Position numbers and translations under genes: made by a program
Notes under the pieces: generated by a model
The model's input: only the letters and a program-made list of their open reading frames with translations
Database searches by the model: none
What the model was told of the DNA's origin: nothing
In this document: positions 1 through 64,000 of the stretch, piece by piece
How positions within the stretch are numbered: the stretch's first letter is position 1
How the letters are laid out: the number at the start of each line of letters is the position of its first letter
NCBI GenBank assembly: GCA_009746045.1
Contig: RPFO01000231.1
Location: 477,388-541,387, forward strand
Direction of reading: 5' to 3'
Origin: Mesostigma viride
Lineage: Eukaryota; Streptophyta; Mesostigmatophyceae; Mesostigmatales; Mesostigmataceae
Length of the DNA: 64,000 bases

Positions 1-942
1 AAGCCTGCCCTGCCTCAGAAACGGCGTCGAAAAGCAGTTGTGCTTTCAGATTCGGACGATGAGGAGGAGAAGGAGGAGGAGGATGGCGGCGGAGAGGAGG
101 AGGACGGGGGAAAGGAGCGCGTTGCTTCCAAGAAGTTACCCAAGACCGCGAAGACTGCCAAGGTTGCCGAGCCCGCCAAACCCGCCCCGGCGCCTGCCCC
201 CCACCCCCAGACGGGGTCTACCTGCGAGCAGAGGTCGAAGGAAAAGGCCAAAAAGGGTAAGAAAAAATCTGCGAGTGAATTCTGGTATGTAGAGTGTTTT
301 GATTTTTCACGGTTGGCAGTCCGATTTCTACTAACTCGATTTTAGTCATGCGTTGATGGCATGATCGGTTTGCTCGCAGGTAATGAGGATGTGGAGCAGT
401 TACTTCGCTTGGCTAATGTGGCGGTGGGCTTCGGACCAGCGGCTGTACATGCTGACACTTCCGGACGGGAGGAGCCTAAGGGGGCGGAAGACAGTCAGGC
501 GGGCGATGAGGATGATGACAAGCCCACGTTGGAAATGAGACTTATGGACGGGGAAATGGGGTTCGGAGCACCAGAGGCCTTTTGGTGTGATGGGTGGACT
601 TTAGCCATTATGCAAGCAGGGAACAAGGATACGGCTACGCCAATGTATGCCAAGCTAGAAGACGTCATGCTTTATGGGCAGGTGTCTGGATACGACACCA
701 AGTGGAGGGACGTCGCATTTAAGTTTTTCGCTGAGGGGGAGAAGGGAGGGAAGTTGAAGAACAAGTTGTGGTGGATGCCGCTGGACTACGCGATGAAGGT
801 GGTAAAGCTGACGGATGGCAAGAGCTGGAAGGATGTGGAAGTCTGGGCGCCTGCAAAGGAGATCGATAAGAAGAGGAGGAACTCGAAAACGGAACAGCAG
901 ATCGCGGAAGCGAAATTACGGAAGAGGCCCTCGAAAGTGTGA
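1..942 (+). CDS. Unrecognised acidic/lysine-rich protein, 3' part, two exons
   Basis: The gene enters the window already open in frame 1. I read join(1..256, 380..942). The intron (257-379) has a GTAAGA donor and a CTCGCAG acceptor and keeps the frame: one base (256) plus GT at 380-381 completes a Gly codon. The first exon encodes a basic stretch, then an acidic run (SDSDDEEEKEEED) and a Pro/Ala/Lys-rich linker, suggesting a nuclear disordered region. The second exon is a more ordered segment rich in Trp and aromatics (FWCDGW, KLWWMPLDY) and ends with a basic tail (RKRPSKV) and TGA at 940-942. I recognise no family. An intron-retaining reading stops at 343-345. The splice choice is inferred from phase and consensus. 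Confidence 0.55.
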
Positions 943-1237
943 GGGAAAGTTAGCACTTGGACATGCGCTGGCAATGCTCGTCCTATGGTTAATACAAAGG
1001 TTAGGATGATGTCGAGTCTCTCCACGTAAAATTTACATGAATTACTAACTTTCAAGCCTCTCGATGTGGAATGTACGCTCAAATTGACGTGAATTAAGCA
1101 TTATGACACCAAATTAGCTCGAAAATACGCGATCGGACGCCAAATTCGCGCGAAAAAAAGATATCGGACGATTGAAACTAGCGTTTTTTTCTTGCAAAAT
1201 GCGCCAAAAATGACCCCATTCCGCGTGGGACCACCCT
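943..1237. other. Intergenic, nothing recognised
   Basis: Moderately AT-rich sequence between the first gene's stop and the start of homology to LINE-B. I see no ORF, repeat or signal that I can support. Confidence 0.5.
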
Positions 1238-1909
1238 GGCGCCGAGGCGTGGACACTCGATCACGGACACACTGGCAGCTAAGCTAGACGGCACGGTTTA
1301 CAGGATGCTCCGACAGGTCCTGAATGTAGGGTTTTCCCAGCGTAGGTCATTAGAGTCTTTGTATCAGGGTATGCCTCGTATTTCGGACGAGATTAGGCAG
1401 CGTAGGATATCATTTGTAGGTCGACATCTTGCTCGCACCAGCCAGGTCGACACTACCCAAGGTTGGTCTGGCCGGCTCCCAGCAGCTTGGCCAACCAGGG
1501 CGGCATATCTTCACCTGGCCTGGCCCAAAGGACATTCCCAGGAAGCTAGGTAAACCTGCCATGAACTACACCCAGATGTTGCTGGCCGACCTAGTCGGGT
1601 CCCAGCCCAGTTCGAACACCGCATCCACTCCCTCTCCCTTCTTTGTTGGACTGCCATGCAGAACAAGAAGCGGTGGCAGAAGATTGTCCAGCCAGGCTCA
1701 CACGCCAGCCCTAGCTGTGGGCAAGCCCCCCCAAGAGGAAGGAGCGTTTTGCTGAGTAGTGTAGTTAGTCAATTTTCTAGACTACTTGATAGCTTAGAAT
1801 TAGGATTAGGTCGATTAAGCGGCTTCTCCCACCTCCACTCTCCCAAGGAGATCACGTGCTGCATGATCTCCCAACCGAGGCGTGTTATAATTTAATTTTT
1901 AATTTTTAA
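1238..1909 (+). mobile_element. LINE-B, 5'-truncated copy (3' end of ORF2 plus 3' UTR)
   Basis: This stretch matches, in inverted orientation, the 3' part of the LINE at 2027-4918, from the end of the RT region through the 3' UTR. The open stretch at 1305-1553 encodes the typical non-LTR ORF2 C-terminus (MLRQVLNVGF, then a GRHLARTSQVD segment, equivalent to GHLARTDQVD in LINE-A). The 3' UTR runs through a TTAGAATTAGGATTAGG-like segment to an A/T-rich tail at about 1887-1909. It is tail-to-tail with its minus-strand partner, separated by about 120 bp. It is too short to be active. Confidence 0.8.
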
Positions 1910-2393
1910 TGGCAGACTTAAGTTAATTAGCGTCTGGTGTCTAGAAGGTTCCATGTGCACAACGCATACTGCATTGCCATACACGCATTGCCATACGTGG
2001 GTTGTACTTGTAACGACATTGCAGGATAAAAAAAATAAAAATAAATTAAATTGTAATGCAATGACATGCCTCCGTGGGGAGATAATGTAGCACATATTCC
2101 TTGATGGGGGGTGGAGGTGGAGGAAGCCGCGTAATCGAACTAACCTAACTCTAAGCTATCTAGTACGTCTATAAAATCCTAACTACACTACACTACTCAG
2201 CAAAACGCCCCCTCCTCTGAGGGGAGGTGGCTTGCCCACAGGGGCTGGCGTGTGAGCCTGGACAATCTTCTGCCACCGCTTCTTGTTCTGCATGGCAGTC
2301 CAACAAAGAAGGGAGAGGGAGTGGATGCGGTGTTCAAACTGAGCTCGGACCACTAGGTCGGCCAGCAACATCTGGGTGTAGTTCATGGCAGGT

Positions 2394-4918
2394 TTACCTA
2401 GCTTCCTGGGAATGTCCTTGGGGCCAGGCCAGGTCAAGATATGCCGCCCTGGTTGGCCAAGCCGCTGCGGGCCGGCCAGACCAAGGGCGGTGTCGACCTG
2501 GCTGGTGCGAGCAAGATGTCCTACAAATGCTATCCTGGCGCTGCCTAATCTCGTCCGAAATACGAGGCATACCCTGATACAAAGACTCTAATGACCTACG
2601 CTGGGAAAACCCTACATTGAGGACCTGTCGTCCGGAGCATCCTGTAAACCGTGCCGTCCGGAGCTTAGCTGCCAGCCGTGTGTCCGTGAGTCTCCACGCC
2701 TCGGCGCCACACGTAAGCACCGTGAGGACGAGGACCTTGAAGAGCATGCGCTTGCGGTGCTCGCCCACGGGCCCTTCGAGCGCCAGTAGGTGTTGAGCGA
2801 ACGGAGCCTGGCCCAGGCCAGGCCGATACGGATGTCCACATCGTCGGCGGTGTCAGGGAGCATGCTCCCCAGCAGTTTGAAGCGGTCACGGAACGGGACA
2901 TGAGCGCCAGTAGGTGTTGAGCGAACGGAGCCTGGCCCAGGCCAGGCCGATACGGATGTCCTGACATCGTCGGCGGTGTCAGGGAGCATGCTCCCCAGCA
3001 GTTTGAAGCGGTCACGCGGAACGGGACCTCCGTCCCGTCGAGCAGGCGCGGCAGCGGTGGGCGGCTGCTGGAGGCCCCATTCACCATCGCCTCAGTTTTG
3101 ACACTAATCTCCACCCCACCGCCCTGGCCTCCAAGCCCAGACAGTCCAGCCAGGTCTGAATCTGCTCGGGGCACGCGATGAGGGTGGTGTCGTCCGCATA
3201 AATCAGGTCGGCCAGGCGGTAGCCGGCCCACGCCAACCCCGCCGTGCTCGCACTCGTTAAGGATGTCCAAGCCGGGCTCGAACCGCCGAGCAGTACTTAA
3301 AGCGCTCACGTGCCCGGCGCATGACGTGATCCACGACAATAATGAACAGGTATGGGGACAGGACACAACCTTGCCATGTGCACCCCGTGATGAAGGGGGA
3401 ATGGTGGGGTGGTGCCTTGGCAGGCACCAGTCCGCAGTCCACACTACGGCCTGTGAGCCCTCATACAGTCGACGAATGGCAGCAGTAAACGCTGGAGGTA
3501 CCCGATCCAGAGCTAGGATGGCCCAAAGAGCCTCCCAGAGGACCGTGTCAAAGGCCTTGATGTAGTCGACAAAAATGAAGACCAGCGGCAAACCATCAGG
3601 GCATGCAAAGGCGACGCACCTCCTCCATCAACCGGCGCGCGACAAATACAGCCATGACAGTGTTACGACCTCGGCGAAAACCCATCTGAGACTCACCCAG
3701 GTGTGGGTCCAGTGCGGCGCGGAGCCTGTGCAGCATCATGCGCATGAAGACCTTCAGCGCGGCGCTCTGGAGGCAGACACCCCGATAGTTACCAGGGTCA
3801 GCAGCAGAGCCCTTCTTGTACAGCATGACGCGGATGGCCGTCTGCCACTCAGCAGGCCGAGGCTCGTTAGAGAGCAGAACACGGTTGCAGAACGCCAGCA
3901 GAAGATCCCTAACCGCCAGGTCAGGGGTCTTCAGCAGCTCAGCAGAAAGGTGGTCGGCACCGACCGCCGCGTCGTACCGCAGGCGGGCAAGGGCGCCGTC
4001 CAATTCCTTCAAAGTGAAGGGGTGGGACGACGTCGTTGGTGGCAAGGCAGCCCTCCTGCAAGGCGGGGACTTGGTAGTCCGCGGCCGAGGAGGGGGGCGC
4101 CGGCGGCGGGGGGGGTCCTGCAACACTGAGACGGGCGGCCGTCTCGGGGTGAAGCGGCGGGGGGGGGGCGCGAGCCCCCCCTGTCAAGGAAACATTGTGG
4201 GCCAACCAGCGGTCAAGGCTGACAGGCGCCGTGCCGTCCCCCGTGACAGTGCTCCACCGGGGTACGCTGCCGCCGGCCGCCGAGGCGGTCGAGGTGGTAC
4301 CACATGTCCTTGCCCTGGTTGCGAGCTTGGCAGGCCTTGGCATCTGCGATGCACTGGGCCGCCTCTGCGTCCTGAGCGTGCTCGTAGGCCTCCACGAGGG
4401 CGGCCTTGAGCACCGGTTTCTGCAGCGGGTCCCGGTTACGCTTGAGGCGGTGCCGGGCGGCCAAGACCTTGGGGTCCTGGCGGTAGAGCGAGCCGGGGCG
4501 GCGGCGGGGCATGACCGGCAGGTGCCGGGCCGCCAGCAACGGGGCGCGGGCCGCAAAGCCCGCAAAAATGGCGGCGTTGGGAGCACCCTTGTTCAGCTTG
4601 TCGACGTCCGCCCGGGCGTCCAGGGCCGACAGGTACTCCAGTCGGCACGGGTTTCGCTCGCGCTCGGCGTCCGTCCAGTCCTCAGGATCTCCCCGGACCG
4701 GGCGTAGAGCAGACCAGTCAGGGCGGGCCACAGGGTTGCGGCGCTCGGGGGCATGGAACCGGAGCCGAATGGTCGCGCGCACCAACCGGTGGCCAGAGCA
4801 CACCGTGGGCGTGTCGAACACTCGGGTGTCCAGAACCGAAGTGCACGTGGGCTGCCATACCACCACGTAGTCCAGGCAGGCCTGACGCCCGTTAGGGCCC
4901 TGAAAAGTGAGCAAGTCC
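2394..4918 (-). pseudogene. LINE-B ORF2 remnant: endonuclease C-terminal half + reverse transcriptase
   Basis: Reading downward from 4918, the fragment begins with the end of an APE endonuclease (ACLDYVVVWQP; SGHRLVRATIRLRF, equivalent to the SDHR catalytic region). It then enters RT: GNYRGVCLQSAALK, SQMGFRRGRNTVMA, motif A FVDYIKAFDTVLW (about 3560), motif B TWQGCVLSPYLFIIVVDH (about 3370) and a DLIYADDTTL-like motif C reachable only in another frame near 3200. Several frameshifts separate these blocks (about 4250, 4030, 3590, 3400 and 3250). The longest frame-neutral damage is a tandem duplication at 2778-3027. The normal role would be nicking target DNA and copying the element RNA; this copy cannot do so. 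Confidence 0.8.
2778..3027. repeat. 124-bp tandem duplication inside LINE-B ORF2
   Basis: The block starting GAGCGCCAGTAGG at 2778 is repeated at 2902. The second unit carries two extra bases before ACATCGTCGG. It duplicates the region encoding FKLLGSMLPDTADDV. Confidence 0.85.
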
Positions 4919-5234
4919 TGTGAGGGACAGGATAAGGTTTCTAGGCATCTGTAGAAGGTTGGCGCTGTAAATGTATAAATTAAAGCAATAAACAGCGGCC
5001 AAGGAGCCGCAGCCATTGCAACCCAACCATTCCAAAGTCATTCGCAACTGGTTGACCCGAAGAAACCCTCGAACCCAACTTAAGGCGTGAATGGACTGCA
5101 AGCTAACTCTAAGCAAATAATCTAAGCTACAAAAATCCTAGCTACGCTACTAAGCAAAGCGCCCCTTCCTCCTGGACCATAAACTAAAATTAAGACAACT
5201 AGCGCAGGCCGGAATTCTGGAGAGTCCGGACCAT
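4919..5234. other. Flank of LINE-B, no gene
   Basis: AT-richer flank with a copy of the short motif CGAACCCAACTTAAGGCGTG (about 5067), which also recurs near 12383-12440. No coding sequence is recognised. Confidence 0.4.
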
Positions 5235-5349
5235 AAGTATGTAAGTAAGTACTTGCGTGTCATGCGCAAAGGCATGCCACGGAGTACTATGCTAATCTCA
5301 TTAGAAAAATAATTACACAATTAAACAAATATCGTCTGCATCATCCCCG
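5235..5349 (-). mobile_element. LINE-C 3' end with (ACTT)n tail, minus orientation
   Basis: This is an inverted copy of 10198-10316: the same 3' UTR (ATGATGCAGACGATATTTGTT and GTGGCATGCCTTTGCGCATG) ending in a short (AAGT)n/(ACTT)n tail. The copy ends where the homology stops, at CATCATCCCC. Only the 3' UTR is present. Confidence 0.7.
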
Positions 5350-6461
5350 TCCAGGACCATGGTAGCTCCAGCCGCTTGTCAAGTCGTTCAGGATGATGGA
5401 AACACATGAGTGAAGGTGGAAATGCTATCCGCATACGAACTCATTCAGGTGGATGGAAGTAAGTACGTTAGTATGTGAGTGAACATGCACTGAAGGCATG
5501 CCACTGAGTACCCGGTGAGGTACTTTTCTGCGTGATACGCGGATCGTGGCTGGAAACGAGATGGTGATCGGATAGCAAATAGTTTATGTGTGAGTTATGT
5601 CATGCTCAACAGGTAGACAATCCATAGTTAGATACAAGGTAGACAATTAGTTCTTTAAATTACCCAAATTTTTACACTTCACCACACGCAATCGACATTC
5701 ATGCAGCACTGCTGCATATGAAGTGCTGCATATATACAGGGGGTGTCAGGTCATCATGCCTATGCTGGTCTCCCAAATATTTAAGCGAGACAACTACAAA
5801 TCTTCCAGGAATAATTTTCTCACTTAAATTATGGTTGAAGGAAAAGGCTTCCGCCAACCGAATGACGCGATGACCCCATGAGAGGGACGCATTGCTAGGG
5901 TACCAAAGAGGGGGAAAATTTTAGGGACCCAAAAAAGGACCAACGCAGGATCCTGCAAACTACCAAGTAAAATTAAGAAGAGGCATACCCCCATCGGTGT
6001 GGAACACTCACTAGTCAAGCTGACCATATCTAAATATATCAAAACCACATCTATCTATCTACATATATATATATATATATATCAAAACTCAGTATGTGCC
6101 TAGTACGCACAGGCAGGGTGGTACACCTCCGGCAATATGGATGTACCAATCCGGCAATAATGGATTCTCCCGATTTCTGGCCTGCGCTGGTTGTCTCATT
6201 GATAACAACTCAAAAAGTGGGCCGTGGAGGACAATCGCTGACGGGGAACTCTTGACTACACTAAGGAACCATCCGCTTTTTTAAAAGAAAGAAGAAGGGG
6301 ATTTAGAGAAAAAGAAGGCCACTATATGCCTTGAAAAGGTCACTATAACAGACAAGCTGTGGTGACCACTGCACTCTCCACCTCAGCTACAACTGTACAA
6401 GTGCCCACTCCACGGAAAAGCTGTCACCTCCTTCCGGTCGAGCCTTGCTGCCATGGATCCA
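5350..6461. other. Intergenic with dispersed repeat fragments
   Basis: 5355-5400 is an inverted match to about 12108-12165. 6161-6204 (TGGATTCTCCCGATTTCTGG...) is a direct match to 12168-12211. 6064-6081 is a short (AT)n run. These look like fragments of one dispersed, non-coding repeat family. No gene is supported. Confidence 0.5.
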
Positions 6462-7547
6462 TCATTCCAGGGCCACGGCCTCCCTGGCTGGCTGCGTGCC
6501 AGGTGCAAACACCCGGCGCGAGGATTGGGAGTCCTCGCTCTTGGTCCGCTCCGAAAATAGACGGTCGTGCTTGCGTTTCCGCTTGGCACGGTCCGCATCC
6601 TCGCCAGCTGGCAGGCCGGTGTCCATCTCAGCACGACAGCCTGGTACCGCCTCTTGTGATGGGCCCCTGGTATCCTCCTCCCGCGCCGCACCCTTGCCAC
6701 TGGCATCCGTGCTGTGCCGGGTCCCGCTGCCAGCGCCAGCGCCAGGACCACTGCCCCGCTCCTCCTCCGACAAATGACTGGCTGACAGCTGGCTCATGAG
6801 CGACCCAAAGCCCCGCTCCCCGAACCGCGCAAACTCACGGCCTTCCTCCAGAATGCCCATGTCTGCAGCAGGGAGGAGCCGTACAATCAGAAAACAGGAA
6901 GAGGAGTCAGCTCATAGCTTTCACCGGACGTTGGAAACGCGGTGGAAAGGCAGGGCGGCAAGCGTAGGCACACAGAGCGCGTCGCACTTACCTGCTTCGT
7001 TGTTCACGTCATACGCGGCGTCCCCAGAGGACAGACGCTCCACCATAGCGAGCAGGTGAGATTCCAGAGACTGGACCTCTCCAAATCCCTTGGGGGGAGG
7101 GAGGTAATTGTAGGCGTGAATGTTCTCTGGCACGTGCAAAAGCCCGCCGGCCCTGCTAACGGTCTCCGCGATCTTCTTCTTCCGATCTCGTCTTCCATCC
7201 CAAGAGACGGTTAGGAACACCGGGTCCGCAATGGACAATGACAGCTTGTCTCCCACGTGCAAACGCACGGAGCTTGACGGCTCGATGAAAATCAAATTGG
7301 CTGGGTCCGCGGCCTTAATCATGCACATGGTGTTTGTGCCGATATTCTTCACCTGCAGCGAAGGTTTCTTGTCGGCAGGTGACGCAGCCACAACTAACTG
7401 GTTGCGGCTAATGCTCAGATCAAATAGCTGGGAGGACGCATTCCGTCCTATAACGCGTGTTGCCCCTCGCGGTACCACAAACTTAGTCCCATCGTTGAAG
7501 AGTCCCAAAAGCTCCATCGAAAAACAGCGCCTACAGACTGCGAGCAC
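6462..7547 (-). CDS. FHA-domain protein, two exons
   Basis: Read as complement(join(6462..6862, 6992..7547)). The donor (GCAG|GTAAGT) and acceptor (CTGCTGCAG|AC) agree in phase, giving 318 codons from the first ATG. An internal ATG at 7517 gives 308 and starts just before the domain, so it may be the true start. Residues about 15-120 form a forkhead-associated fold: a GRNASSQLFDLSISRNQL segment holds the Gly-Arg and Ser-Arg-Asn residues expected to bind phosphothreonine, followed by N-T-rich turns. The second exon is Ser/Glu/Gly-rich with a basic cluster (RAKRKRKH) that could be a nuclear signal. FHA proteins read phosphothreonine, often in DNA-damage or RNA-processing pathways; which one is unknown here. 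The family call is firm, the function is not. Confidence 0.7.
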
Positions 7548-8439
7548 GGGCGATTGCCATCATTCTCTCGCAGAGAAACCAAGAGGCGGCTTGTCTTCAG
7601 CTATCGCGGCGCCTGACAAGCAGCATGACGCCTCCTGAAATTCGTGTTGGTTTTATGGTCGCTGGCAGACACTAGGCGACCACCGTTTTATCTGCGGTTC
7701 CGCTTACAGCACTGTAGATAGCAGCTGATGTGAACATGCGACCACCGTTTTCATTACAATGAAGCCAGTAGTGTTGTCACGGAAATACGTGTAATGCCAT
7801 GGACACATTTTGATCAGAGGGTCAATAAAGAGATCTTCTGTGTCAGAATAACCGACAGCGGCTGAAGTTTGCATAACGGGGGGGCGGGTGGCTTGGAGCC
7901 TGGAGGCCCCGTGAACTGCCGCCAGGAATCTGGTACGGAATTACTTGACATGACGCCACACGCATGCATCCTTTAATGATTATTCGGGTGGACTAAGCAA
8001 CTTCGTAGCTAGAGGATTCTCTGGACTAGTAAGCGTGGATGTCAGCTTGTCAGAGCATCCAAATCGGACTCCTGGTAAACCACCTGATTTAGTTCAGAGA
8101 GTTTATGTAGTTTCTTAGGACGGCTACTACCTATTGGAGTTCTCCTACAATGTTACTTGGGGAAAATGCTGACACGACCGTCCTTATGCGTGTGCCCACC
8201 GAATGCCATGCATCGGGCGCAGCCTTGGGCACGTGGGCAATGTTGACACTTGCGGGCTCGGATGCTCCCGCAATTACTGCAGTCGCCATCATGGGCACTT
8301 TGCTAACGCTACTGCATTACCAGCCCGAATCGTAACCGATTGTTCACGATGGTTTTTAATATGTTTAGATACAGCAGATCGTATAATGTGTCAACCCAAC
8401 GATCCTGCCCTTCCCAAAGGTGGCCATGATACCGTCCTA
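7548..8439. other. Intergenic upstream of the FHA gene
   Basis: Holds the likely promoter of the minus-strand FHA gene. Only short unrelated ORFs occur; none shows a recognisable domain or splice structure. Confidence 0.4.
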
Positions 8440-8628
8440 CACCCCCAGCCCCACGTTTAAGATTGGGGTCCGACCAATCCAGGGCTCACTATCTTAAATA
8501 AATAATAATACTGTGATTCGATTCTACTAATTTATAATACATTATAGTAATATTCTACTACAAGTAGATGTCATATCCAGGGTCTCATAATCTTAAACCT
8601 GGGAATCTAAACGTGGGGCTGGGGGGGA
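8440..8628. mobile_element. Candidate MITE with ~20-bp inverted repeats and TA flanks
   Basis: The left end CACCCCCAGCCCCACGTTT is mirrored by AAACGTGGGGCTGGGGGGG at the right end, with AAGATT-type inner continuation on both sides. The interior is AT-rich and non-coding. TA occurs immediately outside both ends (8438-8439 and 8629-8630), as expected for a Tc1/mariner-type target. The length (189 bp) suits a MITE. No transposase is attached. Confidence 0.5.
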
Positions 8629-9819
8629 TACTCACGTTGTGCCATTATACAGTACAGTGTCATGGGCTCTCAGGAATGGATCTGGCCTTTCTAGTGCATT
8701 CATTCACTGCCGAACTCTGCCAAAGGCCCAAATCAGATGATCACATGCATAGCTTAATAACGGATTTGTGCCCGTGGCGCTGATATTCCCTGGAACCGCA
8801 TAGCATTTCTGTGTCCACATCGATGACAGTCGTGACACCGTGTCAACGCTTCGCCAAGTTCATGTCGTGAGATTAATGATTTTTTATTTGTGGCACATTT
8901 CTTTGCGTGGCGAGGATATAATTATGCTGACGACTTTGACGACGTTGCTTGCGCCCCTGGTTCAAATGTTGCGCATCTATTCTCCAAGGTTCTTACAGCA
9001 GGTCATGGGCTTATCGACTCTGTTTGCGTTCGTCTTGCGACAGTGCCTCGCACGACGCCTGCAACGTGTTCCAGCCTGCAACACGCACGAGGGATGTGCG
9101 TCGCGAAGGGGGAATGTACCAGTTACTACTGTTGGTAGCTGCGCCAGTTGAGGAACGGCCGGGCAGTTTGCGTTTCCTTCCGAATTTGTTTACTTTAAGG
9201 CGATATCGGCAATACGGTACCGGCCTTCCCTTCGCTGTCGAGAAGTTTTGCCTCGCACTGTCCGAAACAACCATGCGTTGCTTTTTCAGATGCAGGGTAC
9301 ATCGTACATCGCCGGCCTGATACTGCGTTACGTTGCAGTAATGGATGGGAGGCTGGGTGATGAGGTTGTCTCGTTATTCTGGCTAGCGCCCGTGCTCGTC
9401 TATCAGGGCAGCAAATTGTCCATGAAACGAAGCAGAGGCCCGTTCTGATAAGTCAGTGGTGGCATACTAATGTTGTGAGTGTAAGTACTTACTTATATAC
9501 CATGCAGCTTGCATGATTCCACTGGTGCTAGCAGCGGGTCACGCGGAAAACTTGGTCTATGCATGCACATGGTCGGCATTCTAGCATCAAGCCGCATGTC
9601 CTTTATCTTATTTAAAAGTGAGACACCTTTCTTGAGACCTGAGTGAGACTTCTATTATGGCACAGACTACCCTCCACGCAGAAGGGCATTATTACCATGG
9701 TGCATACCAGTTTATTGATCATGTGAATTCCCAAAATCAAAAGTGTCGCCGCCAACTGTCTCTGGTGAAAAATAGTTAATAATCGGCGAAGCTAATAATC
9801 GGCGAATCTTCCCCCTTAG
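8629..9819. other. Intergenic, small ORFs of unknown status
   Basis: Several overlapping plus-strand ORFs lie between 8840 and 9450. One (8890-9138) encodes a Cys-containing 82-residue peptide ending CVAKGECTSYYCW, but I recognise no family. A (TAAGTACTTACTT)-like tract at about 9482-9496 resembles the LINE-C tail. Confidence 0.3.
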
Positions 9820-10316
9820 CACCAGAGAAGTCAGCTCACGGCGCTGCAGACCACGGCGAAGGCATCTGAGGCGCATGCTGCACTCCTCTCCCGCCTCAAC
9901 CAGGTGGAGGGGAAGTGCGGCGCGCTCATGAAGAAGCTTGAAGCCATCCGGGACTATCCGTACTCCGCGCCCGCATGATTGACAAGGTGAAATGGGCTGC
10001 CATCTGCGATAAGCACCTTCCTGAGGGGTATGATCCTGTTTTCTCCCCACGGGCCCCGCGGCCCGTTGCTAGCCAGCGTAGAAGTCCGCAGGTGGAGGTT
10101 ATTGGCCCTGAGGATAGCCGCTACACTACCGCCTCGTCTGCCATTACCGTAGAGGACAGCTCGGATGAGGATTACATCCCCATCTAGTGCTTAATGGTTG
10201 GGGAATGATGCAGACGATATTTGTTAAACTTTTGTGTAATTATTTTTTCTAATGAGATTAGCATAGTACTCCGTGGCATGCCTTTGCGCATGACACGCAA
10301 GTACTTACTTACTTAC
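9820..10316 (+). mobile_element. LINE-C fragment: end of an ORF, 3' UTR and (ACTT)n tail
   Basis: The open frame at 9975-10187 ends EDSSDEDYIPI and is followed by a 110-bp 3' UTR and (ACTT)n at about 10299-10317. The UTR and tail recur inverted at 5235-5349, and the coding segment EDSRYTTASSAITVEDSS recurs at 51851-51900. The upstream part (about 9830-9975) looks coding in another frame (LNQVEGKCGALMKKLEA), so the ORF is broken. It is probably the C-terminus of a retrotransposon protein; the clade is unknown. Confidence 0.55.
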
Positions 10317-10317
10317 T

Positions 10318-11040
10318 TGAAGCCATCACCGCCCACACCGAGGCCCTGGCCACACAGGTCCCAAAGATAGCGGAGCAGACGGCCACCATCGCATCCCAGC
10401 CCCCCTGGCAGGATGTTGGCGACCTCCCGCCGCTCTCCTATGCGGACCTGCTGCGGTCACCTACGCCTCAACCACCGACGCCATCGCCACGAAGCTCCAG
10501 GAGGACCACCGCCAGGCCAACCAACGGGAGGCCACCGACCGCGCTCGCCGCGAGTGCCGAGTGGTGCCGCGTCGTTTCCCCCAGAAGCCAGGTGAGACGT
10601 CAACCTCCCTTGCCGACGAGCTTAAGGACCAGCTCCTTACCCTCATGGGCCTGGTAGGTGAGGTAGAACTGCGTGGGTGCCACCGCCTTCCCCACTCACG
10701 GGACCAGGCGGCTCCCCCACCAGTCCTGCTCACCTTCCCCTCCCGTGAGGACAAGCAGCGGTTCCTCTCTCGTCGCAAGAGGTTGCACGACCTCACCTGG
10801 ACGCTGAACGACGACCTGACCCCCGCTCAGCAGCAGCAGCGACGCGACCTGTGGCCGGAATACCTCCGCCACAAGCAGGACCCCCAGAAGCCCAAGGTGT
10901 ACTGGAGGGGCGGGGACCTGATGATCAACCACAAGATGTGGATGCCCCCTGCGGGCTAGAATAGCTTGCATCAGTAATAGCCCTAGCTTGTATCCATTGG
11001 TAGTCACTGCCGCTATGGCAGCCATGCATGCTTAGAATGT
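10318..11040 (+). mobile_element. LINE ORF1 relic with 3' UTR
   Basis: Coding-like sequence starts EAITAHTEALATQ and, after a frame change near 10560, continues at 10561-10959 through LLTFPSREDKQRFLSRRKR, TWTLNDDLTPAQQQQRRDLW and VYWRGGDLMINHKMW. This is the RRM-plus-C-terminal-domain layout of a LINE ORF1 RNA-binding protein and parallels LINE-A ORF1 (EFHRKEDKLQVQKARR). The stop at 10957-10959 is followed directly by a non-coding 3' UTR, with no ORF2. The same 3' UTR follows the copy at 14820. Confidence 0.7.
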
Positions 11041-11368
11041 TTGCCTAGCTGTGCCAACATGCCTAGTCACGTGCACCGCTAACGCACCGTACACTACCAG
11101 CCATAGCCTTAGCCTAGTCCTTGTACAGCCGTGCTACGTCCTGGCTATCAGTGCCCAGATTTTTGGCGCCAAAAAATTCGGGGGTGTCCCGTCCCCTTAA
11201 TAATGCCCACGCTCCTTGTTATGACATGCTCACACGAGTCTTATTGCACCCACAGATCCTGCCGGATCGTTTAGCGTGTCCGATTGCAGCTGTGGCATGC
11301 CTCTAGCATGAAGGAGAAAGGGGGTCTCTGCCCTTCCTTCCCGGTTGTGCACATAGTAGTACATACAT
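11041..11368. other. Likely 3' UTR/flank of the ORF1 relic
   Basis: Sequence rich in CTAGC/TAGCC words, with no ORF support. It probably continues the 3' UTR of the preceding relic. Confidence 0.3.
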
Positions 11369-11650
11369 ATGCTACCCCGATATTCACAGTCTCAGACAGC
11401 AAAATATGGTGTTGTTCTTAGTCAGTTACATCGTTTTTCTCGTCTTTGTTCTTATCGTGTCGATTTCATCACGACTCTTGTTGAACTCTTGCATCGTTTG
11501 TTGGTCAAAGACTATGACCGAGACATTATGCTCCGTCAAGTCCGGTGTTTTTTGCAACGTCACCCACATTTGTTCGGTGCTGCCCCTTGGCACAAGCTCT
11601 ACAAACAGGTCGTGGACCGGCTGGATCGCATAGTATCTCCGCACATCTGA
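11369..11650 (+). other. 93-aa ORF resembling a retroelement RT tail segment (uncertain)
   Basis: The translation contains CSYRVDFITTLVELLHRLL, YDRDIMLRQVRCFLQRHP and HLFGAAPWHKLYKQVVDRL, a helix-rich pattern reminiscent of the region after the RT core in Penelope-like or similar elements. No RT motif, GIY-YIG domain or repeat boundary is visible around it, so this is a guess from composition. It could also be an orphan exon. The overlapping frame at 11406-11633 is a shadow. Confidence 0.25.
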
Positions 11651-14600
11651 ACCCTGTGATGCCAGATCTCCTTTGCGGCCGTTCCGAGCTTGGCACTGGA
11701 TTCGTTGTCCACATCGTCGCGTCGCTGCAGCAACACGATGTTTTCTGGCATACGCGGGCTTTTGGTTCCTGCCGCACATTTGAAAGTACTGTCGTCCGGC
11801 TTTTTGCCTTTGCACCGTGTGCAGTTCTTGGGCGTTTGGAATCATGGCATGGCTAACGTGATGACTGACTAGCTAGACCTTTTCGGTGGTTTTCCATTTG
11901 CGGGTATTTCCTCGTAAATGGTGGGAGAGCGATCGCAGCAATGGTGCTCACCACTAGACACTCCCGGCCAGTTAGGCTCGAAACACACGCCCTGATCAAG
12001 CATGCTGTTTCCGGCCCCACCGTCTAGGTCATCTAGTCGCTCTACACGTAAGCCAGCCATAATTTCAATGCACACGGCTACACATTTCCATCACCATTCA
12101 TCTTCATCATCCTGAACGACTCGAACACGCGGACAAGATAACGGCAGGCTCGAGCTACCATGGTCTGGATTCTCCCGATTTCTGGCCTGCGCTGGTTGTC
12201 TCCTTGATACATACAGGGATTAAAAGCACTACGGTGCTCCGCGACTCCCCAACGGGAGCACGAGTTTCATTAATTAATTAATTAGCACCCGTGGCAGCAT
12301 TTTTATTTCAGTCATTCACGCCTTACGTTGGTTGGCTTAAGTTGGGTTCACGGCTTAAGTTGCCGGGTCGCAGTTGGCTGCATGGCGAACCCAACTTAAG
12401 GCTGCTGGCTGTACTAGCGAATCCCAACTTAAGGCGTGCACTGGCTTCTAGCGCGGTGTGGCACTGTTTTTGACTGCCGCGACTTGTCGGTGGTCGCCAG
12501 ACCGCACCAACCAAACCTATATTTCACTGCGGCTCTTGGTCAGTTGGTTGCCGGCTGATTCAGTCATCATTGTATTGTACATATGGGCAAACCGACGGCT
12601 TGCTGTTCAACGAGTTAGATAATTAAGGGGACTCGCACGTCCAAAAGCCTGAAAAACAGACTTTAGTGAGTATCAGTTCCAATGCACATGGGAACCATCT
12701 AGTGATGATTGGGTACCATAAATATGATGTTTGGACATTCATACCACCACTTGTTGGGGGTACTACCCCCAACCACGCACCGGTGGCGAGCTAAAAATAG
12801 AAAAAGACGCTATTTATGAGATATTTTGCCCAAGACAAACCACTTGTCTAAATGACCTGCCCATACATACCTGCAAAGTTCCCCCACTTTTTTAAAAGCT
12901 GGGCTATTTACAAGGCCAAAATGGTCACATTTGTTTGAGTTATTAATTTTCCCGCAAAATGGGTACTTTTTTGAGCCAAAAAAAATAAATCAAATCATTA
13001 ACACATCAGATTGGGTCATCCATACATGCGATATTCCACTGAGTGGGGGGAAACACAACCCCAAAGTTTGAGCTCATTCTGACAAGCGTAGCTCAAGTTA
13101 TTGATTTTCCTGTGATGCCACCTGGGTAGACGCTAAAAGAGAATTGAGCTAGTGCTGAGCCAAAATGACATCTGTTTTGCTACCCTAGACACCCAAAAAC
13201 ATGCCCACTTTGATCACGGAGTGTGAGGAGGATGTCCGGAGCGTCATATGCCCCACCCCTCCATCATCGGCACAGCCAGCCTTGTGAGTCTACCCTTAAC
13301 AACAAGGCTGGTAGGACGACACGCCTGAGCAGCATATGTCATGCCTATCTCAGGCTAATAATGTGTGATTTTGTGCCAACAACCAAGTTGTTCCACCCAA
13401 CAACACATTAAAAACCCTGTTACAAAATGCCCAACAAGCCGGACATGTGGAGGACCACACACGCAGTATATAAAGAGAAAATAAGCTGACTTTTTATCCA
13501 GCCAACCTGTGGCTAGCTGCTCTGGTTAGCATGACAAAGGCTATCATTTACTCAGTGGGAAAGGTGAAGAGACCATTGGAACAACCTACCTGACGCATGT
13601 GCCACCAAAGCATTGTGTCCCGCAAAATGCACACTGCCTCCTTTCTAACAAGCACGAGCCACTTTCTTTAGGAGACAGGTGCCAGCTCGTCAGTGTCTGG
13701 GGAAAATGATGCCGCTGCTTAGGAAGACCGCGTGAATTTCCTCGAACACAACTGTCTATAAAGCAAAAGAGATTTCAGAGAAGCATGGAAATAAAAGCAT
13801 TACACCTTCCCGACAGGTTGTGGGCCACGCGCTGCAGCAAGCCAGCCACGTCACAGACGAACTTGCTAAAAAACATCCAGGAATCTAGCGATGCAGCGCC
13901 AGGACCCGCAAGTTCATGGCTGCATCTGGCCGGAAAGAAGGCAAAAGGCTTACGCTCAACGAGCTAAGAAAGCAGGAAAGCGCTATCTTAGGACGTTTAA
14001 TACAAGAACGTACCATAACGGGCATTTATTCGTGCCCAGGCGCACAAGAAAGGCCACCCTTTCATGGAGAGGTCGGGCGCGCATCGCGCAGGCCTAATGT
14101 TATCTTACCGCAAAATGACGGGAAAGGTAAAGACAGCAGCGGGAATTTTTACGGCTTTAGAAACATCATTAAACTAGCTTCCATTAGGACCATCAAAACT
14201 GGCAACAATAGACAATCACACCTGCAGGCATCCATTATACTTTATTCATCCCGACAGAAATTCAGGCCGGACCCCCCCTGCCGATGGTAAAGAAAAAGAG
14301 CCCGCGACATTATAGATCGCAACTATCCCACCATAAATTAGAATCAGTCACTAATTTTCTCCAAGAATCGAGCATTTTTTCTGCTTTCCGCGAGCCAGAT
14401 TTGTCACGTTTCGTCTAAAAGCAGTCGCCATGGCCACTTCCGCTAGGGGTGCGCGCACCGTGCACCCACTTTTCACGGTACGGAGGGTACCGCGGAATTT
14501 TTTTGGCGCGGAAAATATTCGCCGCGCCGAGTCCCCTTAATTAATTAATTAATTAATTGCTGTTCAATGTCGTTCGTCACATTTGAACAGACCCATCACT

Positions 14601-14819
14601 GATAAATGCGACCCAATGGAAAAACTGATAAGGCCAAATGGAACGAACTGATTTCGGGCAACGGGGCAGCGTCCAACGAACTAAAGCAGAAACGAGACAC
14701 CACAGACGAGAAGGCAGGTGGTGCAAGGGCAAGCTGTCAAAGAAACAGCGATACACTGTTTACGATTACTCATAAAACGCGCATGCCCTATTACGTAGCA
14801 CACCAAGTTAGGCAGGTTT
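11651..14819. other. Long non-genic stretch with dispersed repeats
   Basis: 12108-12211 carries repeats shared with 5355-5400 and 6161-6204. 12338-12440 carries four copies of a CTTAAGTTGGG-type motif in both orientations. 12600-14500 is AT-rich with no recognisable coding sequence. 14536-14559 is a (TTAA)n tract like a LINE-A tail. ORFs at 13785-14290 are short, overlapping and unrecognised. Confidence 0.45.
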
Positions 14820-15040
14820 GGCTAGCACGTGACCTGTGGCCTGAAGACCTCCGCCACAAGCAGGACCCCCAGAAGCGCAAGGTGTACTGGAGGGGCGGGG
14901 ACCTGATGATCAACCACAAGATGTGGACGCCCCCAGCGGGCTAGAATAGCATGTAGCCCTAGCTTGACTTCATTGGTAGTCACTGCCGCCATGGCAGCCA
15001 TGCTTAGAATGACGACCTTGAACATGGAAATGAAGACTAT
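14820..15040 (+). mobile_element. Truncated LINE ORF1 relic with 3' UTR
   Basis: 14830-14944 encodes the same C-terminal domain as 10849-10959 (DLWPEDLRHKQDP, VYWRGGDLMINHKMW), followed by the same TAGAATAGC 3' UTR ending TGCTTAGAATG. This is a second, 5'-truncated copy of the same family. Confidence 0.7.
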
Positions 15041-15180
15041 TATCTAGCCAATTAGTCCCCGGTGGTCGGGGTGTGGGTGCCATGCCTGACCCGCTGCATG
15101 TGCTTGCCAAATCTGGTGCATGACATGCCTTTCCCCATATTCATGACCGACGTGGGGATGGTCTCTTGCATGACCTCGTG

Positions 15181-16276
15181 CTAGCATTGCAGGCCGTGCC
15201 CCTGGCCTAGCGATCACGAACGAGCTTGGGGAAGGGGGGCCGACTAACAAGCAGAATTTACTAGCTGACCTCATTTATGCCGACGACATCACGCTCATCG
15301 AGAAGCCGGAGTCTGCCCAACTTTGGCTGGACTGCCTGGCGCTAGAGGCTCGGGCGGTTGGTCTAGAAATCAGCCCCAAAACGGAGGCCCTGGCCCTCGG
15401 CATGGCAGGGCCCCCACCCACACTCCGCCTCTTAGACGATGCCGAGGTCAACTACCCTCCTTCAGGCCGCTTCAAACTGCTCGGCAGTTGGCTTCCCGAC
15501 TGCGAGGACGACATGACGACACGGATCGGCATGGCGTGGGCGCACCTCCATGACCACCGCCGCTGGTGGAGCAACCCCGCCCTACCCCGGATCGTCAAGC
15601 GTGACCTCTTCAAGGTCGTCATTCTGACGATCCTGACCTACGGCGCCGAGACCTGGACACGCATGACGCAGGAGCTGGAGCAACGACTCGACGGCGCCGT
15701 CACCAAGATGCTGCGCAAGGCCCTTAACATCCCCTTTGGTTTGCACATTAGTAATGAGGATTTGTATGCTGATTTGCCCTATGTTTCCCACATTATTAGG
15801 CACAGGCGCCTGGGCCTAGCCGGGCACCTGGCCCGCACAGATCAGGTAGATACCTCAGATAGACTAGCTGGCACCAAGCCCGCCCAGCCTGGGCGATATG
15901 TCCTCACCTGGCGTGCCCCCGGCCGCGCGCGGCAGGGCCGCCACCCGTGGACATTTCGTGATAGACTCGGCATGGACATGTGCTACACTAGACGTGACGG
16001 GCTCACCCCCGGGCAGCCTCCTGGTTTGTCTGTAATATGGAGGCAGGATAGATGGCAAGTATAGATGGCAAGTAGTGATGAAGGAGACCACCCCCGAGCC
16101 TGTGGGGGCTCCGCGTGTGACCAAGTATCGCATTCATAGCGATTCGGGCCGCGGTGCCCACACCCCTGTAACTAGGACCTAGATAGCTTATACCATCCAT
16201 TCCATCCCATGTTCCCCTCCCACTGAGGACTTATGCTCACGTGACGCAGTCACGTGTCTATTAATTAATTAATTAA
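15181..16276 (+). mobile_element. LINE-A copy 1, 5'-truncated, plus strand
   Basis: This copy starts inside the RT (AGRAPGLAITNEL) just before motif C (LIYADD at about 15271) and remains open to 16064, covering the RT thumb and the C-terminal region (TYGAETW, GHLARTDQVD). It ends in the LINE-A 3' UTR, CACGTGTCTA, and a (TTAA)n tail at 16259-16276. It is nearly identical to the minus-strand element that follows, forming an inverted repeat of about 1.1 kb. There is a 3-base in-frame insertion relative to that copy (ETWTRMTQELE versus ETWTLMQELE). Confidence 0.85.
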
Positions 16277-16397
16277 TGGAGGCAGATGGTGCGCAAGGAT
16301 TAATTAATTAATTAATTAATAGACACGTGACTGCGTCACGTGAGCATAAGCCCTCAGTGGGAGCGGAACATGGGATGGAATGGATGGTATAAGCTAT

Positions 16398-19300
16398 CTA
16401 GGTCCTAGTTACAGGGGTGTGGGCACCGCGGCCCGAATCGCTATGAATGCCATACTTGGTCACACGCGGAGCCCCCACAGGCTTGGGGGTGGTCTCCTTC
16501 ATCACTACTTGCCATCTATCCTTGCGCACCATCTGCCTCCATATTACAGACAAACCAGGAGGCTGCCCGGGGGTGAGCCCGTCACGTCTAGTGTAGCACA
16601 TGTCCATGCCGAGTCTATCACGAAAAGTCCACGGGTGGCGGCCCTGCCGCGCGCGGCCGGGGGCACGCCAGGTGAGGACATATCGCCCAGGCTGGGCGGG
16701 CTTGGTGCCAGCTAGTCTATCTGATGTATCTACCTGATCTGTGCGGGCCAGGTGCCCGGCTAGGCCCAGGCGCCTGTGCCTAATAATGTGGGAAACATAG
16801 GGCAAATCAGCGTACAAATCCTCATTACTAATGTGCAAACCAAAGGGGATGTTAAGGGCCTTGCGCAGCATCTTGGTGACGGCGCCGTCGAGTCGTTGCT
16901 CCAGCTCCTGCATCAGTGTCCACGTCTCGGCGCCGTAGGTCAGGATCGTCAGAATGACGACCTTGAAGAGGTCACGCTTGACGATCCGGGGTAGGGCGGG
17001 GTTGCTCCACCAGCGGCGGTGGTCATGGAGGTGCGCCCACGCCATGCCGATCCGTGTCGTCATGTCGTCCTCGCAGTCGGGAAGCCAACTGCCGAGCAGC
17101 TTGAAGCGGCCTGAAGGAGGGTAGTTGACCTCGGCATCGTCTAAGAGGCGGAGTGTGGGTGGGGGCCCTGCCATGCCGAGGGCCAGGGCCTCCGTTTTGG
17201 GGCTGATTTCTAGACCAACCGCCCGAGCCTCGAGCGCCAGGCAGTCCAGCCAAAGTTGGGCAGACTCCGGCTTCTCGATGAGCGTGATGTCGTCGGCATA
17301 AATGAGGTCAGCTAGTAAATTCTGCTTGTTAGTCGGCCCCCCTTCCCCAAGCTCGTTCGTGATCGCTAGGCCAGGGGCACGGCCTGCAATGCTAGCAAAG
17401 CGAGCACGTGCCTGGCGCATAACATAATCCACTACAATAATAAACAGGTACGGCGACAGGACGCAACCCTGCCAGACGCCGGTCTGCAGTGGGCAGGGCG
17501 GGGTAATGCCGTGTTGAGTGCGCACCGAAGTGGTCGACCCCTCATACAGCGTGCGGATGACGGTAATCAGGGGAGTGGGGACGCGAGCGCGAGCAAGTAC
17601 AGCCCATAGAGCGTCCCAGAGGACAGAATCAAAAGCCTTGATGAAGTCGACGAAGATCAGGATGGCGGGAAACTCACCAGGTTGCAGGAGAGCGATTTCC
17701 TCGAAGAGGCGACGCGCGACGAAGATGGCCATGACGGTGTTGCGCCCAGGACGGAAGCCCATTTGACTTTCCCCAAGGTGACAGTCGAGAGCAGAACGAA
17801 GGCGGTTGAGGATCATGCGCATGAACAACTTAAGTGCGGCGCTCTGGATGCAGACTCCTCTGTAGTTGGCGGGGTCGTCAGGGGAACCTTTGTTTTTGTA
17901 CAGCATAATACGGTAGCTGTGCTGCCACTCAGGAATCGGCGGCGCGTCGGCAAGCAGGATCCGGTTGCAGACGTCAAGCAGGAACCCCGTGAGCGCCGTC
18001 AGCTTAATCACCGGGGCTGGGAGCTGGTCAGGTCCAACGGCAGCATAGAAGCGGAGTTGCTTGGCGGCGGTGCTCAGCTCGAGCTCGGTGAACGGCGGGA
18101 GCTCGTTGGGGTGGGCCAGGGGTTCCGTCAGGGCTGGGTACGTGTAGTCCTGCTCAGCGGCGGGCGGCGTGGGCGGCGCAGGGACGTCCGCCGGTGCTAC
18201 TGCCAGGCGTGCGGCCGCCAGAGGGCCAAGCGGCGGAGGCGGCGGGGGGGCGCCGAGCAGCCGGGACTGGGAGGAATACCACTGGTCGAGCTGCTGCTGC
18301 GGTGAGCCAGAGAGCGTCCGCGGCGCCGGCTGCGCGCCGCCGGCGGGCCGTTGGGCGTGACGCAGGCGGGTCCAGGCGTACTTGCCGTGCTGGTCCTTGA
18401 GGTGGGCGAAGTACTCGCGGACATGAAGGTCCTCCTGCTCCTTGGTCGCCTGCCGGATGGCCGAGTGGTAATCGGCTTTGAGGCGGGCGTAGCGGGCGGG
18501 GTCGCGGTTGTCGCGCAGGGCTTGCCGGGCCTGGATGACGGCGGGGAGCCGGTGCAGGCTGGTGAAGCGGGGCGGGCGGCGGGGGGCAGTAGGGCCCCGG
18601 CCGCGGGCAGCTTGTCAGCGAGGTGCCGAAGGGCCGATGCCGGGCCGGCAGCGAACAGCTGGGCGTGGCTGGCCGGGATGTCCAGCGCGTCGACGAACGC
18701 CTCTGCGGCGCGCTTGTGGGCGCGTTTTTCAGGGAAGTCCTCCAGAGCGTCGTCAGATTTCTCGAGCAACTGAAGTGTGCGCAAATCAGGTGGTGCCACG
18801 TGCTTACGAAAGGGCGAGGGGAATCGCAGGCGGATGCGGGCGGTGACGATGCGATGATCGGAGCGCACCAGGGGGATCACATGCGAGCGAGCAGCTAGTA
18901 CAGATCCTTGATGACGCTTGCGCATTACAACATAGTCAATGCAGCGTTCAGTGCCAGTTGGCGAGGTGTGTGTGACCAAAGCATCTGGACTATGTGGAAA
19001 GCGGGTGTTGGCAGTGACCAAATCGCATGTCGTAAGCAAATCAGCAAAAAGTTCGGTGTTGGCATTGGAGACCGTACCGTTGGGGGCGTGCTGACATCCG
19101 CCAGTACCCGGTGGTAGCGTGGCGTTGGCGTCCAGCAGCAGAGCGAGGTAGTTGCGACCAGGGATGCCGTTCGCCAGGTTCTCCAGCGCTGCAAAGAAGT
19201 CCTTGCGGTCTTGTTCTGGGTGGCCGGAGTGGGGTGCGTAACCAACGCCCACCGTCAGGGCGTAGGTCGAGTGGCCCTCCATCGAATGAAAAGTGGCCAC

Positions 19301-20029
19301 GAGGAGCCGAGCGTTGACCAGCTGGGGTTCGCCCATGTGGCGTACGGCGAGCGGGGAGCAGAGGAGACCGACGCCCCCGTTCCCGGTGCCGTCGCCGCCT
19401 CCGTAGTAGAACCGCCAGCCGTCGATGTCGTCAGCAACAAGGGCAGTTGATCCGCGGGCCGATGCAGTGCGCCTGTGTTCTTGGATTCCCAGGATGGCGA
19501 TATTATTGTCGATGCAGAAACCAATAAGATTGGAGACTCGATGGCACTGACAGTCGTCACTGCGCAGGCAGTGACAGCGGTCAGCGTCGGGCTGGAGCGT
19601 GCGGGCGTTGAAGGTGGCGATGACCAAGGGCGCGCGTTGACCGAAAAGGGGGGTGCAGGCGGGGGTGGGGGCGGAGATGGAGCAGGGTGGTGATGGGGGT
19701 GGGGGTGGAGGTGGTGGGGTAGGGGGGGCGGGTTGGGGACTTATGCTTTCAATCACCATTTCGATTCTTCCTGCCAACGCGTCGAGGCGACGCCGACGGT
19801 TGGCTCGGGTGGCCAGGTAGAATGAGTTTGCGTCTGCACGCATAAGAAATGCGTGCAGTCTGAGGAGGTTTCGGAGGCGGCCGCGCGAGGCGGGGCGAAC
19901 CTGGCTCACTGCCGACCCGTTGCTCTCTCTCCGACAGCCCGAGGGCTGCGAAGGCAAAGGGGCGGGAAGGGGAGTTAGGCAGATCCCACTGCTAGAGCCG
20001 CGGAGCCGCGGGGCCGCGAGCGTCGTCAT
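16398..20029 (-). pseudogene. LINE-A ORF2: APE endonuclease + reverse transcriptase, one frameshift
   Basis: ORF2 starts at 20029 inside an ATGA overlap with ORF1. From about residue 135 it holds an APE-type endonuclease: ATFNARTLQ, LGIQEHRR with the catalytic Glu, GGVGLLCSPL, LLLDANATLP, RCIDYVVMRK and VRSDHRIV. A break near 18580, in a C-rich run (CTGCCCCCC region), moves the frame. The second frame is open from there to 16398 and holds RT: NYRGVCIQSAALK, FVDFIKAFDSVLW (motif A), GVWQGCVLSPYLF (motif B), LIYADD (motif C), then TYGAETW and the C-terminal RRLGLAGHLARTDQVD. No zinc knuckle is evident. Apart from the single shift the ORF is undamaged. Confidence 0.85.
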
Positions 20030-21495
20030 TGATAGGAGAGAAGGGTTCGCAGCGCGGGCTCCGGCTCAGGTGCAAAGCGAACGAATTTATTAGGGGGACG
20101 GCCAAGCCTGGCAGCCATACCTGAGCTGAAGTTGCCCCGGCGGATCCCCACACGTGCTGGGGAGCAGGTGACCGTCGATGCCGGTGGCGATGGCGGTGAC
20201 GGCGGGGGCCGAGCAGGGGGCTGGGGCGCTGGCACGGCGGTATCCATGGGGGTCGCCGTCATTGGAGGAAGGTCCTGGCCGTTAATGCGGACGATGAAGA
20301 CGCCATTAAAGAGGCGGGCATAGATGCTGCACCGTAGTTGCGGGTTGGCCTGCTTGGCTGCCCGAGCCTCGTGGACCTCCGGCCGGTTCAAAGCGGCAGC
20401 CCGGGCCTCAAGCTGCTCCGGGGTATAGTAATCGTCGATGCTCAGTTGGGTATCGTGGAGGTTCCGGCGGGCCTTCTGCACCTGCAGTTTGTCCTCCTTG
20501 CGGTGGAATTCCACCAAGACAGGGGCGGTGGGGCCGCCGAGCCGTCGTGCCGTTTTGATGACGACGCTTTGGGCCACGCCGAGCTTCCCCAGGAAGGGGT
20601 CGCCCCGGAGGTAGGTGCCCAGGCGTGCATCGTTGACGTTCGAGGGGACGCCACGTACCACAATACTGCATGAGCGAATGGGTTCGTGCATAGCATCCCT
20701 TGTGCTGGCCTTGACGGCTGTTTTGATTTCGTTGATGAGCTCCGTAGGGTTCTGAAGCGTGGCGGCATAGGTGGTCTTGGCAGGAGTTATGGAGGCGGCA
20801 AGTTGTTGCTGGAGCTGGTGGAGGAGCTGCTGCTGCTGCTGCAGCCCTGCTGCAATGTGGGTGATGGCGGAGTGGATGGAGGTGTCGGCGTGTGAGGAAT
20901 GGGCGTGGTGGGTGGCGAGGTGGTTGTGGACAGGGTTGAGGGCAGCGTTGAGGAGGGGAGGGAGGCGATCGAAGCACGTATTGGCGACTTGCTTGGCGGT
21001 GATGTTGATGGCGGCCGCAACAGTGGGGTCGGCTCCCAGGTCCAGAGAGGCCATGACAAAGCGCTCAAGGGCGCTGTCGGAAAGACGGGAGCACGTCCAC
21101 CAGACTGCGAGGCAGAGGTCAGTGTCGTCGGGGTCGTCGTGGAGAAAGTCCGACAGGTGGGTAACCTGTTGGTTGCAGTCCCGGATCTCGCACTTTTTCT
21201 CGGCAGCCAGGTGCAGGATGGTGAGGGCGGCAGCTCGGGACAGGCGCATGATGGCGTTAAGGCCTGGCCATTTGCCAGGTAAAAATGCGGCAGCTTCCTC
21301 GGCAGAAAAGGCCTCCTCGCGGGTATCCATGGCAGGGTCGCTGTTCGGCGGAGCGGTGGAGTGGAGCGGCTGGATGCTGACAGTGGCGTCCGGCATAGCG
21401 TGCAAGGGTGTTTCCAATGACGCCATGGCTTCATCAGCGAGTTGGTGCAGGGCCGCGGACGCTTGTGATTGCTGGGATGAGTCGTATTCCGCCAT
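20026..21495 (-). CDS. LINE-A ORF1, RNA-binding protein
   Basis: A 489-residue intact ORF. The N-terminal third is Ser/Ala-rich, followed by a helical segment (about 70-180) and a Gln run (HQLQQQL, LQQQQQLLHQ at about 210-230). An RRM-like core begins at about residue 280 (SCSIVVRGVPSNVND) and continues to APVLVEFHRKEDKLQVQKA, then a C-terminal domain with YTPEQLEARAAAL and GVFIVRINGQDLPP. This is the general layout of LINE ORF1 proteins, which coat the element RNA and chaperone nucleic acids. The stop codon overlaps the ORF2 start as ATGA. The tail is Pro-rich. Upstream lie the tandem monomers. Confidence 0.8.
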   Translation of the reverse strand: MAEYDSSQQSQASAALHQLADEAMASLETPLHAMPDATVSIQPLHSTAPPNSDPAMDTREEAFSAEEAAAFLPGKWPGLNAIMRLSRAAALTILHLAAEKKCEIRDCNQQVTHLSDFLHDDPDDTDLCLAVWWTCSRLSDSALERFVMASLDLGADPTVAAAINITAKQVANTCFDRLPPLLNAALNPVHNHLATHHAHSSHADTSIHSAITHIAAGLQQQQQLLHQLQQQLAASITPAKTTYAATLQNPTELINEIKTAVKASTRDAMHEPIRSCSIVVRGVPSNVNDARLGTYLRGDPFLGKLGVAQSVVIKTARRLGGPTAPVLVEFHRKEDKLQVQKARRNLHDTQLSIDDYYTPEQLEARAAALNRPEVHEARAAKQANPQLRCSIYARLFNGVFIVRINGQDLPPMTATPMDTAVPAPQPPARPPPSPPSPPASTVTCSPARVGIRRGNFSSGMAARLGRPPNKFVRFAPEPEPALRTLLSYQ

Positions 21496-21510
21496 ATCGA
21501 GCTGAAAAAA

Positions 21511-22014
21511 CAGCGATATTTGCTGGGCAGGGCGGTGCCGGTATCTTCGGAAATATTGAGCGATAGCTGGAGAAAATTATATCAGCGTGTTCGTCTTCAA
21601 AAGACGAGTCTAATGCAACCAACCCGATGAAGTTTCATGGCCGGAGTCAAAAGTTATGAGCATTCTCGTATATTGCAACAGCGATATTTGCTGGGCAGGG
21701 CGGTGCCGGTATCTTCGGAAATATTGAGCGATAGCTGTAGAAAATTATATCAGCGTGTTCGTCTTCAAAAGACGAGTCTAATGCAACCAACCCGATGAAA
21801 TTTCATGGCCGGAGTCAAAAGTTATGAGCATTCTCGTATATTGCAACAGCGATATTTGCTGGGCAGGGCGGTGCCGGTATCTTCGGAAATATTGAGCGAT
21901 AGCTGTAGAAAATTATATCAGCGTGTTCGTCTTCAAAAGACGAGTCTAATGCAACCAACCCGATGAAATTTCATGGCCGGAGTCAAAAGTTATGAGCATT
22001 CTCGTATATTGCAT
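21511..22014 (-). repeat. Three 168-bp tandem monomers at the LINE-A 5' end
   Basis: Units start at 21511, 21679 and 21847, each beginning CAGCGATATTTGCTGGG and ending near CTCGTATATTG. Only a few differences are seen between units. They lie just upstream of ORF1 in element orientation, as promoter monomers do in mouse L1. Confidence 0.85.
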
Positions 22015-22390
22015 TCCGTCACATCATCCTCATAGCAATCTGGTCCCCAAAATTTGCGCAAGGATAGATGGCAAGTAGTGATGAAGGAGACCATCCCCAA
22101 GCCTGTGGGGGCTCCGCGTGTGACCAAATATTCTGATTTCCGCGTGTGACCAAGTATGGCATTCATAGCGATTCGGGCCGCGGTGCCCACACCCCTGTAA
22201 CTAGGACCTAGATAGCTTATACCATCCATTCCATCCCATGTTCCCCTCCCACTGAGGACTTATGCTCACGTGACGCAGTCACGTGTCTATTAATTAATTA
22301 ATTCATGACCTCGTGCCATCAAGTCCTTGCGCGGCGGGTTGTCACGTCCGTGATCATTTACGTCCGTGCACTCGAAAAACGGCTGATCAA

Positions 22391-22584
22391 TTTCTGGCCT
22401 TGCTTTGCTTTGCATGCATCACCACAAAACATCAAATTTATTACAATATGTGTGCTAACTCTATACGGTCGAATAACACAGACAAGTCTACCAGATGGCA
22501 ACACGGCCATCTGTATGCTATAGGGTGAGCACACTATGTGAATTTGCAGGGCCAGCCCACAGCAGGTGTGCCCCTGCTCTACCC
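22391..22584 (-). repeat. Direct repeat B2 of the DIRS-type element
   Basis: Starts TTTCTGGCCTTGCTTTGC and ends near CTGCTCTACCCC. It repeats 22825-23016 in the same orientation with a few mismatches (CATCAAATTT versus CGTCAAATTT, among others). Confidence 0.75.
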
Positions 22585-22824
22585 CTTTGGCCAGGGTGGG
22601 CGGGTGGGAGGCAAAAGAAACAACCTGCTTCCGTAGAATGGAAGCCCACCTTTTCTAGCAACCACCTGTCCAGCCAACCCCTAACTGGGTGGCTGGGGTA
22701 CAGGTGCCAGCACACAAAATATTTTTTCTGAAAATTATTTTTTCTCTTTGTGCTACACGGCGTTGCATTCTCCGCTCAGCAGGTTAGTCATAGATAAAAT
22801 GAGCATATTAGCTCACCAAATCCA

Positions 22825-23016
22825 TTTCTGGCCTTGCTTTGCTTTGCATGCATCACCACAAAACGTCAAATTTATTACAATATGTGTGCTAGCTCTATAC
22901 GGTGGAACAACACAGACATGTCTACCAGATGGCAACACAGCCATCTGTATGCTAGGGTGAGCACACTTTGTGAATTTGCAGGGCCAGCCCACAGCAGCTG
23001 TGCCCCTGCTCTACCC
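22825..23016 (-). repeat. Direct repeat B1 of the DIRS-type element
   Basis: Partner of 22391-22584. The 240-bp spacer between them (22585-22824) is the candidate A2 segment and carries an AT-rich core (AATATTTTTTCTG). Confidence 0.7.
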
Positions 23017-23210
23017 ACATCTCCTTACATGGCTAACAGCCGAAAATACGTAGGACATGCAAAAAAGAAAACTTAACTACCTAGCTATGGGGGTACTTTG
23101 TCCCAACCCAGGTTCACCCTCGGGTTAGTTAAACCATTTCCCCCCTGACCTCCCACACAAGAGTGAGGTCAGTTGATAGCTAAAAGACGAGAGATGAAAA
23201 CTGGAAGACG

Positions 23211-24712
23211 TCAAAACTCGACGCCACCGAAGTGGCGCCGAAAAGCCGCTGGGTCAAAAGTACCCAGGGCCTGAGCCCAGAGGGCGGGCGGGATGTCCCG
23301 CCCCAGGACTGGCTGCAGTGGAGGCCAATTTAGCGCATGACCGAGAGGGCCGAAGCCCACCGGCTGCGCAGCTGAATGGCCTCTGGCGACTCGCCAGCGA
23401 TGGCGTCGTGCGTCGCCCCCCCATGCCGGAGGCTGTGAAAGGAAAACATCCCCGGGATGCCCATGCGGGCCTCCACAGCCTCCCACAACTGCCTAGCCTG
23501 GCTGTACGTTAGACCCCGAATAAGAAGTGCATCCGGGGGCTGGCCAGCCGTCAGGCGTCGCAGGAGCCACAAAGAAAGTGGAGCCCGGACGAGGACGTGC
23601 TGGGCCGCTCCCTGCGCAGTCTTGGGGTTGCGCAGCACAAGGGCACCGACCGTGGGCCCTGGCTCGAGAAGGGGGTGGCCAGGATGGACCACATCCCGAA
23701 CCCGCAGCCCTAGCGCCTCGCTAATGCGTAAATACTGCTGGAAGGCAATAATAATCAACGCACTCAAATGCACCTGTCGACGTGACACTAGCAACAGGGC
23801 AGTGAAATAGCAAAGGCGCCAGGGCATAGGTGGAGGGCTGACAGCCGGAACAAGCCGCTGCCAACCTGCTAGCAGGCGGTCTGCTAGTACCCAATTCCGA
23901 ACAATGTCGGGGTAGCACAGGTGCAGACACGCCTTGGCGTGCTGGCACAAGGTACGCCCCCGCCCCCCTCTGGCATGGTAGACAGCAGAAATCCACTCAC
24001 AGAAAATGGCTTCGGCGTCAGCTGGGTCGACAGGGCCAGGTGGCGCCCACGCCACGTAGACAGCCACTGCACGCCGGTACGCTGGCAAGGTAGACACAGG
24101 GTTGACTGTGCCCTTCAAACGTGCCAAGTCCCAAGGGCGTCGCGCCCCCTCAGGCCCAGGGTTGGGATGCACGTCACCACACCGGGTCAAGTCAGGAATC
24201 CACGCGCCACGCCGACTGGCCTTGTCAGCTGGGTTGTGGTCGGTGGCCACCCAGACCCAGTGGCTCTGCATGTCGCCAGCCAGTGACAAAGCGCAGTAGC
24301 GCCGAACCAGCTGGTTGAGGCGGTAGGAAGACGACCGCCCCCTGACAAACGCCCCCACCACAGCACTAGAGTCCACGAGCCGGACCACTCGCTTACCTCG
24401 ATACGCCTTGGTCCGGCACGACCACTCGACCCCCTCCGTCGCAGCAATCGCCTCCTTGACGTTGATGTGGTTAGGCCGCCCCGGCCGCCACCTGTAGGAC
24501 AGTGCCGTACGCCAATGGCCACCGCCCAGCAGCCTGTAGCCCCCCTCCTCCATGCCCTCCAGGTCCCAGTCCTCCCCAGACGTTAAGGCTGTCGTCCGCC
24601 ACCCCCGCGCTTCGCGCCGGGTCGCCAGCCGGGCACAATCGGCCCCAGGCAGGTCCCTGAAGACCATGCACCCCACCGCCGGAGTTGCTCGCATCACTTG
24701 CGACGACCCGGT
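23211..24712 (-). pseudogene. DIRS-type RNase H + 2A-like motif + tyrosine recombinase
   Basis: The main frame is 24697-23330 (455 codons). RNase H comes first: HINVKEAIAATEGVEW, LVDSSAVVGAF and the HNPADKASR end motif. CGDVHPNPGP (about residues 190-200) follows; it resembles a 2A ribosome-skipping signal, with His in place of the usual Glu. The recombinase has LRISEALGLRVRD (catalytic Arg), a GALVLRNPKTAQ strand and SFHSLRHGGAT (His-x-x-Arg). The frame ends VMR then TAA, exactly where the nucleophilic Tyr is expected. The C-terminal tail (LNWPPLQPVLGRDIPP...) stays open in another frame to 23211. The Asp-containing start of RNase H (VVASDAS) also needs a frame change at about 24690. Confidence 0.75.
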
Positions 24713-25539
24713 CAGACAGGCCGGGCCCTGGCAGCCTTCAAAAAGGGGGCCAGGTCGATCGCCGCTTGAAGCTCCCGGCAGGCCCCCTCAGGGAGCCGCC
24801 TGCGGCGCCCAGGCAGGGAGGCGTTCATGGCTGCTAGCAGCCGATACGTCTCAGACCACACCGAGAGCATGGGGCGGTACAGCAGATGCATCCACACCCA
24901 CTTCCCAAGCACAGAACTAAGTTCGCGGTAATATGTAAACCCGTGATCCAAGATTCTATGAGTAGCAGCGATGACCGCCACCACACGCTCAGGAACAGGC
25001 ACCACGTCACCATCTCTTTGGTGGATGACACCCACCGCCTGCACACCAGTCTGTTCTGCTGTCGCCCGTACCACCTTGTCAGACTTCTGCACCAGCCCAA
25101 GAGCGGCGTAGGCAGCCTGAACACGATCTAGCTGCTGATTCACTCCATCCACCGACGCACAGTGGGTGAAATGGAGGTCATCGATCGTCACAGCATGCAT
25201 ACCTTCCAGATCCTGCCGAGATTCGAAGCACGGCGAGGGCGCCAAGGGCGCAGCAAGGTCCTTCTCCAGCCTCAGCCGGACGGTCTGCCCCGCCTCGTTA
25301 GCCTCCGCCACCAGGATCAGCGCTGACATGTCGATGCTCAAGCCACGACTAGCCTCCAACGGGGGCTTGGGGCCACAGGGGTACAGCACAGACTGGTGCA
25401 CACACTGCGCCACAGCGACGGCCAGCTTGTTTCCGATTGGCCAGCACAATATCCACGGCCACCCCTTCCGACGTGCCCCACTGTAAGGCCCACAAGATCC
25501 GACCACACCGGCATCCAGGCACAGTACTGCCGCATCCAA
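24712..25539 (-). pseudogene. DIRS-type reverse transcriptase, N-terminally truncated
   Basis: 275 codons. The active-site motif reads AVTIDDLHF, a variant of (Y)xDD. It is followed by QAAYAALGLVQKSDK (the loop and Lys typical of motif D), VQAVGVIHQRDG, and the DIRS-like connection SSVLGKWVWMHLLYRP. The first 60 residues do not match a finger domain and may lie in the wrong frame. It is separated from RNase H by a stop and frame change at 24690-24712. Confidence 0.65.
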
Positions 25540-25609
25540 CGTATGTGACCCGGGTTGAACCCGGTTTCTCTAGGATGACACATGTATCCATTTCCCTGTG
25601 GACTTATGC

Positions 25610-25830
25610 TCACGTGACGCAGTTCCGTGTAAATAAATTGACACATGTCTACGCCGAGCGTATCACGAAAGGTCCAACGAGGGTGCCCTGGCCGTGCACA
25701 GCCAGGGGGATGCCGTGTGAGGACATACCGCACGTGCTGCGTGGGCTTGGTGCCTGCATGCGAGTCTATCTGATCTGTGCGAGCCAAGTGCCCGGCTAGG
25801 CCGAGGCGCCTGTGCCAAAGAACCATTGAA
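25610..25830 (-). mobile_element. LINE-A ORF2 3' fragment
   Basis: The translation gives HRRLGLAGHLARTDQID and a TFRDTLGVDMC segment as in LINE-A. The 3' UTR motif GCTCACGTGACGCAG lies at about 25609-25623. It is truncated on both sides. Confidence 0.75.
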
Positions 25831-26401
25831 GCTGCAATGATTATCAGCCGCTAATTTTTGTGCTTCAAAGCAGCTCATGAGAGGACTACTACAAATAGTA
25901 TACTGCCGCAGAGGCGCCAGCCGGGTGTATTATACGGCACGAGTCTAAAGGCTGAAGCATGAGAGCAGGGGGCCTCAGTCGCCGTGCTGGCCGACCCCTC
26001 ATAGGGCCCTTGAGCCGTCAGGCCAGATCGATCCGCGCCAGGCACTTTGATAGCCAGCCAGATCCAGCTCAATCCGGCCCGGATTCGCGACGGCCGGATC
26101 CGACACATCCGCTGCTAAGTTAAGCAGCGTTGAGGATCCGGCCGGGCCACCCAGCCCCCCCCGTGAATACAAGCTTCGGAGTCCAGCTGGGTCCAGGCAG
26201 ATCTGACTACCTTGATTCGGCCCTCGCTGAAGCAGGAAGAGTTCGTTCTACAGCGTGAGCGCAGAGTTGCAATCTATGCTGTAATAGAGTGATCCACATT
26301 TTGTAAGAAAAATGACAAAATTGGTACCCACATGACGCAATCACGCGTTTTCAATGCACATGCAGGTTGTCACATGCCATGGAAAGTCCTTTTACTACCC
26401 G
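25831..26401. other. Spacer 3' of the CrtI-type gene
   Basis: Contains repeated CCGGATC/GATCCGG words (about 26020-26150) but no ORF I can support. It should hold the 3' UTR of the minus-strand gene that ends at 26402. Confidence 0.35.
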
Positions 26402-29400
26402 TTATCTGCTATTGAAATAGTCAAGCACACGCTCTTCACAAAGACCAGCGCCCACCAAGACCAAAGGTACTCCATTGCCTGGCCTTGTTGAAGCTCCGAC
26501 AAAGAACAAGCCCTGCAAGCACCAAGGCAGCCAAGCCAACCAGTTAGAATCGATTCACTACCAGACATTCCAATCAGTCCACAAGGAGTTATTCTCAACT
26601 AATGATGGATGCAACAGCGCCACATCGAGGCGTTTTCACCTTAGTACCAACCCATGATGATCCCCTCTCCAGCAGAAGTACAGAGTTGATTTGCTATATA
26701 ATTGAGCTTAGTTTTATGGTTGCATCCGTCTAATCCAGCACACCTCTGGATGGCACGTGGAGTGATAAGCTACCTGTTCGGATTACACTCTCAACATCAA
26801 TGTTTATCATAACTGACGTAAAACCGATACGCACTTGAAAAACCACACTACAAAGCCCCAGCAAGTACTGGAGATAAAAATATCGTGGTTCCCTGAACAT
26901 AGTTTCTTGATAGTGAGATGGAAGGGTAGCCGCTACAGCTAGGTTATAGGGTTCACGTGACATACCTTTTGAGGCCGCTGCGGCCTGATCCGGATCGGTA
27001 GTGACAGAAAATTTGGCCAGTTTTTTTCTGGCCAGGTGGCAGGAGCTAGGTCGTGATATAAACCTGCCACTGTTTAGGTTTCTTTGTCAATGAAGTAGTG
27101 ATTAAATCGATATAGGCTCTTTCTCTCACGCAATATGTGACCTAATATCCCCGGAAGACTTACGTAAGCCGCCGGCAATTAGAACGCCATATAGCGTCAT
27201 TTGTTCAGACGCAAAATTTGCGTGGCGAAAAAATGTCGTCCGGGCCAAGGCCGCGAGACACGCAAATAAAGACAAAAACCCACCTAGCTAAGCTTCGCCT
27301 CTTTTCTTTTCCCGCCCACCCTCCCTGCGTGTTTTGCGGTAGGGCTAGCCTTTGACAAGCAATAAGTGTTCCCATGAGCATCGGTTGCCCGGATGTGGCC
27401 TGCCTTTTGCATGTGCTCCACTCATTGTTTTTATCAATAGTCTGGTCACCCTGGAGTTCCACGGTTAATAGAATTGGAATATGTACCACCGTCCCTGAAT
27501 AGTCACCCTTGACCCCGAATGCACAATGGACAGACGGAGGACACCCAGGCTTGTCTCACTGCCGGGAGGGCAGGCCGCTGGCCACAGCATATGCCTTCTG
27601 TGCCCTAACTAGTACTAGCTAGAACTAGTACTAGTGTTGACATGCTTCCCGAGTTCGGCATCCAGCGAGTACTACCTAGTGTTGAAAGGCTTCTCAAGTT
27701 TGGCCTCACCTGGATGGATGGGTCCATCTTGTCATCCTCATAAATGGGGGAACTAGCTAGTACTAGTGTTGTAGTACTAGTACGGGCACTACTAGCACTA
27801 GTACTAGTACTAGTACTAGTGTTGTAATGCTTTATGCTTCTCAAGTTCGGTGCCCACCTGGATGGATGGGCCCACGTTGCTATCATCATAACTGTTGTTA
27901 TTACATAGCATACTGTAATAATGCTCATGACATCTAGTGATTTCCTGCACCCACCTGGATGGATGGGTCCACGTTGTTTGGCCGGAAATGCGCCAGCTGG
28001 AAGAAGCCGTGGGACAGCCCGAACGCAGCACCCTGCGCCACGTTGTACCTGCGCAAAGCAGGGAGTCAACCTCGGAGTAGGCTTCTTATCCAAAAAGTGG
28101 TGCATTCACACATACGTGCCCTGGGCCAGGTTGGACCTGCACACGATAAGCACATACACTTGATACTGTGCAACTAAATTGTTCGATGTGAGTAACGTTA
28201 TTAAGCATCACAGTGTTTTCCCAAATAACCTCACCGTTGAGAGTTTCTAAATATGTAGCGATACAGCTCATTGTTGGATGTATCATAATAATTGCAAGAC
28301 ATCATAATAATTGCAAGGCATCATAATAATTGCCGGTCTCGCCTTTGCCTGAATAGGCATGGCAATCTTCGTGGAATCCTACACTGTCACATTGCTGGCG
28401 TGTAGGCAAACACAAGCCACTAGGCTACACTATACTGGTAGGATAGACAATACTATATCGCTCCCTACCACAGATAAGGCTACACTTTACTGGTAGGATA
28501 GACAGTACTATATCGCTCCCTACCACAGATACGACATCGCTCCCTACCACCGATTCTATATCGCTCCCTAACGCCGATATGGCATCGCTCCCTACTATAT
28601 CGCTTCCTACCACCCCACAAGTGCTCTGCCAGATGGTCAGCGGGTACACAAACTGCCGGTGACCTGCCAGCATGATGCATACTTAGATATAGAACAGGAG
28701 CGCAACTATCTAGCTATAGCTCGCCCACCCACATCACCTGATCTGCCAGATCGCCGGCGAGTACACAAACACGAGCCTTTGTGTCACTGCATCTATGTTA
28801 CAACCAGATGACTATGGTATGTCAGGAGCATCGTGTCATCATAAGGATCCAGTGTACTGCAATTATCCACGTTACCTGCTCTGCCAGACGGTCGGCGAGT
28901 ATACAAACTCGTCAATGATGTGCTTCCGCAGGTCGCCCACGCCGCACTCCTCGAAACGACGCAGCACCGCCTCCCTGGCAGCCGCGACGAGCTCTGCGAG
29001 GTTTCGAGATGCACGCGGGGGACACAAATCGGAAGTGAAGGTGGACAGCAACTGAACCATTAATACCGTGAACAGGGGCTCTGCCAGAGAGACGTACCAG
29101 GGCGACAAATATAGGAAAGGTAAATGACTAAAGAGAATCATACGGGACATTGGCTATCTACTGCCAAGAGCTCTATATCGACAAATATAGGAAAGGTAAA
29201 TGATTAAAGAGAATCATACGGGACATTGGCTATCTACTGCCAAGAGCTTCATATCGAAAAATATAGGATAGGTAAATGATTAAAGAGAATCATACGGGAG
29301 ATTGGCTATCTACTGCCAAGAGCTCCGTGCAGTACGAGGCATAGACCATAGCACCCTGATATTACTTTGAGTCCTGCGAGGCACAATCTGCGCCGAAATA

Positions 29401-32400
29401 CATCGACTAGACAGGTAGTAGGTACAAAACATATACTGCTAATCAGAAACTTAGCCCATCTGTGGCCACGAGCTTTGCAAGTCTCAACTTGACGGGTAGT
29501 AGGTACAAAACATAAACTACGAATCATATAGTAGTACTACTACTCATCAGAAACTAAGACCGTTTGTGGCCACGAGCTTTCCAAGGATCAATTGATGCTC
29601 ACATCGATGCTTGAAAGGTTTTTTGCTGTAAGGTTGTCTACTGTAAGGTACAACTACACTAAACTATGGAAGCTGCGGGTGTTGTGGACTCAGGCGGACT
29701 GCACAGCAAGAGGGTGACTGCTGATTGAAGGAGACGGCAAAAGGGATGCAATGTTAGAGTGCATACTACTATAAAGTCAGTGTCGGCTGGTAAGACATCG
29801 GCAGCGGCGAGTTACGTTACCAGATTCAGGGGGCAAGGTGCCTCCCTGCTGCTTTTGCTGCTCCTGCTGCTGTTGAAGATTGGCCACCGGAAGGAGAACC
29901 GTGATCGCATCCTTGCCTGCAAAAGTATAGCCAGTCTCCCACAGACAAATAAGTATATAATTTCACACACAGATCCAGGTTCAGGTCCTGCAAAAGTACA
30001 CACGGACAGATCCAGGCTCAGGTCCTGCAAAAGTACACACGGACAGATCCAGGCTCAGGTCCTGCAAAAGTATACACGGACAGATCCAGGCTCAGGTTCT
30101 GCAAAAGTACACACAGACAGATCCAGGCTCAGGGACCCGTTCCGTGAATCCAGGGTGTTTGGAAGACATGCATGATTATGAACTGTGGATAGTTCAGGAT
30201 CCTAACATACATAAAGAGGGCTTGTCATCATGAGGGTTTGTCATAATGAGGGATGGCCATCATGAGGGTTCGCCATCTGTACTTAGACTTTCCAACAAGA
30301 GGATGACGCAAGGTTAGCTCGGATGGCATAGTTTCTCACCTAAGGGCAGGAGTCTAGAGCTCTGGGTTTAGGGATAAGGAATGAGGATTTGGAGCCGTTA
30401 CTACTGCTTCACCTCTAATCAAGTATGCAGCCTAGTATACATTTGCTATTTGTTAATTGACAGCCTGTGTGTGCAAGACCATATACAAAACACTGTGATA
30501 TACTCTGATGCGTTACCGGGTTGAACTGGTCGTAACAGGTACCTTCCATATTTACAGAGCTTTAACTACAAGTGATCTGGAATCCAGCCTTTGCCCCCTT
30601 TTTCTTGAGTGGTTGCCTTGCTCAGCTCTAGCGCATCTAGACCACAGAGCTGTCAGACCAAGGTCAGCGGTCCAAACCTTCGTCACCGGCGCTTTAACTA
30701 AGGAGCCGAGCAGGGAAAGCAGTCCTCCCTCAAACTTACTCACAGGCGCTTCAACCATAGAGCTGAGCAGAGAAGCGGCCCAAACCTAAGCTACAGGCTC
30801 TTGACCTATGGAGCTGAGCAGGGCACGCGGTCTTTTCCTTAGGCACTTCAGCTACATGCGCTTCAGTTACAGGCGCTTTCGTACCTTCTGGGGCAACGGA
30901 TGGGTCGGTCCTGGCCGGCGCGTGGACGTAAAAGTTTGGCCGCCGCGGCAGCTGCTGCGCGGTGCTCGCTCGGCGCCAGCTGGCCTCGTACTCGTCGGAG
31001 AGGAAGACGCTGTGGTGGAGCAGGCGGTCGGGCCGGGTGTCCAGGCACCTGGTTGAGCGGGGATGTAGGGTGTACAGTGCGGATAGTTAGTTGTGAAAGG
31101 ATGAGGAGGATTATAAAGGAAGCAGATGAGCTAGACATGGTAACTGGTAATGATTCTCGGGTGTCTGAGAGGAAGACGATGAAGTGGAGCAGGCGGTCGG
31201 GCCGGTGTTGAGGCACGTGGTCACACAATGGTGCTGGGTGTTGGGTTGGGTGTTTGGTGGCAGTGCAGATGTCACGCTGGTTCTTAATTTAGCTGCGGCG
31301 GTGTATCGATACGGAGCGATATGCGCATGTTTAGTTAGGCACCTGGTGCCGTATGATGGTATTGGATGATGTCGTTGGGTGGGTGAACCGTGCAGATGTC
31401 ATGTTGGTTGTTTAATGTTGATGGTAGTAGAACTCTGTAGAAGATTAACTATGTGGGTATTTAATATAAAGCTACTACTCATGATATTAAACCAAATACG
31501 AAGGAGACTATTGAATAAAAAGCTACTACTCATGATATTAAACCAAATACGAAGGAGACTATTGAATAAAAAGCCTACTACTCATGATATTAAACCAAAT
31601 ACGAAGGAGACTATTGAATAAAAAGCTACTACTCATGATATTAAACCAAATACAAAGGAGACTCCTGCATGTTGGGTCACCTGGTTGAGCGGGGGTGTTG
31701 GGTGATGTTGTTGTTGTGTGGTGTTTGATGATGTTGTTGGGTGGGTTCGCCCGTGCAGACACCATGTGGAAGGGCTAGGAGGATTGTAGTTAGTGACAGA
31801 TAGGGACGCTAGCAAGATACACATGTGTCACGGTGTCAGGCACCTGGTTAGTGTGGCGGTGTTTGGTGGGCCCACCGTGATCCGTGATGTAAAGATGGCG
31901 TGATGTAAAGATGGTTAGTTGGTGGGTTGATTAATTAGGGTGGTAACTGACACGGCTACTACAATCTATAAACCGTTCCCTCTGCCGTTCCGTATCAGGC
32001 CGCACCGGGCCCAAAAGGTTGGTCACATAAACCCTATAACCCAGCCATAGCAGCTACTCTTTCATCTCACCATACAGAACCTATGGTCGGAGAACCACCT
32101 CGTGCATGCTGAGGCACCTGGTTTGCGTGACGGTATTGGGTGCATAACACATGCCACTGGCCACATAACGCAGACACCATGTGACTGGATATAATTCTAT
32201 TTGTTTGGGATAGAATACTATAACTTGTATAAAGAGCACTATTGTTTGTGATACTACTAGTTAGAATAATATAATTTGTGATATAGCCCTATTATTTGCG
32301 GACATTAAGGCACCTGGCTTCATGACGGTCCAGGGTGCCCGCATCGGGCGCATGTCTTGTGCATTCAGTGAACACCACCACTTGAATAGAAGTACAACAC

Positions 32401-35400
32401 CTATACTATATGCCACATGTATCTGCCTCCACCTTAATGATTGCCGGCGCACACGATTGTATGTTGGGTGGACACAAGCATAGTAGGTTTAGGTTTGGGG
32501 TTGGGTCAACAATGGGGGTGGTGAGAAGGAAGGGGCCTGCAGTACTGGGACATTCATTGGGGGGCATGCGGTTGGAGCTTTACGGTGTGGCGGTTTGGCG
32601 ATGCAGCCTACAGAGAGTAGCCATGTGCTGAGCCTTAATTCTTGCCCGCCCTCTTGCTCCTGAATTAAAGGCTTGTTTCCTCAAGCCCTAGATTCCCTGC
32701 CGTGCTGATGTCAACTGCAGACGTCACGTAGCTCGAGCTTGGACAACGCTAGGCACCGCTGTGATGCTGGCCATGTGCTGTTTTCAGTAAAAAGCGGTTC
32801 TAATCGAGGAGTGGGATCAGGCAACGGCAGCAAGCTCCCAATCTCATACACCAGGCTTGGCCCCCAGCCAGCCAAGAAAAACTAAAATTTTTCTATTCAA
32901 GACTCTTGACTTTGAAGTAGCGCATTTCCTCACCAGTTGAAGGCGATGACCCCGGCGCTGTACTGCAGCCGGTGCAGCCGTTCGCCCTCGGACTTCGCGC
33001 CGGCATCGTTGATCAAGTGTTTGTAGATATAGCTGCCCGCCAAAGCGCAATGTTCATGGTATCAAGGAGAAAGAAACATATACTTTTCTATGATTTTTCT
33101 TAAGTCCAGGAGTGATAGTAGTATATTCTTAGTATTTATGTACCACTACTTAGTATTTATTACTCTAGGTAATAACCCGGAAGAAAGACAGATGTTTAGG
33201 TACTTAAAAGTAGATCCATGAAGTTTGAAAAATATCCGCAAGAATCTATGTCCACCATACAAACAACAGTCCCCCGTTGTAGAGGCCTCCATACCCACCA
33301 TTAGCGAACTACTTGAGCAAATGAACGGACAAAGTCGCAGTAACGCTTCCAGTGAAGGTATTACGAGCAGAGCGTTATGAGACATACTGGGCAGGACGCG
33401 GTGGAACTCCTGTAACAAACTATACGATAATTACAAAGCCATCTGTGTACCAGCCATCCCTAATCCTTACACGCTTGCACAAGGTCCTTCTTATATAAAT
33501 ATCACAAAATCTTAACGCATTCATATTTTTATACAACAGTATTACCAATCCACAATGCACTCCCCTAGTATCATTCTTATATAACAATCACAATTAATCC
33601 ACAATGCATTCCTCTAGTATCAATCTTATATAACAATCACAATCAATCCACAATGCACTCCCCTCGTATCATTCTTATATAACAATCACAATTAATCCAC
33701 AATGCATTCCTCTAGTATCAATCTTATATAACAATCACAATCAATCCACAATGCACTCCTCTAGTATCATTCTTATATAACAATCACAATTAATCCACAA
33801 CGCACTCCTCTAGTATCATTCTTATATAACAATCACAATCGATCCACAATGCATGCCTCTAGTATCATTCTTATGTAACAATCACAATCAATCCACAATG
33901 CACTCCTCTAGTATCATTCTTATGTAACAATCACAATGCACTCCTCTATACAATAATCCACAATGCACTCCTCTAGAATTCTTTCAAACTCACGGGAGGT
34001 CCGCATTCCCCACCACTGCCGATGCAGGGAACGCGGCTCCGTCCTTTAAACGGACGCCCGTCACCCTTCTATCGCCAGCGTCCACCTCGATGCTTGCCAC
34101 CTGGGGAGGCCAGGGAGTGGAGGTGGCGATAAACCAGCAGTTAGCGCGGGAATAAGTGAGCAATAAGTGAGCAATAGCAGTACGTTATTGTGGTGACGTT
34201 ATATTCCAGTAGCAGTAGGTAACGGTGGTAGTAGCGGTGGTGGTAAGCCAGCAGTAGGTAGTGGTGGTGGTAAGCCAGCAGTAAGGAAGAAGTAAAGAAG
34301 CGTCTAGTAAAACGTACATCGGGCGTGGAAAAGGACGTAAGAAAGGTGATGGATGCCAGGGATAGAGGGCAGGCCGCTTATCAGTTGCGTGGCACCTAGG
34401 CTATGCAGGTTGGAGGTCCCCTCAACCACTTGTTTAGTTACTGGCTATGCAGCCATGCGAGCCCTCAATCAGTTGTCCTATAGCAGTATTATGGCAAGCA
34501 GTTAGTGGTTAGCCATGTGCCACCATTGATAAACACGGATCATACCTGCAAGGCCGCTAGGTATGGTACAGCAGCGCCGAGGGACCCTTTTACCTTTGCT
34601 ACTGAAGTTCCACCTATCCCTCCCTTGAAAAAGTCTGCCACATGTTGTACAGATGGGCGACAGGGCGGTACTAGCTGGGCACGCTCGCTATATTCTGTCC
34701 AATGTTACAAAATAAAAAATGAACTCAAAAGCAGATGGTTTGGGAAGCAATCCACGGGTAGTAGTACCTGGGGATGCAGTGGGTGGCAGAAACAAGCTCA
34801 AAAAGCTTCCATGGTAAGGTACGATAGTCCTAGTATAATGGTTCAGGGCCTGTTGAAATCGGGAGCGCAGTGGGCAATCAAGGGGAGAAGAACATGGAGC
34901 TGATGTTGGGAGGCTATACCGTGGGAGGCTATATCGTTCGATTTAGCCTAACCACAATGCACTGTGTATCTTCATTCACATTTCGCTCATTTTTACAGCC
35001 TGGCAAGGAAACCACCTCTCAGGCCCTTGGACTCCAACCTTTCGCACTCACATGGCGTTTACCTTGCACTCACATGGCTCTTACCTCGTACTCACATGGC
35101 TCTTACCTCGTACTCACATGGCTCTTACCCCACACTCACATGGCTCTTACCTCTACTCACATGGCTCTTACCTCGTACTCACATGGCTCTTACCCCGCAC
35201 TCACATGGCTCTTACCTTGCACTCATGAGGCTCTTACCTCGCACTCATGGCTCCTCTATATGGTTCTTATATATGGCTCTCATATAGGCTCTCACCTCGG
35301 CGTTCAGCTGGAGCTTGACACCATTCTTCTCCGCGATCCCTCTCAACGCGTCCCGAATCTTCCACCCCACAGCGCAAGAACACACACGGATAAAAAATGG

Positions 35401-38400
35401 AAAGACGGATATCAGCATTAGCATTGTCACTTGCGGCAACTGATGGTGGCAATGTTGAAAATGTTTGCACATTACCCAGGGGAAAATGTTCGCCATCATG
35501 TTTTCTCTGCGAGTTTCTGTGTGCACTTGTGTTACCAGCCTGCACGCTTACCAATCTTCGGGGTATGTTGCCCTTGACGATGCCCCACTTGTGGGCATCC
35601 CAGTTCTAGCGAACCCACATACTTCAAGGTCCCATACATATAAAGGAATACCTAGGGTACGAACAGCTAATGTCCCAAACTAAGGCTTTGCAAGCCAACC
35701 GAACTAGTACATGAAATGATAGGATAATGAAAATATGATAGGATACAAACATTCCCCATCCAACCTAGCGGATAAGGACATGGCTAGGACACCAGCATAC
35801 CTTCCCAAAGCCACCCATCGGGTACCAGACGCCATCCACCAGCTCCGTCCCTGCCAGGAGGCTGGGGGCAACCCAGGAACCACGCATCCACGCATCCACA
35901 GACACAAAAGCGCGTTGACAAGCCCGTCCAGGTGGGGAGAGATGAAGGAGAAGCTTACATGAATGAATTAAGTAGTTGATATAACAGGTTTCATGGGTAC
36001 GCAGGCCACAGGAAAATGGTGGCGAGGAACTGGTGAGTTCAACGGCAGGGGTATTTCTCACCCATGCCGGTGACAAGGGCAGTGGGTTTGTGACACGGCA
36101 CACTAAAATGAACGGCGTCCCTACGTAAAGGAGCATGTTGGCGAGCGAGTTACTGCTGGTATCGCACTAGCGTATTGACTCTTTCAAACTAGTGAAAGGT
36201 TTGCGAGCTAGTGATGCCTCCTGTCCCCCCTGTCCAAGCCAATGCCGGGTGTATGGCTTCAATTTGGCTTCAGGCTATTAGTCTGCGCTCATCATCAAAA
36301 GGGCACGTATTAGTGTTGCAACACTATTTCTTGCATATGCGGTCGGTGGCAGGCAACTGCTGGATCCACTAAGACTTTCTCTCCACGATGGAAAACGCAC
36401 ATGTATGTATCAGGGAGCCGAGCACCTGTGTTGATAGACATCCTGAGGCCATATTAGCCCTTAACCTTCATCCCACATACCGATTACGTTGCCCTATTAT
36501 CTGCCACAGCCTACTATCCCATGACCTCCCGTATTCGCGTTAAGACCCTTCCAGATGGCCTCAATGAATAACCTTAAGCGGTGCTTGGGAGGGGTTGATT
36601 CCTCACCTGAACACCCCAGGGGCCTCGTACGGTGACAGGCCCACGTAGAGGTCCTGGAAGGAGAACAGCGCGCGCAGCCGGGGGTCCTGCGGGGACATTG
36701 AAGGGCAAACCCAAAAATGAAAGGAGAACAAACGCAACACCATCAAGGTTGCTGTAAACATGACACCCCAGTGAGCATCGATCAAGATACTGCAAATAGA
36801 TAGCAAAGGGTCCAATAGATAGCAAAGGGTCCAAACTAAACAAATGCGACTAAGTGGGTTCGCTACAAGCATTCAGAAAATGCCAGATCTAAACACGAAC
36901 CTATCATGAAATAGTCAGCCATGCATTTTTGTACTGCCTCACGCTACCATTATACGGCTTCAGGCTGGTGATTGCGTGCTTTTCTTTCATGCGCTAGTGA
37001 TGCTGGGAAGCCCATTTCCAGGCTAAAGGGAGTACTACCAATTCAAGCAGTGCTGACAGCGCAACGCATCGCAGCTGGCAATGTGGGGGCATTTGCTTGT
37101 TGAATACTAGCATTGTCACATCCAGCGCAGCACTCCACAAGAAGGCAACGGAAGTGTACCTATAAGAGAGGGAAGAACTGGTTGGGGGAGGCAGGGGAAG
37201 GGAAACATGATCTCAATGGCATGCTTGGTAAATGCTTGGTAAATAAATGCGTGGGAAACGCATGCTTGGGAAAAGCATGTTTGGGAAATGCTTCATACCA
37301 CCAGGCCATCAAGAAACGATAAAAAAGATGCCTATGATTAGAAGGCATAAAATGCACATTAAGAATCTGTATTCTTATGTTCAGACACAAAAAGCCAGGC
37401 AGGAAGCGGTCCTTATGAAAAGATAGACTTGAGGCTTTAGTTAGTAGCTCATAATGCTAGAAAGGCCTTTCCTAATTTACTACTCTTAAAATAGCCAGCC
37501 AGCGTGTTTGGAAGAGAAGACCTAACCTTACCTGGTTGCTAATTCATTATTTTCAAAGGCACTTGCTAAGGACATACCTTAAAATAGCCCGCCAGCACGC
37601 GGTTGTGTTGGCCGAGCAGCTTAAGGGGGTCCACCCGTCGCAGAAGGGGGGCGAGGTACGCCGGGTTTAGGTAGTCCATCACACTGGCAGTAGGCATGTG
37701 ATGGTTGCATGTATAGGGCAACACAACACAAGGTTGAGGGACACGGGGGCGAGGTACTCCGGGTTCAGGTCGTCCATCACCCTGTAGAGTGGTAGAGGCG
37801 GACGACAACACGCCACAAATTATATTTGCGTGTCAAAGCAATTTCTGCGTTAGGTATTCCAGCAGACTGGCACCTATTGCCTGCATAATTATATTGATTA
37901 CACGACGGAGTACACAGCATTGACACAAATATGTGGGTACGTAGTCCAGCATGCTGGCGGTAGGCGCACTAGGTGCACGGGTATGTGCACATACGCAAGT
38001 TTACAACTGAATGTGACAGTACAAAGTGAACATAATGATAGTACAGAGTTAGCGCATTACTTAATCATGAGTGCTGCTATAATACAAATTTGCAGGCGCT
38101 CATAGCCCGCTCGGAGTTATGTTACTAATTAATTAATTAATAGCCCGCTCAGCCAACTGCGTGGTGAAGGACGCGCAAGAGTCATGTTGCAAGGTTCACA
38201 GGGAGCCGAAAAAATGAATCGCGTCAGAAGTTGTCGTTTAGTATCAGCTTGTGTACTACACAGTATGTTTGTACAAACAAGCATGCATACCGTGGCAAGG
38301 AAGCCTACTACGATGCATTCACTGTAGTAGAAGTTTGTGTAGGACAGTTCTGCTACGAGCGGTGGCAGTGGCTATGGTGCCCTGAGTACTTGGCAGATGC

Positions 38401-41400
38401 GTGCTCCAACAACAAGGGTCCTCTAACAAGGGTTCTCATAAAAAACTACGACGGTACCACTGACCACAATGGCAAAGGAGAGTGCCACGTGGCCCAGGGA
38501 AAAAAACGGCCCTCCTGAGTGTGCCGTCCATGACGTACATTAGAATTTCTCAAATAGGAGAGGAGTGGAATTTCTGAATAGGTTCGGTCATGACGAGTCT
38601 ACGCTGCATCCAGCTTGATAATCAGTTTACAAAACTAGACAGTTGGGTAGATAAATTCGCAACTAACAGACGCACTTTAGCGCATGCAAGGTGAGCTCAC
38701 CTGTTGAAGTTGCGAGAAATGAACCCTGGCAAGCTGACGTCGAATGTGGCCTGTTGCAAGGGCACACGATCAGTCGAATGACGTGATGGACAAGCAGAGC
38801 CAGTCCGAGAACATTTGGATGGACAAGCCACATGTCCCATCGCTGAGTAACCGAACTAAATGTAACACATTCGTACACTCCTTGGAAAATAAAGATCAAC
38901 CCATTTACATTGAAAGTACCATATAACTAAATCCGGACCAATGAGGGGTCCTGGCAGGGTTATGACAAGCACAGCGTGTTGCGCAGGCTGTCGATTGCCG
39001 TATATGTACGGACAAGCGTACGTGTCTGTTATTCTTTAAGGCAGGCCCAAGAGCCGATTTTCAGGCTGGAGGTGGAAAGTGGAGGCTGGAAGCTGGGGGA
39101 AGTGGGGGAACCCGAAAAGGGTTGGAGGTTGGGGGACCCATGAAAGACCCGATTCTTGTACTACTACAAACGATGCAGAACGTAGAATGCAGACGGACAG
39201 ATGCACATGCAGTTGGGTGGGAACACCGCGCCTTCATTCAATAATCAATCACTGTACACGTAGAGTGTAAATATATGGCGCCTTGAGTGGGTGTCTCTCC
39301 CGCGGACTCACCCACTCTCCAAGCTAGGGGGTGGTTGGTAAACTGGAGCTGATGCAACCTAGAGAGGTTCAGAGGTCTAGCCACTGTGAACCGCATTAAC
39401 AACATGCCCTTTACCTTAACCTCTGTGGCGAGGAGGAGGTCGAGGTACCAGCCCCATAGGTTCCCCCCCTGCATTCAACACCCTGAATCCTAAATCCTTA
39501 AGCCCAAACCCTAAACCCTTAACCCTAAACAGCACTCAACTCCATCTGGTCCGACTCCTGGCGCATCCCTTTCTGCACCACCCCAGCAGTATTGTATACC
39601 CACCCTTCACAGAGAGCCACCCTGATGACATCCCCCATGGACATCCCCCATGCTCACTCTACATGATCACTCTACATGATCACTCTACATGAGCACTCTA
39701 CATGATCACTCCACATGATCACTCTACATGATCACTCCACATGATCACTCTACATGATCACTCTACATGCTCACTCTACATGCTCACTCTACATGATCAC
39801 TCTACATGATCACTCTACATGATCACTCTACATGATCACTCTACATGATCACTCTACATGATCACTCTACATGATCACTCTACATGATCACTCTACATGA
39901 TCACTCTACATGATCACTCCACATGATCACTCTACATGATCACTCTACATGATCACTCTACATGAGCACTCTACATGAGCACTCTACATGCTCACTCTAC
40001 ATGCTCACTCTACATGAGCATTCTACATGAGCATTCTACACCCTTCACACGGTTCCACCCTGATGACACACGTCTTCTATCCCCCCACCCTTCACAGAGA
40101 GCCCCGCGGATGACACACCCCGTATTCTACCCCCACCCGTCACCATACAGCCACACGGAGGACGGCACTCCCCGTGTTCTGCGCGCCCTTCACCATACAG
40201 CCACATTGATAACACAACCAGAATTCTGTGCCCCCACTTCCCCTTGGCAGTGGCAAGGAAGCCGAGGTACTGCCGACCTCCACCTGCCCCCGTCTCCCCT
40301 AGCTGCTGGCGCACAGGACGCTCGACAATACCTAGAAACCCTCACATGTGAGACCACCACCACCCGGTATATCGACCCAGACCCCCAACCCTCACCTTGG
40401 CAGCGGCGAGGAAGTCGAGGTACTGGGAGCCGGCACCCGCCTCGACCTCCTCCAGCTGCTGGCACATGCGGCCCACGTCGGCCGTGAGGTCAAGGTGGGA
40501 GGAATCGCCGAAGAAGACGCGGTAGGCGGCGGGCATCACACGCTTCAGCGCCACGTGGTCGTCGAGGTCCTCCCCTGCACGCATGACAGGTATGTCATTC
40601 TGATACTGCTATTATCTATAGTATACTGCTATTATCAATAGTATACTGCTATTATCAGTATGATACACTTTGAGGGGGCCTGGAGATCAGAGGTCGATCC
40701 GGGGGTCATGATACTGATTCTCGGCCGCAGTTGGTTTGTGAAGTGGGTAGAGAGCAGCACCAGTCGTCATGGTTTGATCGCACAACACGTCATGGAGGGA
40801 ATGGTACAACGCTTCAAAGCTTTTATTCACGGTTTAACGTGGATGCCAACACATCTGCTGCAGCTGCTCGCTTCTTCTCACTCGCGCTTGGTGTGCGCGG
40901 TTGGACCACCACATGTCATCACGATGAAGGCGAAACGCAACAAGGTAATGGAGAGCTTAGCTGCTGCATGACAATTAATTAGGGTGGTTGGATCGATGAT
41001 ATGGAAGGCAGCTTGCATCTTAAACGGAAGTTTATGTCTTCCTGGGGAAATGTCGCACCTTTCGAGGTACTCCCTCGCATAAATTTGTTTTTATCCCCAA
41101 AAAACATTCAATGCGACGCGTGGCGATAAAAATGCGCTACTGGTCAATCCTATCTAGGTCCACCCACTTCCGATGTCACGCGTTCATCGAGCTTTTAGCT
41201 AGCATTCACAAACTCCTAAATGTAAATGAATCTAACCAACGGCCAAGTGAAAGAAAGAAACTATACTGCTATTCAAACGACTTTTCCTCAAAAGACTTGA
41301 TACCCTGCACTTGGTTACACAACAGAAATGGACCCTATGTGTGTGCCCCAGCAGAGCCACATCAGTGCGCCAAATGTTCACCCGACTCACCTGACCCTAT

Positions 41401-44270
41401 TTTGACCAGCAGAGCCACATCAGTGCGCCAAACGTTCACCCGACTCACCTGACCCTATTTTGACCAGCAGAGCCACATCAGTGCGCAAAAAGTTCTTCAA
41501 ACTCACCCAGCGCTTCAAAGCCTTCGTAGTACTTCTGAGGCATCAGCAAGAGGCTGCGGTAACCAAGAGGATTACCACACCAACGAATGGGTGGATGCCA
41601 CGCAGAAGAGGGGAGAGGAGCCTGCCCGTAAGATGCGACAACCGAACAAGCATAGACCAGACAATGCGACAACCCAACACGCACAAGTACAGAATGCAGA
41701 GGGGACAGTATCTAACACATTTTGTCGTCTAAATAGTTTCTTTCAAACAAGCACAGGGACAAGCACAATAATAGAATGCATAGGGTCACTATGTAAACCG
41801 CCATTTGAGGAGGGGAGGGGGGGAGAAGGGAGGGGAGGGAGAGGCGGTGTGTGTATGTGTGTGTGCGTGTGTACGTGTGAGGGGGAAGACAGCACAGACA
41901 GCCTAGGGGACAACAAGCTTGCCAAGACAAAAAGCTGCTCGAACATTCATTATCAGTGACTACGGGGCACATTTTGATGTTTGGAGAGCCGGAGGGCGCA
42001 ACAGGAGGGTGGGGTTTTTAGAGAACCGTGCACACACAAGGAGGGCGCAACAAGAGGGTGGCGCATTGGAGAACCGTGCACACACAAGGAGGGCGCAACA
42101 GGAGGGTGGGGTTTTTGGAGAACCGTGCACACACGAGATGGGCGCGACAGGAGGGTGGCGCATTGGAGAACTGTGCACACACAAGGAGGGCGCAACAGGA
42201 GGGTGGGGTTTTTAGAGAACCGTGCACACACAAGGAGGGCGCAACAGGCTAAAGGAGGGTGGCGTCCGAGTACCTTGGCCCCCTGTCTGTTTAGTGTGTA
42301 GTGTGTAGTGTGTGCGAATAAAGGGGTGTGCACAAGGAGGGTGGGGTCCAGCGTACCTCGGCCCCGTGTCGAACCGGAAATCAGAATTAACATTGACAGA
42401 CTGCATCCGGCCCCCCAGCTGCAAATACGCGCACACGGCACATAGAAAAAGAAACACACACGTGCCATATCAGAATCTAGATCCATCCCCCCACTCCCCC
42501 CCCCCCGACCCACCCACCCACCCACCCATCCATCCCGTGATGGCACCGGACCCCCCATCATCTCCAGCAAGTGATTAATTAAATGAATTAAAATGAACGT
42601 TATGAACGGGAGGTGCCCGTGATGCAAGCAGGGATGACAATGGAGTCGTCAGGAGGATAAAATAGATATAGAATAAAGAAATAGAACAGATATGGAATAA
42701 AGAGATAGAATAGGTATGTAATAAAGAGATAGAATAGATATGGAATAAAGAAATAGAATACATATGGAATAAAGAGATAGAAAGATAGGGAATAAAGAGA
42801 TAGAATAGATATGGAATAAAGAAATAGAATAGATATGGAATAAAGAAATAGAATAGATATGGAATAAAGAGATACTACTACAACAGGATGGCGATGCAAG
42901 CGGCGGTCAGGCGTTTGTAGATGTGCAGATTAACTAGGGTTAATTACTAGGGTTAACGAGGGCTGAAAGGACATGCGGGAGCCAGAGGTATTTAGGTATA
43001 CATGGCATGCCCATGTTTGGTACTGGATGGGAGGATAGCACGAAATATCTCGAGCCGCCTGGCAGAGGTGCCCTATGAGGAAATGCTGCAGACGCTCGGA
43101 CGCATCTACTAGAGCGCCGATGATGCCAGGATATAGGCATGCTGATGATGCTCCCATATTGTTCTGCTGGTAATGCTCTGACATTAATGTGGATACAGAT
43201 TCTCTCCTACAATACTCAGGTCCGCAGTCCACTGAAATACGGCCCTTTTAACCCTAGGTCAAGTGTGCGGGGTGGATAGAGCTACTCTCCTAGCTAGAAT
43301 GTTCAGGCCAGCTGAAATACTACTTTTTCCGATGCAAACTTGACCTGGAAAAACGTTGAGAGCACGATAGGAAATTGGACCAGAACTGATACAGTTTGCC
43401 AATATTGCTGCCAACTAATGCCTCATTTGCTCGCATTACCAAAAGTTCATCTTCCTTGGTTGTTCGATCCTCTTTGCATGTCATGAGCCCAGACTATGCT
43501 CCACAGCACATTTACAACATAGCTACAAGAATTGTGGAGTCAAACGAGAAAAACACAATGGGGTAACAGAAGAAGCCCGGGCATGGTATGTAGGGTTGAG
43601 CTCACTGTGGCGATTGGGGGGAAGGTGAGGGAAGCATGTTGTGGTGGCAAAATAACAGGAAATACTGTTCAGTCCTGCGTGCAATTTTGCCAGTGCATCT
43701 GAGTACCTCATCCCACGTCACGTGCGTTTATTCCAGTCCGTTTACGATCGCACGTGGAAGACCAATGTGGGCCAGGGGAAGAGCAGTAAAGTTTGAAATG
43801 TGCTTTTGAGGTATACATCTTACCTCCGCATTTTTCTCAAGGACGGTGACGTCGAACCTGGGAGTAGAGACGGTCGCATTGGTCAAGAAGCAAAAAAAAA
43901 AATTAATGGCTTGGACATCCATCGCCACAGAGAACGACAGAGATCAACGCTGTCGCTATCGGCCATGTCAGCTCGGCGTTGGGTCCTTGGTGAGTTTGAC
44001 TTACCCTTTCCTGGCTAATCTGGTGGCTACTGCTAGGCCACCGACGCCACCGCCAACGACAACTATCTTCTCTCCGAGTCCTGCGGCTGCATGGACCACT
44101 AAGGGCCCCGTCGAGCGGCGTGGTCGGCATTTTGGAGCAATTAGCAGCCTCGCCGACTTTTCTCGAAGGGGCGACGAGAGCGCGCATGCCGAAGAAGGCT
44201 TTGGGGCAAGTAGAGGTTGGCAAGGTGCCTGGCTTCCATGGAGTACTGAAGTGCTCTCCGATGATAACAT
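26402..44270 (-). CDS. Plastid CrtI-type (phytoene-desaturase family) FAD oxidoreductase, 17 exons
   Basis: Exons 5'->3' (minus strand): 44270-44005, 43857-43824, 42418-42357, 41553-41507, 40574-40396, 38750-38701, 37683-37578, 36686-36607, 35861-35801, 35358-35296, 34100-33994, 33032-32934, 31048-30885, 29916-29821, 28993-28876, 28048-27955, 26512-26402. All donors are GT, all acceptors AG, every phase agrees, and the total is 1,737 nt (578 aa). The N-terminus (about 1-62) is Ser/Ala/Arg-rich, like a chloroplast transit peptide. Residues 68-105 are the FAD-binding Rossmann motif (IVVVGGGVGGLA, VLEKNAELGGR). Middle blocks include FRFDTGPSLLLMP, DPRLRALFSFQDLYVGLSP and GVWYPMGGFGK. The C-terminal FAD motif is GLFFVGASTRPGNGVP. 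The family desaturates or isomerises carotenoids; the substrate is unknown. Exon 10's acceptor (GGAAG) is the weakest site. Introns are 147-1,885 nt and full of repeats. Confidence 0.9.
27703..27980 (-). repeat. Copies of the exon-16 donor edge in intron 16
   Basis: The true exon-16 end (27950-27980, CACCTGGATGGATGGGTCCA on the plus strand) recurs at about 27853-27880 and 27707-27735, each with its GT donor. The copies lie in units starting TAGTGTTG and TTCTCAAGTT. (CTAG/TACTAG)n runs fill the gaps. Confidence 0.8.
28440..28620 (-). repeat. Short tandem units in intron 15
   Basis: CTATATCGCTCCCTACCAC-type units recur six or more times between 28455 and 28615, and GGTAGGATAGACA(A/G)TACTA occurs twice. 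No coding content. Confidence 0.7.
28619..28910 (-). repeat. Copies of the exon-15 donor edge in intron 15
   Basis: The exon-15 end (CTGCCAGACGGTCGGCGAGT, plus strand, 28880-28899) recurs at about 28624-28655 (CTGCCAGATGGTCAGCGGGT) and 28743-28770 (CTGCCAGATCGCCGGCGAGT). Both copies still translate to FVY-x-WQ-like peptides but lack the rest of the exon. Confidence 0.8.
29103..29325 (-). repeat. Three 76-bp tandem units in intron 14
   Basis: Units begin CGACAAATATAGGAAAGG at 29103, 29179 and 29255 (the last is CGAAAAATATAGGA) and end TGCCAAGAGCT. They are followed by a second repeated block (GTAGTAGGTACAAAACATA at about 29416 and 29497). Confidence 0.85.
29974..30134 (-). repeat. Four 37-bp units that copy the exon-14 acceptor
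   Basis: GGTCCTGCAAAAGTACACAC at 29984, 30021 and 30058 (TATACAC) and GGTTCTGCAAAAG at 30095. On the minus strand each reads TACTTTTGCAG, the same as the true acceptor TACTTTTGCAG|GCAAGG at 29927-29911. Confidence 0.85.
31043..32330 (-). repeat. Dispersed copies of the exon-13 acceptor edge in intron 12
   Basis: The true junction (plus strand CCAGGCACCTGGTTGAGCGG, 31041-31060) recurs as AGGCACCTGG(T/C) at about 31338, 31838, 32112 and 32308, and as GGTCACCTGGTTGAGCGG at about 31675. A longer degenerate copy of the exon's first 55 bases lies at 31150-31205. Confidence 0.75.
31471..31670 (-). repeat. Four ~51-bp tandem units in intron 12
   Basis: Units start GCTACTACTCATGATATTAA at 31471, 31522, 31573 (one extra C) and 31625, almost identical to one another, which indicates recent duplication. 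Confidence 0.9.
33540..33975 (-). repeat. ~49-bp tandem array in intron 11
   Basis: About nine units of AATCCACAATGCACTCCTCT + AGTATCATTCTTATATAACA, ending within 20 bp of the exon-11 donor at 33993. Units alternate between ATGCACTCC and ATGCATTCC, suggesting higher-order duplication. Confidence 0.85.
35046..35300 (-). repeat. ~22-bp array copying the exon-10 splice donor
   Basis: About nine units of ACTCACATGGCTCTTACCTC on the plus strand. On the minus strand they read GAGGTAAGAGCC, against the true donor GAG|GTGAGAGCC at 35298-35287. The array lies in intron 10 and ends 30 bp from the real donor. Confidence 0.9.
37637..37966 (-). repeat. Copies of the exon-7 acceptor edge in intron 6
   Basis: The exon-7 start (VMDYLNPAYLAP) with its acceptor recurs at 37738-37790 as ACAG|G followed by codons for VMDDLNPEYLAP, and more decayed at about 37926-37962 (AGCATGCTGGACTACGT on the minus strand). 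The first copy diverges after LAP, so it is not a full alternative exon. Confidence 0.8.
39404..39460 (-). repeat. Decayed copy of the exon-5 3' end (copy 2)
   Basis: The minus strand encodes YLDLLLATE followed by GTTAAG, matching the true exon end YLDFLAAAK|GTGAGG at 40430-40390. Confidence 0.65.
39479..39532. repeat. Degenerate plant-type telomere-like tract in intron 5
   Basis: Reads CCTAAATCC, AAACCCTAAACCC and AACCCTAAAC, close to (CCCTAAA)n. It is about 50 bp, imperfect and inside a gene, so it is an interstitial tract rather than a chromosome end. Confidence 0.6.
39655..40035 (-). repeat. 13-bp minisatellite CATGATCACTCTA in intron 5
   Basis: About 29 units of CATGATCACTCTA, with variants CATGAGCACTCTA, CATGCTCACTCTA and CATGATCACTCCA. 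Each unit holds the TGATCA palindrome. Confidence 0.95.
40236..40313 (-). repeat. Decayed copy of the exon-5 3' half (copy 1)
   Basis: The minus strand encodes RQQLGETGAGGGRQYLGFLATAK in parallel with exon 5 CQQLEEVEAGAGSQYLDFLAAAK, about 75% identical. The donor has become GGGAAG, so this copy should not be spliced like the original. Confidence 0.8.
41345..41520 (-). repeat. Three ~59-bp units spanning the exon-4 donor
   Basis: CAGAGCCACATCAGTGCGC recurs at about 41352, 41410 and 41469. The third unit runs into the exon-4 donor (ACTCACCCAG, plus strand); the first two carry CGACTCACCTGA, that is a GTGAGT donor on the minus strand. Confidence 0.8.
41990..42290 (-). repeat. ~50-bp tandem units plus an exon-3 donor copy in intron 3
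   Basis: Five units of GGAGGGTGGGGTTTTTGGAG + AACCGTGCACACACAAGGAG with variants. The last stretch (42252-42290, AGGAGGGTGGCGTCCGAGTA...) copies the true exon-3 donor region at 42337-42375. Confidence 0.8.
42648..42876 (-). repeat. ~24-bp AT-rich array in intron 2
   Basis: About nine units of GAATAAAGAGATAGAATAGA-type sequence. No splice-site content is recognised. Confidence 0.85.
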
Positions 44271-45207
44271 TGGCTAATTGGAACTCGATCAACGACGCCG
44301 ATCTCAGAGAAGGCGCAATTATTAAGAGATATTGTCCGACATATAAGCAGCTAATAAGCCCACGTGTCGTACAGCATACAGCTATCTCCCCGAGTCAAGA
44401 CAGCACGAACAACTTTGTAACCCCGAGACCAATTCCGACCAGCGCTCGGTGGTGGAGGCGGTGGACCCGTGGTAATGGTTTACAGTAATTACACGCTCGG
44501 ATCTGCCTTGATTATATAAAAAAAAAATCCATGCTTTTCTTCTACGAGCAGACGAAGCCGAGACTTGACACGTGGCGCTGCCTGCCCGCCCATGCCTACG
44601 GTTCTGTGCCCATGTGCGGCGTGGGACACAACAACAAGAACAACAACCGGTTCTTGACGGAGTCCGGTATAGTTGCCAACTGATACCGTACTGTTGTTTT
44701 TGTTGTTGTTGTGTCCCACGCCGCACATACCTACTGTGCCGTACAGTCTACGGTCCGCCGTGCGCCATACCCAGTCGTCAGTCAGACAGTCAGTCAGTCA
44801 GTCAAACAGTTGGATCCCATTATTCCCACGCCCTGTCGGACCACCGGCGCGGAAGTGACCCAACTCAACGCCGCACAATCATCGGCAGCAGAGCCATGCC
44901 CAGTACACGGAACAGTATATATTCAGCTGCCCCCTGTCACCATGGCATTTGCGCGCGCTGGTCAAAGTCGAGACTAGAGAGTAGAGGTCAGAGACCAGAG
45001 AGTGGACTGTCGACTGTCGGGAGTCTCTGGATTCTGGAAGGCAATTCCCTGCCCAGCACCAGTAATATGGATAACGAATGGCTGTGCTGAGGCACGTAAA
45101 CGCATGCTTCTGGTGAGCCAAAACCGTGTCGTCTCGGGAATAATCAAACCATCGGGCTTTCAGGATGAGCTGAACACGTAAGTGCTTGCGTTGAGTACAA
45201 ACCGAAA
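44271..45207. promoter_or_regulatory. Divergent intergenic region between the CrtI-type and CtIP-like genes
   Basis: This 937-bp spacer lies between two start codons facing away from each other, so it should hold both promoters. The inverted repeat at 44612-44728 sits in its middle. (CAGT)n at about 44780-44808 is a short microsatellite. I cannot point to defined promoter elements. Confidence 0.5.
44612..44728. repeat. Near-perfect inverted repeat, 38-bp arms
   Basis: The left arm ATGTGCGGCGTGGGACACAA... is mirrored by ...TTGTGTCCCACGCCGCACAT at the right end, with two mismatches over 38 bp. The loop itself holds a smaller inverted repeat (GGTATAGTTG/CAACTGATACC). Confidence 0.9.
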
Positions 45208-46134
45208 ATGAATTTTGTGCGTCCATTGTCGAAGGACCAACTAGAAACGGAGCCAGATTTTGAGGTGCAGACATCAGGAATGGATGTGGCGAGCACGGCC
45301 GTCGGCACGGGCAAAAAAATAATTTCTACTGTCAATTTCGTGCAGTCGCTGTTGAGCGACGTGATTGACCGTTGCAGCGGTTTAAACGTTGTTGCCGATC
45401 TAAATCTCATTAAGGAGAATTTGGACCTGGTGGTAATTGCAGCAGCAAATGTGGGCGTGGATCGGGACATTATTGCCCAGAACTCCCTGTTGGTTGCCGA
45501 GAACGATAAGTTGTTAAAAAAGAACGAGCAGTACAAAAAGCAACTGCCAACTTATCAAATGCGAAATCGAGAGCTTGTTAGAGAGTTGAAAGAGGCATTG
45601 AAAAAGGCAGACGGTCTATACATGAATTACGAGAACGCCATGGCGAATAAAGGCTATCGCGTACCTTTCATTTGCAGAGATTGCAGAGGGATTAAAGATG
45701 AGGTCCCTCCTCGAATTCAAGTTTGTTTTACTTCACCTGACGTGCCGAAAAACCGTCAAGTTTCGACGACGGCTCCTTCTCCGCGTCAAGAATCGTCTGC
45801 CATAGGCGTTCGAGAACACGGTCAACCGTCAAAACCTGACCAGCAGCAAGCTCAGAATCCAGCACACCCGGGCGGCCTCCTTCCCCCTGGGGAAAAGCAT
45901 GAAGGCATCCAGGGTTCCAGAGCACATCATTCATCAGCGACTCCTTATGCTGGCATCACCGCTCACAAGGAGACCATGGCAACAGCAAACGAGCCCACAG
46001 TCCCCCCTGGGTCCCCTGAAGCTGCGACTGGTCGTTCAGGCACAGGTGGCGACCTTGCTGTGCGAAGCAAGCATGTCGGCATGCATGCTGGGCAAGCACA
46101 GAAGACATTTAGAGTTGATTTCCTCGTGCCAAAC

Positions 46135-46209
<75 letters not shown>

Positions 46210-49200
46210 CAGCAGCAGCAACAGCAGAAGGAGCAGCCAGTACTTGAACCCGAGCATCCACGACCACGGTTGTGTGCTAGCCAGTCGGGGGAAACCTTTT
46301 TTGGGACGGCATGCTTCGGCGCAGCCGAGGCTAGTCCAGGGGAAACCGGGGATGCCGCGCTGCCAGGGACACTCTCGGGGGCCCTAGCAACCAAAGCAGG
46401 CGACCCGAGGCAAGCGCGTCTGGGTGGGCAGGTCCCACCACCAGGGAATGGGGGGAATGGTGGCACCGTCGGTCCTGGTCGCGGCTTAGGCCCCAGGGAC
46501 CCTGGCGCAGAGGACCTTGGCGAGAGGGGGCGGGACTTAATGGGGGCGGGAGGGGAATCGAGGGGGAAGGGAGGGGAGTTGCGGGGGATGGGTTGGGGAT
46601 CGAGGGAAAAGGGAGGGGATGGGAGGCCAAGGGGATGGCAATCGAAGGGGGAGCGAGGGGATCCGAGGGAGGAGGATGGGGCTAGAAAAGCCATGTCCAC
46701 CATCGGTGAGGGCTTCGGCGGCCTTTTCCCCCATGGCCGGCCAATCCACGGGGGCATTTCTGATCCCATTGGCGTGGGGATGACAGGCTCAGCCAAACCG
46801 CAAGGGGGCCTCGAGACCGGCATCAAGGACGCGGCTCCTCGTTTGCTCGGCGGAAGCAAGGATGCAGCGATTGTTCTGTATGTCGGGACTTCGGCCCCGG
46901 AAGGGGGATGCCCTTACGCTGCCACCGCAGAGGCTAGGGCCTGGCGTGAGGGTACATCGGGCTCCGTGCCGCGTGGGCATTGGTCGGAGTCCTTGCCACA
47001 TGAGGATTGGTCGGAAGAAGAGCGCGCGGCCCTCGCAGTCGCGGTCGCGGCCGCCGCAAGCGTGCCCCGGGACAAGGTCACGTCGGCGGTAGCTGCTGCA
47101 GGGCAATGCATGGCGGAAGCTGCTGACACCGCGGATGACATCGGCATGCCGCGGAGGAAGGGCATCGCACGGGAGGGCACGGCTGTGGGCACGGCCGTGG
47201 GCAACTCTGCCACCACTGGGGGGATAGGTGACTTTGACATGCCAGGGAGTAAGGGCCGAGAGGATACGGTAGTGGACCCTGCTGCCACCGTGGACGACGC
47301 TGCCGTGATTGGAGCGAAGTTTGACTACGCCACGCCCATTGGGAAAGGCCGGGAGGGTACAGCGGTAGCTGCAGGCACCGCGAATGACCCCACCCGCCTG
47401 GCCATGGGGGCAGATCGAGAGGGTACGGCGCCGGTGGCCGCCGCTGCGGACCTAGCCCAAGACGCCCTCGCGCAGGCCAACCGTCGTCACATGGGCTCGC
47501 GGGCGGCAGGTGGTGCAACCCCCATGCAGGGGCCACGTGACCCCCTGCAGGCATCGCGGTTTCCATCGGTGCGTGCACCCGCTGAAGAGGGTACGGCTAC
47601 ATTGAGGATGGCTTTGTTGCCAGGAGATCATTATGGGGGGAAGCCCTTGGCTGCGAGTGGGTGGGCAGGGGCTGATGGGGGGGGCCGGCAGGCTGGTTTG
47701 GGGGGGCAGCTAGCTGACGGAGGGGCCTGGCCGGTCGATGGGGGGGAATGGTTGGCCGATGGGGGGGGTCATCTGCCTGACGCGAGGACCCAGATGGCCC
47801 CAGCGGCAGCTGGCGCACCGTCGCTGCCAGGGGCATCTCTCGGGACAGTCTTGCGAGGGGCGGACGGCGGTGTCTGTGGTCCCATGCTCATCGATGATGC
47901 GGGTCGTAGACAGCCTAGGCTGGATGATGGTGGTGACAGCGGTGAGGATGAATTTACCAGACAGCCTAGTGTTGGCGATGGTGTGGCTGTGGATGACGGC
48001 GGTGCAGATGCTGACAAGGTTCCCACTGGTGGAGTCGGTTGTCCGCCTAGCATGGGTGTCGCTGGTGATGAGGGAGTCGGTCGTCCCTTGGGCGTCGCTG
48101 GCGATGATGGTGACGACGAGGACGTTTTGTGCACGGTTCTGCCCGCGTCGGAGGCGCCAGGTGGAGCCGCGTGTGGCGATTCTGGTGGGGATCCAGGTGG
48201 GAGTGCATGGGGTGAACTGCCGGGTGGCGGCCCACATGGTCGTGCGGGTGAGGTGCCAGGTGGTGGTGCATGGGATCATGCCAGCACGCCGGCCACCCGT
48301 GCGGAGGTCGCCGGCCACCCGTCGCCTGTGCGGCCACCGCTGCGTGCACCAGAAGACGGGCTGGTCTGTTATGGTCGTGAGGACGATAGGGATAGGTTCA
48401 TCGCTGCCCAGGCGCACACCAGGGTAGGGGAAGAGAAGGCTATGGATGCTGGCGGTGGGGTGGGCGAACAAGGTACAGGTGCTGGCACGCGGGTGGGGGT
48501 TCAGGATACCGACGCAAGTGGGGGTTGGAGGAGCGTGGCCCGGCCGAGAGTTGGAGGGGCGCTATGGACGGAGGGAAGCGGCAGGGGGGCTGCACCCAAG
48601 GCAACTGGCAGGGGGGATGCGACCAAAGGAAGGGCTGCCAGGGTGGCAGTTGAGAGGAGGGGAATGGGGGGTGAAGCCGAGGGGAGGGGCGTGGGGGGTG
48701 CAGCCGAGGGGAGGAAACGTGGCGCTGCGGACCCTTACGTCGCGAGGGGGGGCGTATACCCTGCCAGGGTGCGGTCGCCGGATTTTGATGCCAGGGGTCA
48801 CGAGGACGCAGGCGGGGGCGGGATCCGGGCCGGGGGGCGGGGGGAGGGGCAGGGCGAGCCCCTCGCCCACACCAAGCGGCTCAAGGTCTGGGATACCCTG
48901 TCAGGTGCCAAGGGGGACCGTCCGAGCAATGCCAGCCCCATAGCCTTAAGGGACGGGGAAGGAGGCTCGCGCGCCATCGCCACGGTCCCTGGTGGGTTAC
49001 CATCCAGTGGTGGCTTGAGACCGGTCGGTGCCATTTCTAAGGGCGGCTCGCCGGCGAAAGGAGCGCACGACCAGGGTTCCCAGGGGGTCACCCAGGTGGC
49101 GCTGCGCGGCCGCCAGGTGTCGCTCCTGGACGCATGGGTTCGGCCGTTTCCGTCGTCAAGCGGTCCACCACAAGGAGATGCCCGCAGAGAGAAGGAGAAG

Positions 49201-51191
49201 GAGAAGGAGAAGGAGAAGGAGAAGGAAAAGGAGGAGTTGGGGGTTCACCCCGGCCCCGATCGCTCGGCTCCTGCGGCTCTTGCCCCTCCTCGTGATGTGA
49301 CAGTGGGCAGTGGCTCCAACTCCACGCGTTCGGAGGGTGCCTGCCCACCGGAAGACCGGGCAGTGAAGACCGAACTGGACGCAGCGGGTGGCATGCCCAC
49401 CGGCATGACCAGGGCATTCGACCCCTGGGCCTATGCGAGGCTCAGCAACGGAGTGACATTGGGCAGTGATGGCGATGGCAACACAGCGCCCAAGGGGGAA
49501 GGGGGCGCTGTACACGGTCAGCGAGAGGTGGGTGGCCACAGGCACGAGGGCGACGTACGGGAGCAGGAGGTGGGTGACCACCAAACAGTGGGTAGCTTTG
49601 GTCGTGGCAGTGCCATGTCATCGGCGGACTGGCGGCGTCTTGTGCCGTCTGCCAATCATTGTTATAATTTTCAGGGCGAGAGGAGGGAGGGAGGCTCCGC
49701 GGCGATCCTCACGACTGGCCCTGGCCTGGCAGGCTACGTCACGCCACTCGATGCAGCAGGCGGTGTTGTGCCACTCGAGCGGCAGATGCCCCCTCCTCCC
49801 TGTAGTCATGACGACGGCTACTTCTCGCCGTCACTCGATTCAAGGCAGGCACAGGCGCATCTGGCAGGACAGGAACGCTCTAGGGTAGAGAGGACACTCA
49901 ATGGCGTCTGCCGACGGGGGTGGCAGGGAGCGGGGCGGCAAGGTGCCCAGGAAACAGGGCCGGGTGGTGAGGAATGGGCTGGGCAGCATGGGGGCCAAGG
50001 GGCGGGGCAGCTGGAGGACGCCAGGCTTTGCGGGGACGACCCGGCCTCGTTTGAAGCGGGCGGATTCCATGCTTCGAGCGGGGCCCGGGGCGATGCCCTG
50101 GGTTCGTCCAGGTGGAAGAGCGTGCGACGCTACCGGCGTCCCAAGGACAAAGGTGCGTGCCCAGCGTTTGGTGGCGGCGATGGCGGCGGTGACGGCGGCA
50201 GCTCTAGCTGCGAGACGGACTTCCCACCCACGCAGCCGGCACCGCCCGAGCGTCGCCGGGGGCTGGAGTCGGTGGATTTCAGGCCGCGGATCGGTGACCG
50301 CGGCCAGAATAAAGGTCTAGGGTCGGACCGCGGCCAGAATGAGGCTGTAGGGTCGGACCGCGGCCAGCATAAGGGAGATGATGACTGCGGCCAGAATAAG
50401 GGAGTTGGCAGTGGCCAGAACGAGGGAGACGATGATCGTGGCCAGGGTCAAGATCTGGGACGTGACCACGGCCAGCATGGAGGGACTCACGGCGGCCAGA
50501 GAATGGGGAACCAGCTCGGCCAGATGGATGACGAGGGCCGTGACCAGCGTGACCCGTGTGCTGGCGATAAGGTGCCGAGGCAACGGGGCGAGGAGAGAGG
50601 CAGCCGTTCCCGAGGGGCAACCTCCTTGCCACCTCGTGGGTCCGGTGGGAATCAGAACGGCAAACATGGGGCAAATGAGCTGAGGGGAGGCATGGGCCCA
50701 GGGGAGTCAGGTTTGAACAGCCGGAGTTCCAACGGGGGGGGACCGGGGGAGGCAGGTCCATATGAGGGGGGCCGGCGAGAAGCTGGCGTGGATTGGCTGG
50801 GGTTGGGGAGGGGAGGGCTGACCCGCCCCACGGCCGGAAATGTCGCGTCGGGGGCCGACCTGGCGGTGCAGAGGGCGGACGGCCGAGGGCGCACCGCGCC
50901 GTCCCTCCCAGGGGGGGGCCAGGTTACAAGTTCACCGAGGTGGTGCGCAAGAAGGCGGTGCGCGAGGCGATGCTGGGCGTGGAGTGCCGCACATGTGCGG
51001 CCTTTTACGACGTGGTCGCCCCGCCGGGGGAGGCGGGCCGCGCGTGGCGGGCAGAGATGTGCCAGCACGCATCTCGCCACCGCCACCATTTTCGGCCACC
51101 GTCGACACCACCGGGGTATTGGGATATCGGTTTCCCTGACTCGGACTCTGGGTGCTCTGGGTCCCAGGAGAAGGAGGAGGAGGAGCTGTAG
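45208..51191 (+). CDS. COM1: CtIP/Sae2/COM1-type DNA-end-resection protein, unusually large
   Basis: Open without a stop from 45208 to about 50910 (about 1,900 codons). Residues 90-145 form a coiled coil (AENDKLLKKNEQYKKQL, MRNRELVRELKEALKK), followed by CRDC (156-159). A long disordered region follows: polyQ (about 311-340), Gly/Ala/Asp-rich stretches, an EK run (about 1330) and Gln-Asn repeats (DRGQNKG, about 1690-1770). The Sae2/CtIP C-terminal domain appears in the +2 frame, 50922-51191: YKFTEVVRKKAVREAMLGVE, CRTC, then ASRHRHHFRPPSTPPGYW, with the RHR DNA-binding motif and a conserved S/T-P site. The switch near 50911-50918 is either a G8 homopolymer error or a short intron. The main frame otherwise runs to 51246 without similarity. 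The family stimulates MRE11 nuclease at double-strand breaks; known members are about 350-900 aa. Confidence 0.8.
46138..46229 (+). repeat. CAG/CAA microsatellite encoding polyQ
   Basis: About 22 uninterrupted CAG codons, then GAG/CAG/CAA/AAG variants, in frame with the CtIP-like ORF. Confidence 0.95.
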
Positions 51192-51840
51192 CGCGCCGGT
51201 GGCCCCCTGGGCTGTGTGGCTTGCACCCAGGCAGTGTTTCGATTAGTGGCGTTCAGTGCTGTAGTTCGATATGCCACATGGCCGTCGGTTTGGGTCAGAC
51301 ATAGGCAAAGTCAGGAACTCAGGGGGGGAAACCGACGTCAGATACCCAGGAGTGGAAACCGACGCCGAAACCGATGTCCAGGGTGGAACCTTGCCAGGCA
51401 GGCAGTCAGTACATATCTTACACAAGTATCGACCAATGATTCTATGGTTGGCTCCTATACTAACATGGACGCACAATATCAGGGTATGGTTCAGTTCTCA
51501 TACTGTACGGCCCAGCTCCAGAATCCAGGCCAACTGACGCGGCCGCGTCGCTGTCGTCGTCGGCGGATTCGCGTCGGGAACTCGAGGCCGCAAAACAGCG
51601 TCGCGACGCGTCGGAAAAGCTGGAGGGTGCCGGCGGGCCTAACAAGGTTATGGCGCTCAGTGCAAAGCCCATAATCAAATCCCTGGGCCCAGGTAGCGGG
51701 GCAGCTTTTGAGCTGAAGAGATTGGTGTGGAGCATGTCATGGAATCTGGAAGATCCCAACTTTGGAAGCTCAAGCCTGCCGGTGCCTTATCTGCGTTTGA
51801 GGACCCACTGAGGATGGTGGGGTGGACGTTGTTTGTTAGC
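51192..51840. other. Flank with an unplaced coding-like segment
   Basis: 51521-51812 is open on the plus strand (AAASLSSSADSRRELEAAK..., ALSAKPIIKSLGPGSGAAF) and coding-like in composition. It could be an exon or a retroelement ORF start; I recognise no family. The rest shows nothing. Confidence 0.3.
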
Positions 51841-52190
51841 CGAGCTTGAGGATAGCCGCTACACCAGCGCCTCGTCTGCCATTACTGTGGAAGACAGCTC
51901 TTTTAATTTACACGTAGACTGCTCGGATGATTAATTAATTTACACGTAGACTGCGTCACATGAGCATAAGTCCTCAGTGGGATGGATATGGGATTAGGTG
52001 GATGGATCTAGCTATCTAACTAATCTAGTTACAGGTTTGCTGGCACCACGTCCCGAATCACTATGGTTGCCAAACTGGGTCACACGCGGAGCCCCCACTG
52101 ACTTGGGGCGGTGTCCTGCATAACCGACTGCCACCTATCTAAATACAAGTCATCTGCCTCCATTAACTAATTAATTAATTAATTAATTAA
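51841..52190 (-). mobile_element. LINE debris: LINE-C ORF scrap and a diverged LINE-A 3' end
   Basis: 51851-51900 repeats the LINE-C coding end (EDSRYTSASSAITVEDSS, plus strand). 51930-52160 is a diverged LINE-A 3' UTR in minus orientation with a TTAATTAATT tail. 52163-52195 is a longer (TTAA)n tail belonging to the next copy. Confidence 0.65.
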
Positions 52191-52500
52191 TTAATAGACA
52201 CGTGACTGCGTCACATGAGCATAAGTCCTCAGTGGGAGGGGAACATGGGATGGAATGGATGGTATAAGCTATCTAGGTCCTAGTTACAGGGGTGTGGGCA
52301 CCGCGGCCCGAATCGCTATGAATGCCATACTTGGTCACACGCGGAGCCCCCACTGGCTTGGGGGTGGTCTCCTTCATCACTACTTGCCATCTACTATCTG
52401 CCTCCATATTACAGGCAAACAAGGAGGCTATCTGCCCGGGCGTGATCCAGCCTGTCCCGGCTAGGGTAACACATGTCCATGCCCACACGTGTGCCACATG
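52165..52500 (-). mobile_element. LINE-A 3' end fragment, minus strand
   Basis: Close match to 16301-16600: the (TTAA)n tail, CACGTGACTGCGTCAC, the 3' UTR and the last ORF2 codons (MAHVWAWTCVTLAG...). It is truncated at about 52500, where a short plus-oriented LINE-A 3' tail (GCTCACGTGACGCAGCTACA, (TTAA)n at 52538-52554) abuts. Confidence 0.8.
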
Positions 52501-52619
52501 TCCATGTCCATGCTCACGTGACGCAGCTACATGTCTAGTTAATTAATTAATTAATGTCCATGCCCAGCCTATTAAAGGGAAGTCCGTGGATGGCTTCAAC
52601 ATCACCTCTCCCGGCTATA

Positions 52620-54056
52620 TTGGCAACGCACCCCGACCCGATTCATGGACGACCCAATTCGGAACGCACGCATCGCTTGTGGAACTGTGCAGCTAGGCAC
52701 CTTCACGGCCAGCATCGCCTCAACACTGGGATCGGCTCCCAGAACCCACATTCGCTCCAGAACGCTGTGGACCTTTTTCATGTTACCCCTTGCCCCCACC
52801 TTCATGCAGCGCATCGCTCTTTGCTCAGGGCTCCTCGGGCGCACCGAGGCCGAGATCTGGGATCTCCTGCCCACTGCCCCCCACCGCCCTCACCGAAACC
52901 ACATTTCGCTCCATCCTCACGGAGATCCTTGAGAACAGCACGTGAACCCCCTTGCCGCAGATGTGGCGTCATTGGGCGGCATGCTGGCTGCCGATCTCCC
53001 CCTCCTCTCCACCACCGCCACCGCCACCGCCTCTAAAACCACCGACGCCATCACCGAGCAGCTCCCGTCGACATCGACCAGCGCCTCAAGGACATCGCCA
53101 TCGCCATCGAGTGCCTGCAAAACACCACAGGCCTCACCGCCCAGGCGATGAAGGACATTGCCGCTCGGCCAGCACCTGCTGGCCCAGCCAACGATGCTCC
53201 TCCCGCCCAGACCTGATGATCAAGCACTTCACCACCTCCACCGCCTCCACCATCGCGGCACAGCTTAAGCAACAAACACTCGACCTCCGCGAGGAGGCCG
53301 ACCTCACCAAGCGCAGCCATAACGTCACCGTCAAGCACTTCGACCCGGCCACCCCAGCAACCCCAGCCTAGGAAATATATATTCATTGAGAATGATAAAT
53401 CACGGAGGTGAGAATGGCATGCGGCATAAGGAAAACCCCGAAATGAAAAAGAACCCTAAAGAAAATAATAGTAATCTGACATGGGCATGCAAGGATCACG
53501 CCAGCTGCATGCACAAGGTACAACTAACTACATCATGCACAAAACTACGACACGCAGCAACATCGCTGCCGGCCCACCAGGCCTGGGAGGGATCTAGACA
53601 GCATGGGTTGCGACAAAGTCGGCCCGGGTGCGGCGAAAATATATATAGCAGTAGTGTAGACTAGCCAGGCTTAGCTTAGCACGTGGCCCACGCCTATGCG
53701 CATGTGCGCCTACTACGAGTCACTGGGACTCCTCACGGATTATGCTTTACCTATGCTGACAGAGCTACTCTCTGCTGGGAAGCCATGCCCTTGCAATTGT
53801 TTAGCCATTATCATCTTCCATCCTCATGCAGTCCGCACGTACCGAAAGTAGCTGCCGGAATACATGCATAGTAGTGGTGCAGGTGCATGGACTTTGTGCA
53901 CCCAGAGCACTGGCCAGCCTGCATGTAGTTCAACACCCTACCCTTGCAGGAAGTAGCCCAGAATGTATTACAAGCCATTTGCCCCTTCTCAGGGATATTT
54001 GCTGCATGTACTCCCAACGGAGATATGTTCCTGTTTAATTTAATTTTAATTTAATG
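52620..54056 (+). mobile_element. LINE-D, ORF1-only element, degraded
   Basis: 52645-52930 and 52942-53371 encode an ORF1 in broken frames. One block, KDIAARPAPAGPANDAPPAQ, then TTSTASTIAAQLKQQTLDLR, matches the minus-strand ORF1 at 59664-59310. The ORF is followed by a non-coding 3' UTR (GAAGTAGCCCAGAATGTATT, CCCCTTCTCAGGG) and an A/T-rich tail at 54035-54056. No ORF2 occurs between ORF1 and the tail. The 3' UTR recurs inverted at 54905-55060. Confidence 0.65.
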
Positions 54057-54720
54057 GATGGCGGCCCAGGCTGCGCCGCACGCGGCCTGGTCCGGGCATG
54101 CCACGTGAGGACAAAACGCACCAGGCTGGGCGGGCTTGGTGCTGGCTAGTCTATCTGATGTGTCCTCAGTGTTGACCTGATCTTCAGGAGCGGGCCACGT
54201 ACTGCATGAGGTGCCCGGCTAGACCCGGAGGCGCCTGTGCCAAAGAAATTTATGTGGGGAAAATAAGGTAAATCAGCCGGTACAAACCCTCATGGCTAAT
54301 GTGAAAACTGAATGGAACGTCAACATCTTGGTGACAGCGCCGTGCCGCCGTCTATTCGATGAATTCTCCAGCTCCTGCGTCAGCGTCCACGTCGATTCGC
54401 TCGGAGCCGTAGTATGTCAGGATTGTCAGAATGACAACGTACCTTGAACAGGTTGTGCTTGGCAATTATCTGGGGCAGCCGGGCGGGGTTGCTCCACCAG
54501 CAACGATGCTCGTGGAGCTGCCGGCTGCCCCCACGCCACATTGCCGATCGGCCGGGTCGTCATGTCGTCCTCGCAGCCGGGGAGCCACCTGCCGCGAGCA
54601 CCTCTGACATCATGATGAAGCGGTCTGAAGCAGAGTAGGTCACCGTGGTGTCATCTAAGAGGCGGAGCTAGGAAGGCCGGCAGGGGCGCTGTCAGGCCGA
54701 GGTCCATTAATTAATTAACG
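54057..54720 (-). mobile_element. LINE-A ORF2 3' fragment, diverged
   Basis: The minus strand shows the LINE-A ORF2 C-terminal region with many small indels (CTGGGCGGGCTTGGTGCTGG, AGGCGCCTGTGCC). At 54705-54760 a second 3' end (TTAATTAATTAACGCG, GACTGCGTCACGTGA) follows. Confidence 0.7.
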
Positions 54721-55328
54721 CGTAGACTGCGTCACGTGATAGCGTCCTCTGTGGTTCACTGCGTTTCATATGGTGCAGGCATAACTGTGGGTCGGGCGCT
54801 ACAGGACAGTTTACAGCTAAAAATTAACATCATCACTATTCCACGTGCATGATCAGTGCGCATATGCATGCGCATGTTCCTTCTGCATTAATTAATTAAT
54901 TAATTATGAACATAACTCCGTTGGGAGTATATGTAGCACATAGCCCTGAGAAGGGGCATATGAGCCTATAATACATTCTAAGCTACTTCCTGCAAGGGTG
55001 GGAATGTAAACAACACTTGCTCTAGGTGCACCAGGGCACCCGCACCCTCATGGTCTATCACGCTATGCCCGGGTAAGGGGGGAGCATGCCTGTGAGGGGG
55101 AAGATCATCATGGCTATACAAGAGCTATGGCATGGCTTCTCAGCAGAGAGTGACTCCCTGCATGGGCACAACATTACTAAATAAGGCTAGGCATCGTCTG
55201 GAGTGTGGCACATCATAGGCACACATGTACATGACTAGAAAGGCTAGGCCTCAGCTGGTATAGTGCCTGTAGTAGGCGGGCATGTACAAGGCCACTGTCT
55301 AACTATTCTACACTACTGCTGTATTCCC

Positions 55329-55585
55329 CTAGGCTGGGGCTGGAGTTGCTGGGGCCGCGGTGGTCGAGGGGGTCGCTTGCCAGGGCTTGTGGCCGACGTA
55401 GATGGCCGCCCCCTTCCAGTACACCGGCTGGCCCGCCTTGGTCTGCCGGAGCTGGAGGTAGGTCGACCATAGCTCCCGTCGTCGTTGTTGCTGTGCCAGG
55501 GTCAAGTCGTCGTCAAGGGTGAAGAGAGTCTTCTCGAGCCGCTTGCGGCGTCTGAGAAAAGAAATCTTGTCCGCCGGAGTCTTAA
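55329..55585 (-). pseudogene. LINE-D ORF1, C-terminal half
   Basis: Encodes DKISFLRRRKRLEKTLFTLD, LAQQQRRRELWSTYL and VYWKGAAIYVGHKPW. This is the ORF1 C-terminal domain shared with 10561-10959. It ends in a Thr/Pro/Ala tail and a stop at 55329. Confidence 0.8.
55582..55585. repeat. TTAA target-site duplication, left
   Basis: TTAA immediately outside the left terminal repeat CCCCTAAATGG. It matches 59306-59309. Confidence 0.95.
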
Positions 55586-58500
55586 CCCCTAAATGGGCGA
55601 AAGTACTGCCGATGCATCGGCTGTAACTCAGCACTTTTGCAAACCAGATGCCATCCAACCTACCCATACCCAAAGGCTGTCCTTGGGGGCCAAGCACGTC
55701 CATGAGGTGCCCTTCGGGTTGGTATATCACAACCTCATATATATGCAGGGTAGGCTATATATAACTGCCGTCAAAGTCAGGGGGGTCAAGACGCGCGTTT
55801 TCATTTTTGGTAGAATGTGTGTTGTGAATTAGGCAAAAATACCTAGGCACCTGCCACTTCAGGGATGATGGAGAATTAGTTGGTGAATAGTTTGAGCCAT
55901 TGGGGTCCATGGTTGGATGGGTATGCCAGTAGTTACACCCTGTACAAGAAGGTGCCGATGCATCGGCAGTACTTGTTTCATGTACGTGTCACATGCTATC
56001 TCAAGGGTGGCTGTCATTATTGTAGGTCCTGGGACCCAACTAATAGCATAGACGTGAAATATGAACTTCCTTGATAGTTTTGACTCATTATATGCAATAA
56101 AATGGTTTATTATGCTTGCAAATAAAAGCGCCATGAGTAGGGGCCGCTGGCATGCAACGATGTTCATCACAAGACAAGGTCACATCCCCAACCTAATTAT
56201 TGTCCATCTAAGCTCAAACTGGGTGCACTAGACTGGCAACACAAGGTGGCAATGTAAAATAAACTGGCTCGGGGTGGAGACACTGCTTGGCTATATACCA
56301 TTCACGAGGCTGAGCGATGAGCCTACAAGTGAGATACACCACCATGCACATATAACACCACCAACACATTACATGCTCATCCATGTGGCAATCAGATGTT
56401 CATGCCCTACAAACTGATAATGGGCACACATGCACAATTAAAATAAGCAACACACAAGCCTCTCAAGAGGAGCCACTATAGTGTGCAAACTGCCTATGGC
56501 GTACAATACACCCAGTTTATGATGGGGTGGTTGACTTCTTCTTCTTCTTCTTGTTGATGGGGCAGTTGGCCTTCAGCCAGGCCTTCCTAGCGACCCCTTG
56601 CAGGGTGGAACCAGGCCCTGCCGTCCTGCGGGTCTGCCTTTGTCCTGCCCAGGTCCTCCCCGGCTCGCTCTTCTCGGTGAGTTTCTTGGAGTGCCTGGCG
56701 TCAGGGGTTGACTCCCCTGGAATCACGTCCAGCCCTGGCACTTGGCCTGAGTGGAAAATCTGGAAGCACGGATAGTCCACGCTGCTGCACAGAGCAATGT
56801 CACACTCTGGGCACCACGAGCTTGTGCGCTTGCGGGCACCGGTGGTGGTTGTGGCGGAGCAGACCGCGCAGTCAGCCTCGATCACGAAGGGAATGCGCTC
56901 AGGCTGGTGGTTGCCATCCCACCGTCCCTCCCTGGTTGGTGTGAGGGTGAGCTGCCTGACAGGGGCAGGCGCCCCTGGCCACTTGTTCTCGCCCAGCTGG
57001 GCTGCCAGCAGGGACAGGAAGGTGTAGTGGGTCATGGTGGACTTGCCGCGGTTGACGAAGGTCATCAGCAGGTATGAATTGGTGATGGCATTCACCAGGT
57101 GGGCCCCAAAGGCCCTGTGCCACCACACCCTGCTCACCAGGGCCCTGCCCACGTCATACTCTGCAGCCAGCTGGTCAAACAGGTCGACTGCTTTGTAGCA
57201 TGACCAGTAGTTGGGGACGGCTGACGGTGCTGGGACGTTCACCCTCGCATTGCCACGCCCGCCGTGGCGGTCCACCAAGACCTCCTGCAGGCCATACCCC
57301 TTCTGCAGCAGGTACACGAGCTTGCGGTCCATCCACACAAGCGCCTGCAGCCCCGTCTCCTCGTGCACTGCCCACGCGTAGAAGCCCTGCTTGAGTGCCT
57401 TGCCCTTGGGGATGAGCATCTTGAGCTCAGCCCAGGGGATGCCCCTGCGGTTGGGCACAACCGTGCCGACCACGTTGTGGCCCTGCTCATGCAGCCACTC
57501 CACGGCTGGCCGGCTGGTGTACCACCTGTCCATGGCCACGTCCATGGGGTGGGGCAGGGTCTCCCCCAGGAGCTGCACCACCTTGACCGTGTGCTGCTCC
57601 TCCGGCAGCTTGTCGTACGTGTGGTAGTGCCACAGGTAGCCGCTGGGGTGGCCACACGCGGAGTACCCCAGGATGTGAAAGGGGGCTGGCTTCAGTGGGT
57701 TGAAGCAGCGAATGCAGCAGTACTTGTGGCCGGTGCCCACGCAGCGCTCGTCGATGGCGCACTTCCCCCCGAGCGTGCAGTACTTCTTGTACGCCTTGTT
57801 GAGGTGGATCTCGAGCCACTCGAACTGGTAGAGGCGGTACTCGCGGCACTCGGTGTTGGCTGGCTTGAAAGCACTGTCCCTGAAGTGCAGGAAGCGTGTG
57901 ATCTGCTGGAAACGCTTGAATGACATGGCGTGCTGCAGGCCCGGGGCTGTGGACATGCCCACCTTGCGGTCAGTGAAGTAGAGCTGTGCGTTAGGCAGGC
58001 GCCCCAGGCCCATGGTAACCAGGATCCCCAACCACTTGGCCAGCTCATGGATGGTCAATGGCGTCCACTCACGTGCCTGGGGTGGCAGAGTGGCCAGCTT
58101 CATGTTGGCATACCTGTTTGTCTCCTCCACAATTGGGCCCAGCACCTCATCTCGTGTCCACAGCAGAGCAAAGATGTCGATAGGGCTCTCTTGGTACTTA
58201 GTCTGGTTGCCGCCAGGCAGCTTGGCCTGCTCAGGAGTTGGCATGGCAACGTCGACAGCAATGTTTGTCGACAAAGACTGCACATGGCCGTCGGGTGCTC
58301 CCACCCCCAAAACCCACCCTCGTGCAGGATCCGAGGCACTCCCCTCATCAGCAGGCTCATCGTCGCTTAGCACCGGATCGCCCACATCCTGCTCAGGCAT
58401 GTCCTCCACGCCATCGGACTGCTTTTGCAGATGTTCCTCCTCTTCCGGGTCAGAATCCGGTGCCCGCGCGGCCAGCGATTTGCGGCCTTTCTTTCTGCCC

Positions 58501-59305
58501 CCATCGATCCTCTGGCGCCGGGGGGGTGCTTGGCAGCTTTCTTGGCTCGTGAACGCTTGCGCTTCTTCACCGGAGACTCCTCGATGTCCTCCTCATCATC
58601 CTCGCCGTCATCCTCCTCCTCCTCCTCGTATTCCTCCTCAGACCCAGCGTCCGACTGCTCCACCTCATCCGCCTCAGGGGTCGCCTCCCGCGCCTCTGCC
58701 GGGCCAGGAGTTTCATCGGCACCATCCCCCACATCGTCAGCAGCCACCAGATACTCAAAAACCTGGTCCTTCGTGAGTGGGAGCGGCCTTTTATCGCCAT
58801 CGAACAAGCAAAATGCCTGCGTTTTGTCTCGTGTCACCCGCGTTACTGTCCCTGGTATGCGCACATTCGCATAATTTTCACCATATTTATCCTCTGCCCA
58901 GTCAGCCCCGAACAGGACCGCAGGAACGCTAACTCTAAGGCCCCTAACGAGCCGCCCTGAGGCTGCCATGGTCGTGGGCGCGGCCGCCATGCACGGGCTG
59001 TCGCACAAGAAAATCACGTGCGAACGTGAATTTTGCGTCGTACGTCGGTACCGACTGCACCCAAAAGTACCCAAAAAACCCTGTACCCCCCCACCTTGGA
59101 CGGTCCAGAACATGGGTTAAACTTTGTCAAAAGTATGCAAACCCTAGTACCATGCTGTGAGGAAACTTATAAACTTTCGATCTTCTCAGCTAAGCTTTTC
59201 CTAATTCTCAATAGATTTCGCGGCATTTGGTCGCCCGAGAAGGTGCCGACGTGTCGGCTGTAACTCAGTTTTTGGCGGAAAATCGGCAGCCAGACCATTT
59301 AGGGG
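55586..59305 (-). mobile_element. Complete piggyBac-superfamily transposon (3,720 bp)
   Basis: Terminal inverted repeats are CCCCTAAATGG (55586-55596) and CCATTTAGGGG (59295-59305), flanked by TTAA on both sides. Subterminal palindromes CCGATGCATCGG (55609-55620 and 55955-55966) and CCGACGTGTCGG (59246-59257) sit in related contexts (GAAGGTGCCGA, GGCTGTAACTCAG), as expected for transposase sites. One transposase gene is on the minus strand. The insertion sits precisely in LINE-D ORF1. Confidence 0.93.
56517..59113 (-). pseudogene. piggyBac transposase with N-terminal extension, one frameshift
   Basis: The C-terminal frame (58409-56517, 630 aa) has the DDE core: CAIDERCVGTG (D220), DVAMDRWYTS (D294), LVWMDRKLVYLL (D361) and YKAVDLFDQLAAEYDVGR with the fourth Asp region. 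At 514-553 a CxxC...CPEC...C...H ring-like zinc domain follows, then a basic tail with KKKKKK. The N-terminal frame (59113 to about 58525) adds a compact domain (VPAVLFGADWAEDKYGENYA... KDQVFEYLV) and an acidic run with basic KKRKRSRAKK. The frames meet at a seven-G run (58520-58526); one base difference there would merge them. Either the copy is dead by a single slip or the run is misread. Confidence 0.85.
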
Positions 59306-59309
59306 TTAA
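59295..59309. repeat. Right piggyBac terminal repeat and TTAA duplication
   Basis: CCATTTAGGGG followed by TTAA at 59306-59309, the exact mirror of the left end. Confidence 0.95.
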
Positions 59310-59664
59310 AGGTGAGAAGGAGCGGGGGCGGCCCGGCCTTACCCCGCGCGCGGGGAAGGCGGTGGGCGGCCAGCTCGATCTCACCAGTAAGGCCCATGCG
59401 ATCAAGGATTTCTCTCTCAAAAACACGCGCAAGCTTCTCGGAATTCTCACCTTCCTCCATCTTGAGATTCTTGACAATGACGTTGAGGCTGCGCTTGGCG
59501 AGCTCGGCCTCCTCGCGGAGGTCAAGCGTCTGCCGCTGGAGCTGGGCTGCGACGGCGGAGGTGGTGGAGGTGGTATGTTGCTTAAGCATGTCCGCCCAGG
59601 TCGTGATGGGAGGAGCATCGCCGGCCAGGCCAGCCGAGGCGGGCTTGGCGGCAATGTCCTTCAC
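59306..59664 (-). pseudogene. LINE-D ORF1, N-terminal half
   Basis: Encodes KDIAAKPASAGLAGDAPP, a coiled-coil-like stretch (QRQTLDLREEAELAKRSLN) and the start of the RRM region (EIELAAHRLPRARGKAGPPP, LLLTF), where the piggyBac insertion begins. The related plus-strand copy is at 53143-53371. Confidence 0.8.
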
Positions 59665-59687
59665 TGCACTAGGAACTCGCTACTGAG

Positions 59688-60005
59688 AAAACTGAGATTT
59701 CCTGAGATTTCCTGAGATTTCCTGAGAAAAAAACTGAGATTTCCTGAGATTTCCTGAGATGTCCTGAGATTTCCTGAGATTTCCTGAGATTTTCCTGAGA
59801 TTTCCTGAGATTTCCTGAGAAAGTGACCTGAGATTTCCTGAGATTGGCCTGAGAAAATTGGCTTTTTCTCAGGAAATCTCAGGAAATCTCAGGGCTAAGT
59901 GGAAACTGAGATTTTACGTGGACACTGAGATTTTTTTTTCTCAGGCTGAAAATCTCAGGGCATTTTCTCAGGCGCTGAAAATCTCAGGGCATTTTCTCAG
60001 GCATG
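59688..60005. repeat. CTGAGATTTC tandem and inverted repeats
   Basis: About 15 units of TGAGATTTCC in direct orientation (59690-59845) are followed by inverted units (CAGGAAATCTCAGG, 59868-59893) and more spaced copies (GAAAATCTCAGGGCATTTTC, twice, 59947-60000). The two arms could pair as a long hairpin. Confidence 0.9.
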
Positions 60006-61650
60006 CCATGTTGCCAGAATTAAATGTGTATTCTAACAAGCATAACACCATCATGCAATAAATCCAACAATTCATTAATGAATTAAATACGTTATTAGCA
60101 CATCTTGTGGTATTAGGCGTGGCATTCATGGCATCACGCTGTTTGATAGTAATGAACTTATGTTTCATTGTGGCATTCTGTGACTCATCATTTCAATACC
60201 ATCAAAATATAAAACATCGACTCAAAACTGCTCTCATCCTATTTCTGGATTGCTAGCTGATGGCTCATGGCCATATAACAGCTGGCATGCCAGAGCCCAG
60301 CAACGGTGGTTTCACTCAATATTGATGTGTACGTCTTCTCGTCGAGCTTGTATGCTCCACGATCTGCATCAAGTCATCCCCCAAAGAAAGAAAGCATACA
60401 GAAAGCAAGGAGTTAAATTTACAAACATGATAATAATGCCATATGCAACATGATATTCCAAGAATGATATAGAAGGCGGGCATGCTGCCATGCATTGCGT
60501 GACTGCGTGCAGGCGTGCAGCTAGGTGTGCGTGCGTGGGCGAGTGCGTGCAGTTGTGCATGAGTGCGTTTGTGCAGGCGTGCCTTGGCGGGTGGGTTGAT
60601 GGCTGTGTGCAGGCGTGCGTGCGTGAGTGGGTGCGTGAGAGTGTGCAGCTATGTGTGCGTGTGCGTGCACTTGTGCATGTGCGCGTTTGTGCAGGCGTGC
60701 CTTGGTGGGTGGGTTGATGGCTGCGTGCATGCGTGCGTGCGAGGGTAGGTGCGTGGGAGTGTGCAGCTAGGTGTGCGTGCGTGCAGTCGGTGGGCGTGGT
60801 GAAGTCTCCGGGGTGTCGCTGTGGACATGGGTGGGGCACTGGACTCGTGGGTGATACCGTTGTGGGAGGTGAATTGGGTGGGTACTCGTGGTCCTGGGTA
60901 TTGTAGAGTGTGTGTGTGTGTGTGTGTGTTGGACTATTGGGGGGACCCCCCCCTTTGGCGGGGGTCATGGGGGACATTGTTATGGGTTGATTATGTAGTA
61001 GTTGTGAGTCGCAGTTGTAGGTAGCTCGTGCGTAGGTCACAGGTTCGTGTGAGGGTTGGGGATGCTTGGGTTGCGTGGGTGGCTTGGGTATGGTACGTAG
61101 GCGGGCTTGCCGGTGGTCGGTGCAGCAGTGTCAGTTATGGTTGAGTGGACAGCTGATTGGTTGCCCCGGAGGCCGGGGTGGATGGTTATGCTTCACGTGG
61201 ATGGTGGGGTGGAGTCATCGTATGTTGGGGCAGCGGGGGGCGGGGTGGGCGGGGTGCAGTGGTGTAGGGGAACCTCGTTGTGGGGCGGTAGGTTTGTTTA
61301 GTAGGTGGTTTGTTATGTTGGTGTGGAAGGTGGTGTATGTAATACGGAAGGGTGGTAGTCAGATAGGTTGGTTTGGGGGGACTCAAGGTGGATGGTCGGG
61401 TGGGTCATCGGATGGTTTGGGGGAGGAGGGCGGTGTTACGGTGTTGTGGGGGACCTCAGCGTGGGGGCGAGAGTAGTCCGTAGTCAGGTGGGGATGGATA
61501 ACGGCATGTGGATGTCTGTGACGTATATTTGTGGGTGGGGCGGGTATGGAACAGGCAGGGGAGTGGGGCGAGTGGGAGTTAGCGGGGTGGAGGGTGCTGG
61601 CATTGTGGCGGGATGGTTGGAGGCACACGGACACACGTAATGGCAAGAGT
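60006..61650. other. AT-rich then GT-rich simple-sequence region, no gene
   Basis: 60490-60785 is a GTGCGTGCAGG-type minisatellite. 60901-60931 is (GT)n. 60950-61620 is G/T-rich. All long ORFs here are low-complexity shadows. Confidence 0.6.

Positions 61651-64000
<2,350 letters not shown>

Follow-up and report, generated by a model that had tools for sequence, protein, structure and literature searches.

Eight of the 16 introns of a pigment gene of the streptophyte green alga Mesostigma viride, which encodes a CrtI-family phytoene desaturase, contain copies of their own exon–intron junctions (introns 3, 4, 5, 6, 7, 12, 15 and 16), and two more contain weak candidates. The copies are in direct orientation, they adjoin the exon which they resemble, they are decayed, and they recur in a second gene. 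They are likely to be the trace of ordinary local duplication, and they are probably mostly silent.

The gene occupies positions 26402..44270, on the minus strand, of the window (the whole stretch of 64,000 nucleotides that was analysed). The model has 17 exons and 16 GT-AG introns, the latter amounting to 16,132 bases (Table 1). The joined exons encode an uninterrupted protein of 578 amino acids, which scores 415.1 bits against TIGR02734, above the family cut-off of 238.1. A protein search with the spliced product retrieves the published Mesostigma model jgi/Mesvir1/13814 (P0001), with 100% identity over 71% of the query. Residues 101-511 of our model are the same as in P0001, residue for residue, and this stretch covers introns 3-14. 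Exons 2, 16 and 17 are missing from P0001, in which exon 1 is read in a different frame, so that its protein is devoid of the glycine-rich N-terminal motif of the homologues. The three additional exons and the frame of exon 1 are backed by aligned homologues (Marchantia P0003, Klebsormidium P0007, P0004).

Table 1. Exons of the CrtI gene and copies of its exon–intron junctions (positions in the window).
Feature	Position	Strand	Basis
Exon 1	44005..44270	-	gene model; P0001 uses another frame
Exon 2	43824..43857	-	gene model; not in P0001, homologue-backed
Exon 3	42357..42418	-	gene model and protein comparison
Exon 4	41507..41553	-	gene model and protein comparison
Exon 5	40396..40574	-	gene model and protein comparison
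Exon 6	38701..38750	-	gene model and protein comparison
Exon 7	37578..37683	-	gene model and protein comparison
Exon 8	36607..36686	-	gene model and protein comparison
Exon 9	35801..35861	-	gene model and protein comparison
Exon 10	35296..35358	-	gene model and protein comparison
Exon 11	33994..34100	-	gene model and protein comparison
Exon 12	32934..33032	-	gene model and protein comparison
Exon 13	30885..31048	-	gene model and protein comparison
Exon 14	29821..29916	-	gene model and protein comparison
Exon 15	28876..28993	-	gene model and protein comparison
Exon 16	27955..28048	-	gene model; not in P0001, homologue-backed
Exon 17, including stop codon	26402..26512	-	gene model; not in P0001, homologue-backed
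Intron 3: copy of exon-3 donor junction, 14 exon + 27 intron bp, 34/41	42248..42287	-	p 6e-8
Intron 4: 58-bp tandem array; donor copies 41419-41449 and 41361-41391 with 1 exon bp	41348..41495	-	
Intron 5: exon-5 donor-edge copy, 71 exon + 14 intron bp, 64/85	40231..40313	-	alignment
Intron 5: second donor-edge copy, more worn, 28 exon + 18 intron bp, 32/46	39403..39448	-	alignment
Intron 6: exon-7 acceptor-edge copy, 39 exon + 3 intron bp, 37/42	37743..37784	-	alignment
Intron 6: acceptor-edge copy, 17 exon + 6 intron bp, 20/23	37850..37872	-	alignment
Intron 6: acceptor-edge copy, 16 exon + 12 intron bp, 23/28	37938..37965	-	alignment
Intron 7: exon-7 donor-edge copy, 47 exon + 23 intron bp, 50/72	37461..37525	-	p 4e-5
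Intron 10: 22-bp array, donor-like (weak)	35042..35247	-	p 4e-3
Intron 12: exon-13 acceptor-edge copy, 55 exon + 25 intron bp, 62/80	31163..31241	-	alignment
Intron 12: acceptor copy, 11 exon + 24 intron bp, 29/35	31670..31704	-	alignment
Intron 12: acceptor copy, 13 exon + 24 intron bp, 30/38	31832..31868	-	alignment
Intron 12: worn acceptor copy, 47/74	32076..32146	-	alignment
Intron 13: 37-bp array, units acceptor-end-like (weak)	29969..30133	-	p 6e-3
Intron 15: exon-15 donor-edge copy, 36 exon + 11 intron bp, 38/47	28727..28773	-	alignment
Intron 15: donor-edge copy, exon part only, 46/64	28622..28682	-	alignment
Intron 15: exon-16 acceptor-edge copy, 26/34	28119..28152	-	p 4e-4
Intron 16: exon-16 donor-edge copy, 24 exon + 5 intron bp, 27/29	27853..27881	-	alignment
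Intron 16: donor-edge copy, 46 exon + 9 intron bp, 39/56	27701..27756	-	alignment

The window also contains other elements. A frame of 2025 codons (stop to stop), which is glycine-rich and has a CAG/polyQ tract, lies upstream of the CrtI gene and is divergent from it (45169-51246, plus strand); it has no Pfam match at 1e-3. On the minus strand, three long overlapping ORFs at 16398-21581, one of which has a reverse transcriptase domain (PF00078, 88.7 bits), probably form a non-LTR-like retroelement, and DNA resembling 16297-17259 occurs in a separate 200-kb stretch of the same genome. Two ORFs at 23330-25569 (minus strand), one of which weakly matches a tyrosine recombinase (PF00589, 28.9 bits), may be part of a DIRS- or Crypton-like element. 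A 691-residue transposase ORF at 56517-58592 (minus strand) matches the DDE_Tnp_1_7 profile over its full length (PF13843, 140 bits), and we take it to be of the piggyBac type.

Every CrtI exon was compared with every intron, with dinucleotide shuffles as the null; the original prediction had called for shuffled controls. In forward orientation, z exceeds 5 in 6 of the 32 adjacent pairs (I5-E5, I6-E7, I7-E7, I12-E13, I15-E15 and I16-E16) and in 0 of the 240 non-adjacent pairs, where the maximum is 4.7. For the 272 inverted pairs the maximum z is 5.1, in the non-adjacent pair I16-E11. When a 40-bp probe from each exon edge is searched in its own intron (cut-off p<1e-3), 6 of the 32 edges are found copied in direct orientation: the donors of introns 5, 7, 15 and 16, and the acceptors of introns 6 and 12. 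The control probes match in 3/480 cases for non-adjacent edges, 0/32 for the far edge of the adjacent exon and 0/32 for inverted probes. Probes which straddle the junction bring in the donor of intron 3 and the acceptor of intron 15. The 58-bp array of intron 4 begins 1 bp within the exon; it is detected by the intron-side probe (4e-8), the straddling probe reaching only 0.02. The matches in introns 10 and 13 are weak, and introns 1, 2, 8, 9, 11 and 14 have no exon-edge or straddling copy at p<1e-3.

The original prediction had named introns 3, 4, 5, 6, 10, 12, 13, 15 and 16. Introns 3, 4, 5, 6, 12, 15 and 16 do contain copies, intron 4 with a single exon base, but introns 10 and 13 are weak and the donor-edge copy of intron 7 had been overlooked. 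The copies are always on the intron side, as was stated, yet a further copy within the exon would insert residues into the protein.

The alignments show both exon and intron bases across the copied junctions; the intron bases in the copies are worn versions of those at the genomic junction. Recognisable junction copies total about 840 of the 16,132 intron bases, or about 5% of the intron DNA of the gene, a sum over 18 of the 21 alignment rows from which a third row of intron 5, intron 10 and a donor row of intron 12 were dropped as weak. Introns 4, 10 and 13 have arrays close to the junction or at it, and the copies of intron 12 are irregularly spaced.

Other genes, which the original prediction had proposed to examine, were sought in 200 kb of the same genome (L004-L023, G000 C1:7000001-7200000). 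Gene finding there was home-made and noisy, and only the two genes with retrieved published proteins were used: P0121 (16 introns), which we take to be TRAPP TRS120-like, and P0122 (13 introns), presumably a C2-domain protein of the extended-synaptotagmin type. Mapping covered the TRS120-like gene from roughly residue 362 onwards and the C2 gene as far as roughly residue 613. Two blocks that fitted poorly (scores of 169/250 and 30/175) were replaced: one intron of the first was kept, and one intron of the second came from the gene finder, its translation having been checked.

The C2 gene is positive. Copies are found for 3 of its 26 edges and for 6 of the 26 straddling probes (1/26 inverted), 119 of its 299 interior tiles are duplicated, and 0 of 288 non-adjacent edges match. 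Its intron 3 contains an acceptor-edge copy which matches 31 of 32 exon bases, and its intron 7 has four donor copies 85-93 bp apart. The TRS120-like gene is negative for both edges and straddling probes (0/32 each), with 18/271 interior tiles duplicated and 0/450 non-adjacent matches. Thus, junction copying recurs in the genome, and it is missing from the gene with introns poor in duplications.

Among the 45 introns of the three genes, one dispersed repeat is shared, by introns 12 and 16 of CrtI; the other matches are in many registers, in apparently low-complexity stretches. An element that fills many introns, as introner elements do, is not seen among them. It is extremely unlikely that the junction copies are chance matches, low complexity or members of a dispersed repeat family. 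The intron interiors are repeat-rich, and the dispersed repeat takes up 600 bp in intron 16 and 109 bp in intron 12, but the junction copies are specific to the adjacent exon and to one orientation, the non-adjacent and inverted controls contradict such a reading, and apart from the dispersed repeat the introns of the three genes match only in stretches of apparently low complexity.

The dispersed repeat of intron 16 is about 600 bp long (26882-27482) and is 88.6% identical to a copy in the 200-kb stretch; a 117-bp piece of it is also present in intron 12, where it is inverted. Intron 5 also contains a 13-bp minisatellite (39649-40040, CATGATCACTCTA) of about 30 units, the most of any CrtI array, which by eye has no relation to an exon edge. 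The 200-kb stretch contains very large tandem arrays (in-frame peptide repeats, e.g., SFVR and WMDG) and masked runs (12,500 N), and these arrays indicate that local repeat growth in this genome attains the kilobase scale. The Mesostigma genome paper gives a mean intron length of 1,142 bp and repeats as 30.1% of intron space, and the term "tandem repeat" does not occur in its main text, in the part available (PMC6947507).

Local duplication is common in the introns of CrtI. Of their interior 40-bp tiles, 91/366 are duplicated within the same intron in direct orientation and 3/366 in inverted orientation; in the rest of the window, 46/516 tiles of other non-coding DNA and 16/447 tiles of ORF or transposon DNA are duplicated. 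TRF coverage (period 7 or more) reaches 19% of the CrtI introns, compared with 5% of other non-coding DNA, 4% of ORFs and 0 of the CrtI exons, these comparisons of tiles and TRF being made on non-coding and ORF stretches of 800 bp or more. Self-alignment of the introns gives direct repeats over 26% of the bases and inverted repeats over 1%. Local direct duplication is nearly three times as frequent in the CrtI introns as in the remaining non-coding part of the window.

Exon edges behave like the remaining intron, and junctions are not preferred. In CrtI, the frequency of copied edges (6/32) is similar to that of interior tiles (91/366; P=0.52). Pooled over the three genes, copies are found for 9/90 edges, 228/936 interior tiles and 3/1218 non-adjacent edges. 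The edges exceed the non-adjacent edges (P=4e-9) and are rarer than the interior tiles (P=0.0015), although these Fisher tests, like those on junction crossings, assume independent tiles, which the tiles are not. If one random tile is drawn per intron side, 16.2 +- 3.1 copies are expected compared to the 9 observed (P=0.011 for so few), and this deficit is mostly due to the C2 gene. Inverted copies are found for 0/90 edges, and the interior tiles give 228 direct versus 9 inverted copies out of 936. The original prediction held that introns expand by duplication across junctions, with the genuine, outer junction kept. Such duplication fits the data; that junctions drive intron growth is not borne out, considering the frequency of duplicated interior tiles and the small share of intron bases which the junction copies represent.

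One may imagine that duplication is directed to junctions, pausing, R-loops or splicing intermediates making the exon edge a preferred source of copies. This is unlikely. Several observations do point that way: repeat ends lie near 19 of the 90 junctions, compared to 11.2 +- 2.9 at random points (P=0.009); the copying in introns 5, 6 and 15 seems to have gone little further than the exon edge; the flanks of the exon-edge copies are weaker than those of 64 duplicated interior tiles, where identity is 0.68-0.69; and four of the nine edge matches sit in introns with at most 5% of duplicated interior tiles, which also means that the link between edge copies and interior duplication within a gene is loose. 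However, the edges are not over-represented, the difference being in the opposite direction under both of the pooled tests above. In addition, in the 24 bp next to the nine exon-edge copies, identity is 0.46 exon-ward and 0.53 intron-ward, for a background of 0.43. The similarity ends on the exon side as well, so the copies are short patches rather than copies delimited by the junction. Several of them also hold intron bases (12 in one copy of intron 6), so their template was not an RNA that ends exactly at the junction.

In a first count, repeats cross 3/90 junctions, versus 153/712 intron points. When arrays of at least 3 units are excluded, the 3 crossings observed compare with 3.2 expected. 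Arrays with many copies rarely enter exons, and for isolated duplications, crossing a junction is about as frequent as crossing an intron point. Copying delimited by the junction, which the comparison of intron flanks and the first count had suggested, was dropped as a claim, since the crossing deficit vanishes without arrays and similarity fades on either side of the short patches. Its remaining support, the excess of repeat ends near junctions, depends on the threshold: at a stricter one, P is 0.15 with all repeats; without arrays of at least 3 units, 17 ends are found versus 9.6 expected (P=0.006), and 10 versus 6.2 at the stricter threshold (P=0.08). Extra clustering of repeat ends at junctions is therefore unproven.

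The intron flank of the junction is copied in intron 4 (p 4e-12) and less clearly in introns 3 (p 2e-3) and 7 (p 4e-3). No similarity of the flank is detectable beside the copies of introns 5, 6 and 15. In introns 12 and 16 the copies are alike (best pairs p 3e-5), and the genuine flank hardly resembles them (p 0.04 or worse). In five exon-rich copies the intron-side identity is 0.41-0.51, below the value given by a simple two-lineage decay simulation, in which the exon side has one free lineage and the intron side has two.

The position of the copies bears on the origin of the introns. Nearest copies lie at a median distance of 115 bp, and 15 of 17 are within 50-200 bp (hand-picked distances, CrtI and C2 genes). 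Copies of donor type are found 58-975 bp away from the donor (the introns are 803-1645 bp long), and those of acceptor type 88-1265 bp away from the acceptor. If these introns had been born by tandem duplication of an exon piece bearing AGGT, the copies could be scars of that birth, and they do show exon edges beside GT or AG. It is highly improbable that they are, because under that model the copied end of the upstream exon should sit at the far (3') end of the intron. The donor-type copies stop well short of the intron 3' ends, the acceptor-type copies lie at the distances just given, and the far edge of the adjacent exon is never found (0/32).

The splice dinucleotide is kept in 16 of 20 listed sites, GT in 7/10 donor copies and AG in 9/10 acceptor copies; two of these sites, in intron 12 (31342 and 32313), were found by eye outside the 21 alignments. 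This might be taken to mean that the copies are decoy or alternative splice sites under selection, which we regard as very unlikely. The 20 sites were picked by similarity centred on the junction, so their retention is biased, and preferential retention was set aside for this reason. Among the eight copies chosen by exon similarity alone, four keep the dinucleotide, which is about what neutral decay would give. The use of any intact copy is predicted to break the protein by a frameshift or a stop (16/16), as expected anyway at such intron lengths, and the flanks are near background. A higher identity on the exon side than on the intron side was also rejected as proof of selection: it is not significant over the 20 sites (P=0.33). 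Nothing in the sequence suggests that the junction copies are kept as splice sites.

The explanation that we favor, and consider likely, is that introns gain short direct duplications, spaced by about 50-200 bp, of which some straddle a junction, survive harmlessly and decay. Short direct duplications of nearby DNA would keep arising in introns, possibly when nicks or breaks that lie close together are repaired by fill-in or patching. A duplication that straddles a junction would put a second exon edge and splice site inside the intron. The outer, original site would still be spliced, leaving the protein unchanged, so that the event could survive such a filter, while use of the inner copy would break the frame. 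This would account for survivors on the intron side, although nearly any sequence inserted in an intron would have the same effect if used. The intronic copy would then decay, presumably neutrally, while selection holds the real exon edge.

Small tandem duplications fit the direct orientation, the adjacency and the median spacing of the copies. In rice, tandem duplications are the commonest insertions, they are enriched at 50-200 bp and they are ascribed to the repair of adjacent nicks, according to the available part of the study (PMC7971508). Similarly, the part available of a study of mammalian cells describes small tandem duplications which result from fill-in at 3' overhangs (PMC8355091). 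A plain tandem duplication predicts a copied intron flank, so introns 5, 6, 12, 15 and 16 fit poorly. The decay simulation, the patch-like nature of the copies, the edge matches in duplication-poor introns and the repeat ends near junctions also count against small tandem duplications as the best explanation.

The exon edge is a fixed yardstick, which stays in place while the intronic copy decays. It could thus reveal old duplications that are invisible between two freely drifting intron copies, and it offers a way to date and count one process which lengthens introns. The genome tolerates extra copies of splice sites with no change in the protein. Should the duplications of Mesostigma tend to begin or end at junctions, which seems unlikely, the exon-edge patches would give the genome a lasting reserve of almost functional splice sites, and shifted junctions, alternative splicing or new exons could arise from it. 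With a junction bias of this kind, intron growth would be tied directly to the way in which alternative splice sites originate.

Junction-like repeats are known from other genes. The minisatellite of IFI6 (6-16) consists of repeat units each with a donor-like site, but it is a single array at a single junction. The statement in the original prediction that it knew of no described case with most introns of a gene affected must be tempered. No report of junction copies in many introns of one gene was found in searches of an open-licence library, some of which had other aims, and other papers may exist; in contrast, tandem duplications at exon–intron boundaries are already in print, as the accessible parts of two papers show (PMC4974935, PMC2812944).

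The closest described event that we have seen, in the part available of the work of Ma et al. (2016), is in the RdRp gene of potato, where a direct tandem duplication likewise extends over an acceptor junction, and another, of 83 bp, lies inside the first intron (PMC4974935). The potato duplicate became a new exon and intron, whereas the Mesostigma copies sit within existing introns, occur in roughly half the introns of a single gene and show varied wear. In human genes of segmental duplications, the available text describes a similar expansion of the minisatellite type at exon–intron boundaries, with internal tandem repeats (PMC2812944). There, repeat variation alters exons and splicing between recent paralogues, unlike in Mesostigma, where neither the outer junction nor the protein has changed and the majority of copies are degenerate. 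The small tandem duplications of rice and mammalian cells, as presented in the accessible parts of those studies (PMC7971508, PMC8355091), have the same direct orientation and short spacing and are the likely mutational source; they are observed mutations, whereas in Mesostigma the source is deduced from worn copies, at splice junctions.
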